From the NCBI GenBank assembly GCA_036250195.1, contig JAVHZZ010000002.1:273219460-273283459 (forward strand): 64,000 nucleotides of DNA, in the 5' to 3' direction. Positions 1-64,000 of this stretch are shown in pieces. A program made the position numbers and the translations under genes. Position 1 is the stretch's first letter. Every line of letters begins with the position of its first letter. Origin of the DNA: Mixophyes australis (taxonomy: Eukaryota; Chordata; Amphibia; Anura; Limnodynastidae). The notes beneath the pieces were generated by a model. It was given only the letters and a program-made list of their open reading frames with translations. It was not told the DNA's origin and did no database searches.

Positions 1-1660
1 AAGGTGGGTTTTTAGGGCCCGTTTGAAACTGGACAGATTAGGGGAAGTTCTGATGGAGGGAGGGAGCTTGTTCCAGTGGAGGGGGGCAGCGCGGGCGAAG
101 TCTTGGATACGTGCGTAGGAGGAGGTTATAAGGGGGGAAGAGAGGCGACGGTCAGAGGCAGAACGGAGAGGGCGGGATGGAGCAAAAATAGAGAGGAGGG
201 TGGAGATGTAGGGCGCAGTGGAGTTGGCGAGGGCCTTGTAGGTGAGTGTGAGGAGCTTAAAGAGGATTCTGAAGGGGAATGGGAGCCAGTGAAGGGCTAG
301 GTAAAAGGGGGAGATAGAAGAGGAGCGGCGAGAAAGGAAAATAAGCCTAGCGGCAGCGTTAATAACAGATCGAAGGGGATCGAGATGAGAGTGGGGGAGG
401 CCAGTGAGGAGGAGGTTGCAGTAGTCCAGGCGGGAGATGATCAGAGAGTGGATAAGGCATTTGGTGGCATCTTGGGAGAGGAAGGGTCGGATGCGAGCGA
501 TGTTACGCAGCTGGAAGCGGCAGAATTTAGCAAGAGAGAGGATGTGGGGGCCAAAGGAGAGAGAGGAGTCAAGGATGACACCAAGGCAGCGAATTTGGGG
601 GACAGAGGAGATAGAGATGTTGCCGATAGTGATGGAGAGGTCAGAAGGGGATGAGGTATGAGAGGGAGGAAAAACTATGAGCTCAGTTTTGGCAAGGTTA
701 AGTTTGAGGAATCAAGAGGACATCCAGGAGGCAGAGAGGCAGGTGGACACCCTAGAGAGGAGGGAGGGAGAGAGATCAGGAGAGGAGAGGTATAGTTGAG
801 TGTCATCAGCGTAAAGGTGGTAGCTGAAGCCGAAGGAGCTGATGAGTTCACCCAGGGAGGAGGTGTATAGAGAGAAGAGTAAGAGTCCTAGAACAGAGCC
901 CTGAGGGACCCCGACTGGAAGGGTGGACGGGGGGGAGATAGACCCAGAGGTGGTGACAGAGAAGGATCGGTGAGTAAGGTAAGAGGTGAACTAGGACAGG
1001 ACTGAGCCTGAGAGGCCGAAAGACTGGATATGAAGGAGGAGGGGGTGGTCAACGGTGTCAAAGGCTGCAGAGAGGTCAAGGAGGATGAGAAGGGAGAAGT
1101 GGCCCCTGGCTTTAACAGAGAGAAGGTCATTGGTGACTTTAGCCAGGACAGTTTCAGTGGAGTGGAGGGGGAGGAAACCAGACTGGAGAGGATCAAGGAG
1201 GGAGTATTCAGAAAGGTAGGAGGTGAGACGGCTGCAGACGAGCCTCTCGAGAATTTTTGAGGAAAAGGGAGAAGAGATATGGGGCGATAGTTTGAGAGAG
1301 AAGTGGGGTCGAGATTAGGTTTCTTAAGAATGGGGGATACGAGAGCATGTTTGAAGGAGGAGGGGAAGATGCCAGTGGAGAGGGAGAGATTAAAGAGGTG
1401 AGCGAGGTGAGAGCAGGTGGTGGGGGAAAGGGAGCGAAGAAGGTGGGAGGGGATGGGATCCAGGGGACAGGTAGTGGGGGGGAGGATGAAATGAGAGAGT
1501 GGACTTCCTCGCCGGTGGTGGGACGGAAGGAGTGGAGGGGAAGGTGGTTGGGGGGAGGACGGAAGAGTGAGAGGGGTGGAAGAGAGAGTGGAGGAGGAGA
1601 TTTCAAGTCGGATGGCCTCGATTTTAGAGGAGAAGAAGGAGGCGAAATCGGAGGCAATAT
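1..1660 (-). pseudogene. L2/CR1-clade LINE, reverse transcriptase region (3' half of ORF2)
   Basis: Conceptual translation of the minus strand, allowing frame changes, gives an ordered series of non-LTR reverse transcriptase motifs: NYRPIS near 1310, FDTVDH near 1050, VPQGSVLG near 900, YADDTQLY near 800, LDYCN near 430, LHWLPFPFRI near 280 and a terminal WNKLPPSIR block near 60. This order and the spacing match the L2/CR1 clade. The copy has stops and frameshifts, so it is a fossil. Its 3' end runs off the left edge of the window. The right boundary abuts an LTR fragment at about 1664. The plus strand is strikingly purine-rich and poor in T. The open frames on the plus strand here are shadows. 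Confidence 0.85.
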
Positions 1661-1663
1661 AGC

Positions 1664-2590
1664 TCTTATTGTATCAAAATATCTATATCACAGACTCAGA
1701 TTGTGTAACACTGCAGATATAATGTGTCAAATGTTTTTGTTTAGTGTATCCAGCCAAATGGCTAATTCAGTCAAGCCATTTCATTGTGTAATCAAGATAA
1801 CAGACACAGTGGGCCTGAGTCATTAAGAAGAGCAAAACAAAAAAGCAGAAACTATCCACCTTGGCAAAACTACATTTAAAATGTAGTACATTTAAAATGT
1901 GGGTGCAGATTTAAAGTTGGAGTAGGGCATGTCCTAGATCAACTTTAAATTTCAGTGTAAAAATAAAGCTATCAAGTATTTGTGTGCTACATGAAAAAGT
2001 AGCCAGCATTTTCTTTACATGCAAAATATAAGGAAAATACTTGCAGTGTAACATGGTTTGTTCCAGATCAAAATGTACTCCTTTTTTTGCTTTGCTCTCC
2101 TTAATGACTAAGGCCCTGTATGTCTAACAGTTAAATAATTTAATTGCCCACTGAAAGGGGGAGGATTAATTCATTGGACCCTACTCCCTGTGTAAATACC
2201 TAAGAATACAAGGAGGGCCGATCCTGGTGTACAAGACATCGCAAAATGGACTCTGTGTCAGGCATTGCAGTGCCATTGGAAGAAACCTTTACCAGGACAG
2301 GGTCTGTGTGAGCCAGTAGCCCATGCTGGGGGAAACAGGACTGTCTAGCTAAACGGTAGTTGTAATACTGTAGGAGGATACAATTCTGAAAGATACTGAG
2401 ATTATTACTTTGGAGTGCTGACTGCAAGAGGCTGCTGGCGGGTACACGCTACCATTTACCCTGTATCTTGAGAATGTTCTATGGTGTTATGCTGTCATGA
2501 TAAAACCTTTTTTTTGTATATACTCTGGTCAACCAGAGTGAGTTGATTCCCATGGAGGATAAGCACTGTCCCAGCTAAGAGTGGTTTACT
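1664..2590 (+). mobile_element. LTR fragment, retrovirus-like or LTR retrotransposon, interrupted by a MITE
   Basis: This segment is homologous, in reverse complement, to 11220-11900. Shared blocks include the CACAGACTCAGATTGTGTAAC segment, the CCAGCCAAA segment, the CAGGACAGGGTCTGTGTGAG segment and the CCCAGCTAAG end. The second copy reads as the 3' part of a 1.5-kb LTR ending in CACA. Here the left part is cut off at the L2 boundary, and a MITE sits inside at 1811-2116. No coding sequence is visible. Confidence 0.6.
1811..2116. mobile_element. MITE, GGGCCTGA family, copy 1
   Basis: The element begins GGGCCTGAGTCATTAAG and ends in the near-inverted CCTTAATGACTAAGGCCC. The interior matches the other two copies at 49606-49914 and 51516-51835, including the phrase about TTGTGTGCTACATGAAAAA. 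It has no ORF. The related LTR at 11220-11770 lacks it, so that copy supplies an empty site. Confidence 0.8.
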
Positions 2591-3128
2591 CATGGTCACT
2601 GACATGGAAAGACTTACTTAGCATGGGATATCCTTTCTTTCTTTCTTGCAAAAACAAATTTCCTCCAACATATGCCTACTGCATCAGAAATCATTACATT
2701 TACAATACAAAAATCAGTGCATTTGCAATTAAATACATCGGCGCATTGCCACACAATTTGAAATACATTTATACAATCAATTATTTCTAGGTGATCCAGT
2801 CATAATGACAAAAATAGTTGCAAAGTAAAATTAACACTATACTGTCCATGATGAAACTGTTCAGTTTTCAGTTGAGATTGCATAAATAGTGATATGTATG
2901 CCCGCACCCATCTATGCCAATACAAGTGTAAAGTGATTTGACATCACAGGTTCCTAATGTATGTGTCTTAACACTCAATTTCTTCCAGCACATTGTAAGT
3001 ATTAAATGAATAAGGGGGCAGCACTGCTTTGAACAGTATGGATTTTAAAAAATGTTTAATCTCATCTTGAATATTTCATTATTGAGTCCTCTAATCCTTA
3101 ACTCTATTTTTTGTTATCACTTTAACAG
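2591..3128. other. Intronic or intergenic sequence upstream of the first visible tetraspanin exon
   Basis: AT-rich sequence with no recognised gene or repeat. It ends in a pyrimidine-rich stretch and an AG acceptor before 3129. Confidence 0.5.
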
Positions 3129-3227
3129 GTTAAAGAAGAACCTTTTTTGCTTGAGTTGCAGAGGTATTACAAAGGAGACAACTCTACTGAAGTTTTCAGC
3201 CAGTCCTGGAACACCATTATGATCGCA
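3129..3227 (+). CDS. Tetraspanin, internal exon: start of the large extracellular loop
   Basis: This exon encodes 33 residues in phase 0, starting VKEEPFLLELQRYYKGDN and ending SWNTIMIA. It follows a TTTAACAG acceptor and is followed by a GTAAGA donor. The pattern of a helical loop start, then D/N-S-T-E-V-F and W-N-T-I-M, is what precedes the CCG motif in TSPAN18 and close relatives. Exons for the first three membrane segments are not in the window, so the gene is cut by the left edge. The next exon continues in the same frame at 5785. TSPAN18-like is my best family assignment, but another tetraspanin of this subgroup is possible. Confidence 0.85.
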
Positions 3228-3867
3228 GTAAGATTTATTCAGGCCTGGCGGTACACTTAACATGTAGCTAAACCTAAACCATTTTAATTATCTTTTTTTA
3301 AACTATGTGTAATAAACATATATTAGTATATGTGACAGTGATAAATAATTATTTAACATACATCAGATCTACAGATCTATCAGATCTCAGCATTTACATA
3401 CTTGGAGCTGCCAGGATGATGTCTCTCATGGGCCAGTATATTATTGTATGTGCTGACAGCAAAGAAAACGTTACTATTGTTATTGAAATTCTTTGCTCTG
3501 ATGTCTATTTTTGTGTTGCATGGCAAGTAAACAGGCAAGTGAGGGGAAATGTTTGCTGCATCATATTTAATAATATTGTTTGTATGCAACTAATCAGATT
3601 CTGGCAACCCATCATATTCTTTCAGCTTACTAGGGCATCTTAGAATATAGAAGCAAACATCTTATTGTTATATTTATAGCACATTTGGACACATTGCTCA
3701 TTTCTGCATACTCTGTGGTCCTGCCACCCACAGGTGACAGTGGTCATTAAGCCAGGCAAAATTCATTACGAGGTTTTTTGACCGGTACCACTTTGTCTGG
3801 TTATAACTCCTTACAAATTTGAAGTATTTACAAGTTGAGGCAGAACTGAATTACTTCACTGTTCGAT
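3228..3867. other. Tetraspanin intron, unremarkable part
   Basis: AT-rich intron sequence. The ORFs here on both strands have no recognisable protein features. Confidence 0.5.
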
Positions 3868-4700
3868 CCCGCGGCAGGCAGTTAGATTTACCACTAGAGG
3901 ACTTCTGAATCATGGTGTCTACTTTATCATCAAAGTGCAGGGAACCTTCAAAGGGGAGTATCAATAGACTATTTTTAGATTAAAAAGCTGCAGAAAATGG
4001 ACAGTGTCAGTGAGCTGTTTTATTCCTCTCTGTGTAACTTCAATGCTTTTCAGAAAATATTCTATATTATTTTTTTTCCGGGACATCAGTAGGAAGCGTC
4101 TCTCCCCATAGTCTGAGTACTCTGGCCACTGAAGCCATAGCTACCCCTTATTTCAAGGTGGTTCCAGAAGAAATAGGAAGCTTTTTTAAAACAATTTTTC
4201 ATGTTCCTAGCCAAATAATCTCTTAGCGGACCACCATCTTCTAAAAGAATAGTGGTTCTGGCTGATAAACTGGCTAATGATGCATCCATCAATTACTACT
4301 TGCTGCATAGGAAAATCTATTTCTCTTATTACAAGGAACTTTTGAAGTGCAGTGGAGGTTTGTGCTTCATTTACCTCTATGGAGTTAGGCAGAATCTCCA
4401 CATTATCCAAATAAAATAGTCTGGGTTCTTTAATTTAATCACTACTAGAGGATTCATCCACCTCTTTCAAAGAATCCAATTCTGAGAATGCCTGTCATCT
4501 AAGTCCATACTTGTCTGGGACCTTGCTCTCTTCACTCACTGCATATCACATAAATTCTCTTTGGTCACAAATGAATTTGTTAAGCTATAAATTCCTTCAG
4601 ATTCTGAGGATTATTTTCTATGGACTTGGAATTACCTTCTGTCCACAGACCCAGTGCTGCTAGCTTTACTCTCTTTCTTCCCCTCCACAGACTGTACAAG
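3868..4700 (-). pseudogene. DIRS-like retrotransposon gag fragment
   Basis: Minus-strand translation gives blocks typical of DIRS-1 type gag proteins in vertebrates: an acidic and serine-rich stretch near 4440, MMDASLASLS with LLEDGGPLRD near 4250, and a PFEGSLHFDDKVD block followed by KSSSGKS near 3900. Frames change between blocks and stops are present. No tyrosine recombinase or reverse transcriptase is visible next to it. It lies in a tetraspanin intron, antisense to the gene. The assignment rests on motif memory and would need a profile search. Confidence 0.6.
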
Positions 4701-5784
4701 AGTGCTGAGAGAGAATAGTATTACAAATGGCTAACTAGCTAAACATCTAGAAGCAAAGCATCCCTAACTTAGGCGTTTATCTTGGACGTGTGTTCTTTGG
4801 CATTTTGTGGGTGGAATCAGGCTCCATCCTGCTGCCAAATGTTTGGTTACTCTGCAGTGGACAGTGGTGCTTCTTCAGGGAGGAGGGGCTGTTAGCTAGC
4901 AGTTCTGAGGTATTGTACTCCATTTTGGCATCCTTTAATCACAGGCGCAGTGAATACACATGCACATAGAACTTTATTCGGCACATACATTCTATTTTCA
5001 ATTAGAATTCAAAGCTTTTCACCTCAATTGCTACCAAATGTAGAAACTAGCAGGCCCTGGGTAGCCAGCTTTGATCTTTGGCTGGCACCACCAGCTGTGC
5101 ATCACCGAGATCACAGTAGCGGGTAAGCCACTACACATACAGAAAACTACTACTTGTCTTCTCTATTCTCAGCTACTGACAGGAACTTCACACTTGGGAA
5201 AAGGAGAAGCTGCACTATATACTGCCTGTGGGCCTTTCTAATTTCCCTTCTCTGCCCAAAAGAAAGGAACTAGTTCATTGTAATGGCTGTCATGGAGGAA
5301 TTAAGATGTAACACAGTTTGTTAAATGAATTACTTGTGTACTTACCATTTGCTAAATTTTAAATAACCTTTAGATATCTCAGACACCTGAATTAGTATTT
5401 CCACATATTACAATATATGCTAGGCTTCAGCACTTGCATAAAAGTCATCCATGATCTTGTTAATTAATTCATAATGCGAATTAGCCAAATAGTGAGTATT
5501 GCTATGTAAAGATTATTGTAGAATTATAAACAATCATCCCAATTGTCCACCATATTTTATAGCATCCATTTTTAAAGCATATTACAGTATTCAGCATACA
5601 TGCCAACCATATTATACTGCTCCATGAGCTAGGACTATTTATTTCATGGGCAATTTTAAATGCAAAATAGAACTGTGCTGGTTTGGCATGCTGGGCAACA
5701 TCTTAAACATATTTACCTTTTTTGATTATTTCTTAACTGCCGTGTTACTAAATAGTTTATGCTCTATCTTTTTACCTGGCTTAG
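4701..5784. other. Tetraspanin intron, no feature seen
   Basis: No gene, terminal inverted repeat or poly-A tail recognised. It ends with a pyrimidine-rich tract and TTAG acceptor at 5784. Confidence 0.5.
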
Positions 5785-5964
5785 CTGTCCTGTTGTGGAA
5801 TATCTGGATTGAATGATTTTGATAACAGATCTCATTTCCATGACCTATATCCATTGGCTCCATGGCCGGAAGCATGCTGCAAGCGCGACAACCCTGTTTT
5901 GTCTGGAGTAATCAAGGACAAACAGAAGTGCATGGAGAATATACCAGACCACACCAATAATCAG
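5785..5964 (+). CDS. Tetraspanin, exon encoding the cysteine-rich extracellular loop
   Basis: Sixty codons in phase 0 between a TTAG acceptor and a GTAACA donor. The exon contains the hallmark CCG motif (residues 3-5 of the exon), then PEACC (22-26 region) and a single downstream Cys in KQKC. With the GC that opens the next exon this gives the six-cysteine pattern of many tetraspanins. In the family these cysteines form disulfides that shape the large extracellular loop used for partner binding in tetraspanin-enriched membrane domains. The exon is fully open and has no sign of decay, unlike its surroundings. Confidence 0.9.
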
Positions 5965-6039
5965 GTAACATATTTGCTAGGTTATAACTGAATTTCTGCA
6001 TTTCACATCATCTACTGCACATATATAAATAGATACATA

Positions 6040-6790
6040 TTCTGTGTGTGTGTGTGTGTGTGTATATATATACCTCCTGAGGAAGTCCTGTTTGAGGACG
6101 AAACGCGTAGAGGCTTCTTTCCAACTGTTCCTGTGTATTTGGGTCACCACACCATCAGTCGCTCCTGTGCGGAAGACTGTGGGAGGTTCCTGCTGTACCT
6201 GAGGACATGGTATATCTGATACCTGAATTTCAGATAAGCTTGCATTATTATTACTCTTTGTGAGTGTGCATTTTATATGTTAAAATCCTGATTAAATACT
6301 GTTACCTTGAAATACTACACCATATAGTGTATTATCTCCTTTTTTCTTACCCATTGAGTGGAAGAGAGATATGATGTTTACAGTATGCTGATGTTTTTGA
6401 CTGGAGACCAGACTTGCAGTTGCTGAGTATGCTGACCACATAATATTGAAAGTGAAGTGGTTGTTAAGCTGTGTTCCAGTCTTTGGATTAATCATACAGA
6501 TAAGCGATATAATTTCCTTTGGGTGTGTAATACTATGGTGATGGGCTATCACTAACACACTGCTTCTACTAATCCTATGCCTATATTATTCTGTCTTTTA
6601 TATGTGCGAACTGGACTCATACCCTTGGTCCTATAAGACCGTCCAGCAAACGTGGAACTTTGATCCATTGACTATATTATTATTTCCCCACTGAACCTGG
6701 GATAAATTCCTAGTAACACACCATTGTGCGCCGTATCCTTGTTTGACTTTCCATATATATATATATATATATAATGGTGAACAATTTTAT
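6040..6790 (+). mobile_element. Possible Penelope-like element terminal fragment
   Basis: The hammerhead-like motif at 6073-6113 and the flanking (GT)n/(TA)n and (AT)n tracts (6040-6072 and 6750-6773) suggest the terminal repeat of a Penelope-like element or derived non-autonomous copy. No reverse transcriptase is visible here. The limits are guesses set by the microsatellites. Confidence 0.3.
6073..6113 (+). ncRNA. Hammerhead ribozyme-like motif, type I
   Basis: The plus strand reads CCTC (stem I, 6073-6076), core CTGAGGA (6077-6083, fitting CUGANGA), one extra A, stem II GTCC/GGAC closed by a 7-nt loop (6085-6099), core GAAA (6100-6103), a minimal stem III C-GC-G with A-U closing (6103-6108), cleavage position A6109, and the stem I return strand GAGG (6110-6113). 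Hammerheads with a very short stem III are known from Penelope-like elements. The extra A before stem II departs from the strict consensus and could lower activity. A (GT)n/(TA)n microsatellite lies immediately 5'. Confidence 0.6.
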
Positions 6791-7218
6791 AACGATAGAT
6801 CGGACTCAGAAGGTGGGCATTTACTGGTGGGATCCTGGGCTTGAGTGTACCTCCATCCTTAAAGCACATTTTTGGTTCCTTGATGTTTACAAACAGCATT
6901 CAAAACGGCCATTCACAGCTGGTGTATTGTCAAAGCTTATCTATCTGTTGTCACCATGCAATGTCGCTAGATATTTCCTTCTAGAAGCCAGTCATGGCAA
7001 ACTGTGTTGTAGTTGTGGCCTGAAGTCATTCTGGGTAGGCGAAATTTCCCTTGCCCGACATAATCCCCAGAGTTCATCCAGTTTTAGGGAGTAATAGTTG
7101 TTCATGGCTCATGTTTCTTGCAACTCATCTGATAGACTTCCTCTGGGTGCTGTGTAGCCCATGCTGTGCTGTACCTAAAAGCCTCTTGGACCGCAACCAT
7201 CCTTTGCATCCTTCCCTG

Positions 7219-7540
7219 TGTCACACTCAGGATACAATCAGTCTAGATTTGCGCAGACCTAGCAAGGCGCGGAGTCTAACAGCCCCCTGGTTTTCAGCAA
7301 GAACCACCGCAAGGTGGAATGGACTTGGCTGCAAGGGAACTGCATGTCGTGGCCCTTGGTTTGAAATGGACCGCTCAAGAGAGGCGGTCAGTAACAACCC
7401 AGACTACCGAGCAGCAGTTGGATATTGGGAGATCTGTGATGAAGTCCATTGACAAGTGACTCCAGGGACGTTCCGAAACAGGTAAGATACCCGTATGGGT
7501 GTTGTCTAGGAATTTTATTTTGAGCGCAAATGTTGCCTTC
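7219..7540 (-). mobile_element. 3' LTR of a decayed Ty3/gypsy element
   Basis: The segment 7230-7362 matches 10475-10603 closely, both carrying GTCTAGATTTGCGCAGACC, the CCCCCTGG block and CTTGGCTGCAAGGGAACTGC. The left edge TGTCAC (7219) corresponds to the CA end of the LTR in the minus orientation. Beyond 7362 the two LTR copies diverge and only a weak match around the ACAGGTAAG segment remains, so the right limit is approximate. Confidence 0.6.
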
Positions 7541-7589
7541 TTGTTTTAGAACCGGGTCTGAAGGTTATGCAAATATTAAATCGTGAATA

Positions 7590-9470
7590 GAATAAAGATC
7601 ACCTGGCCTGACGAGAGTTCAAACACGTGGCAGACTGTAAATAAAATAAAAAAATTTGGTCAGTATAGATGATTATAGGAAAAGAAGCCCCCTCTAGAAG
7701 GTGTCTCCAATCCTCTAATGCTAATTTGATGGCAAGTAGCTCGCGGTCTCCTATCCCATCATTTTTCTCAGCAGAAGTAAATTTTTGAGAGAAGAATCTG
7801 CATGGTTGCATCTTCCCCATGGACGACCTTTGAGAGACAATGGCTCCCACTCTGATAGAGAAGGCATCAACCTCCAGCTGAAAGGAACGAGAGGTATCTG
7901 GTTGCTGCAACACTGGAGCTGTGGTAAAGGCCTCTTTAAGAAGAGAAAAGGCTCTAATTGCTTCAGGTGGCCAGGTTTTAGATTTGACAGAGCGTTTGGT
8001 TAGAGCAGTGATAGGTGCCACAAGAGAGGAGAAGCCTTGAATGAATTGCCTGTAGAAGTTAGCAAATCCTAAAAATCGTTGAATAGCCTTAAATTCAACA
8101 GGCTGAGGCCAATCCAGAACAGCTTGTAATTTTACTGGGTCTATTTGAAGACCAGAACCAGAGATAATAAACTCTAGGAAGGGAAGTTTCTCTTTCTCAA
8201 AAAAACATTTCGGAAGTTAACAACAAAATTTATATTGCCTGAGACGAGTTAGAACTGAAGACACAAGGGGGTAAATGTATGAACATGCGGGTTCTTCAAC
8301 ACCCGCGAGTTCAGCCCGTTCGGCGATTAAATTTCAAGTGCCACTGCATTGTAAAGGGAAACTTCCCTTTACAATGCAGCGCCGCTTGAAATTTAATTGC
8401 CGAACACGCTGAACACGCGGGTGTTGAAGAACCCGCATGTTCATACATTTACCCCATGTTCTCTATAACACTTTAGGTCTGTAGAGTAATTGAGTATGTC
8501 GTCAATGTAAATAATGACAAAACGGTATAGCATGTCCTGGAAAATCTAATTCATGAAGTGTTGAAAAACAGCTGTCCTGTTACATAACCTGAAGGGCATC
8601 ACTAAATATTCAAAATGACCATCGAATGCTGTTTTCGACTCATCTCCCCTTTTTATCCATATCAAATTGTAGGTACCTTGTAAATCTAGTTTGGAAAAGA
8701 TTGATGCTAATTTAAACTTGTCAAAAAGCTCAGAGATTAAAGGCAAAGGGTATCTATGTTTAATAGTGAACACATTAAGATTCCTATAATCAATGCATGG
8801 ACGCAGACCTCAGTCCTTTTTTTTTTTTTTTACAAAGAAAAATCCAGCTCCTACTGGAGAGGGAGACTTTCTAATAAACCCTCGCTTGAGATTGTCTTCA
8901 ATATATATGGACATGGCCAAAGATTCAGGCTGAGAGATAGAATAAACTCGTCCTCGAGTGGGGTTCTTATCTGGGAGTAAATTGATGGCACAATCCCAAT
9001 GGAGGTAATTTGGAGGCCTCCTCTTCATTGAATACATCAGAAAAATAAATTTAAGGGGCAGGAATCTCAGTAGGAACAGGAATCTCTGTAGGAATTTTTT
9101 TGACTGGAGCTAAAACCTGTCATAAACATTTAGAGAGAGACAGGATGACCCCCAAGATAGAATTTGCATGTTTTGCCAATCCAGAACGGGAGAGTAAATT
9201 CTTAACCATGGCAGTCCTAGAACTAGAGGGTTGATACTCTTAGGGATGACTAACAATGAAATAGTCTGCAAGTGTAGGGCTCGAATTTGCAGGGACATAG
9301 GAGCGGTGCGGAATTTTACTGATCCACTTTCAATTCTACTGCCAACAATAACAGTGAGCAGCTGGGCAGCAGCAGCTGCTGAAATGAAATTTCCAGCTGC
9401 GCCGGAGTCAATGAGAGCCAGTAGAGAAAGTTGGTGATTGGAGTCGCAAAAAAGATACTTCAATAGAGAA
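7590..9470 (-). pseudogene. Ty3/gypsy pol: protease, reverse transcriptase, RNase H start
   Basis: In minus-strand order: an aspartic protease block ALIDSGAAGNFI near 9400, a PVLDW linker near 9190, RT motifs with [11 protein letters not shown] and EYLVMPF near 8600-8690, the DD box just before a palindromic MITE at about 8500, then RT thumb and RNase H blocks RFLGFANFYRQFIQGF near 8060, LEVDAFSIRVGAI near 7870 and RELLAIKLALEDWRH near 7720. Stops and frameshifts break the frame, so it cannot make a full polyprotein. Integrase is missing: the coding trace ends near the left LTR. It lies antisense in a tetraspanin intron. Confidence 0.85.
8277..8455. mobile_element. Palindromic MITE, GGGGTAAATGTAT family
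   Basis: Starts GGGGGTAAATGTATGAACA and ends with the inverse, TGTTCATACATTTACCCC. The two halves are complementary over almost their full length, so the whole 179 bp can fold into one hairpin. It splits the gypsy reverse transcriptase. The same end sequence marks elements at 16939 and 38609-40155. Confidence 0.85.
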
Positions 9471-9526
9471 GTTGGAGTTACTGGAACGGATTCCTGAGAT
9501 GCCTACCCTAGCCTCGCCAGAGCCAT

Positions 9527-10438
9527 TTAGGCCTTCTCGTTTCCCAGCCGAATAAGGCATTTGCTCAGAAGATGACCTGATTCTCCACAATATAGGCAAA
9601 GATTACCCTTAAAGCATTTCTCCCTCTCCTCTGCAGTCAGACGTGATCGCTCTAGTTGCATTGGGTCTCCCTCTGGATAAATAGGAAACTGTGATCTAGG
9701 AGCAACCTGAGTAGGAGCGCGGTGAGATGGCTCTCTCTCTTGATTTCTTTTCTGAAAATGAATATCTATCTGATTCCATAGAGAAATTAAGGCATCAAGA
9801 GAAGAAGGGAGATCCCTACCAGTCAACTCATCCTTAATTCTTTCAGACAGTCCCTGCCAAAAGGTGGCGATGAGCGCCTCCTCATTCCACCGAAGCTCAG
9901 AAGCAAGGGTACGGAAATGAATAGCATACTGTCCCAATGGTAGTGGACCTTGGCACAATGGCAGAAGACCAGAGGCTGCACTGGAGACTCTGCCAGGTTC
10001 ATCAAAAGCTCTTTTGAAGGCCTCTAAAAATGTATTGTATGTTGGAAGGAGAGGGTGATTACGCTCTCAGAGAGATATGATATAGGCAATTTTGGTTCTG
10101 TCACTGGGAAAATTTCCAGACTGTAGTTCAAATTGAATAGAGCATTGGTTAATAAAACCCCTGCATGACTTGGGATCCCCATCAAATTTGGAGGGATTAG
10201 GAGTCCGCACCTGGGAGGGCCCAGCAGGAGTACTAACATTGGGAGCTACAGCTTCTTCAACTGAGGGGTTTGGAGGAGGATTGACATGGGAAGCCTGGGT
10301 ATTCTGCAATGTGTCCATTCGAGTAGAGAGACCCCTTAGAAATTGAAGAAGTTGTGCCTGGTTCTTCTCTTGCTCTTCTACCCGACCTACCAATTGCCCC
10401 AAAAGATCTCGTGTTGAGGGATTGCCAGATTCATCCAT
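9527..10438 (-). pseudogene. Ty3/gypsy gag
   Basis: The start codon at 10438 lies about 30 bp inside the 5' LTR. The N-terminal part (10067-10438) is a coiled-coil-like region with LVGRVEEQEKNQAQL, then a proline-rich linker and a capsid start KFDGDP. A second frame (9527-9958) carries the rest of capsid and a CCHC zinc knuckle C-x2-C-x4-H-x4-C near 9570 in CLYCGESGHLLSKC. The frame break between the two parts makes it a pseudogene. Gag of such elements packages the RNA in virus-like particles. Confidence 0.85.
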
Positions 10439-10469
10439 ATTAAAAAGTTTTTGGGGGTCAGATCAAACT

Positions 10470-11170
10470 GTCACACAGTCTAGATTTGCGCAGACCTAGC
10501 AAGCGCGGAGTCTAACAGCCCCCTGGTTTTCACCAAGAACCACCGCAAGGTGGGATGGACTTGGCTGCAAGGGAACTGCAGGTTGTGGCCCTTGGTTTGG
10601 TCACTAGACGTGAGCGAAATGGAAGAAACTGACAATATAATAGGAGTAGTAATTTGGTACCTTGAGGATGTTGTGGTCTCCAATAAACGACAGGAGATGA
10701 CAGTCTGAGCAGAGCAGGTGGAGAGTCTGGATACAAGCTGGTTCGGTACACAGGTCACATGGAAGCAGTACACAGGATATGACAGGAGAGTAGTCTGGTA
10801 TACAAGCCGGTTCTGTACACAGGTCAGATGGCAGCGGTACACAGGATTTGACAGGAGAGTGGTCTGGTATACAAGGTGGTTCGGTACACAGGTGAGAATT
10901 CAAAGATGCAAGTAACCCGGGAGCCAGGACAGGAACACAGGATAATAGCAACAGAGCTCTGGAGACACAAGGACAGAGTCAGGAGGACTAACCTGTTGAT
11001 CTGACACAAGTATGATGTCAGATCCTCCTTTTTATTTTGAACTATCCACCTCAGGGTCACATGAGAGATCCGACTGGGAGTTACGTGACCTCCCCACTGC
11101 GAACCCGGAAGTGCGCTGCCGGCACTGGAGCGAGGACAGGTAAGCGTTCTTACACCCGGTTCTTATGACA
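10470..11170 (-). mobile_element. 5' LTR of the Ty3/gypsy element
   Basis: The minus strand begins TGTCATAAGAACCGGGTGTA at 11170 and ends TGTGACA at 10470, giving the TG...CA ends of an LTR of 701 bp. It abuts the gag leader on one side. Internal short tandem-like blocks about 50 bp long are seen around 10720-10900, each with GGTACACAGGT-like cores. The matching 3' LTR is at 7219. Confidence 0.75.
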
Positions 11171-12713
11171 TTGGGCTGAGTGATCCCACTGCTTGCCACC
11201 AAATGTGAGGACATCACCCTTAGCTGGGATGGAAGTTACCCTCTGTGTGATTCAACTCACTCGGGTCGAACAGAATAGATCCAAAATAAGGCTTTAATGC
11301 GACAGCACAATACCACAAAGCCCTCACAATATATAGGGTACATGGTAGCATGTATCCTCCAGCAGCCTCTTGCAGTCAGTACTCCAAAATAATAACCTCA
11401 GTATCTTTCAGAGTCTTATCCTCCCGCAATATTACCACTACTGATTAGCTAGACAGTTACAGTGTTGCCCAACCTGGGTTACTGGCTCACACAGACCCTG
11501 TCCTGGTAGGGTTTCCTCAAGCGGCACTAAAATGCCTCCCCAGAGTCCTTTTCGCTGATGTCTTGTACACCAGGATCCTCAAAGCTAGCATAGCTCTATT
11601 GGCATTCTGCTCTCCTTATATTCTTGGCTGTATACACAGAGAGTAGGGTCAAATGTCTCAATCATCCCCCTTACAGCAAGGGTCTATCAGTGAACACTTT
11701 AGCTGCTAGACATACAGTACCTTCTCTGTTATTATACAATGGAATGGCTTGACTCAATTCGCTGTTTGGCTGGATACACTAAACACGGGGTTACAATATT
11801 ACATCAGGGAATAACATTTCAGGCTTACATGAAACAATAAGACTTTTGACACATTGCATCAGCAGCGTTACACAATCTGAGTCTGTGATACATTTTCATA
11901 CAATAACATTTATATTGATACATATTAATACATTTCCCAATACTATCTTAGCCAGTATATTAATGTGGAGGCACATTGCATATCATCTAGAAGTTGTATT
12001 GTAATCTAATTGCCTCTCAGATTACCTGTTGACCTAGCTAATGAACTTGGGCTGCCAGCTAGCTATGTTAAGTCATTCAGCCATTATTTTGATTACAAAC
12101 CAGATTTAAGCTACACATCATAACAATGGACATTTAAGACAAATGGCAATTACCTTAGCTAACACAAGCAAAATGACTTCTGCTTCCTGTTACTTTCACA
12201 CAATATGGCAATATTCTTTATATTTCTAATACATACAATATTGCAGGTAATAGTAATGGCAAAATGTACCCAATAATATGAAATAATAATACACATAATA
12301 CACCGATGCTGTGGTGTATATACTTTGACTGGGCCAAGGATTAAAAAGTACATTAAACTGTGAGAAACGGCTGATGAATAAAAAGTTCTCAGTCCAGTAG
12401 CACCCCTTTTTCTGACACTCCCACATTGGACAATCATCCCGTCCTTCACGTAAGAAGCTCCGAGCCTCAGATTCCCCTCTTCCTCATCCTGTCTGATAGC
12501 CCTGAAGAGAAATCCTGCAGCAGGGAACTAGCTCAGTTCAGCAGGTTGCTTAGCTAAAGTCTGATCCTCAGGTGTAACTGAGCCTCCACCATTGGCACTG
12601 TGCATCTGTGCCTCAAGAAGAAGAGGCTAAGACAGGCAGACAATTACATCAGCATCTGTGCAGCCTCAGCCTCAAGTAAGTGTTTGAGGGGAGAGTGATA
12701 TCTTCCTGTGACA
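11171..12713 (-). mobile_element. Retrovirus-like LTR (11204-12713) plus primer-binding-site region
   Basis: On the minus strand the LTR runs TGTCACAGG (12713) to CCTCACA (11204), 1510 bp. It is followed by TTTGGTGGCAAGCAGTGG, a leader resembling a retroviral primer-binding region, which after 33 bp is cut by the gypsy LTR at 11170. A second, partial copy of the LTR lies at 1664-2590. An AATAAA-like poly-A signal is implied by CATTAAAGCC near 11290 in the minus strand. No gag, pol or env of this element is visible. Confidence 0.5.
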
Positions 12714-14611
12714 CCCTGATCAGTATGCTTACTGAGATTTAAGCCACTGATACAAATAGACATCTCAATGACCAAGAGCCTACTCAGAGTATATATGATT
12801 ATACCAACATCTTAGTCACTGAACCCTTACATGGTGTATATCTAAAGGGTATTCTGTGGTGGTCAGTTGTATGCGCTCTGTATGGTATATCAGTCCCTGG
12901 GATGCATTTTGTATTATATAGTGGTCATTGGGATTATCTCTGTATTGTATATTGGTCTCTGGTAAGCTAACTGTATTGTATTTAGGTCCCTAAAATGCAT
13001 GCCTTATATAGAGTCCCTAAAATGCCTGCCATGGTTGTGACTCTGCCTACCATTGTGTATTGCATTGGCCCTGCATACCACCGATGTGGCTAGGGATAAT
13101 GATTTGCTAATTTTGTATTGGCCCCTCTGACATTTGAGTTGGTCCCACCTACAAGTGAGAATTTATGCAGTTTTTTGAGAATATTTTCCAAGGCCCCTTC
13201 CCAAACTGCCCCTGCTTTACCAGAGATATTTACTGGGGATCTCTGCGAATAAGACACACCTCATTATCCAACCTTTCTCAATCCTACCAGACACTCCCTA
13301 GAACTGGTTGCTTACAGGACTTGACAACTATCCTACATGAGCAACCAACCGACACAAAATACAATACACATTATCATTAAAGAACAATGCCTGACAACTG
13401 CAACAAATACAGGTCATTACCCCACGTAAGTACTGGTGATGTGGACAGCCTACCTAAAAACAGGCCGAATGCTTGTGAGACCCGAGGTCTGGGACTTATG
13501 CAGATTGGTGCCTGGGCCTAGCTGGGACCTATTGCCTGTGGTTGGCAGTTGCCTAATACCTGAGACTGCAGCCTGGACTGAGGCCTGAACTGAGGCTTTG
13601 ATTTTTGGCCAGACCTGGAGCCTAGGGCTGTGGTTGTTGGTAGAGGACTTTGACTGTGGCCTGGGTTCTCTTTGACAGAGGAGCAGGGGCCTATGATCTA
13701 CTGAGGTTTGGTGGCTTATATGGCGGTGTTGTCTGGGTGGACAGACAGACACAGACCTGTTACCTGGTCGCACTGTCCCAGGCCTGTGCTGAGATCTGTC
13801 CTTGCTGCCTCCCTGCATTATCTGTCACCGGTTTTCCCTTTTGCTCCTCCCTCTTACATGACCACAGTGTGCCATTACTGTTGAACAGTGTTAGCTGACT
13901 GCTCTGTAGAAGGTAATGTTGAAGGCGGGGAAACATGAGCTTGTGTCATCTTAAAAATAATCACAATAACCAGTGACACCCTAAAGTTATGGACATAATA
14001 ATTCATTTTTGTCTGTTACATAAATGTTTTCTTGTAAGATATCAATGAGTTGCAAACTTTAAAATAGATTAATCAATGAAAGGGTTACAGGGAGAATATA
14101 TAATATTATCATGAAACTGTTCTCATATGTTAGCATGAAAGTTGACTTAGCACAGGTTTTGTAAGTAGGTTACAGCAATTTTTTGTTCAGATAAAATAAG
14201 CTTGTAGAAGTGGAGTTTGGGTTGAACTAATATTGCAGCCTATTGTCGGATATTCGACTTGGTAAATCCTCTATTGTAGTTTAGCAAAGAGTGATTGCCA
14301 TTTGTGGTGCATGTGTAGTTCATGGCAATATATCTACTCAGAGGTATAGGGGAGATCATTTTTTACGGTGCATGGTAGGTTGCGCTTGAAATAATCCTTT
14401 TTATAAATGTAGTACACTTTATTTTATTTTCATAATTACAATAATTACAATTTGTACCCAGCTGGAAGTTCTCTTCCTCCAAAATATTAATTTATTAATT
14501 TTACAAATGATCCACTGTAAAATAATAATTTGACTTTAGATTATTAACATTTCACTTTATAGAAATTGCATTCTTTTGTACACTATCCCGCTTTTAATCC
14601 TTTTGCATCAG
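12714..14611. other. Tetraspanin intron
   Basis: A short imperfect tandem of about 40 bp with TATTGTATA and GGTC phrases occupies about 12830-13060. The rest, including ORFs at 13165-13380 and 13450-13898, shows no recognisable domain and no splice context. It ends at the GCATCAG acceptor at 14611. Confidence 0.45.
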
Positions 14612-14695
14612 GGCTGTTTTGTTACCATTGCGAGAAATTTGAAGAAATATATTTCCATATCAGGAGCTGTAGGTTTTGGAGTTCTCGGAATTGAG
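14612..14695 (+). CDS. Tetraspanin, exon encoding loop end and fourth membrane segment
   Basis: Twenty-eight codons in phase 0 between a TTTTGCATCAG acceptor and a GTAAG donor. The exon opens with GC, the last conserved loop cysteine, then FVTIARNLKKYISISG and a hydrophobic run AVGFGVLGIE, the start of transmembrane segment 4. The same layout (QGCY..., then G-A-L-A-I-G-V-L-A-I-E) occurs in TSPAN18. It is separated from the previous exon by an 8.6-kb intron swollen by mobile elements. Confidence 0.9.
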
Positions 14696-15670
14696 GTAAG
14701 TTATTATGTATATATTATTACATAAATGAACAAATCAGTGCTTAATGATATATTCAAAGTTCAACGATGCAATAGAGAAAATATAATCTTTCACTCTGCC
14801 ACACACCAAACAATTTATATACTTGTATTGCTAGTAGTCCAACTGAACTGTGTATATTTTCTTAGGTGCAAATATTGCTTAAGCTTATGGTTTCTTAAGA
14901 GTAGAGAGGGGACTTTCAGCGTGCATGGACCAGCATCACTAGGCCCAGAAACGGAACTTATGAGGTGTGGGCCACGGTGCAGGGAAGCGGGGAGGAGGGA
15001 ACCGGGGCCCACAGCTCACTAGTTCCCCGTACAGCATGCCCCATTATCTTCCGGTGCACCGCTCCTGCTGCATCAATTTTAGTTCCGACACTGACTAGGC
15101 CCCTTCACCACTCTAGCAGTATCTCCTCTACTGTGCCACCTATACTTTTCTTTGAGTGATAACAACAATAGTGGCAAATTTCAACCTTCTAATTTCAATA
15201 CTGTAATAAACATAAAGTGATTGGGGCACAGGCCTATATTTGTTGCCTTCTTGCAGAGTTTCACTTTGTATCAGTAAAAGTCCATTGCTGAAACCTGAGA
15301 AATGATTATGATTATGCTAAACTTCAAGGCTTTTTAAACTTTTACTGATTAGGGATATAATTGGCACCTACTAAAAAGGGCTAACATAAGTTACAAAAAA
15401 TAAAAATAAATAAATGTCAAGGTAACCTTGCTAGTTTAGAAAAATTCACAGCCTGTTGCTGTGATGTGGGCAATATCGCTATTTTCTCTCATTCCATTAG
15501 TTTTGATAATTGTTACCCAATGTGATTTTTTTTTTTTGTATAATAGTCTTTAAAAGGAATATAACTACAGTAAATATTCCAATTTTAAAGATGAAAGGAG
15601 TTCAGTCGGTAGTAAAAATGTAATTATTATTATTATGAGCATTCATTAAAATAATGAGAGACTGTGCGGT

Positions 15671-16017
15671 CTATTTATCAAAGGGGTACAGGGAGACTTA
15701 CCAAGCTCCTGGCCAATGAAGACTATCACCATCAGTTGTCATTGCCTATTTATTAAGAGCCGCCTCTGCCCGCCAAATTCTGATGCCATATTTGAATGTG
15801 ATAAGGTGTCCTCAGGAAAAATGCTTTATTATTAAAATAAAGCATTTAAAAAAAATATATAATAAAAAATAATACAGGGTTTTTTGTTTGTTTTGTATAC
15901 ATGTGTATTTTTTTTCCTTTTTTCAATTTATCAATTTTTTTTAATGAATCTGAACGTGGAAGCCCAAGTCTGAATTTTTTGGGGTAAAATGCTGCAAGGA
16001 GCCATGATATATAGACC
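15671..16017. mobile_element. MITE with GGTCTATTTATCA ends
   Basis: The left end GGTCTATTTATCAAAGGGG is mirrored by TGATATATAGACC at the right end. The interior is AT-rich with an AAAGCATTT / AAATGCTTT style palindrome around 15820-15850. There is no coding potential. The superfamily cannot be told from the ends. Confidence 0.55.
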
Positions 16018-16298
16018 CCTATGAAGTTTGTGCTCTAGGTTGTCCAAATTAGATTTTGCAGCAAAAAGCATTCCTTGCAGTAAATATAGTTTTCTATCTG
16101 GTTATTACTATGTAGGTAATTTGTGCTAAAAAGTGTAAGAATAAGTATAAAATTGTCACAGTGTAAATACATATACAGTCAGTATATAATGATACAGCGT
16201 TTATATCTTTTGGAAAAATTATTTATAATAAGAGTGTTTCATTAAGCTTGTAAAATATTTTCATTTATGATACTTACACTAACATGCTTAACCCACAG

Positions 16299-16346
16299 AT
16301 GTTCGCCATGTTCTTTGCTCTTTGTCTTTATTACAACTTTGACTAG
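16299..16346 (+). CDS. Tetraspanin, terminal coding exon
   Basis: Fifteen codons plus TAG after an ACCCACAG acceptor: MFAMFFALCLYYNFD. It completes transmembrane segment 4 and leaves a very short cytoplasmic tail, as in the TSPAN18 subgroup, where the equivalent is ELFAMIFAMCLF. The initial ATG is an internal codon, not a start. The frame and the hydrophobic pattern join exactly onto the previous exon. Confidence 0.9.
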   Translation: MFAMFFALCLYYNFD

Positions 16347-16518
16347 AAGACCAGGCTGTGTGAAGAAGGATATCTGCGAGAGATCAGATTCAAACAATGT
16401 GGACATTTCCCTTTTCAATTACTATAGTTAAGGTGGTTAAAGGCATATATACCACTTTCCTTCATTTTGTGGATACCATTCACAATGTAATCAATAACTT
16501 ACCACATCTGCAGCAATT

Positions 16519-16524
16519 AATAAA
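16519..16524 (+). promoter_or_regulatory. Candidate poly-A signal of the tetraspanin gene
   Basis: The first AATAAA downstream of the stop codon, about 170 bp after it. No clear GU-rich element was confirmed, and the real 3' UTR may be longer. Confidence 0.35.
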
Positions 16525-17406
16525 ACTGATTAACTATTTAATTTCAGTTGGCTAAGAAGCACAATAGATAATCAGAAGATTAATAGATTATCTATATTTT
16601 TCAGGGACACACAGTATTTACATGATCTTACGCATTGCTAAACAATGTATGCTTTATGGTCTTACAAAATGAAACATCAAACACATCACACACTAATATG
16701 CTATAAAATAATGCTTAATAAGTTGTTTTAAGGCATGGAATTAAATCCACATGGTGGGATGAGAGGGAGTGGGCATGAACAATTAAATGGATGACAATAC
16801 ATCAGCACAACCCAACGGATGACAGTACATCACCATCACAGGGGGATGTTGCTTTCTTGTCATCCTTTCTCTGAAATTACCATTTATGCTTAATTTGTAA
16901 AGCCTACTCCTGAGACAGACTAGACTTTAAACTCTCCAGGGGGTAAATGTATCAAGCTAAGAGTTTTCCGGCAGGTTTGAAAAGTGGGTATAAAGACACA
17001 TGTGATAGAGGAAAGCATGCTTAACAAGGGCACTCTGTAATAGTCATTTTATTTAAAATATAACTTTTATTAGTTTAATTTTAAAATATAATGTTCCCAT
17101 CATAAACCTAAATATCGTTGGCAGCGAAATAATAAAAGGAAGAAAAAGTAATGAAAATAAAGATTAAAATAAAGATGTTAATAAAATGGCAAAAAATGCC
17201 AAGCCTCGCTATGTTGTTTTATTTCTTATATATTTTGAAGATATATTTCATTAATTAATCGTTCTCACGCTGTGTAAATCCAAAGTTAACCAGATATATC
17301 AATAGGTGAATTCGAATTGCTAAATGACAAGGTTTGTATTCATAGTTTTTACCATTAATGAAGCTTATTTCTCCATTCTTATCATAAATGGTAACATTGA
17401 TCACAT

Positions 17407-18083
17407 ATCGTTGGTAAGACCTCATCTTGAATATGCAGTATAGTTCTGGGCACCACTTTATAAAAAAGATAATTTGGAACTAGAAAGGGTTCAGAGAAGG
17501 GCAACAAAATTGATAAAGGGTATGGAGTCATTAAGTTATGAGGAAAGGTTAGCCAGTTTAGGCATGTTTACTTTAGAAAAGAGTCGTCTAAGGGGAGATA
17601 TGATTACTATGTACAAATACATTAGGGGTCAATACAGAGAACTTTCATGGGAACTTTTTACCCCAAGGACTATACAAAGGACACGTGGTCACCCTCTAAG
17701 GTTAGAGTAGAGGAAATTTCACAACCAGAAAAGGAAGGGGTTCTGTACAGTAAGGGCAGTCAAGATATGGAATTCATTGCCAGGGAAGGTTGTGATGGCA
17801 GATTCAATAGATATGTTTAAGAAAGGGTTAGACAAATTTTTAGCGGAAAGGTGTATCCAGGGATACGACCATTAATTATAATGTAGGATAGTAGTGGAAA
17901 TAGGGTAAAAATAGGACTGCATTATTGAGTCTGGGGGGATTTTCACAATTGAAACAGATTGGCGGTTGCTTACTCTGGATCGATTTCAAATATAAGTGCA
18001 GGATCGCAGGAGATCCAAAATAGGTTGAACTTGATGGACTGGTGTCTTTTTTCAACCTCATCAACTATGTTACTATGTTACCT
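17407..18083 (+). pseudogene. CR1 LINE 3' end, truncated copy
   Basis: Nearly identical to 53110-53787, with scattered mismatches only. It encodes the C-terminal block with LERVQRRATKLIKGMESLSY, RLRGDMITMYKY, a stop after LRLE at 17710, then WNSLPGKVV. The 3' end carries the ATGTTACT repeat typical of CR1-like tails. It lacks the whole reverse transcriptase core because of 5' truncation. Confidence 0.9.
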
Positions 18084-18500
18084 ATATGTCTATTACAAGA
18101 GATTAGTCAAAAAGACTTCTATCAAGTTAATTAGTACAGTAACTGGTTCTCCAAAGATAGTGTTGATTTAGTATAATTTAATCAGTATGAACTGTTACTA
18201 AGTAACTATTTACACTTCAATCTCAGAGACATTATAGCCTAGGGGAAGCTAGATTTCTCTTTTATCACTTGTCCGGTGCAAGAAATTACTGGGTGAATGC
18301 CATGATTAATTAGCACTCTGACATCGGGTTATCTGAATCCCTTTTATAGCTATCCCTTGGCTAGTAAGATTTTCAGTTCAGTACATCTCTATGAGACAGG
18401 ATTAGTATTCCTCTGGTAATTGGATTATAACATATCAGAACAAATCATAGAGACAGCGTGAGGTCTTATTGTAACATAGTGAGGCGAATGTTGAAGTGCG

Positions 18501-18557
18501 TTTCGCTACTCGCTTTAACTAGGCAAAACTTTTGCCTAGTTAAAGCGAGTAGCGAAA
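18501..18557. repeat. Perfect 28-bp-arm hairpin
   Basis: Left arm 18501-18528 and right arm 18530-18557 are exact reverse complements around a single base. The arms contain CGCTACTCGCTTTAACTAGG. Such a palindrome could extrude as a cruciform or mark the terminus of the surrounding inserted element. Confidence 0.85.
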
Positions 18558-18700
18558 TGCGCTACAGTCTGGATATGTAAATAAAAATACTTAGTGCGGT
18601 GGTATATAACCTCTCTTATTGAAAAGTGGGTATGTTGCCTATAGCAACCAATCAGATTCTAGCTATCATTTTTTAGAATGTAGTCAATAAATGGTAGCTA

Positions 18701-19562
18701 TGATGAACTCCCCCACCGAAATTAAATTCAGGGGGTGGAGATTGCCATTTTGGGATTGTTAGCGTGATAGCTAATGTGGTTTTTCTGTCTTGCACATTCC
18801 CCACACTCTGGCAGATGGTTGGATTAGGGACATTTCCTTGATCAGAAAGTGGATGTACACTTATATATGTGTGAGGTAAACAAACAGATGCATATGTTTA
18901 AAACTAAATAAATTGTGCGTTCACATATTTTTAAAATATCTTTGACTAAATATTTATGTATGTACAGCTGTTTTTCACAGGCATGTTGGCCATATTGGAG
19001 CATGAAGGCATCAAAAATTGTGTACTTACAGGCTTCTATCCTCTTCTACTTATGGTTAAAATTTTCAGAAACAAATCGTCCATGTGCCTAATATATAACA
19101 TGTCAAATGTACAAGAACTTATTTTATTGTGCAAAAGTCAATATTTATCTGTTGGGTACTAAAAATATTTTCATAATAAAATTAGCTATAGCTATAGCTA
19201 AAAAAAGGTATATTAAAGCATAGCATAATTAAAATTAGCAAAATACATATTGTTTATAAAAGCAAGTGAATACATTAGTAATAGAAAAAAAATCCAGAAT
19301 ATAGTATATGAGTATAATATAGAGGCTGTTCTACTCACAAATTCACTTCTATCTTAAGTTTGTGCTTTTTCAATAAAAATACAATAATAATAAAAACCAG
19401 GTGTTTTGAACTATCAGCAGTTACAGAGTCATTATTAGTCCTAAAAAATCTTTGTAAACTACCCATGTATGTGTGTCTGTGTGTGACCCTGCGGTAAGGT
19501 AGGCTGACCTCCTGGATCCCCGCTGTGCCTCCCAAACTGCTAGCTTGTGCATGTGTTTGTGA
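18701..19562. other. AT-rich sequence without recognised genes
   Basis: Only short ORFs. An AGCTATAGCTATAGCTA microrepeat lies near 19184. Nothing else is supported. Confidence 0.4.
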
Positions 19563-20145
19563 TAGGGATGAGCGGGCTCGGATTTCCGAAATCTGAGCCC
19601 ACCCGAACAGTGCGGATCCGACGGGAACTTCTGGGTGCCAAACGGAGCCAAACCGAGGCTATGACATCCAAGTCTCGCTTCGGATTTCGCGAGACTCGGA
19701 TGTCATAAATTCAGCGCTAGCGACCGCCATCTTCATTCTGGCTGCGATCACTCGTGAGAGAGGTTGCAGTTAGGGAGCTCCTGTCCTTGTTTTGATCTTA
19801 GTGGTACTTTTGTGCTTTGTCCAGTGGTCTGTTCTGCCAAGTCTAGTGGTGCTTTGTCCAGTGCTCTGTCCTGCTGAGTCCAGTGGTGCTGCCTGTGTCC
19901 TGTGCTCTGTCCTGCTGAGTCCAGTGGTGCTGTCTGTGTCCTGTGCTCTGTTCTGCTAAAAACTAAATTAAAAAGTTATACAAAAATTATAAAAAAAAAA
20001 TAAGAAAATAAATTAAAAAATTATAAAAAAATTATACAAAAATAATTGTAAAAAAATATAAAAATATATTTTTAAAATTCTAGGTACTGCTGTATAACTC
20101 CAGTACAGTGGTACTCTCCTGTGCCGCAGATAATTTGTAAAGGCT

Positions 20146-21203
20146 TTGCCAAGTGTGTGTGGTTTAGGGGTACGCTCTCTTGTGATGCATATAATGGAGT
20201 ACAAAAATTTGGAGGATAAAGTAGGGAAAGATCAACACCCACTTCCTCCTCCTAATGCTGAAGCTGCTGCCACTAGTCCTGACATAGACGATGAAATGCC
20301 ATCAACGTCGTCTGGCAAGGGCGATGCCCAATCTCCTAGAGGGCATGTAAAATCCAAAAAACCAAAGTTCACTAAAATTAGCAAAAAAAGAAAATTGAAA
20401 ACATCTGAGGAGAAACGTAAACTTGCCAATATGCCATTTACGACACGGAGTGGCAAGGAACGGCTTAGGCCCTGGCCCGTGTTCAGGACTGGCGGTTCAG
20501 CTTCACCCAAGGATCTAAGCCCTCCTCCCCCCCCTCCCAAAAATTTAAAAGAGTTATGCTGTCAGCAACAACACAGCAAACAACTCTGCCTTCTAAACAG
20601 ATGACATCACAAATCCCCAAGGCGAGTCCAAGGGTGTTGGTGGTTGCGAAGCCTGACCTTACCATCACTGTATGGGAAGAGGTGACTCCATCCACCATTT
20701 GCAGCACACCCTCTGCATATGCTGGAAGGATGACCCATAGTGTAGATCCAGATTTGGATAATCAAGGTGTCAAGGAGGCTATTGATGTAGCTGGCGTTGT
20801 GGAGGAACTTGACGAGGAGGATGCTGATGTGGTTATCATAAATGAGGCACCAGGGGGGGAAACAGTTGTTGTCCATGGGATGAAAAAGCCCATCGTCATG
20901 CCTGGTCAGAAGCCCAAAAAATCCACCTCTTCTGTCTGGAGTTATTTTTATCCGAATCCGGACAACAAATGTATGGCCATATGTAGCTTATGTAAAGCTC
21001 AAATAAGCAGGGGTAAGGATCTTGGCCACCTAGGCCCAACCTATCATTTCAGCCACAGTAGTTTGGTAGGCCCTGTCGCTGAAATGATTGGTTTGTTAAA
21101 GTGTGCATGTCCTATTTCAACAACATCAGGGTGGGTGGGAGGGCCCAAGGACAATACCATGTTGCAACTCTTTTTTTGGCATTATGTGCTCTTTGGGGCC
21201 TAG
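20146..21203 (+). pseudogene. hAT transposase N-terminal region with BED zinc finger
   Basis: Two overlapping frames (20146-20604, then 20556-21203) make up one decayed coding region. The first is basic and serine-rich with KSKKPKFTKISKKRKLK, a likely nuclear localisation signal. The second ends with a BED-finger-like block: SSVWSYFYPNPDNK, then C-x2-C in AICSLCKAQI and H-x3-H-like residues in YHFSHSSL near 20930-21060. BED fingers are the DNA-binding N-terminus of many hAT transposases. The catalytic RNase H-like core and C-terminal dimerisation domain do not follow, so this copy cannot transpose itself. Confidence 0.65.
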
Positions 21204-21869
21204 TTCTATCTCCATCAGAGATATTCCTGCAGGCCATGTCACCGGCACAGCTATGTTGGTGTTAGACGTGCGCTGCATACTCTGTCTGATTTAGCAGAAG
21301 CTAGCCATTGGCCTTGATAATCAAATAGGCTTTCCGTGATATTACATTGTCAGGGATTAGGCTAAACAGAGTGTCATGGTATTTGAGATCCCTACCTTAC
21401 CTACACACAGCGTATTCAGCACTGCTATTTGTTCTATCATATTAATGTTTAGATAGGGTCTCTACATATTAACACACTCCGCTTGCTCACATCACCCTTT
21501 AATCGCTGCTCTATTACAGATCTCTGTACAGTGATCATCATGCATATTTTTGCAGAACCAATTTAAATATATAAACAGGGTCTCCTAGAATACGTACTAT
21601 TTTATTTAAAGGAGTTTTAAGGGGCATTACACTCTAATAGAGAGACTCAAAACCCGGAAACCCAAAGCAGTCCACATATGAGCAGGATCAGCAAGCAGGT
21701 GCTGGCACCAGTCCTGATGGTAGTCTTCTGGTAGTCATCTGGTAAAGCCTATGTAAAAGTACATAGTGTTTTTAAATCAGGGAAAAAACACACCCAAAAA
21801 AAAAATAAGTATAAGTGTAGGGGTCAATCTACCCCCAAATAGGAAAGGGACTTGAGGCATTTCTATATC

Positions 21870-22286
21870 ACGTACAGTCTTGAAAGGCTGCTGTTTTGTC
21901 AATTTCACAATAAGGGTAGGGTGTCATACATAGACAGACACCAAACTGCCTTTGTCCATTTCTATTTTTATTGTACAGTCTATACCGGCTGTTTTTTTTC
22001 TATTTTACTTCTAGTGGAGAGGGGGTCTGATACAGACTGACACCAAACTGTATTTGTCCATTTCTATTTATATTCTACGGTCTAGACCGGCTGAATTGTT
22101 TTCTATTTTACTACTAGTGGAGAGGGGGTCTGATACAGACTGACACCAAACTGCCTTTGTCCATTTTGTTTTATATTGTACAGTCTCTATGCAGGCTGCT
22201 TCTTTTCTATTTAACTACAAGTGGAGGAGGGGGGGGGGGCTATACATACAGACACCAAACTGCCTTTGTCCATTTCTATTTTTTAT
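21870..22286. repeat. ~105-bp tandem repeat, left part
   Basis: The phrase ACACCAAACTGCCTTTGTCC recurs at about 21940, 22042, 22145 and 22254, so the unit is 102-109 bp. Each unit also contains GTACAGTCTATACCGGCTG and CTAGTGGAGAGGGGG. The fifth unit is cut by the L1 at 22287 and resumes at 35104. Confidence 0.85.
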
Positions 22287-22593
22287 TTTTTTTTAAACCA
22301 AATGTTTATTAATGGTTACATATGATATACAATACAATACAGAGACATCTTATATCGTACAGGATACAATCAGTATGTCAGATTCTATCAAATAATAAAC
22401 AAGAAAGAGCAGTATATTTTTATATTTTAAAGGAAGAATAAGAAGAGAAAGGAAAGAGAAGATGAGAGAGAGAGAGAAAAAAGATACAGAGATAGGTAGA
22501 GAGGAGTAGAGGGGGTGATATGGCAGAAGTCACCGCGAGATTAGATGCAACAAAAAAAGAAGGGGGAGGGTTGGGAATGGGAGGGGAATATGA

Positions 22594-25500
22594 CTAAATG
22601 AAGGGGGAGCTGTATTGGAAGTAAGACATCCAGGGGTCCCAGACCTTGTTAAAGGATTTGGCAGAGTTCCTTATAATACTAGTCATATACTCCATCCGGT
22701 GAGTTTGCCAAATCCTATTAATCACAGTGGTAAGTGAAGGGGCGGAGGCCTGTTTCCATTCAATGGCAATTTGACATGTGGCCGCAGAAATTATGTGGCG
22801 AGCAAGTTTATTTTGGTGTCTAGTGGCCACTGACACAAATTGAGCTTGAGGAAGCATTGTCTCGAATTTCCAACCACTCCTCGGTATCCAGTGGTGAGCC
22901 CAAGTCATGTTCCCATGCCAACTCATGGGGATCTCGAGGAGTAGAAGGAGAGATTAATTCAAAGTAAATATTAGATATAAGACCTGATGTTGATGCCTGG
23001 TGCAGGCACAATGTCTCAATTGTTGTGAGAGGTCGAGAGGTAAGGCGGGATTTGGTATTGGAGTGTAGGTTACGAATTTGTAGGTATTGGTAAAATATTC
23101 GCGTAGGCAAACCAAATTTAGCTTCAATGTCTGCAAATTGGGGAAATGATACATCGCGAGTTATGTCATTAAGGGAGCGTATCCCTTGGGAGTGCCATGG
23201 AAGGAACGAGGGGTGGTATAAGCCACAAGGGAAATTCAGGTTGTTGAGGAGGGGGATTATTGGAGATGGTTGTGGGGAAAGACTGTAAAGTCTGGTAGAT
23301 GAATCCCATATAGCTAGAGAAAGGGAGATTGTGGGGTAGGCCAGCACTTTTTTAGGACCACAAGCCCTTGGAATCCACAGAAGGGAGGCAGGAGTAAGCA
23401 TCCCCAGACTCTCAGCCTCCAGAGTTACCCAGACCCTAGCAGATGTAGAGCTGTTCCATAAGACATATTGAGCAAGTTGGGCTGCAAGGAAATAATTCTT
23501 AAAATTAGGTATACCTAGACCACCTCCCCGTGAGGACCTCTGCAGAACCCCGAGTCATACACGTGGACGTCTGCCTGCCCAAATAAATTTGGATGATTCG
23601 AATTGAAGGAACTTAAATACGTAAGGGGGAATTCGAATAGGGAGGGTTTGAAAAAGATATAATAGTCTAGGAAGGATATTCATTTTAACAGAATTAATAC
23701 GGCCAATCCAGGAAATAAATTGCTGAGACCAGGTACAAAAGTCTTTCTTAATTTGGGATAGGGTATGGGGAAAGTTAGCTTGAAAAAGGTGGGAAAGATT
23801 TTTGGTCAGGAAGACGCCCAAGTATTTTATTTTTTGGCGATGTCAGGTGAAGGAGAATGTTTGATCTAGAATTGTCTTATCTGTTTTAGAGATATAAAAG
23901 TCTAATGTTTCAGTTTTGGCAGGATTAATTTTGTAACCCGAGAAGTACCCATAAGTTTCTAGCTCAGAAAGGAGAGGGGGAAGAGAAATGACGAGGTTGG
24001 ACAGGCAAATGAGGACATCGTCTGTATATAAAGCTATTTTGCTTTCCTTCGACTCGACCTTAATGCCGGAGATGGATCGGTTACAGTGAATTCTGGCCGC
24101 TAGTGGTTCAATTATAAGTGCAAATATCAAAGGGGAGAGGGGGCATCCCTGACGAGTGCCATTGGAAATTGTAAATGGTTCGGAGGTTAGGCCGTTAACT
24201 GATACGGTAGCAGAAGGGTTTCGGTAGAGAGATGAGATACCGGTCAGAAACCTACCAGAGAAGCCCATCGATCCGAGCACCCCCCGTATGAATGTCCAAG
24301 AGATGCGGTCAAATGCCTTCTCCGCATCCAGGGGCATCATAAGGGAGGGCACTCAAATCAATGGTCCAAATCAATGGAGTGAATCAAATCAATGGTCCTC
24401 CTAGAAATATCAGGGGCCTGTCTCCCTGGAATGAAGCCCGTTTGGTCCGGATGGATAAGATCTGGAAGAAGAGGGTTAAGTCTGATGGCCAAGATTTTAG
24501 CGTAAAGCTTGAGGTTTACGTTGAGAAGGGAAATGGGTCTATAGCCTTCAAAATGAAGAAGGTCCTTCCCTGGTTTTGGGATGACAGCAATGTTGGCCAG
24601 AGTAGTAGCAGAGTCAAAGGATGCCCCCTCCAAATTTGATTATAGAAGATCGTTAAATGAGAGACCAGGTCCACAGAAATCTTTTTATAATACTTGGCTG
24701 TGAATCCATCCGGGCCAGGAGCAGGATTTGAGAGATTTTATCGATATTTTGACTTCATCTGCAGTGATGTCCGCATTTAGGCTAGTGAGTTGGGATTGAG
24801 AGAGATGTGGAAGAGGGGTATTAGCTAGGTATGACTCAAGAGTGTCCGATGGGAGGTCCCCCGGGGCGAAGGGTCAGGAAGGTTATATAAGGAACTATAG
24901 AAATCTCTAAATTCCTTAACAATATTTAATGGATTGTATGTTATAGAATTAGTTGCCTTCTTGTGGAGTCTATCAATAGCTCCACGCGCACGCTTCTGAC
25001 GAAGTTTCCGAGCTAACAATGAGTCCACCTTGTCTGCCTTGTCATAAAAGCGTTGCTGAAGTTTCTGTAGAATAGAGGCCGCTCTACGGGACAGAAGGGT
25101 ATTAAGTTGGCCCTTTAAAGAGTTAATTTGTGCTAATAGAGATGGATCAGGGAGCAGCTTGTGTTGTGCCAAAAGAGCAGAAATACGTTGCTCTAATGAG
25201 GAGACCTCAAGGGCGGCAGCCTTTCGCTTTATCTGCGAGGCAGCACTAATAATTCGACCACGAATTGTGACTTTGTGAGCTTCCCAGATAACACCTGGAG
25301 CTAACTTCTGGGAGGCGTTCTCCTGGAAGTAATCTGAGATGGCCGTTTAAATATTAATAAAGGTAGAAGTGTTTAAGAGTAGGGAGTCATCCAGACGCCA
25401 TCTAAAGGGTCGTGGATAATGGTGAAAAAGATTGAGAAGGATGAATACTCCCGCATGATCAGACCATGAGAATAGGACGATGCCCGCTTGAGTAGTTGAG

Positions 25501-26144
25501 GGTATCAGAGACTGGGAAACATGGATCATGTCAATGCGGGTGTATATCTGGTGGGGAACGGAGTAGTGAGTATAATCTCTCGCGTTGGAGTTTTTGAGGA
25601 GCCAGGTATCATACAGGGAATGTTGTAACAGCAAGGCAGACAAGGCGGAAGAGCCTTTGGAAGAAGGCGTGGAGGGTCCGCAAGAGGAGAGGGAGGTATC
25701 AAGGTGTGGGTCTAGAACGACATTGAAGTCGCCGCCTAACACAATGTGACTCTGGGCCAAACGCTCAATGTGTCGGAATAGTGTTGGGAAAAACTGAGCC
25801 TGACCTTGATTAGGAGCATAAATTGAGACCAGAGTAATTGGGGAGGAGCGAAATGTGCCCATAACTAGAAGGAACCGACCTTCTCGGTCAGAATACGTGG
25901 AGGAAAGCTGAAAAGGGACCTTATTATGGATAAGTATTGCTATCCCCCGCTTTTTACAGTTTGCTGAGGCAAAAAAGGTCTGAGAGAATTGCTTACCCTG
26001 GAGTTACGTTTGAGTACCTGTAAGGTGAGTCTCCTGCAGGAAGACTATGTCCGCTTTTTCCCTTCTGCAGGCTCCCAGGACTATTGTACGTTTGTGAGGA
26101 CAGTTGAGGCCATTGACGTTGATGGAAAGGAGTTTCAGGGTCAT
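22594..26144 (-). pseudogene. L1 ORF2: endonuclease and reverse transcriptase
   Basis: The start codon at 26144 opens MTLKLLSINVNGL, then IVFLQETH, an in-frame stop near 26010, and an endonuclease block SIYAPNQGQ and GGDFN near 25750-25820. The SDH catalytic block is visible as SWSDHAG near 25460. Reverse transcriptase motifs follow: YRPISLLN near 24560, DAEKAFDRISW near 24320, GTRQGCPLSPL near 24150 and a catalytic box YTDD near 24020 in place of the usual YADD. A C-terminal SWIGRINSVKMNILP lies near 23700. Stops and frameshifts show it is dead. ORF2 of L1 nicks DNA and primes reverse transcription. Confidence 0.9.
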
Positions 26145-26969
26145 GGAGGCAGAAATGAGTTCGCTGCTGTTAATCTGGGTGCTGTAAAGGTGAAAAGAAT
26201 AGGTCCAGGAGGCTTTAAGTGGGGAAGAAGGGGAAGGGGAAAAAAGAAGAAGTGAGGGGGGAGAAAATTAAGCCACTAAGAATGAAGAGAGAGAGAGAAA
26301 GAGAAGAGAGAAAAAAGAGTGGCCCAATTGTGCGGAAACCCTTTAACGGTGGGTTCCAGGAGGGATCCACACTTAATATCAGTAAACATTGTAAAGCTAA
26401 ACAACAATCGCGTGGGGGGTGGTATGGAAACATCTGTACGGACTTGCTACCTGAGTCGATAGCTCCGCCATATATACTGGATGCAGCTATTAATGAGGAA
26501 ATTACAACTGTAAGTAATCCAGATGCATGAAAGGTTGTGCAGCAGGGGGGGGGGGGGAATAGGGATACTGGAAGGAAGGGGGAATGGAGGAGGAAGAAGG
26601 GAGTGGGTAATATGAGCAGAGGCATGTTAAACCTTAATGCAGTAATAAGAAACAAGAACATTTGTTTAAGATATATAGGGAGTATCATTAAACATAATAA
26701 CATAGTAACAGTCAACCTTAATTTAAAGCTGAAATAAGAACATCTAGTTGACTAAGACCAAGGACAAAAGGATATATCAAATCTGTTGTCCATTTTGAAG
26801 TGCAAAAAGAGTAAAAAAGACAACTGAAAAAGACAGATTGCAGTGAAAAACTAAACAAAAACAAAACACCAAAAACATAAAATAAGTTCTGCTAGGTGGA
26901 ACCGTCCGCTGTAGTCACCTCTAGACGAATGTGCTTAGAGAAAAGGGTATGTGAGAACGTTTGAACATT

Positions 26970-27930
26970 TCAGGCTGGAGGGTCGTCTCGAGCTCGACGC
27001 TGGGAGATTTTAGACCACTCAGGGGTTGGAGGTAGAGATCGATCTAGCCTTGATGTGCAATTGGGTAGTGATCTGGATTCAGGAAGTATGTCCAGCTTGG
27101 CCAGTATTTCTTGGCCTTGGTCTAGCGTTTTGACGTGATGAGTGGTATTTTCTGCAAAGATTTGAAGCTGAAAGGGAAACCCCCAGCGGTAGCGAATATT
27201 GTGCTGGTGTAGAATATTGGTGACAGGTTGTAGAGCTCTTCATTTTTGGATAGTGGAGGGGGCAAGATCTTGGAAAAGTTGTAGATCCATGTCCCTAAAG
27301 GGAATCGAGGTGGAGTTCCTTGTAGAAGTTAGGATGCGCTCTTTGATATGATAGTAGTGGAAGCGTACAATAATATCACATGGGGGTTGGTCTGCAGCTG
27401 GTCTGGCTCTGAGGGCACGATGTGCGCGATCCATCATGCAGTTGGAATCTGTGAGACCAGGGAGTAGGTGAAGAAAGAGGCCTTTGAGAAACGGCTGAAT
27501 TTAAGATGGTGAAATATCTTCAGTCACGTTACGAACTTGGATATTATTACGCCGGGATCGGTTTCAGAGTCCTCTTGTTTTTCCTTTAGAGACTCAACCT
27601 CCTAATTTAAATGGGATAACTCTCTGTCAAATGTCGCTTGGGAGCGACAAAGGTCGACTGATTTTGTTTCTAGAGTGTCAGTCCGTGTTCCCAGAGAGGT
27701 AAGTTCCTGTTTGAACTCACTGACTGCCTTTGAGAGTTCCTGTTTAAAGGTCTCTTTAACCCCTTCCAGTAAATTTGTCATAACTGCTTGAATCTGAGGG
27801 TCTAGTTCAGATGATGCGAGAGTTGTGAGATTTCTGAAGTATCAGAGGAAGCTTGTGAAGCTTTATTTTTGGTCCCGAAAAAATTGGGCGTAGAAGAGCT
27901 GCCTGAGGGTTTTTTGTTCTTCTGCGACAT
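26970..27930 (-). pseudogene. L1 ORF1, RNA-binding protein
   Basis: Starts MSQKNKKPSGSSS at 27930, followed by a serine-rich N-terminus, a coiled-coil region (27560-27780, with heptad-like leucines) and an RRM/C-terminal domain with RFHYYHIKERIL near 27340 and RRALQPV near 27230. It ends at a TGA at 26970. Frame breaks near 27490 disrupt it. In L1 this protein trimerises through the coiled coil and coats the element RNA. Confidence 0.75.
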
Positions 27931-28351
27931 ATTGCTTGTATTGAGAATATGGCTAGATGTATGAAGCAGAAGGGGGGAAAATGAGGTTGAAAGGGAGGGA
28001 AGATGCTGCACAATAGAGTTTGGAAAATCATACAGAGCACATCAGGCCCAGGCTGGGCAGTCGAAAAAATTACTGCATATTGTACGATATGTATACAGAA
28101 AGGCGGTGAAGGTAGTGTAACATAGATGAAAGATTACTGGCTTTGCCTTGGTAGAAATAATCTCCAATTTGTTATAGTGAGTGGTCACCACAGAGTAATG
28201 TAGTATTAGAGGTGAACACCAGATGGTGCTGTGTCCCGAACAAAGGACTTAAATGAGGAGAACTTTGCCTGGAGAGACAGTCGTTGTTTTCAGTATAACC
28301 ACTAGGTGGCTGTAGCGAACTCTGCAGAGAAGACAAGGTTTCCTGCAACAG
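27931..28351 (-). other. L1 5' UTR, inner part
   Basis: Untranslated leader between ORF1 and the inserted hAT. The 5' UTR continues beyond the hAT at 34405-35103, where it is GC-rich with CpGs, fitting an internal L1 promoter. Confidence 0.55.
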
Positions 28352-28359
28352 GGATTAAC
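28352..28359. repeat. 8-bp target-site duplication, left copy
   Basis: GATTAACC, repeated exactly at 34397-34404 on the other side of the hAT. Eight bp is the hallmark length for hAT insertion. Confidence 0.9.
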
Positions 28360-28457
28360 CCGGCGGTTCCCAAACTGTGCGACGCGGCTCCCAGGGGTGC
28401 CGCTACGCTGTCACTGGGGTGCCGCGGGCCAAGCATTGAAAAAAAGAAAAAGCACAG

Positions 28458-28593
28458 AAACTTACCAATCCGCCGGGCGCCGGGACCCAGAAGACTCCTC
28501 TCTCCCACTGTCACTGAATATCGACGTCAGTAACAAGCTGCTGCGGGAGAGAGGAGGCTGCTGGGTCCCGGCGCCCGGCGGATTGGTAAGTTT
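28458..28593. repeat. Subterminal inverted repeat of the hAT
   Basis: Arms 28458-28506 and 28545-28593 are complementary over about 49 bp with only a couple of mismatches. They include CCGCCGGGCGCCGGGACCC. The GC-rich hairpin may be a transposase-binding site or structural remnant. Confidence 0.85.
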
Positions 28594-28617
28594 TTTTTCT
28601 ATGGCTGGCGCACGGCA

Positions 28618-31600
28618 GAGGAGAGAGGGAGCGTGACAGCGGGGAAGAGAGGGTGACAGCTGGGGCAGAGAGCGTGACAGCGGGGAAGAGAGGGTAACAG
28701 CTGGGGCAGAGAGCGTGACAGCGGGGAAGAGAGGGTAACAGCTGGGGCAGAGAGCGTGACAGCGGGGAAGAGAGGGTGACAGCTGGGGCAGAGAGCGTGA
28801 CAGCGGGGGAGAGAGGGTGACAGCTGGGGCAGAGAGCGTGACAGCGGGGAAGAGAGGGTGACAGCTGGGGCAGAGAGGGTGACAGCGGGGAAGAGAGAGT
28901 GACAGCAGGGAAGAGAGGGTGACAGCTGGGGCAGAGAGGGTGACAGCGGGGAAGAGAGGGTGATAGCTGGGGCAGAGAGCGTGGCAGCTGGGGCAGAGAG
29001 CGTGACAGCTTGGAAGAGAGCGTGACAGCTGGGGCAGAGAGCGTGACAGCGGGGAAGAGAGGGTAACAGCTGGGGCAGAGAGTGTGACAGCAGGGAAGAG
29101 AGGGTAACAGCTGGGGCAGAGAGCGTGACAGCGGGGAAGAGAGGGTGACAGCTGGGGCAGAGAGCGTGACAGCGGGGAAGAGAGGGTGACAGCTGGGGCA
29201 GAGAGCGTGACAGCGGGGAAGAGAGGGTGACAGCAGGGGCAGAGAGGGTGACAGCGGGGAAGAGAGGGTGACAGCAGGGAAGAGAGGGTGACAGCAGGGA
29301 AGAGAGGGTGTCAGCTGGGGCAGAGAGGGTGACAGCAGGGAAGAGACGGTGATAGCTGGGGCAGAGAGCGTGGCAGCTGGGGCAGAGAGCGTGACAGCCG
29401 GGCAGAGAGGGTGAGAGCTGGGGCAGAGAGCGTGACAGCTGGGGCAGAGAGCGTGACAGCTGGGGCAGAGAGCGTGACAGCGGGGAAGAGAGGATGACAG
29501 CGGGGGAGAGAGGGTGACAGCTGGGGCAGAGAGGGTGACAGCGGGGAAGAGAGGGTGATAGCTGGGGCAGAGAGCGTGGCAGCTGGGGCAGAGAGCGTGA
29601 CAGCGGGGAAGAGAGCGTGACAGCTGGGGCAGAGAGCGTGACAGCGGGGAAGAGAGGGTAACAGCTGGGGCAGAGAGCGTGACAGCGGGGAAGAGAGGGT
29701 GACAGCTGGGGCAGAGAGCGTGACAGCGGGGAAGAGAGGGTGACAGCAGGGGCAGAGAGGGTGACAGCGGGGAAGAGAGGGTGACAGCACGGAAGAGAGG
29801 GTGACAGCAGGGAAGAGAGGGTGACAGCTGGGGCAGAGAGCGTGACAGCGGGGAAGAGAGGGTGACAGCTGGGGCAGAGAGCGTGACAGCGGGGAAGAGA
29901 GGGTGACAGCAGGGGCAGAGAGGGTGACAGCGGGGAAGAGAGGGTGACAGCACGGAAGAGAGGGTGACAGCAGGGAAGAGAGGGTGTCAGCTGGGGCAGA
30001 GAGCGTGACAGCAGGGAAGAGAGGGTGATAGCTGGGGCAGAGAGTGTGGCAGCTGGGGCAGAGAGCGTGACAGCCGGGCAGAGAGGGTGAGAGCTGGGGC
30101 AGAGAGCGTGACAGCTGGGGCAGAGAGCGTGACAGCTGGGGCAGAGAGCGTGACAGCAGGGAAGAGAGGGTGACAGCAGGGGCAGAGAGGGTGACAGCGG
30201 GGAAGAGAGGGTGACAGCACGGAAGAGAGGGTGACAGCAGGGAAGAGAGGGTGTCAGCTGGGGCAGAGAGCGTGACAGCAGGGAAGAGAGGGTGATAGCT
30301 GGGGCAGAGAGCGTGGCAGCTGGGGCAGAGAGCGTGACAGCCGGGCAGAGAGGGTGAGAGCTGGGGCAGAGAGCGTGACAGCTGGGGCAGAGAGCGTGAC
30401 AGCTGGGGCAGAGAGCGTGACAGCGGGGAAGAGAGGGTGACAGCGGGGGAGAGAGGGTGACAGCTGGGGCAGAGAGCGTGACAGCTGGGGCAGAGAGCGT
30501 GACAGCGGGGAAGAGAGGGTGACAGCTGGGGCAGAGAGCGTGACAGCGGGGAAGAGAGGGTGACAGCTGGGGCAGAGAGCGTGACAGCGGGGAAGAGAGG
30601 GTGACAGCAGGGGCAGAGAGGGTGACAGCGGGGAAGAGAGGGTGACAGCACGGAAGAGAGGGTGACAGCAGGGAAGAGAGGGTGTCAGCTGGGGCAGAGA
30701 GCGTGACAGCAGGGAAGAGAGGGTGATAGCTGGGGCAGAGAGCGTGGCAGCTGGGGCAGAGAGCGTGACAGCCGGGCAGAGAGGGTGAGAGCTGGGGCAG
30801 AGAGCGTGACAGCTGGGGCAGAGAGCGTGACAGCTGGGGCAGAGAGCGTGACAGCGGGGAAGAGAGGGTGACAGCGGGGGAGAGAGGGTGACAGCTGGGG
30901 CAGAGAGCGTGACAGCTGGGGCAGAGAGCGTGACAGCGGGGGAGAGAGGGTGACAGCTGGGGAAGAGAGCGTGACAGCTGGGGCAGAGAGCGTGACAGCG
31001 GGGAAGAGAGCGTGACAGCTGGGGCAGAGAGCGTGACAGCGGGGAAGAGAGGGTGACAGCTGGGGCAGAGAGCGTGACAGCTGGGGCAGAGAGGGTGACA
31101 GCTGGGGCAGAGAGCGTGACAGCTGGGGCAGAGAGGGTGACAGCTGGGGCAGAGAGGGTGGCAGCGGGGAAGAGAGGGTGACAGCTGGGGCAGAGAGGGT
31201 GACAGCTGGGGCAGAGAGGGTGACAGCGGGAAAGAGAGCGTGATAGCTGGGGCAGAGAGGGTGACAGCTGGGGCAGAGAGGGTGACAGCGGGGAAGAGAG
31301 GGTGACAGCTGGGGCAGAGAGGGTGACAGCTGGGGCAGAGAGCGTGACAGCTGGGGCAGAGAGGGTGACAGCTGGGGCAGAGAGGGTGACAGCAGGGAAG
31401 AGAGGGTGACAGCTGGGGCAGAGAGGGTGACAGCTGGGGCAGAGAGGGTGACAGCGGGAAAGAGAGCATGATAGCTGGGGCAGAGAGGGTGACAGCTGGG
31501 GCAGAGAGGGTGACAGCGGGGAAGAGAGGGTGACAGCTGGGGCAGAGAGGGTGACAGCTGGGGCAGAGAGGGTGACAGCGGGAAAGAGAGCGTGACAGCT

Positions 31601-33850
31601 GGGGCAGAGAGGGTGACAGCTGGGGCAGAGAGGGTGACAGCGGGAAAGAGAGGGTGATAGCTGGGGCAGAGAGCGTGACAGCGGGGAAGAGAGGGTGAGA
31701 GCTGGGGCAGAGAGCGTGACAGCTGGGGCAGAGAGCGTGGCAGCTGGGGCAGAGAGCGTGACAGTGGGGAAGAGAGGGTGAGAGCTGGGGCAGAGAGCGT
31801 GACAGCTGGGGCAGAGAGCGTGACAGCTGGGGCAGAAATGGTGACAGCTGGGGCAGAGAGGGTGACAGCTGGGGCAGAGAGCATGACCGCGGGGGAGAGA
31901 GGGTGACAGCGGGGGAGATAGGGTGACAGCTGGGGCAGAGAGCATGACAGCTGGGGCAAAGAGCGTGACAGCGGGGAAGAGAGCGTGACAGCTGGGGCAG
32001 AGAGCGTGACAGCGGGGGAGAGAGCGTGACAGCGGGGGCAGAGAGCATGACAGCGGGGACAGAGAGCATGACAGCGGGGGCAGAGAGTGTGGCAGCTGGG
32101 GCAGAGAGCGTGACAGCTAGGGCAGAGAGCGTGACAGCAGGGGAGAGAGGGTGACAGCGGGGGAGAGAGGGTGACAGCTGGGGCAGAGAGCGTGACAGCG
32201 GGGAAGAGAGCGTGACAGCTGGGGCAGAGAGCGTGACAGCGCGGAAGAGAGGGTAACAGCTGGGGCAGAGAGCGTGACAGCGGGGAAGAGAGGGTGACAG
32301 CTAGGGCAGAGAGCGTGACAGCGGGGAAGAGAGGGTGACAGCTGGGGCAGAGAGCGTGACAGCGGGGAAGAGAGGGTGACAGCTGGGGCAGAGAGGGTGA
32401 CAGCGGGGAAGAGAGGGTGACAGCGGGGAAGAGAGGGTGATAGCTGGGGCAGAGAGCGTGGCAGCTGGGGCAGAGAGCGTGGCAGCTGGGGCAGAGAGCG
32501 TGAGAGCTGGGGCAGAGAGGGTGACAGCTGGGGCAGAGAGGGTGAGAGCTGGGGCAGAGAGTGCGTGACAGCTGGGGCATAGAGCGTGACAGCTGGGGCA
32601 GAGAGCGTGACAGCTGGGGCAGAAAGGGTGACAGCTGGGGCAGAGAGGGTGACAGCTGGGGCAGAGGAGGACAGCGCGGGGGGGAGAGAGGGTGACAGCG
32701 GGGGAGATAGGGTGACAGCTGGGGCAGAGAGCGTGACAGCTGGGGCAGAGAGCGTGACAGCGGGGAAGAGAGCGTGACAGCTGGGGCAGAGAGCGTGACA
32801 GCGGGGGAGAGAGCGTGACAGCGGGGGCAGAGAGCATGACAGTGGGGGCAGAGAGCATGACAGCGGGGGCAGAGTGTGTGGCAGCTGGGGCAGAGAGCGT
32901 GACAGCTGGGGCAGAGAGCGTGACAGCGCGGAAGAGAGGGTAACAGCTGGGGCAGAGAGCGTGACAGCGGGGAAGAGAGGGTGACAGCTAGGGCAGAGAG
33001 CGTGACAGCGGGGAAGAGAGGGTGACAGCTGGGGCAGAGAGCGTGACAGCGGGGAAGAGAGGGTGACAGCTGGGGCAGAGAGGGTGACAGCGGGGAAGAG
33101 AGGGTGACAGCGGGGAAGAGAGGGTGACAGCGGGGAAGAGAGGGTGATAGCTGGGGCAGAGAGCGTGGCAGCTGGGGCAGAGAGCGTGGCAGCTGGGGCA
33201 GAGAGCGTGAGAGCTGGGGCAGAGAGGGTGACAGCTGGGGCAGAGAGGGTGACAGCTGGGGCAGAGAGAGCGTGACAGCTGGGGCAGAGAGCGTGACAGC
33301 TGGGGCAGAGAGCGTGACAGCGGGGGAGAGAGGGTGACAGCGGGGGCAGAGAGCGTGACAGCTGGGGCAGAGAGCGTGACAGCGGGGGAGAGAGGGTGAC
33401 AGCTGGGGCAGAGAGCGTGACAGCTGGGGCAGAGAGCATGACAGCGGGGAAGAGAGCGTGACAGCTGGGGCAGAGAGCGTGACAGCGGGGAAGAGAGGGT
33501 AACAGCTGGGGCAAAGAGCGTGACAGCGGGGAAGAGAGGGTGACAGCTGGGGCAGAAAGCGTGACAGCGGGGAAGAGAGGGTGACAGCTGGGGCAGAGAG
33601 CGTGACAGCGGGGAAGAGAGGGTGACAGCTGGGGCAGAGAGGGTGACAGCTGGGGCAGAGAGGGTGACAGCAGGGAAGAGAGGGTGACAGCTGGGGCAGA
33701 GAGGGTGACAGCAGGGAAGAGAGGGTGACAGCTGGGGCAGAGAGGGTGACAGCTGGGGCAGAGAGTGTGACAGCGGGAAAGAGAGGGTGACAGCTGGGGC
33801 AGAGTGCGTGACAGCGGGGAAGAGAGGGTGACAACTGGGGCACAACGGGG
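28618..33850. repeat. 5.2-kb minisatellite, 20/21-bp units
   Basis: Two unit types alternate: a 21-mer GTGACAGCTGGGGCAGAGAG+C/G and a 20-mer GTGACAGCGGGGAAGAGAGG, with variants. There are about 250 units. Higher-order blocks recur, for example one with CACGGAAGAG and CCGGGCAGAG variants around 29790-30080, 30210-30350 and 30650-30790. No stop codon arises on the minus strand in any frame for long stretches, producing overlapping ORFs of up to 1210 codons that are not genes. Confidence 0.97.
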
Positions 33851-34225
33851 CAGAGGAGTGTAACAGGGGGCAGAGGAGTGTAACAGGGGCAGAGGAGTGT
33901 AACAGCGTGACAGAGGGCAGAGGAGGGGGACAGCGTGAGAGAGGGCAGAGGAGGGGAGACATTGTGAGAGAGGGCAGAGGAGGAGGGACAGCGTGAGAGA
34001 GGGCAGAGGAGGGGGGACATCGTGAGAGAGGGCAGAGGAGGGGGACAGCGTGACAGAGGGCAGAGGAGGGGGACAGCGTGACAGAGGGCAGAGGGGGCAG
34101 TGTGAGAGAGGGCAGTGTGTCTGGATGCAGAGGGGGCAGTGTGTCTGGATGCAGAGGAGGCAGTGTGTCTGAATGCAGAGGGGACAGAGTGCCTGAGGGC
34201 AGAGTGTCTGGATTCAGAGGGGGCA
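33851..34225. repeat. Second minisatellite, GAGGGCAGAGGAGG type
   Basis: Units of about 28 bp containing CAGCGTGAGAGAGGGCAGAG run to about 34100. They are followed by about 24-bp units with CAGTGTGTCTGGATGCAGAG. It appears to be a diverged continuation of the main array inside the same hAT. Confidence 0.85.
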
Positions 34226-35103
34226 TTTTTGCATACAACTAAATAAGTATTTCTGTCCTGAACTAAATACTTATTACAATTTTTTGACCCAACTACTTCT
34301 AAAACAGGACTGCTCAATAATTATTTTGGAGGGGTGCCTTGAAAAAATTTGGAGACTCTAAGGGTGCCGCGAACTGCAAAGTTTTGGGAACCACTGGATT
34401 AACCCCTTAGTGGCTGGAGCTGCTGCACCAAGGGATGAGAGATTTTTAACCCCTGGTTTGTAACATTAGGTGAGATACTGAGGGTTCATTGTGCAGCCCA
34501 AAGTTGTATTAAGGAGCTGGAGGCCGGATGCTTTTTGGAGCTACCAGCGATGCATCAATCAAATTCCCCATGTATAACCAGGTGAGACCACAGAGGGAAG
34601 CCACACTGACCTGCTACAATACACGCTTAGGGAGACCATCCCAGGATAACCGCGCACCCGGCTGGTAAGTTGGCAGTGGTGGGGGGATTGAAGTCTGCAG
34701 CCAGGATCTGTGGATGAGGGGGAGTCACCGTGCACGCACCGCTTTGGGTGTAATTCTGTGCTCCCGGGGGTAGCGGTTCGCCGCGGGAGGCACCGCAGCT
34801 GCAACTTCGATCAGAGGTAGTCAGTTAGCCGACCGGTTTTCCAGGAGGGTGGAGAGTGTTATTTGCCACAGCGATGCATCGGTCCTGCGGAAAGGGCCTC
34901 GAGGACGGAGGTGGCGATCCCTGGCAGTCACGGAGGCCAGGCAAGGGTCCCCAAACAAGCAGCAGAGGGTAGCGGTGTGGTGTGCCATAGAAAAAAGCCA
35001 GCAAGTAGTCAGATTCAGTCGGGTGACTGTCGGTTTAGGGACTTTGGCAAGGGAGCCGGAGATAGTTGCGACCGTTCAGTATGGCCTCTAAACCACGCCC
35101 CCG

Positions 35104-35260
35104 TTTCTATTTTTATTGTACAGTCTATACCGGATGTTTTTTTTCTGTTTTACTACAAGTGGAGGCGGGGTGGGGGGGCTGATGCAGACAGAAACCAAAC
35201 AGCATTTGTCCATTTCTTTTTATATTTAACTATAAGTGTACGGTGTAATATACACCCAAA
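35104..35260. repeat. ~105-bp tandem repeat, right part
   Basis: Continues the array interrupted at 22287, with GTACAGTCTATACCGG and AACCAAACAGCATTTGTCC. Confidence 0.8.
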
Positions 35261-36062
35261 GACGATGGCTGCATTGTCAATAGGCTATGATGGAGAGGAA
35301 GACAATCAGGTTTGTGTGCAGAATTAAGGACGGCCTACCAGGGATTATCATAGAAAATAAGGGGCGCTCGCAATAACACTTTACATAAGATTTATTAAAA
35401 TACATAAAATATGCACATTTATAATATTGACCATCAACACCACGGGGGATGTAATGTAATAAACAAGGAATATATTTTGACAATTGAGTCTGTATTCCTA
35501 TGGTAGATAATGCTCTTAATTATCATCTTTATAAAGTATTCACATTCCATTTCAAATAAAACAGAGCTGGTGACCAGACGTGCAGATTTAAGACAGTTTG
35601 CAGAAGTGTAGATTATATTAACGGAGCTCCGTACATTTCTGTTAACATATGCTTTTCTTTGCGGAGTAGAGAATCAGAAGTGAGACATATTCATTCATAC
35701 GTATCCAACCCGTGGATTGACGAAAACACTACCAGGGATTAAACTGTTTTTTTCCTATTTTATTAGCTTTAGAATTACCTTACTTATCCAAGAAACAATG
35801 GAGCACTAAATTAAGTTAATTTAGTCCAAAAAAAATAGATTTTTAAACAAAATTGCGAAACAAAACCAAATAAAACCAAAACAAAACCAAAACACGCAAG
35901 GGCGGTTTTGCCAAAACCAAAACCTGAAGGTAATCCAGATCCAAAACCAAAACACGGGGGGGGGGGGGACCATCTTTACTTTAAATAAACATTGATGTCA
36001 GTCGCAACGATGTTAAACTCAAGTGCCGGAGTCCTGTGTGTTCGGAAGCTCTGGCTGTCAGC

Positions 36063-36101
36063 ATGGCGGTTCCTTTGGAAAGCTGCACATTCCGTGTTCA
36101 G
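36063..36101 (+). CDS. Candidate first coding exon of an unknown gene
   Basis: An ATG in strong context (AGCATGG) opens MAVPLESCTFRVQ and runs straight into a CAG|GTAAGT donor. The preceding 80 bp has several CpGs in an otherwise AT-rich, CpG-poor area. No repeat family is recognised here. I cannot identify downstream exons in the window, so this could be the start of a gene whose other exons lie far downstream, or chance. Confidence 0.25.
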
Positions 36102-36980
36102 GTAAGTCTGTTTAGATTGTAGTCGTATATTTCACAAATCGGTTTTCTTTTGTAGCACTCAATGCTGTCGGATTTCCCAGCATCGTGAAAAAGATTACCA
36201 CCGATGACGTAGTGCTATTTCTGTCCCAATATTTGTTTTTCATAAGCTGTGAATTATCACTGGTTTGCCCTTTGACTAATCTTCATCTTTATTTCTGTTT
36301 TGTGCACACTTGGTACATTGCAGCATTGCCTGATTTGCCTGTGCTTTTTATTTTACATCCTACTTAGTCCTACAGTAACTATGTCAATTGGAGTCCAATA
36401 AATTAGTGCAGGATTTTGTAGTTTATTTTCAATCCACCTTATTTTATGTAGTACTGTAATAAATTAAACATCCATTCCTTTTGTACTTGTCATTAACCAT
36501 ATCGGTTGTTTTAATGCCTAGGTAATACATTGCTTGCTGTCTCTAATGTATTTATTTTACAATGCACAAGCTGGCACACAAAATACATTTCTTTGTCACT
36601 TGTCATTAGCACCATTTCCTATTGAGGCATTCAATAATCCAGACAATACATTGTCATTTAAACAAGTGCATTTTTTAAAATGCACTGACTAGGGCAAAAA
36701 GCCAAATTTTGTTCTGCACCAAAAATATATGACAAACGATCCTTAAGCCGAAGCAGTTGTTATATAGATGTCAGTCAAACATGTGAAATTATTGACTAGC
36801 TAGCCCTTGCTGGCAGTTCACATGATAATGAATGCTAGGCAAAAAAAAAAACAATTATCAGACAAACAAAATTTGTGACTTTTCTAAGCGCTCTTATACA
36901 CAGCTGCCTTAAATATAACACTGAGGAAACCACTTTCCTCTACAGACCATCTAAAATGTATATAACAATGTGTATATATA
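36102..36980. other. AT-rich sequence without recognised features
   Basis: Only short ORFs without domains. It would be intron 1 if the exon at 36063 is real. Confidence 0.35.
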
Positions 36981-37715
36981 TATCAGGCGCTTATGAGTTT
37001 TGTCAATAGATTACTAATTAAACAAATTGTTTCATCCAAATAAATTGTCATAATTCACTATATTCTTAACAAAATAGTTCCTCCATGGTAGATAAATAGC
37101 ACATCGACATCTTCAAAAATCTTAAGAGTGCTTTTCAAAACTTTGTCAGTTCCCTCCGAATTTCACATAAATAAGGATAAGGAAAGCAGCTTTGTCGGAT
37201 CCCTCCGGTATTTCTCCAGATATATACAAGAAAAACATAAACAGAGGAATCGTTTATAAATAATCTCTCTTAATGTCAATGATGTATATTCTATAATAGC
37301 CCAGATAGAGGAAAACTTTGAGAGATTGAGCGAATACGTTGGAAAGGAGCTTTTATGATTAACACCTGGTGTAGGATATTTTGCAGGTGCTGTTTGTAAA
37401 TTAGCATACACCACAAAACAAATAAATAAATAGTAGAATTGACGGGGTTATGAACCCCTTCCAATCTGCTTACTTTCAAAATGTAAATAGTGGGTCATTG
37501 AAAGTCCTGATTTCACCAATCTGTGTTCAGCTCCGAATATCACATATAAAAGTAAATGAACAAAACGGGCACATAGTGCATTATCTCAAAACCGAGTAAG
37601 TTTAATACTTCGCAAAACAGCATCATAAAAAAACAAACTTGTTAAACACTTCAAAAAACGACATCACATAAAACAATGAATTGATATGGAATAAAAGAAT
37701 CTAAAAGTCTAATCA

Positions 37716-38607
37716 ATGTTTTTCCCTACTCAAATGAAAAAAGGACAGATAGAAACATTTGAAAAACTCGTGTTGGATGAGGTGGATACTTGGAAAGATG
37801 TAAAAAAGAAAAAACTATTTAATTTAACGAAAAAAGAGAGATTAGCTATTGATTCCTTAAAGAAGAATAGTGATATTATAATAAAACCGGCTGACAAAGG
37901 CGGAGCCATAGTGATCATGGAAAAATCTAAGTACATTACAGAGATAAATCAGCAACTTAATGATGGAAAAACCTATGTGAAATTGAGAGGAGATCCAACC
38001 AAACAAATTGAAAAGGAATTAAGCTGCCTAATTGAGAAATACAAAGCGAAAGGTACTCTTAATCCAACTATAGCAGACTTTGTGTCATGTAATAATCCAA
38101 CAATACCAAATATATATATATTCTTCCAAAGATACATAAGAATATTGATACCCCCCCAGGAAGACCCCCGGGGGTTAATTCAATTACATCTAATCTCTCT
38201 ATGTACGTAGATCATCTATTGCAACCTCATGTCATAAAAATTAAATCTTACCTAAAGGACACGAGAGATGCTCTAGAAAAAATTAATAATATAGAATGGG
38301 AAGAAAATTGGTACTTAGTTACCGCAGATGTCTTATCTTTATATACCATCATACAGCATGAAAAGGGGCTAAATGCTATTAAAAAGACTCTACAAGATAA
38401 TAATGTTAATGAGGATGAATGCGAGTTCATCTTGGAAAGTATCAACTTTATTCTTACTAATAAATACTTTCATTTTGAGGAATCCTTCTACCTCCAGAAG
38501 GTGGGAACAGCCATGGGCACCAGGTTTGCTCCCTGCTATGCCAACATATTCATGGGTGTATGGGAAGATCATCACCTGTGGTCTGTTGAGGGGTGGGGAG
38601 CGAACCT
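37716..38607 (+). pseudogene. Penelope-like reverse transcriptase, N-terminal part
   Basis: The first frame (37716-38120) has IIIKPADKGGAIVIMEK, characteristic of Penelope-like elements. A frame change near 38120-38200 breaks the PKIHK/PPGRP region. The second frame (38201-38607) includes VTADVLSLYT, then the AMGTRFAPCYANIFMG block, matching Penelope-type RT motif 4. This family uses RT plus a GIY-YIG nuclease to retrotranspose and has telomerase-like RT. The frameshift and insertion make it inactive. Confidence 0.85.
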
Positions 38608-38608
38608 G

Positions 38609-40155
38609 GGGGTAAATGTATCAAAGTGCGATTTTGCAGCTCCAGCGATTTTCTCGGGAGAGTTGAAACTCGCCGATGTATGAAGCTGAGTTTTCATACA
38701 AAATCGCCAGAGTTCTGCTTCTGTCAAAATCACTACTTGCAAAATCACCAGAGATCAAACTCACCACTGTTTGCCACTGCAGCTATACAAGTCTACAATG
38801 TATGAAGCTGCGAGTTAGCAAACTCAGGAGAGTTTGCATCAAAACACGCCAGATACAACACACTGCTTGATAGCAGCGTGTTGTACAAACACATCACTGT
38901 TACACTGCCCTGGCAGTGTTAAAACTGTAAAGAATAGATAAAAGTTGGAAAAAAAAAGCGTGAGGTCCCCCTGCTATTCATGCTTAACCCTAGTGCTGCC
39001 TGACTAGTGCTGGTCCCGTGAAAATCGGTGAAAAAGTTTGCGTGGGGTCCCCCCGATTTTCCCTTTACCAGCACTAGGCAAACCAGCCAGGGTTGGCTGC
39101 ACTATAGCAGGGGGAAGCGCGGCAGGGGTCCCCCTGCCATAATGACTACCAACCCTAGACTGTTCAGCGCTGGGCTAGATTCCCTAGGGAGTGGGGTCCG
39201 TCGAAAAAAAACAAGCAGGCCCCCCCCCTAGAAAGAACCAGCCCAGTGCTGATAGCACTAGGGCTCTTCCTACTACCCCTGGGCTGTGGGTAGTAGGGTA
39301 ATACGGCGGTAAATAGTAAAAAAAACAAACTGACACCAATTTTGTTTGTGGAACTATAAGTCCCAGCCAGCCAGGTTGCCCAAAAAACTGTGGCCATGCT
39401 GTTGCTTGTATAACTACAAGCACCAGCATACCCACGGCAGCCAGGGCATGTTGGCACTTGGAGAACCACAAGTGCCAACATGCCCTGACATCCCTGGCTT
39501 GCTGGGACCTTTAGTTCCACAAAGAAAAAAGTTAAATAAATAACAACACCCTCATAAGCACCACATATATTTATTAAAAATAAAAAACCCACAATAAATA
39601 CACTACCCACCCTCTTTTTTACCACATCTATTTAAGAAAAATAAAAAAAAACAAATACTTACCAATGATGTCTTCTTTCTTCTTCCAAAGGTCCTGGCTT
39701 GCCCCAGTCCCTTAATATTTATACTTCCATCTTGACGGCTTGCCCCAGTCCCATCCATTTTATACCTCCATAAACGATTCTTGAAAAACTGGAACACTTC
39801 GCCCAGAAGGGGCCCATATTTGTACATCCCGAATCTGTGTGCTTGATTGCAGAAAAATAAAAAAATTCTTGAGACGCCGCAAACACCTCCTACCTAGTAG
39901 GAGGTCCGTTTCGCAATGATCTTACGTTGTTTGCGTAAGAGCAAAGTACAGTATTATGGCATTTTCCCACGCTAGTAGGGGAATCACCTAATACTGTAGC
40001 TAAAGCTTACGCAAGTAACGTAGCTCATTGCGCATGCGCAACGCTACTTGCGTAAGCTGTAATACAGTAAATACAGCTTACGCAAGTAGCGTTGCGCATG
40101 CAATTTGCCGCGATTTAAACACGCTCGTAAACTCGCACTTTGATACATTTACCCC
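38609..40155. mobile_element. Non-autonomous DNA transposon, GGGGTAAATGTATC ends
   Basis: Terminal inverted repeats GGGGTAAATGTATCAAAGTGCGA and its mirror at 40133-40155, flanked by the direct trinucleotide CTG. A 3-bp duplication is compatible with PIF/Harbinger-like insertion. Inside are palindromic blocks with TTACGCAAGTAGCGTTGCGC (39990-40110), and CCAGCATACCC/TGCCAACATGCCCTG type segments (39360-39520). No transposase is visible, and ORFs inside are not supported. Confidence 0.8.
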
Positions 40156-40349
40156 CTGGTGTCATGGTATAGATTTATTGATGATATCCTATTTGTTTGG
40201 AAAGGTGATAGGGACTCTTTAAATATCTTTTGTGAAGAGTTGAATAAAAACGACTATAATATAGACCTCGCATTCAATATCAGTCAAGAATCTGTTAACT
40301 TTCTCGATTTGACAATATATGTTAAAGATAACCAATTATGTACAAATCA
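40156..40349 (+). pseudogene. Penelope-like reverse transcriptase, catalytic part
   Basis: Continues with SWYRFIDDILFVWKG, where the FIDD box is the catalytic YxDD-equivalent of Penelope RT, then VNFLDLTIYV. It is cut by the gypsy LTR at about 40350. Confidence 0.85.
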
Positions 40350-40727
40350 GGTGCTCGCAGGTTGTGGCCTTCTGTACTGCTTTCTGGTGTGATATAGATG
40401 GTAACTGTGTAAAAGAAAGCAGCAGGGAAAGTCAACAATCCAGTGTCTGGTACACACATGGTCTAGAGAGGTGTTTAATTTAAACCCAAGAGAGTAGTCA
40501 GTAACCAGCCATGATCAAAAGCACAAGTTACAAAGAGAAGCACAGGGAAAAAATATAGCAGGGAAAAAAAGTAACCGGACAGTATGGTAGAAAAACCTGT
40601 TGCTCTGACTGTTGCCCCTGCAGCTGCGGTCACATGACATTGAGCATATCAACCCACTAGAGCCACTGTTGAGAAAGGTATCCCTGGATATACATCATGG
40701 AGAAGGTAAGTCCAGTGGCTTGTGACA
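40350..40727 (-). mobile_element. 3' LTR of fossil gypsy element
   Basis: On the minus strand, TGTCACAAGCCACTGG at 40727 begins the LTR immediately after a gypsy integrase tail and GGGGGATAC purine tract. The left limit is set by the end of Penelope homology. Confidence 0.55.
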
Positions 40728-40893
40728 GTATCCCCCTAATAAGGGTGGACACTGAACAACCTAAAACGGTTTGTCTGGAATTTTTTTATAAAACAGTTTC
40801 AAAAGGAAGGGGATATGCACATCAGTCACCTCAACCCAAGAGCACTCCTCAGGACTATCATCTTCCAAATTAAGAAACTGTGCCTTTGGAGAT

Positions 40894-41621
40894 TGTTAAA
40901 CTGCCAGGCTGATAATGAACTTGCAGAACAGATGACAGAGGTCTTCACCTATAGCAGCCGCCTTTCCCATAGAGCTTTATGCGCTCACAGGTACTCGGAT
41001 GCCCCCAGGACTTAACTCCTAGCGTAGTGCAAGTTCTTTAAACAACACCGCAGTGGCAGGCTAGAGGAGGCTGAGTAGATGGTAACGGATGGTCAAGCAT
41101 AAGCCAAGGTCAGGGGTCACAAGCAGGTAGAATGGTCAAATAACATGCCAAAGGGTCAGGGTCACAGGCAAACAGCAAAGTCCAGAATACAAGCCAAAAG
41201 GTCAGGGTCACAGGCAAACAAGCAGGGTCCAAGGTACAGGCAAGGGTCACAACAGTAGATCACGTAAATAGGTATCCAAGAGCAGGTCTGCACAGCACAG
41301 GACTGGAACGCTATAACTGGCAGGGATGCTAAGCCCTCCCTGCCATAAACACTAATGGTAGCCAATCAGGGCTTTGCCCTGTAATTATCCCCAGGCCCTG
41401 GTTAATTAAAAAGACCCAGATTAATTAGCCCGCAGGCTATAGGAGTTCCAGCACACTCGCCCGGCTGTCCTGTAGAGCGGGTGCGTGCCGGGGGGTGCTG
41501 AACAGAACACTCGGTGTCTGACCGTTGCCTTAGCAACGGTCAGGCCGAGAACCTGGAAGTGATGTCACGGTCGTCATGGAGAGGGCCGGGATGCCAGGGA
41601 AGGGGGCAGCGGCTCCTAACA
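40894..41621 (-). mobile_element. Solo LTR inside fossil gypsy integrase
   Basis: On the minus strand it runs TGTTAGGAGCC to AACA, 728 bp, with flanks GAGAT and GAGAG as a probable 5-bp duplication with one change. It is homologous in reverse orientation to the solo LTR at 48670-49444: both hold AAGTCCTGGGGGCATC-like and GAAGACCTCT segments. Confidence 0.75.
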
Positions 41622-41931
41622 GAGAGGCAATAATTTGTCTAATCTCATATTCTTGTTCATTTTATGCCAGAATTGGATGTGAAGGTTTGTTAAATGTGGA
41701 GTATTGTTTAATGACAACGGTTATTTTTATAGGAAGATATAAAAGACATTGAGCACTTGTAATGTAGGAGGTAATTCTAATCTAAAAGCTAACGGATTTA
41801 TAGTCTCTAAAGCAGGGGTCAGCAACCCCGGGTGGTGGCACGCAGCCCCCTGATGCCTGGCATGCCGTCCGTTCTCAATGACAGCCGGCTGTCATTCCTT
41901 CCCCGACACTGAACTGCTGCTCAAGCGCAAC

Positions 41932-41990
41932 AGTTCAGCACTTCTCCGGCTGTCATTTATTAAAAATGACAGCCGGAGAAGAGCTGAACT
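41932..41990. repeat. Hairpin in hAT subterminal region
   Basis: AGTTCAGCACTTCTCCGGCT and the following TGTCATT are mirrored by AATGACAGCCGGAGAAGAGC after a short AT-rich loop. The arms are about 26 bp with little mismatch. Confidence 0.8.
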
Positions 41991-42029
41991 GGTGCGCTTG
42001 CCGTGTCGACTGCGCAGTTCCTCCCAAGC

Positions 42030-42720
42030 ACCTTTCTGGGGGCAACTGTGACATAATATGTGTTTCTGGGGGCAACTGTGGCATATTATATGTTTCTGGG
42101 GGCAACTGTGGCATACTATGTGTTTCTGGGGACAACTGTGGCATATTATGTGTTTCTGGGGCAACTGTGGCATACTATGTGTTTCTGGGGCAACTGTGGC
42201 ATACTATGTGTTTCTGGGGCAACTGTGGCATACTATGTGTTTCTGGGGCAACTGTGGCATACTATGAATTTCTGGGGACAACTGTGACATATTATGTATT
42301 TATGGGGCAACTGTGGCATACTATGTATTTATGGGGGCAACTGTGGCATACTATGTGTTTCTGGGGGCAACTGTGGCATACTATGTGGTTCTGGGGCAAC
42401 TGTGGTATATTATGAATTTCTGGGGGCAACTGTGACATATTATCTATTTCTGGGGGCAACTGTGGCATACTATGTATTTATGGGAGCAACTGTGGCATAC
42501 TATGTATTTATGGGCGCAACTGTGGCATACTATGTGGTTCTGGGGCAACTGTGGCATACTATGAATTTCTGGGGGCAACTGTGACATATTATCTATTTCT
42601 GGGGGCAACTGTGGCATACTAAGTATTTATGGGGGGCAACTGTGGCATACTATGTATTTATGGGGGCAACTGTGGCATACTATGTGTTTCTGCGGGCAAT
42701 TGTGGCAAAGTATGAATTGG
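42030..42720. repeat. 30-bp minisatellite
   Basis: About 23 units of GGGGGCAACTGTGGCATACTATGTGTTTCT, 29 or 30 bp depending on the length of the G run. The length change shifts the reading frame, so several plus and minus ORFs of repeat peptide arise by chance. Confidence 0.95.
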
Positions 42721-44039
42721 GGGCACAACTATGTGGCATAAGATGAATTGGGGGCACAATTATGAGGTATGATGTGAACTGGGGCACTACTGTGCGGCAT
42801 AACATTTTTTTTTTGCTGGTCCCTTACTGTTAATATGATATTAACCTCATAAAATGAGAAATAATTATATATATATATATAGCCACCGAGAGGGGAGGGG
42901 GTGGCTACAAATTGCCTGGGTCTGCTTGGAGGCCCGAGTCACCTCTGGAGACCTAATTTTTTTATTGAGTGCAGGGGGATCGGTAGTGGCTAAATCCCCT
43001 TTAGCTCAGGTACCTTCAGACGCCAGGTCATGTGACTGCAGTAGTGACATGGTACTCGGCGGGCTGCTGAATATCTTCCCATGCTGTGCATTGGAGAATA
43101 AGGTAAGAAGAAGGTGTGTTGGAGAGGGGGCATTTGTGACGAAAGGTGATGGAGAGGGCCATGTGTCACTAAAGGTGCTGGGCAGAGGGGGGGCAAGTGT
43201 TATTAAAGCATGTGGGCAGAGGGGACATATGTGAGCAAAGCTGCTGAGCAAGAGGGCATGTGTGAGTAATGCATTTTTCTGTAAGAGGGTGGCCTGGTGC
43301 TTATTCACCTGCTAGACACGCCCCCAATGATGTACCGCCACACCCCCAATTGTATGACCACTTGCATGGTAAAAAAATGTACGGCGGCACAACATTTTTT
43401 TAACCATGCTTAACTATAAGGGAGGACACATGGAGTTGCTGTACTGGGGCCATGAATTTCTCTAGGCAGCTCTGTATGCATGGCCGGATTAAGGGGGGGG
43501 CACAGGGGGCACGTGCCCCGGGCCCCCCTCTCTCTAAGGGCCGTCCGCCGTCCGCCGCCCGCATCATCTCACCTGTCAGCAGCCGGTACCCTAACGAGGC
43601 TGCCCGGAGGCTGCCTTGGTAACGAGGGATGTCTTTTTTTTTTTTTTTTTTTTCAAATACACCCGGCGTGTGTGCCGACAGTCGGCGCCAGGGGGAGGGA
43701 GGGTACCCTGCATCGCCGCCCAGAGGCAGTCTCAGTTATGAATTAATTATTTTTCCCCCCAAGTACACACAGCGCGCACGTCAGCGCTTGGTTCGGGGCA
43801 CTACGCGGGAGGATGGATGCGGAGGCTGACTAAGTAATGAATGTGCAGCTGGCCCTACTAGTCTCTCCTTGCTCCTTTTTCAAAGTGGGGACTGTGCAGT
43901 CTATTGATACAGTGCACGGCCCCTATCTCACGTCTGATGGTCACTCCTGTTCAAACTCAGCGGTGGGGCCCACTTCTTCTGCCCTGTGGCTGCGCCCTGC
44001 CATCCTGGACAACAGCTGGGAATCTTAAGGTGAGTAATT

Positions 44040-44640
44040 TTCAAGAACTACAGGGACACACATACACTGATATATACAATAGGCACACACACACTGGGCA
44101 CACATACATAGGTACAGACACTTGGCACGCTGACACTGGGCACACATACATAGGTACAGACACTTGGCACATTGACACGGGGCACACATAAATAGGTACA
44201 GACACTTGGCACGCTGACACTGGGCACACATACATAGGTATAGACACTTGGCACGCTGACACTGGGCACACATACATAGGTACAGACACTTGGCACGCTG
44301 ACACTGGGCACACACAGAAGAACTACAGGGACACACACACTGATATATACATTAGGCGCACACTTACACTGGGACAGACACCCTGGGCACACTTACACTG
44401 GGACAGACACCCTGGGCACACTTACACTGGGACAGACACCCTGGGCACACATACACAGGGACAGACACTTGGCACGCTGACACTGGGCACACACAGAAGA
44501 ACTACAGGGACACACACACTGATATATACATTAGGCGCACACTTACACTGGGACAGACACCCTGGGCACACTTACACTGGGACAGACACCCTGGGCACAC
44601 TTACACTGGTGCAGACACCCTTGGCATGCATTATAGTCTT
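44040..44640. repeat. 42-bp and 29-bp compound minisatellite
   Basis: 42-bp units hold CATACATAGGTACAGACACT and GGCACGCTGACACTGGGCAC. 29-bp units hold CACTTACACTGGGACAGACA and CCCTGGGCA. A block with AGAAGAACTACAGGGACACA recurs near 44316 and 44495, showing higher-order duplication. Confidence 0.9.
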
Positions 44641-44669
44641 TTGATGCAATTGAGGGAGGTAATGAAGGG

Positions 44670-44675
44670 GATTAA

Positions 44676-44706
<31 letters not shown>
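44670..44706. repeat. (AT)n microsatellite
   Basis: Uninterrupted AT dinucleotide run. Confidence 0.9.
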
Positions 44707-44707
<1 letters not shown>

Positions 44708-44869
44708 CTTAATTGATGACATCAGGATTAATAATTAAACTGCCTGAAGGAGTTAATGATTATGAAGGGGTTTTTATAATGAGGCTGAAGTTAATCATTT
44801 TGAAAGGGTGTTATTTCATGATCTTGAGGGTGGTATGTGTGGCAGTCACAAAAGCACATGTTATTATAT

Positions 44870-45110
44870 GGGGTCACTAGGATGCTCTCTGTTTGGTGGT
44901 CATTGGAATGCTCTCTGTAATGTATGGTGGTCATTAGGAATGCTCTCTGTATTGTATGGTGGTCATAGGAATGCTCTCTGTATTTTATGACGGTCATAGG
45001 AATGCTCTTTGCATTGCATGGTGGGCACAATAATGCTCTTTGCGTTGCATGGTGGTCACTAGGTTGCTCTCTATATTGTATGACGGTCACTAGGATGCTC
45101 TTTGTAATGC
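44870..45110. repeat. Short minisatellite, GGTCAT-AGGAATGCTCTCTGTA units
   Basis: About seven imperfect units near 30-38 bp containing GGTGGTCAT and ATGCTCT. Confidence 0.75.
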
Positions 45111-45865
45111 ATAAGTATCACTAATACTGGACAAATTATGACACAGAACAGAAACATTGCATACATTTTTTATGGTGCATCCATGGGACTTTTTTCATTT
45201 AATTTGAAAAAAAGCTTTTTTTTTTTTAATTGTTCATGCTAGTGTGTTTTACAAGTAATCACAGTTTTACATAAAAGTATGTAGGTTTTTTCTTTGAAAT
45301 CCAACTACTAACCCTATAAAAAGGCATAGAGGGCATTGGGAGGGTAGAACCTGTTCTTGAGGGTTAGGGCACACACCACCATGGTTGGGACACCCTAAAG
45401 GTTTGCATATAGGTAGGCAGAGTCAATGTTTTTTTTTTTATTATACCGTTAGGGAGACTTTTGAAATGGTGGGAGATCCAACTACTATTAAATTAATGCT
45501 AATCATTGGATCTCCTTATCATTGCTAGTTTTAATGTGCGCTTTCAATACCCATTTTAATGTGGGGTTTTTATGATTGTTTTAATGTACAGTATTTTAGC
45601 TTGTGAAAACAATGATTTTTCTTCTGCAGACAACCTAGGCGAGCCCTCTGGATGAGCTATGTCATATTGTGGGCTGTAGGTGTCGTAATGCAGGATGTGT
45701 CAATGCTAATAGCCTTATACCCAATGGCGTTATATTACATGCGTTTTATACGGAGGTGCCTGGATACATGTTAAATAAATATTCCTTTTATGATAGAATT
45801 GGTCAGATTGTCTTTTTAATATTCACCACCTACTTGTAACGCTCTCTTGTGCATGATGACACTAT

Positions 45866-45973
45866 GGGGCATATTCAGTTGTCGGCGGAAACTCCCTGAG
45901 CCGCGAGCTGAAATCCAGCTTTTATGGTAGTAGTTTTAACGCGCCGCGGAAACGGCTCAATTGAATATGCCCC
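45866..45973. mobile_element. Small MITE, GGGGCATATTCA ends
   Basis: GGGGCATATTCAGTTG is mirrored by CAATTGAATATGCCCC, and the trinucleotide TAT flanks both sides. 108 bp with no coding potential. Confidence 0.75.
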
Positions 45974-46058
45974 TATGTTCTTAATTTCAGATCTTAGGGG
46001 CCCCCCTGTTTTAAGTGCCCCGGGCCCCCCAAAGCCTTAATCCAGCTCTGTCTGTCTG

Positions 46059-46121
46059 TATGTATGTATGTATGTATGTATGTATGTATGTATGTATGTG
46101 TATGTGTGTGTATGTATATAA

Positions 46122-46161
<40 letters not shown>
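46059..46161. repeat. (TATG)n and (TA)n microsatellite
   Basis: A TATG/TGTA tetranucleotide run passes into a TA run immediately left of the foldback. Confidence 0.9.
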
Positions 46162-46164
<3 letters not shown>

Positions 46165-46921
46165 AAAAGAGAAAGGGGCACCAACATAGTGCATTAAATG
46201 TATAACATCTTTGGGATAGTCCACAAATGTGCAAGTCCCGTACCAGAAATTCAAATTCAAATAGCCTTGAATAAGTGCTCATAGACCTTCACATGAATGT
46301 AGTCTGTAACGGACCGCTGTAGTGTAACGTCCTGACTCCAGCAGGGTCTTCTCCCAGAATATTAGCACCACTTCGAATTGGCTAGAACTCAAAAAGAAGC
46401 CAATATAGTGTAATACCATCACAACAAGTGAAATGTAATAGAAAATTTTAATACAAAAAGAGGCAATATAGCCTCAACTGCAGCTTAAGTATAATATGCT
46501 CGTACATAAAACACAATATAAAACAGCTTATCTGTCCAGTCTCTCGTGCAAAGATGAAACAGCATGCAGGGCAAAGTTAGCCAGTAAAACCACACTGATG
46601 CACCAGTCCGGAACAGCGTGCAAAACGAATGGGAAATTTTCTATTACATTTCACTTGTTGTGATGGTATTACACTATATTGGCTTCTTTTTGAGTTCTAG
46701 CCAATTCGAAGTGGTGCTAATATTCTGGGAGAAGACCCTGCTGGAGTCAGGACGTCACACTACAGCGGTCCGTTACAGACCACATTCATGTGAAGGTCTA
46801 TGAGCACTTATTCAAGGCTATTTGAATTTGAATTTCTGGTACGGGACTTGCACATTTGTGGACTATCCCAAAGATGTTATACATTTAATGCATTATGGTG
46901 GCGCCCCTTTCTCTTTTTGTA
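46162..46921. repeat. Foldback: ~288-bp inverted repeats
   Basis: Arm 46162-46449 is the reverse complement of 46633-46921 with few mismatches. The loop is about 183 bp. Landmarks are CCCAGAATATTAGCACCACT in the left arm and its complement in the right arm. No ORF is credible. Transcription through it would give a long double-stranded RNA. Confidence 0.93.
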
Positions 46922-47065
46922 TTTTATTAGGCTGATACCTGCAGATAGGTGTCGATTGTATTGGGAGCTGCCATCTCATGTACTGAGTATACAAATTATT
47001 TTTTTGTCACTATCACTTTGTGGTTGCACACTTATAAGCGCCTGTGTAGCTTAGAAATTTGGTGG

Positions 47066-47125
<60 letters not shown>
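47066..47125. repeat. (TA)n microsatellite
   Basis: TA run ending in CACACACACA, right of the foldback. Confidence 0.9.
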
Positions 47126-47126
<1 letters not shown>

Positions 47127-48669
47127 ACTGGCACACCTGGGATTGACTAGATTTTAGCCGGCACTCCGATAGAAAAAGGTTGCCAACCCCTGCTCTAAAG
47201 TATAAAAGTATATAACCAGACCTTGTCTCTGGGTTTTAGTTGAGGTACAGAACGTCTTTTATCAAAAGGTTTTTTTAATAATGAGATGATGACAAATTTT
47301 CCTTGACTTGGGACTAGATGGTTGAAGACGAGAATTCACTGCAGGTATTTCTGAAGAAGATATATTAGACAAGGTGGGTAATATAGGATGACATCCATAG
47401 AGTACAAAAATGGGGAGTTAGTGGTAGCCTCACAGAGATGGTGGGCAAACTCTGCCCAGGAAAGTAATTGCTCGCAATTGTTTTGATTGGAAGAAAAGAA
47501 TTATGATTTTATTTTGAGTTTTTGATTAATTATTTCAGTTAGTCCATTGAAATGGTGTTGAGAGGCCATTCAAAGGTAAGTCTGTGATAAAATCCATGGA
47601 TAAATGGGTCGATGGTTGGTCTGGGACTGGCAAAAAAGAAAGACTGGATTAAAAGGTTTCTGATGAGGCACCTTGTGCTAGGTGCTGACAAATTTCTCAA
47701 TATCCAAACAGAGAAATGGCCACCAAGAACTCAGAGCTTGAAGATCTCGAGAAGCATGGGCCCAATGAAACAACTTTGGATGTAATTCCGGTGGAATTAA
47801 AGTTTTGGCAGGAGGAGATTTGAAGAGCAAAGAAAATGTAACAGCTAGGATACATTTAAGATTGTAGATAAATTTATTCTTCACTGAAGATTCCTTATCT
47901 GAGAAATCAGAATCAGAAGGCTGATGCCTTCTTGTTTTCTGAGCCTGGACAGTTGGCAAGAAATGAGAAAAGATTAATCACCATCTTGCCTGATGAGATT
48001 TTAAACACTGTGCTGATTGTAGATATAGAAAGTTTTTATGGTCCGTATAAATGGTCACTGAAATTTGGGCCCTTTCAAAAAGGTGTCTCAATTCTTCAAG
48101 AGCCAACTAGATAGCTAACAACTGCTTGTCTCCTATGACATAATTACTCTCTGCAGGTGAAAGCTTGTGGGAGAAGAATCCACTAGGGTAAAGCTTTCCA
48201 GAGAATTCATGCCGAGACAAGACTACTCCTTAGGATGATGTATCCACCTCAATGAAGAAGGGATGGTAATTATCAGGTTGTTGCAAAATGGGGACTGAAG
48301 AGAAAGCTGATTTAAGAAATTTAAAAGCTTCTATAGCATCTGTAGTGTTTTTTCGTGATAATGCTGCAATAGGAGCAACCAATAAAGAAAATTCCTTAAT
48401 AAATTGGCAATAATAATTTGCAAAGCCCAGGAAACGTTGGGTAGCCTTGAGGGCTGAGGCCCTGCAGAAATGACCTCATGTTTATCCGGGTCTATTTAGA
48501 GTCCAGAACCAGAAACAATGTAACCTAAAAAAGGCAATTGAGTTATGTAATACAAACGGTAAAACCGAAGGCGAATAAGGACATTTCCCACATGTTATTG
48601 GTGAGTTTTAATGTCTTTTAAAAAGATGAGTATATCTTCCAAATACACTGCTATATAATGATAAAGTAC

Positions 48670-49444
48670 TGTAACGAGCAGCGGATCACCACGGCTCACT
48701 ACTTATGTCTGAGTCCCGGTTGTCATAGCAACAGCCGGGATGTCACCTCCCCTCTCTACAGGCCTGGCCGTCACCATGGCAAAGGCCGGGATGCCTTGTA
48801 ATCAGTGCCGCGTCCCGGCAACACAGGGCAGCCGGGCGCGTGCGCATTAGTTACAATTAGCCTGCTGGCTAATTAGGCTTAATAATATTTATTAAGCAGC
48901 GCCTGGGGGCTAATCATGTGATGCCCAAACCTTGTCCCTGATTGGCTGCATTTAGTATTTAAGACAGGGAGGGCTTAGCCTCTCTGCCAGTTATAGGGTA
49001 GATTTTGTCTGTTGATGACCTGCCCCTGTTCTGTTACTCCTGTTCCTGTTGATACTCTGCCTCTCTGTTTTTGTACCTACTGTTGTGACCCTTGGCCTGA
49101 TACCTGGACTTCGTTTTTTTGCTGATTGCCCTGACCTCTGGACCTGTTTCCTGGATATTCTTGTTTGCCGCCAGCCCTGATCCTTTATTGCTTATTCCTG
49201 ACCAGCCTGTCTGCTTTGGACCCCTGACCTAGGCCTGCCTTTGGATATTTTGCTACATTCCAGATTGGCTCCTCCTACATGTCCGCTGTGGTGTTGTACA
49301 TAAACTTACACTACATTAGAGTTAAGACCTGGGGGCATCAGAGTACCTGTAAGCACATCAAGCTCTTCGGGAAAGGTGGCTACTACAGGAGAAGACCTCT
49401 ACCACCGGTTGTGTAAATTTCTGACAAGACCCGCCAACGTAACA
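48670..49444 (+). mobile_element. Solo LTR in fossil gypsy reverse transcriptase
   Basis: TGTAACGAGC... to ...CGTAACA, 775 bp, flanked by an exact 5-bp duplication AGTAC (48665-48669 and 49445-49449). TG...CA ends and a 5-bp duplication are standard for gypsy LTRs. The sequence is related to the LTR at 40894-41621 in opposite orientation. Confidence 0.92.
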
Positions 49445-49605
49445 AGTACTTCATGAAAGATTTAGTTAACAAAGTTTTGGAAAACTGCAAGAGGCATTCC
49501 TCAGGCCAAATGGCATTACTAAATACTCATAATGGTTCAAGTGTTAAAAGCTGTTTTCCATTTATCTCCTCTTCTGATACCAATGAGATTGCATCCTGTA
49601 AAATT

Positions 49606-49914
49606 GCCTGAGTCATTAAGAAGAGTAAAGCAAAAACAAGGAGTAAGTTCGCTCCTGGACAAACCATATTACAATGCCAAGGGTGCAAATTAGTTTATTA
49701 TTTTGCACAAAAGTTAAATACTGGTTGTTTTTTCATGTAGCACACAAATAATTGATAGCATTTTTTAACACTGAAATGTAAAATTGACCTAGGACATGCC
49801 CTATCCCAACTATAAATCTGTCCTCACATTTTAAATGTACCTCCCCCTCCAATGCAACATGGTTTTACAATGTTACTCCTTTTAATACTTTGCTCTCCTT
49901 AATGAGTCAGGCCC
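49606..49914. mobile_element. MITE, GGGCCTGA family, copy 2
   Basis: Begins GCCTGAGTCATTAAG and ends CTTAATGAGTCAGGCCC. It is inserted in the fossil gypsy RT region and homologous to 1811-2116 and 51516-51835. Confidence 0.85.
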
Positions 49915-50640
49915 AAAGAGTTTAGAAATCAAGGGCAAATGCAAAATGAGCGTAATGTACGTTTTCTTAAAAAACGCACGTACATCGACATACATTTGTC
50001 TGTATTCAACAAGGAGCAGATCTAAAGTTATGACTGTTGATGAATATGGGTCTAGGTCTGCTCTGCTTTTACTGCCGAAGACATTGCAAGATACGTCAAA
50101 TACATATGTGAAATATAAATTCACAAAAGAGCACACAGAAAAAAATAAAATTGTGTCACTTGTCAATAATATACTCATAATGACAAAACATTAAAACATA
50201 AAAAGTGGGTTTTTTATTTTATTTTTCTATAATATACATTTTTAAGATGCTCTTAATGTCTACTGTACATAAAATACATTTTTACAGTTGCTCCTTATTG
50301 CAAACACATATTCTAGCATGCATACACAGCCGTCAAGTAATTGACACATACACCTGACCTGTAGCTGGTGCAAGTGATACAACTAAACATCACATCCCCT
50401 TGAGATGCCCAAAGCTTGAATCTGCTGCTGCTACTTTCACTTCATCAGAGAATTGAGCATACTAAGGAGATATAGGCAGAACCATCTCTAAAGCTGAAAT
50501 AGGTAATTGAACAGACGGTACCACCTTCTGTAAACAATGGGAATGACAGGTTGGTCCCCAAAATAAGATTTGTGCAGCATGACAATCAAGTATAGGAGAG
50601 TGCAGATGGAGGTAATAGAGTCAGAGGCCTCCACTGGAGC

Positions 50641-51515
50641 AAAAGAGTTATTTTTTTTATTTTTTTTTCATAAAAAAAAAACAACTAATTTTTTTGCATG
50701 ATCTGTGTTATATATGGTATTCACTTATTGCTTGATTTTCCATATTTACATTTTCTAACAAGTCCCAACACTCCAGGACCCATGCAAGAATCCAGTGCCA
50801 GGTTGTGAAAGCTGCAATAACAGTTAGTTTAGAACAACACCATTTTAATACATCATATGTCATGTGTAAGGAAGAGCAGCTACCCCCCATGTTGACTATG
50901 CCCCCAACACTATGTGACCAGGCATCTTCAGCGGCATACAGCCCTCTTCCTACTCACCTATGGAGGGAGGACGGCAGCAAAAAGTTTCAGTACCGGGATC
51001 CTGAATTCCTCTTGGCAGCCCTGTGCATATGATAAATGTAGGACAATTGCCTGTCACACCAACCATACCAGAGGTTTTTCTTTAAGTGCTGGTTTGGGAG
51101 ACAGTAAAAAAAGTTTCACCTCTTCCCCCGGTATTCTCACTGATTTTTGTCTAGGGGATATGTGCATGTTGTTACTTCAATCTCTCTATGTGAGTTGTAT
51201 CAACTGCTTTCATCAACCGTTTGCATCGTCTTTGGGAACTCAGCCTCATAAATCACTCTCTGCCGAAGTCAGCCTGAGCAGAAATGTCCTGCAGGTCTCA
51301 GTGCTGTTTTACAGCATCAAACACCCATAGGTGCTGCAGTCTTTTTTTCTTAAACACACTTCCACTAGTCCAGGGTTCATCAAATACAACAAATATGAAT
51401 CACATGTTACTATTTATTGTTGAAATAAGCTAAAATGCCAGTAAGTCATAAGGAAATAAAACAAAATCAAGTCATATGTCTGCTGGATTGAGGAAATGTG
51501 GTCCATAGACTCAAA
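50641..51515. other. No recognised feature
   Basis: A T-rich tract near 50650 is followed by mixed sequence with ORFs at 50805-51330 that show no known motif. Confidence 0.4.
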
Positions 51516-51835
51516 GGGCCTGCCTGATTCATTAGAAAAAGTAAAGCAAAAAAAATGAGTATCTTTGCACCTGGGCAAAACCATGTTGCATTGGAGGGGG
51601 AGGCAAATTTAAAATGTGATGGCAGATTTATAGTTGGGTAAGGCATGTTCTAAATCAACTATAATTTTGCAGTGTAAAATTATCAAGTATTTGTGTGCTA
51701 CTTGAAAAAACAGCCAGTATTTATCTTATGTGCAAAATAATAAACTAATTTGTACCCCTTGAATTGTAACATGGTTTTGTCCAGGAGAACACTTACTCAT
51801 TTTGTTTGCCTTACTTTCTTTAATGAATCAGGCCC
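51516..51835. mobile_element. MITE, GGGCCTGA family, copy 3
   Basis: Ends TAATGAATCAGGCCC and begins GGGCCTGCCTGATTCATTA. The interior matches the other two copies. Confidence 0.85.
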
Positions 51836-52317
51836 AAAATGTTCTCTCTCAGAACAAAAAGCAAAATGGAATCCTATAAATAGTATATTCACTCAGAGAT
51901 GGTCAGGAATAGAATGCATACAGTCAGGGTCGCCATCAGAAATCATGGGGCCCAGTACAAATGAAACAGGCAGGGCCCCCTACCCCCGATGAAACCCCCT
52001 CCCAACTCCAGTAGCATTCAAAATGTTTTGAATGTTTTTTTTATATTTTATTGAGGTATAAAATACAACATATACGATTGAATGCATTATAAAATATATA
52101 CATATTTTCACAGTTATCTTACAATCCAATGAGCAATCAACATCCCATGCCTATTTTTTCAAATATCCATCCACAACCTTTAAAAATAGAATTTTATTTT
52201 GTTTTTGTTTTTGTTTTGAATCTTATGTTTATTTGAAAGAATGAAAAGGAAAAGAAAACAAAAGACCCCAGTTGCTGAACTATCATTTTCCTCCCTCACT
52301 TTAAACAAAGATTAGAT

Positions 52318-53787
52318 ATTAGAAGATAGATTAATTGGTGGATCTGCAGAAACCATTCTAAATTCAAACCACTCAGTATTATGGAATCAACATGGATTTG
52401 TGAGGGATAGGTCATGTCAAAGTAATCTAATTAGTTTCTACGAGGAAGTTAGTGGGAACTTAGACCAGGGCAGGACAGTAGATGTGGTCTACTTAGATTT
52501 TGCAAAGGCCTTTGATACAGTGCCACACAAGAGGTTGGTTTACAAAATAAGGGAACTGGGTCTAGGAATCAAAATTTGTACTTGGATCGAAAACTGGTTA
52601 GAGAATAGGGAACAGAGAGTTGTGATAAATGGAACATTTTCTAATTGGTCAAAAGTTTTAAGTGGAGTACCTCAAGGTTCCATGCTGTGGCCACTCCTTT
52701 TTAATATATTTATTAATGACCTTGGTGATGGTTTAGAGAGTAAAGTTTCTATTTTTGCAGATGACACTAAACTCTGTAAGGTAATAAAATCAGAGCAAGA
52801 TGTAGCTTCTCTACAGAGGGACTTAAATAAACTGGAGGATTGGGCGGCCAAATGGAATATGAGGTTTAACACAGATAAATGTAAGGTTATGCATTCAGGG
52901 ATCAAAAACAAGAACGCAATCTATAAATTAAATGGAATTAATTTAGGAGAATCTATAATGGAAAAGGATTTGGGAGTGCTCGTAGACAGTAGACTTAGCA
53001 ATAGTGCTCAATGTCAAGCAGCAGCTGCAAGGGCAAACAAAGTATTGGCATGCATAAAAAGGGGCATAGATGCAAGGGAATACAGTGTAATTTTGCCACT
53101 GTATAAATCGTTGGTAAGACCTCATCTTAAATATGCAGTACAGTTCTGGGCACCACTCTATAAAAAAGATAATTTGGAACTAGAAAGGGTTCAGAGAAGG
53201 GCGACAAAATTGATAAAGGGTATGGAGTCATTAAGTTATGAGGAAAGGTTAGCCAGTTTAGGCATGTTTACTTTAGAAAAGAGGCGTCTAAGGGGAGATA
53301 TGATTACTATGTACAAATACATTAGGGGTCAATACAGAGAGCTTTCATGGAAACTTTTTACCCCAAGAACCATACACAGGACACGTGGTTATCCCCTAAG
53401 GTTAGAGGAGAGGAAATTTCACAACCAGCAAAGGAAGGGGTTCTTTACAGTACGGGCAGTCAAGATATGGAATTCATTGCCAGGGAAGGTTGTGATGGCA
53501 GATTCAATAGATATGTTTAAGAAAGGGTTAGACAAATTTTTAGCGGAAAGGTATATCCAGGGATACGACCATTAATTTAAAATGAAGGCTAGTAGTGAAT
53601 ATAGGGTAAAAATAGGACTGCAATATTGAGTCTGGGGGGATTTTCACAATTGAAACAGATTGGCCGTTGCTTACTCTGGATTAATTTCAAATATAAGTGC
53701 AGGATCGCAGGAGATCCAAAATAGGTTGAACTTGATGGACTGGTGTCTTTTTTCAACCTCATCAACTATGTTACTATGTTACTATGT
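52318..53787 (+). mobile_element. CR1 LINE, 5'-truncated copy
   Basis: Starts abruptly within the reverse transcriptase and ends in a short ATGTTACT tandem, the CR1-type 3' tail. It is inserted in the L1 3' region. The copy at 17407-18083 is its close relative. Confidence 0.9.
52322..53575 (+). CDS. CR1 reverse transcriptase, partial but open
   Basis: A single uninterrupted frame of about 400 codons ending at TAA (53573-53575). Motifs in order: GFVRDRSCQSNL, YLDFAKAFDTVPH, SGVPQGSMLWPLLFNIFINDL, FADDTKLC (catalytic F-ADD), WNMRFNTDKC, then the C-terminal LERVQRRATKLIKG and RLRGDMI blocks. Compared with complete CR1 the endonuclease domain and the RT N-terminus are missing by 5' truncation. 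One visible change is GSMLWP where GSVLGP is usual. The open frame suggests a recent insertion. Confidence 0.9.
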   Translation, partial: EDRLIGGSAETILNSNHSVLWNQHGFVRDRSCQSNLISFYEEVSGNLDQGRTVDVVYLDFAKAFDTVPHKRLVYKIRELGLGIKICTWIENWLENREQRVVINGTFSNWSKVLSGVPQGSMLWPLLFNIFINDLGDGLESKVSIFADDTKLCKVIKSEQDVASLQRDLNKLEDWAAKWNMRFNTDKCKVMHSGIKNKNAIYKLNGINLGESIMEKDLGVLVDSRLSNSAQCQAAAARANKVLACIKRGIDAREYSVILPLYKSLVRPHLKYAVQFWAPLYKKDNLELERVQRRATKLIKGMESLSYEERLASLGMFTLEKRRLRGDMITMYKYIRGQYRELSWKLFTPRTIHRTRGYPLRLEERKFHNQQRKGFFTVRAVKIWNSLPGKVVMADSIDMFKKGLDKFLAERYIQGYDH

Positions 53788-55439
53788 ATTCCAAAGTTGT
53801 GTTCGTGTAGTATGAGGTAAAAGAGCAATAAAGCTCTCCCATGTGTCAAAAAATAGTTTTACTCTAGAATTTCTGTGTAGAGACGTTTCTATCCAATCCA
53901 TTCGAAATATATGATAGAGTTTTTCTTTGAGAAGGGAGCACATAGGAGGGGAATTTTGGAACCAGACCGGAAGTATGCTCCTTCTGGTCACAGCCAAGAT
54001 TGCCAATAATAGTTTCTTACATCCCTTACTAACTTTGCAGCTACCTGGGAATATTCCAAATATTGCCCATTCCGGAGAAAGGGGTATGTAATTCACCAGG
54101 TGTGCATTAGAGAATCTCCAAATCTGAGTCCAAAATCGTTTAATTGGGGGACATTCCCAAAAACAATGTGTCAAGTCCGCCCTCGGAAATCCACACTTCG
54201 GACAACAATGGGACTCCGATAATCTCAAAACTACGGGATGGAGATAGATATGCTCTATGGTAAATATTAAGAAACATTTCTGTATAGGTCATTGCCGGTA
54301 ATGTTTTAATGGAGTTGGCAAGTGCCTTCAAGAGAACCTCTGGTGTCAAATGAGGAAAGTGTTCCTGTCATAAGGAAAGGCCAGTTTTAGAGTGATTATA
54401 GTCAAATTGAGTACGTATTAAGGAATAGTGTTGTGAGATGGCCTGGTGAGTTGAGGGAGGTTTTGAGAGCACTGCATCCAAGGGGTTATCCCAATCAGAG
54501 GGAGAAAGTTTACGTAATACCGTGCTAATGTAATGTTGGCATTGAAATATAGCTAGGTGTTAGGGAGCCAATTGCAGATAAGTAGAACTAATCTGAGCAT
54601 AGGTCATTGGTTTACGCGCAGTTGTATCTATTAATGGTCTTATTTTAATAATTCCCAAATTCGCCCAATCAGTAAATGGGAAGGAAGCTAAGCCATTTTG
54701 AAAGTTCCAGTTGTGTAATAAAGGAAGGTGCATTGAAGCATAAGGGTTTAAATGGTGCATATGGCAAAGTTTATGCCAAAGCTTACGTATAGTGAATAAG
54801 AGTGGGTTATGTATAACATTATTTGGTAATTCCTGTTTATGTAGGTGAATAAAGGCCAACAAACTAAGATTAGGAATAAAGCTCTGATCCAAGGTAGTAT
54901 TAGCTTAGATATCTGTCTTGTGCAACCAGTTTCTAAGGTGTCGTAATTGGGCCACTTGATTATATCTAGTGAGATTTGGCAAATTCAGCCCCCCTTTATC
55001 TCTTGACTGTTGTAATTTAATCAGCCCAATTCACGTTTCTTTGGAATTCCAAATAAAAATTCTGCATCAAGTCAGTAATAAGTACGGTAAGGCTTGAAGT
55101 GGATACAAAGTTTAGGAAATATGATCATTTTAATTATATTTATTCTGCCTCCGTAAGAAAGACATATATGTTTCCAACCTTTCATCTCATGTTCCACTGT
55201 ATTTATCACCTCAGAAATATTAAGGTAATATAAAGAATGAATGTCTCTTGGAAGTCGAATGCCCAGGTATGACATGGCCGATTTTGCCCAAGTAATGGGG
55301 ATCTCTTGTGCCCAGGCTGGAATTATGACATCTTTACCCAGATATATAGCAGTGGACTTTTCAAAATTGACAGAGAACTCCAAGACAGATCCAAACTCCA
55401 CTAATCGATTCATCAGAGACCTAAGCAAAACTTTAGGTT

Positions 55440-56165
55440 TTGGGCATGAAATCAGGGGGCAAAGTGGCCAAAGTCACCATCATTTTTCATTTTGAATAAA
55501 TAGCTGCAGATTTGCAAGGGTTAAATGCCGTTGGACCACCAATTTGACAGTGGGAATCCACATAGGGTGCTCAGTTACATATAAAACACCTGTCTTTTGC
55601 CTCGCCAAAAACTGTTTTGGGCATGAAATCAGATGGCGAAGTGGGCGCAGACAGCATTTTGAGCATTTTTAATAAGTTGCTGCAGTTTTGCAAGGGTTAA
55701 ATGCCATTGGGCCACCAATTTCACAGTGGGAGTCAACACAGTTACATATAAAACAACTATCTTTGGCTTGCCCAACACTGTTTTGGGCATGCAGTCTGGT
55801 GGCAAAGTGGGCGCAGACAGCATTTTGTAACAGACCACCCTGTGTTGATTCCCACTATCAAATTGGTGGCCCAACAGCATTTAACTCTTGCAAAACTGCA
55901 GCTACTTATTGAAGATGCTCAAAATGCTATTTTTGCCCAATTTGCCACCTGATTTCATGCCCAAAACAGTGTTGGACCAAGCAAAAGACAGGTGTTTTAT
56001 ATGTAACTGACCCCCCTGTGTTGATTCCCACTGTCAAATTGGTGGCCCAACGGCAATTAACCCTTGCAAATCTGCAGCTACTTATTCAAAATGATAAAAT
56101 GTGGTGATTTTGGCTAGTTTGCCTCCTGATTTCATGCCCAAAACCATGTTGGGTCAGGCTAAATA
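55440..56165. repeat. Direct and inverted ~170-bp repeats
   Basis: Units containing TTTTGGGCATGAAATCAG, GGCAAAGTGGG and TTGCAAGGGTTAAATGCC are repeated about 2.5 times on the plus strand up to about 55825, then about twice in the opposite orientation to 56165. The switch is near 55832. Folding of the RNA would give long imperfect hairpins. Confidence 0.85.
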
Positions 56166-56959
56166 CTATTGCAGTTTGTATAAGGGACACCCTTTAGTGT
56201 TAATCTGATGTGAAATCAGTGATCCAGTTTGATTTAATCCTTTAAAAATAAGCTTTTCTGAATAAGAAGCTGGAGCTTGAATAAGAAGTGAGTAAGAAGC
56301 TGGCCAAATAAGATACTAACTTCAGCCTCGTAAAAAAAAAAGGTGATAATAAAATTTCTTTAAAATATACTAATATTGCAGCTGCTGCTCCTTGCTCCTT
56401 CTTCAGCGGTGGCGGGAACATCAGTGTGATGTCAGGTCACACTACACCATCACTCACCGACAGAGAGAAGGGAGGATCACATGATCGCAGGGGCGGAGCA
56501 ATGATTCCCCTGTGATCATGATTGACAGCTGCCTGGATGTCACAGTAAGATCACATGATCACGCGGGAATAATTGATCTGCCCCTGCGATTGCGATTGCA
56601 TTCTGCTGCCTGGCTGTCACTGTGACAGCCAGGCTGAAGACAGCAGTGGAGGCGCCGGGACTGGAGGACAGCAGGCCCCCTGGTAATTGTGTGTCGCCGG
56701 GCCCCCTGCTGAGCCTGGACCTGATACAAGAGTACCCCCCTGATGGCGGCCCTGCATACAGTCAGTAGCAGATTGGTCAGGTTGTTAGCTTGCCCTGATG
56801 GCAAATGGGACAATTAGACAATATGTTAAAAATTACCTTTTAGTAGCTTGAAGTTCCAATAATATTACTGTATGCAACTAAAATGTGCATTGTATTACAT
56901 CCAACTGACTTCATGTCAAGGCATATAATAACCTTTATGAACTTTATAAAGTTATCTAC

Positions 56960-57138
56960 ACAATATCAGTTACTCAAATTCAATGTGAGAGGACATTTTC
57001 AAAGCTAAAGACAGGGCTAAGAAATTCACTATTTCAGGAGAAGTTGGAATCACACAAGTTGCTATCCATTCCATGAAAAGGAATTGTTAGATGAATTGGA
57101 TGCAGAAGCAATTATTGACATATTCACACAATAATTAA
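56960..57138 (+). pseudogene. hAT transposase C-terminal dimerisation domain, relic
   Basis: Reads SVTQIQCERTFSKLKTG and LRNSLFQEKLESHKLLSI, then after a frame change ELLDELDAEAIIDIFTQ and stop. This is the hATC pattern, in which S/A-ERxFSxLK and a final I-I-D-x-F helix drive dimerisation. It lies just outside the hAT at 51925-56754 and is not obviously part of it. The remainder of the transposase is not recognised upstream. Confidence 0.7.
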
Positions 57139-58520
57139 AATGATTGCTTTTAATATAGTGGATTGCATGAAATATGCTTTTGAACAAAATGTTAATGTGT
57201 AAAATGTTCAGTACAAGCAAATTATTTAAAAATATCCACCATTTATTTAAAAAAAATACAAATTCAGTTATAACAATCTGTATTTATTTTTAGTATCATG
57301 GCAGAATATCATGAAGACTGATCAGATTAATTGCAATTAATTTCAAAGTCCCTCTTTGCCATGACAATGAACTTTATCCCAAAAACAATATTTCCAATGC
57401 ATTTCAGCCCTGCCACAAAAGGACCAGCTGACATCAGGTCAGTGGTTCTCTCGTTAACACAGGTAAGAGTGTTGATGAGAACAAGGCTGAAGATCACTCT
57501 GTCATGCTTTTTGAGTTAAAATAATAGACTAGAAGCTTTAAAAGGAGGGTGGTGCTTGAAATCATTGTTCTTCCTCTGTTAACCATGGTTACCTGACAGG
57601 AAACACGTGCAGTCACCATTGCTTTTGTGAAGATACCGGGTTTATCTGGCCCAATGCTACCCACTTCACGCTGGCTGGCCATCCACGGGTGCCTTCCTAT
57701 GCCAGGAAAGTCTACCCAGTACCTTCCAGGATTCGTATGGTCACTCAGGCAAATGCAGTTATAAAAATACAACAGTATATTTATTGTCATACAAACAACA
57801 CTAGAATATTATGTACACACAGTAAATAAATGCCAGGCAGGTTTACCACATCATCTCTCTCTTACCCCACTACTTTAAGGAGTTATAGTCACCTGGCTGT
57901 CCTGACATCACGACCCATGGATTTCTCTCAGCTGCATATATAGACTAGTAGAGAACGGCAACTCAAAACTAGATCTTGCACCTTCATGAATGAAATCCCA
58001 TAATGACCCTCCTTCCCCCCTGGAGTCGCTTCTTATATCTCAGGTCTAATTTCCACAGTCTTTCCCCTCCCTGGGCAAACCCCTGGGTCTATTCTTCTTA
58101 ACCATTGGTCAGTGCTGGAATAGGGGGGATGGAGAGGGCAGTGAAGATGAGCTGTCCTTCCAGAGAACCTCCCCTGTTAGATGGCCTGTCAGTACTAGCC
58201 TGGTGTGAACAATGGACACTAATTAGTTTTCCTACTCCAGCACCTGGCAACCTGATCCCTACCCATAATCCCCCTGGCTTCACTTTAAAAGACAATGAAT
58301 AATCTTCATGCAAGTCATCAATATATAATACACAATATACATATTTACACTGAGCTACAATGTCCCCTTATCCACATGTAATTGGACAATGCAGTTGTAG
58401 TCTGGTGAGCTGGGGAACAAAAGCAAAGGCTATAAAAAGTATTTGCTATATGTCATGTGCAAGCTAATTTTTAGGCATAAATCTGCAAATATATGTTTGT
58501 TAATTACTTCCTAGAAACAG
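57139..58520. other. Low-information region, possible LTR traces on minus strand
   Basis: 57590-58400 has a minus-strand AATAAATATACTG-like poly-A region near 57780 and could be an LTR, but I found no matching ends. ORFs here have no domains. Confidence 0.3.
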
Positions 58521-58521
58521 T

Positions 58522-59296
58522 GTGACAGGGTTCTCTTAGAAGCTGTTAGATCAATGGGTTTTGTGTATGTTAAACTACCCAGAGGGGGCTGGTAGATAAG
58601 GGTGGCACCTTATACCATTTATGGCAGGACGCAAATGTGAAAGCCTTTGAGAATATCTCTTGCAAGACAATGAAATCTAACACATGTTTGGGAGGCCCCA
58701 GACATGCCGACTGCAGAGACTGGGTTGTATGTTAATGACAGATTCAAGCTGAATAGGGTCACAGGAAAATATCATCTCATTTTCTCCAATATCATACCTA
58801 CCAGAGGCATGTGTGTTATGCAGATGAAGGGGAACTTATGACCTGTTGTGTGGAGGTAAAATCATGTTTGTAAACCATACTGTTCAAAAGTAAGGATGGT
58901 GTAAAGAAAACTTGACTTAAAGGTATTCCAACAGCAGAGTCATAAAACCCTCATTTGCATTCTACCATCCTGTTGGTTCTGACCTCACAGGAAAGGGGGC
59001 TGGGGGGTCCTGTAGCTGGGTTTTAAAACTATAGTGTAAATGTAAGTCTTGGTTCACTCTGAGGGAGTCATTTGATTGAAGAGGGCCCATTTTTCCTGCT
59101 TCTCCCAGCACCAGAAACTTGATTCTAAGTGAGGTATCAATTCTGTGTTTTATCCTTTTTATTTTATAAGAAATAATTGCACTATATTTGTATGTCTTTT
59201 ATTATCTGTTTTATCTTAAGCATTGTGGATGTATTTTTCATATTAAATTACACTTAATAAGTTCTAGTCTCTATGTTCTTACGAATTCACGCGACA
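58522..59296 (+). mobile_element. Possible LTR
   Basis: TGTGACAGGGTTCTC at the left and CACGCGACA at the right give TG...CA ends 775 bp apart, followed by GTTTGGTCC that could be a primer site. No second copy is in the window, so this is tentative. Confidence 0.3.
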
Positions 59297-59599
59297 GTTT
59301 GGTCCAGACGCTACATAATCAAAACTGTGCAAACCTTGTGGTTTATGTGAACTCTGATTAAAGTAGATTGTGTTAGATTAATGCTAGGGAGGACCAAAGG
59401 CTTCCTAAATAAGAGTGTCAGCCCTTGTCTGAAAAAACCTTGGTGGTGGCATAATTAGTATCGCAAAGCTAGTGGGTGGCATAGATAGGGAAGGATTTAA
59501 TCATTATAGATAGACCAGGTGGTTGTTTTTTGGCTAACCCTGTGTCACATACGCATCACGCAGACTCAGGTGAGTGCTGTTCGTGACACTATAATCCAC

Positions 59600-60063
59600 A
59601 TTATGTGAGAAACAAGAAACAGAATGATTAGCGTATCACACTCGTTTCGTCACAGCTTTGCACAAAAAAAGGCTTCACAGGCAAGGATATTGCTGCTAAT
59701 AAGATTGCAATAGTTGTGAAGAAGGCTTCAGGGTGCCCAAGAACGTCCAGCAAGCGCCAGGACCGTCTCCTAAAGTTGATTCAGTTGCGAGACCGGGGCA
59801 CCACCACTGCAGAGCTTGACAGAAATGGCAACGGGCAGGTGTGAGTGCCTGCCTGCACGCACAATGATGTACAGACTTTTGGAGTATGGCCTGATGTCAA
59901 GAATGTTAGTATATAGGAGTGCTTTTGTTCAGTCTCCCATGCTGTGTTGCTATGGCAACCGCAGCATGCCTCCCTGTTGTCTAGTGAGGAAACAGGAAGT
60001 GGTATGCACTTTCTGTCTGACCAGTAAAAATAACGGACGCAGTACTGTTAGCTGTGCTCTGTA

Positions 60064-60109
<46 letters not shown>

Positions 60110-61230
60110 TCCCCCAAACGCAGATAGAAGGTGACCAGAGGCTCCCCACTTTGCAAAAACTGATCACTTGATTGATTGCAGGATCCTTCAGCTGCGATGC
60201 ATGTGGGTTGTTGATTAGAATACAATGCAGATCAGCAGGTTCCCCTGACTTATATATGGGAGAAGTCTGTATGACCACAAGTGATTCCTGCACGGATGTG
60301 CAGAGATATAGAGACATGGTGCATTTTACCAACCTGCCTGCATCTGTATACTCCATGAAGCTGTATAAACCTGTATTGCATAAAACTGTTACTACTGTTG
60401 AATACTGCTGTACTACAAGTTACCAACTGTGAGTATCTGCATGTCTTACTGTTGTTATCATCTTCAATAAATAGCAACCTGTTTAAGTTACAAAAGCATT
60501 GTGGCTAAACACCACTGAACACTTCTATCAACATCAAAAGGTATAACCAACAAAGAAGGCCAGCAAAGAAGTTACTTCTCTGCAGGTAAAAAATCATCAG
60601 GGACAGACTGATAGTCTGCAAAAGGTACAGGGATTGAACTGCTGAGGACTGAGGTAAAGTAATTTTCTCTGATTAATCCCCTTTCAGATTGTTTGGGGCA
60701 TCTGGAAAAACACTTGTCTGGAGAGGGAAAGGTGAGTGTTACCATCAGTACTGTGCCATGCCAACAGTAAAGCATCTTGAGACCATTCGTGTGTGGGGTT
60801 GCTTCTCAGCCAAGGGAGTGCACTCACTTACAATTTTGCCTAAGAACACAGTCATGAATAATGAATGGTACCAAAAAATCCTCCAAAAGCAACTTCTCCC
60901 AACCATCCAAGAACAGTTTGGTGATGAACAATCCCTTTTCCAGCATGATGGAGAACCTTTCCATAAGGCAAAGGGGATCACTAAGTGGCTCACGGATCAA
61001 TACATTGAAATTTTGGGTCCATGGCCAGGAAACTCCCAAGACCTTAGTCCCATTGAGAACTTGTGCTCAATCCTCAAGAGACGGGTGGACAAACAAAAAC
61101 CTGCAAATTCTGACAAACTCCATGCATTGATTAGGTAAGGATGGGCGGCCATCAGTCAGTATGTGGCCCAAAAGTTGATTGATGGTGTAATGTTCATTTT
61201 GTCGCTACCAATAAACATTATCCAATGCGA
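59600..61230 (+). pseudogene. Tc1/mariner transposase, split by a solo LTR
   Basis: The N-terminal part (59640-59903) encodes a helix-turn-helix region with GFTGKDIA, SGCPRTSSKRQDR and RGTTTAELD. The C-terminal part (60558-61230) includes RLFGASGKTLVW, KHLETIRVWGCFS, FQHDGEPFH and NSQDLSPIENLCSILKRR. These are the DDE-domain blocks of Tc1-like transposases; the third catalytic residue falls in SPIENL. Stops near 59840 and 61136 and frame breaks near 60680 inactivate it. Excising the 649-bp LTR plus one AAGAA brings the two parts back into register. Confidence 0.9.
59904..60552 (+). mobile_element. Solo LTR within Tc1
   Basis: TGTTAGTATATAGG... to ...AACCAACA, 649 bp, with an exact 5-bp duplication AAGAA (59899-59903 and 60553-60557). 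A (TA)n run at 60070-60107 lies inside, and an AATAAA poly-A signal is at 60466-60471 near the 3' end, which supports plus orientation. Confidence 0.9.
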
Positions 61231-61491
61231 TTATTGTGATTCCAACGCACAAAGAGATTTAATAGCAAAAGATAGCAGGATTTACAGAAAGCCATGACGA
61301 ATCATAAGAGGTATAACAATAAACAGGAAAGTATAAAACCGAATACATTACAATACGTAAGTGCGTCTTGGGCCCAGGTTTATGTTCAGCCTTGTAGTCT
61401 TTAGTCAGGAAGAGTGAGATTTAACACTGACCCATATGCAGTTTGAATTTACATAAACAGTGATAATGTCACTAATATACACAGATAACAC
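61231..61491. other. Short spacer, no feature
   Basis: Between the Tc1 relic and the next MITE. A minus-strand poly-A-like signal near 61260 hints at another LTR fragment, not supported further. Confidence 0.3.
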
Positions 61492-62179
61492 TAATATCGC
61501 TTTCATACTGCCGCCCCTGCAATTTTCCGGGGTTTTCAAGCCGAGTTTTTGCCGCGGCATCGAGCGTCCCAGGTCAGAGACCCTGATCACCCTGCACTTT
61601 GGACCCGGGAATTTCCCGGGTCAACCCCATTCATACTGAAAACAGGTCTGCCCTGGCAATAAGTGTGAGCAATCACAAGAGGAGCTTTCATTGGCACAAA
61701 AAATTGAGGTCAAAGGGGGTGGTGACTGTTCACAGCATTGCTTTAATCATGGCCGACGAGTCACTATTGAGTAGCCCAGAGTTCCTGTTTAATTGCGTTT
61801 ATTTGATGTTTTATACAGCATATGAGAGCTTGATCCAACTGCACTGTCATTTCAGGAGGAGAAAGGAGCATTTTCTGGCACAGAGGGAGAATACTCTGTA
61901 TATGTACAGGAGGAGAGTTTTTCTCAGGGCCAGCGTACCAAACACCCAATCAGCTGCTTTATGTGAGACCAGGGTTGAAAAACCCGGGTCTCACCATTCA
62001 TACTGAAGACTAACCAGGGCTGACACGGGAATTACCCCACCAAAAGTCCCGGCTCTAAATCCCGGGTTTTCAGACCCGGGATTTTTCACTAACACCATTC
62101 ATACTACGCCTAAACCCGGGTTGTCTGGGCTTGCCCCGGCAAAAACCCGGGTATTTCAGGCAGTATGAATGGGGTATTA
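61492..62179. mobile_element. MITE-like element with CATTCATACTGCC ends
   Basis: The left end CTTTCATACTGCCGCCCC is mirrored by GGCAGTATGAATGGGG. CCATTCATACT occurs several more times inside, along with repeated CCCGGGTTTTC/CCCGGGAATT segments. The internal 135-codon ORF (61599-62006) has no known domain. Confidence 0.7.
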
Positions 62180-62815
62180 GAGAGGTCTTTATTGGTCCAG
62201 GGTTAACGATGTTCCAGTAGACTGCTAGTCATAGCTCATTTCATTCGATCTTTTCACAAAGGAGGAGGCAACTCACTTCAAGTGTTACCTACGTGTCTTC
62301 CTACTGAATAACCAGTTTAAACTGACCCATAAAATAAAGTACTTTTGAGTATTAATCACATATTGCTTATAACTTGCGACCGCTAGATGTGATCGCTACT
62401 CCGTCGAAACTGAGTTAATGCTGGTGAAATAAGCTTTAATATGAGACTGTTAAATATTATTTTATGTTAAGGCCTCATAAGGCCTTTGTTCAGCCATTTT
62501 ACCTTGCATAGATATATTATTTGCTAAAAGAGGTTTGTGACTAGATCAAGTATAAATAACTTATGGTATAAATATATTTAAAGGAAATAGCACAGGGCGC
62601 TTATTTATATAATTGCACATACACTTATTTTTTATATTGTGTATATTTTGGTAAGGGAAATCTTTAATTTCTGAGACCAGGGGAAAAGATTTGTTTCTTT
62701 TTTTTAGCCTAGCTAGATTAAATGTATTATTTCTTAAGGTATATATCTGATACAATAAGCCTTTGTGGATGGAAGTCTTTTGTGTATTGTGATGTGGGGA
62801 AATGACTTGTTTGGG
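62180..62815. other. AT-rich sequence, no supported gene
   Basis: The minus ORF at 62561-62869 has no recognised motif. GGCGCTTATTTATA near 62598 resembles ends seen in Penelope terminal regions but this is weak. Confidence 0.35.
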
Positions 62816-63990
62816 GGTTGTGACGTTTTGTGTGAATGTGTATTCCGTACTGTCTGAAGAAAGGCCCATATGCTAATCAGGCCTTTTGATGTGTGAGGCC
62901 TTTTGAAGACCGGAAGGGTTAATTAAGACCTTGCTACTAGATTTCCTGTGTCTAAAAACAAGATGCAGGACATCACTGAATTTGTAAGATATCACAGATA
63001 AGTGAAAATATTGTTAGCTTTGCAATGCATGCAAATCTATGTTTTGGTAAATAGGTTACATCCTGATTCTAAAATAGCCTGTGTCCAAATCTGCATAAAA
63101 AGCACTGTCCTGTAAACTGAAATGTATCATTCTGATGTTCCATCTGACCTGACCAATGATACCTTTAATCAGTGGAACTGTCCTTGCCAGGGCAACTGAG
63201 CGAAATAAAACATCACTCTTTGCTTCAAGACCCTGCTTGACAACTTCTTCAATATTGCTATAATCCTGGGATCTTCAAATTAGACCCTAAATCTAATACG
63301 CTTACCGGCTGTTCCTGAGGTTGGACCCAGCTCTCCAGTACCACCGCTCTGCCGCTACCCTGCAGCTCTGGATAGTGTGATAGGCCAGGGGGGATTCATC
63401 CACAGCAACCCTGATATATAGTAAGAAGTCCAGAGTTCCCAGCCCAAATGTATAATAAAGGAGCTCAGTGGTGGCAGCATTGTAAGCCCCTCCTACTGCG
63501 GCAAGAGGGCACATTTGGGATAACGTAAGAGAATGGAGGCAAAGTAAGCCCAGCCGGTTCCCAGCAACAACAGACAGGGTGGCATAGGCGGTCCATCCTG
63601 TCACAATGTTATTAATTTTTCTGCTGAAATACAGTTTTGCAAGATGTAAGTCCAAGGCCTTGAGGTTAAGCTCCTGTAAAAATGTAGCAAGATTTGTGAA
63701 CAATAGGTGGTTTTATTTTCAGCTTGTAGTGTGGGAGCTATGATCGTGACTTTGGATATGGCAGACATGAGATAAACCTGCAGCCCCCCTTGGGATAAGA
63801 ATAATTGGCACATATATCCTGAGAAGGGGGAGAAAGTTAAACACCTGAAGAATACGTGAGATAGCTAATCCGCAGCGCATCTCATAGACTATTGTATGCT
63901 TATGACGTAGGATTCATATATTCAGAAGGCTATAAAGACTTGTATCTTGATATCAATAAACAGAGAATATTCCTTGTATACAGAACTTGG
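62816..63990 (+). mobile_element. LTR-like retrovirus or retrotransposon sequence
   Basis: A TATA-like GCATAAAAAGC at about 63093, an AATAAA at about 63205 and a second CAATAAACAG at about 63955 suggest one or two LTRs in plus orientation. No gag, pol or env motif is visible in between. The right edge of the window cuts it. Confidence 0.35.
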
Positions 63991-64000
63991 TCTGTGTCTA

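What the first reader, a model, noticed from the sequence alone, without database searches (positions are those of the whole stretch)
6073..6113. Consensus-like type I hammerhead ribozyme in a tetraspanin intron
The sequence shows all core elements in order: CUGANGA, stem II of four G-C/A-U pairs, GAAA, a minimal two-pair stem III and a UA cleavage step, closed by a four-pair stem I (CCTC/GAGG). The only departure is an extra A before stem II. Hammerheads with tiny stem III are known in Penelope-like elements, and a Penelope RT lies elsewhere in the window. It is on the gene's sense strand, so it could in principle cut the pre-mRNA.
Basis: partly seen in the sequence, partly recalled or inferred. 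Interest (0 to 1): 0.75.

Follow-up and report, generated by a model that had tools for sequence, protein, structure and literature searches.

The report
Stray transposon-type hammerhead in frog intron
A short sequence in an intron of a frog gene has the complete layout of a small self-cutting RNA (hammerhead ribozyme) of the kind carried by Penelope-like jumping genes; such stray copies are already known to be scattered through animal genomes, and a lone copy like this one probably cuts poorly if at all.

Summary
The motif is real. At 6073-6113 (+): stem I CCTC/GAGG, CTGAGGA, an extra A (6084), a five-pair stem II, GAAA, CGCG, T, A. It starts at position 109 of an ~8.6-kb intron of a frog tetraspanin-18-like gene, on the sense strand. 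The extra A is probably not a defect. Four Penelope-like element (PLE) loci were recovered; three show hammerheads, all with the same extra A and a palindromic helix-III stub; the fourth has hardly any flank. In viral contigs, 22 of 22 pattern hits without the extra A are complete hammerheads, against 0 of 20 with it. A descriptor with extra A and palindrome, set after seeing the data, hits once here and in 0 of 3,035 simulated windows. Rfam is silent here, but also on the PLE motifs and on 13 of 15 canonical viral ones. The monomer has one helix-III pair; ACGCGU could form six pairs between two copies, and the window holds one. Best reading: a dispersed, probably PLE-derived, minimal type I hammerhead, weak as a monomer. 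A new member of a known kind. No frog DNA was searchable; copy number, conservation and activity are untested.

The parts
6073..6113 (+). PLE-type minimal type I hammerhead motif (whole)
6073..6076 (+). stem I, 5' half (CCUC)
6077..6083 (+). core C3-A9, CUGAGGA
6084..6084 (+). extra A between A9 and G10.1; also present in the 3 PLE loci that show a hammerhead
6085..6099 (+). stem II, five pairs GUCCU/AGGAC, loop GUUUG
6100..6103 (+). core G12-A15.1, GAAA
6103..6108 (+). palindrome ACGCGU: one A-U pair with CGCG loop in a monomer, six-pair helix III in a dimer
   Evidence: the only ACGCGT in the window
6109..6109 (+). residue 17 (A); predicted cleavage between 6109 and 6110
   Evidence: sequence; inference from the hammerhead scheme
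6110..6113 (+). stem I, 3' half (GAGG)
5785..5964 (+). tetraspanin-18-like exon just upstream (tblastn span); donor GT at 5965-5966
3126..3230 (+). preceding tetraspanin-18-like exon (tblastn span)
14606..14698 (+). next tetraspanin-18-like exon (tblastn span; the match GCF starts at about 14612)
16281..16343 (+). last coding exon of the gene (tblastn span, ends LYYNFD)

Best explanation
The sequence is a PLE-type minimal type I hammerhead: CUGANGA plus an extra A, a short stem II, GAAA, a palindromic stub instead of helix III, UH, and a short stem I without loop-loop contacts. It most likely arrived in the intron as a strongly 5'-truncated remnant of a Penelope-like retroelement or a derivative. 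In a complete tandem element there is one hammerhead per head-to-tail unit, so a transcript can hold two. Their palindromes pair, giving a double hammerhead with a stable helix III, in which each core cuts the other copy's cleavage site and releases unit-length RNA. Alone in the intron the motif can form only one helix III pair, so cutting of the tetraspanin pre-mRNA should be weak or absent. Shown: sequence, host gene, strand, the layout shared with PLE loci, no second copy in the window. Inferred: origin by retrotransposition, the dimer mechanism, low activity.
For: An alignment of PLE proteins recovered four PLE loci from prokaryote assemblies, presumably host or environmental contamination. 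Three show hammerheads with the same extra A: L043 at 941 and 6382, L044 at 4254, L046 at 1146, with helix III palindromes ACGU, ACGU and AGCU. L043 holds two tandem units of about 5.44 kb, 99.8% alike, one hammerhead each. Descriptor: 1 hit in the window, 4 in the PLE loci, 0 in 378,564 bases of 42 viral loci, 0 in 3,035 simulated windows. Control: 22 of 22 viral hits without the extra A are complete hammerheads, 0 of 20 with it. The lowest-energy fold of two copies of the window motif is the double hammerhead. Review PMC7761336 (section 8 read): thousands of minimal type I hammerheads lie dispersed in non-coding animal DNA, some in PLE pseudo-LTRs. PMC6466107 (passages): such dimers need a palindromic stem III loop and tandem motifs.
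Against: The window motif has a 4-nt palindrome, the three PLE loci 2 nt. No PLE coding sequence lies next to it; 6069-6300 matches nothing else in the window and nothing in L043-L046. The extra-A rule rests on three PLE loci, two of them (L043, L046) with nearly the same stem II. In the same calculation two copies of L043 or L044 fold into extended duplexes, and L046 pairs its palindrome but not stem I. The dimer energy of the window motif is unremarkable against shuffles. The monomer hammerhead with its A-U pair is 7 kcal/mol worse than the best monomer fold. No relative in frog DNA could be shown, because no frog DNA was searchable.
Confidence: 0.75

Rival explanations
1. Remnant of a retrozyme or newt-satellite type element rather than of a PLE. 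It would work the same way: a dimeric hammerhead that releases unit RNAs, circular RNAs of about 170-400 nt.
For: PMC7229834 (passages) describes one of two axolotl hammerhead groups as having a single-pair helix III capped by a palindromic tetraloop, with poor monomer activity (6% in 1 h; the other group 22%). The CGCG loop here fits that description better than the 2-nt PLE stubs do.
Against: That group keeps loop 1-loop 2 contacts; here stem I is four pairs and open, with no loop. No tandem copy in the window. The extra A matches the PLE loci; whether retrozymes carry it was not tested.
Confidence: 0.15
2. Domesticated intronic hammerhead that regulates tetraspanin-18-like pre-mRNA, like those reported in amniote introns (RECK, CTCL).
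For: Sense strand, intron, shortly after the donor site; intronic hammerheads conserved in amniotes are known (PMC6155905, passages).
Against: No conservation evidence could be obtained. The motif abuts a TG/TA microsatellite in an intron that also holds LTR-element pieces. Related motifs are reported to need dimers or protein.
Confidence: 0.03
3. Chance resemblance.
For: The loose descriptor is met about 0.007 times per simulated window, so a genome of some gigabases would hold hundreds of chance hits at that looseness. Two 3' details (4-nt loop) differ from the PLE loci.
Against: All nine stem pairs are Watson-Crick; with those limits the expectation is about 6e-5 per window (independent-base estimate). 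The extra A and the palindrome, neither required by the general consensus, both match PLE loci; 0 of 3,035 simulated windows (descriptor chosen after the fact).
Confidence: 0.05

Closest known systems
Small hammerhead variants of Penelope-like elements (Cervera & De la Pena 2014; Lunse, Weinberg & Breaker 2017: titles seen in reference lists, papers not held; summarised in PMC7761336)
   Same: Minimal type I; no real helix III; no loop-loop contacts; dispersed in non-coding DNA; palindromic stub and extra A as in L043, L044, L046
   Different: Four-nucleotide palindrome instead of the two of L043, L044, L046; no adjacent PLE body
Amphibian retrozyme / newt satellite hammerheads (PMC7229834, passages)
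   Same: Single-pair helix III capped by a palindromic tetraloop (axolotl group 1)
   Different: No stem I loop, no tandem repeat; whether that group has the extra A was not tested
Plus-strand hammerhead of chrysanthemum chlorotic mottle viroid (PMC3705267, passage)
   Same: Additional A between A9 and G10.1, tolerated there with a moderate loss of rate
   Different: Infectious plant RNA; no evidence of common descent
Hammerhead of PAc, a Poseidon PLE of Anolis (PMC11167929)
   Same: PLE-borne; its cut lies 26 bp after a start codon at the start of stem II, here 25 nt from 6085 to the cut
Intronic amniote hammerheads (RECK, CTCL; PMC6155905, passages)
   Same: Intron, type I
   Different: Conserved across species there; conservation untested here

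Membership tests
Hammerhead ribozyme, type I | C3UGANGA9, G12AAA15.1, U16.1, H17 in order, three helices, open stem I | tested here: met
   but helix III is a single pair in the monomer and one base is inserted after A9
Hammerhead ribozyme, type I | Covariance-model match (Rfam) | tested here: inconclusive
   none here, none in the PLE loci with the motif, 2 of 15 canonical viral motifs at gathering threshold
Hammerhead ribozyme, type I | Self-cleavage after residue 17 | not testable with these tools
   needs an in vitro assay
PLE-type minimal hammerhead | Helix III reduced to a palindromic stub | tested here: met
   ACGCGU; PLE loci ACGU, ACGU, AGCU
PLE-type minimal hammerhead | Extra A between A9 and stem II (feature derived here from three loci) | tested here: met
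   0 of 20 viral extra-A hits are hammerheads
PLE-type minimal hammerhead | Lies in a PLE, or in tandem with a second motif | tested here: not met
   one motif in the window, no PLE body adjacent. Dispersed copies are reported; so it is filed as PLE-type in layout, not as a PLE
[quoted passage not shown]
   no second copy in the window
Retrozyme / newt satellite hammerhead | Loop 1-loop 2 tertiary contacts | tested here: not met
   stem I is four pairs without a loop; judged on secondary structure only
Conserved intronic hammerhead | Conserved at the orthologous site across species | not testable with these tools
   no vertebrate genome was searchable

The most novel reading that the evidence does not exclude
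Solo PLE-type hammerheads in host introns are switched on by PLE protein made elsewhere in the genome, as reported in vitro for the Anolis PLE and its own RNA, so that active PLEs cut host pre-mRNAs carrying such motifs and make host gene output depend on transposon activity.
Probability: 0.03. Interest if true: 0.85.

Novelty: new member of a known kind. Interest (0 to 1): 0.3.

Why it matters
It shows how to read such motifs: the extra A that makes them look defective is shared with hammerheads of Penelope-like elements, and the Rfam searches run here do not find those. A search with extra A and a palindromic stub should recover many copies in amphibian and fish genomes (a prediction, not tested) and would allow a count of how many lie in introns on the sense strand, where cutting could matter.

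Tried and rejected
Rfam on the window and on 5800-6400: no hammerhead; judged uninformative. Viral scans for the extra-A motif: 15, 3, 2 and 0 hits, none a complete hammerhead. Genome-contig scan with the window's stem II letters fixed: 0. PLE search of viral contigs with one window fragment and with alignment A1: no relatives; plasmid and phage records: none. Protein search with the peptide of one frame across the motif (6073-6216): no homologue; other frames were not searched. Pfam on P0001 and on the three + frames of 1-9,992 and 10,001-19,992: no tetraspanin hit; PDB none; the gene was identified only. Possible target-site duplication GTATATATATACCT 6062-6075 / GTATATCTGATACCT 6210-6224, put together by eye from 6-mers: low-complexity and overlapping stem I, not counted. 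MAFFT alignments A2, A3 misplace the GAAA of L046, so no covariance model was built. Search of papers for the string GAAACGCG: 399 papers, 20 listed, no listed title concerns hammerheads. Cervera 2014, De la Pena 2010, Seehafer 2011 and Lunse 2017 are not held.

Full report
WHAT IS THERE. Numbering by the hammerhead scheme (recalled): C3-A9 = 6077-6083, G12-A15.1 = 6100-6103, U16.1 = 6108, residue 17 = 6109, cut between 6109 and 6110. Two corrections: stem II has five pairs, and the supposed two-pair stem III would enclose only two bases, so the monomer has one pair, A15.1-U16.1, closed by CGCG.

WHERE IT LIES. A protein search with the upstream exon gave five hits of five candidates, all named tetraspanin-18-like, from species that are frogs (Pseudophryne corroboree 89% identity, E 2.6e-21). 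tblastn of two of these on the window placed exons at 3126-3230, 5785-5964, 14606-14698 and 16281-16343, all on +. The motif lies in the intron from 5965 to about 14611, starting at intron position 109, on the sense strand. Pfam and PDB searches with the 44-residue piece alone found nothing.

IS IT MORE THAN CHANCE. A loose descriptor (both strands, G-U allowed, 0-1 inserted base, helix III loop 0-12) gave one hit in the window and 21 hits in 3,103 first-order Markov windows, 10 of the 21 without insertion. An independent-base estimate with only Watson-Crick pairs and a five-pair stem II gives about 6e-5 per window. Folding energy adds nothing: monomer z -0.52, 62 of 200 shuffles as stable; dimer energy reached by 477 of 2,000 shuffles and dimer gain by 1,435. 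The best monomer fold (-11.4) keeps stems I and II but pairs parts of the core; the hammerhead with its A-U pair scores -4.4, without it -10.3.

THE EXTRA A. Rfam shows no hammerhead here. To learn what PLE-linked hammerheads look like, I aligned 11 of the 16 proteins found with the window's own PLE fragment and searched genome contigs: 37 stretches matched a peptide pattern and four encode a PLE relative, in assemblies of Epulopiscium, Enterovibrio, a Bathymodiolus symbiont and a Saccharibacterium, presumably host or environmental contamination. Three of the four contain hammerheads: L043 at 941 and 6382 (identical), L044 at 4254, L046 at 1146. The fourth, L045, shows none, but has only 186 and 104 bases beyond the match. 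All three have an A between A9 and G10.1, and all have a palindromic helix III stub (ACGU, ACGU, AGCU). Stem I is 4, 4 and 2 pairs. Stem II is GACCC/GGGTC, GCC/GGT (one G-U pair) and GACC/GGTC, so L043 and L046 are alike there and may not be independent. L043 holds two head-to-tail units of about 5.44 kb, 99.8% alike, with one hammerhead each. With the descriptor 'extra A, palindrome of 2 or 4, stem I at least 2, stem II at least 3' the hits are: window 1, PLE loci 4, 42 viral loci (378,564 bases) 0, simulated windows 0 of 3,035; the same descriptor without an inserted base hits neither window, PLE loci nor viral loci.

CONTROLS. In viral contigs the pattern without the extra A gave 22 hits (on 21 contigs), and 22 of 22 have complete stems I-III by the test. 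Patterns with the extra A gave 15, 3 and 2 hits, of which 0 of 20 are complete; these patterns are not identical in their 3' letters, being the closest counterpart. A further pattern gave no hit. So in that collection the extra A is not a feature of hammerheads, while in the three PLE loci it was. Rfam as a yardstick: no hammerhead in L043-L046 at E up to 1. Given 15 of the 22 canonical viral loci at gathering threshold it reported the pattern's motif in 2 (L030, L034), and in L023 a hammerhead at another place. So its silence says little, for canonical as for PLE motifs.

PRECEDENT. The plus hammerhead of chrysanthemum chlorotic mottle viroid has an additional A10 between A9 and G10.1, with a moderate rate loss (PMC3705267, passage). 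Whether the extra A of PLE motifs is already in print I could not establish. Lunse 2017 and Cervera 2014 are not held. I saw passages or sections of 11 held papers; none of those passages mentions it for PLE motifs, but I read no paper whole, and figures are not held. [quoted passage not shown]

HOW IT WOULD WORK. Two copies of the window motif fold, unconstrained, into the double hammerhead: both stems II, two intermolecular stems I and a six-pair ACGCGU helix III, -28.3 kcal/mol against -11.4 for one copy. Against this, L043 and L044 fold in the same calculation into extended duplexes, and L046 pairs its palindrome between copies but not stem I, so that fold is suggestive only. Published work says that amphibian and PLE motifs with a weak helix III cleave, or may cleave, as dimers; in axolotl, monomers of the two groups reached 6% and 22% in one hour. 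The Anolis PLE hammerhead cleaved only when PLE protein was added, and no RNA-seq ends were found at its cleavage site (PMC11167929). The window holds no second motif and no second ACGCGT, so the dimer cannot form within the part of the pre-mRNA seen here. I therefore expect little cutting of the tetraspanin transcript. Transcripts could pair in trans, but this seems unlikely at low concentration (inference).

ORIGIN. PMC7761336 section 8 reports thousands of minimal type I hammerheads dispersed in non-coding DNA of animals and some in PLE pseudo-LTRs. The window motif fits this. The PLE fragment at 37713-38683 has no hammerhead near it, and nothing ties it to the motif. The 232 bases from 6069 have no second copy in the window and no match to L043-L046. 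In the Anolis element reverse transcription starts 111-118 bp into a reading frame that begins at stem II; an imperfect repeat at 6062-6075/6210-6224 would end an insertion about 125 nt after the start of stem II, but the repeat is low-complexity and overlaps stem I, so I do not rely on it.

VERDICT. Observation confirmed; interpretation partly supported. A new member of a known kind, of modest interest. The useful lesson is that the extra A and the palindrome are search keys, and that Rfam silence does not argue against such motifs. Limits: no vertebrate DNA collection was available, the own-genome search did not complete (12 requests), three PLE loci are few, and activity is untested.

Noticed in passing
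7599-10462 (-): LTR-retrotransposon pieces, Ty3/gypsy-like (RNase H domains at 7599-8216, gag at 9527-10066), antisense inside the same tetraspanin intron.
   Followed up: partly
37713-38683 (+): Broken Penelope-like reverse transcriptase in two frames; the two best hits are frog proteins, Dendrobates tinctorius and Ranitomeya imitator.
   Followed up: partly
28462-34320 (-): Long array read as SPSLPRCH-like repeats, open in several frames; looks like a minisatellite, not tested.
   Followed up: no
52316-53575 (+) and 23843-24352 (-): Reverse transcriptase domains (PF00078), LINE-like by recall.
   Followed up: no
60677-61138 (+): DDE_3 transposase fragment, Tc1/mariner-like by recall.
   Followed up: no
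L043 1-11018: Two tandem PLE units of about 5.44 kb inside an Epulopiscium assembly; probably host-fish DNA left in a bacterial genome record. L044, L045 and L046 look like similar contamination (hosts not verified).
   Followed up: partly
L019-L040: 22 viral loci (21 contigs) with complete canonical hammerheads CTGANGAGTCC...GGACGAAACGCG; Rfam at gathering threshold reported the motif in 2 of the 15 given to it.
   Followed up: partly
L023 4849-4915 (+): A further Rfam type I hammerhead (36.2 bits) about 950 bases before the pattern hit in the same viral contig.
   Followed up: no
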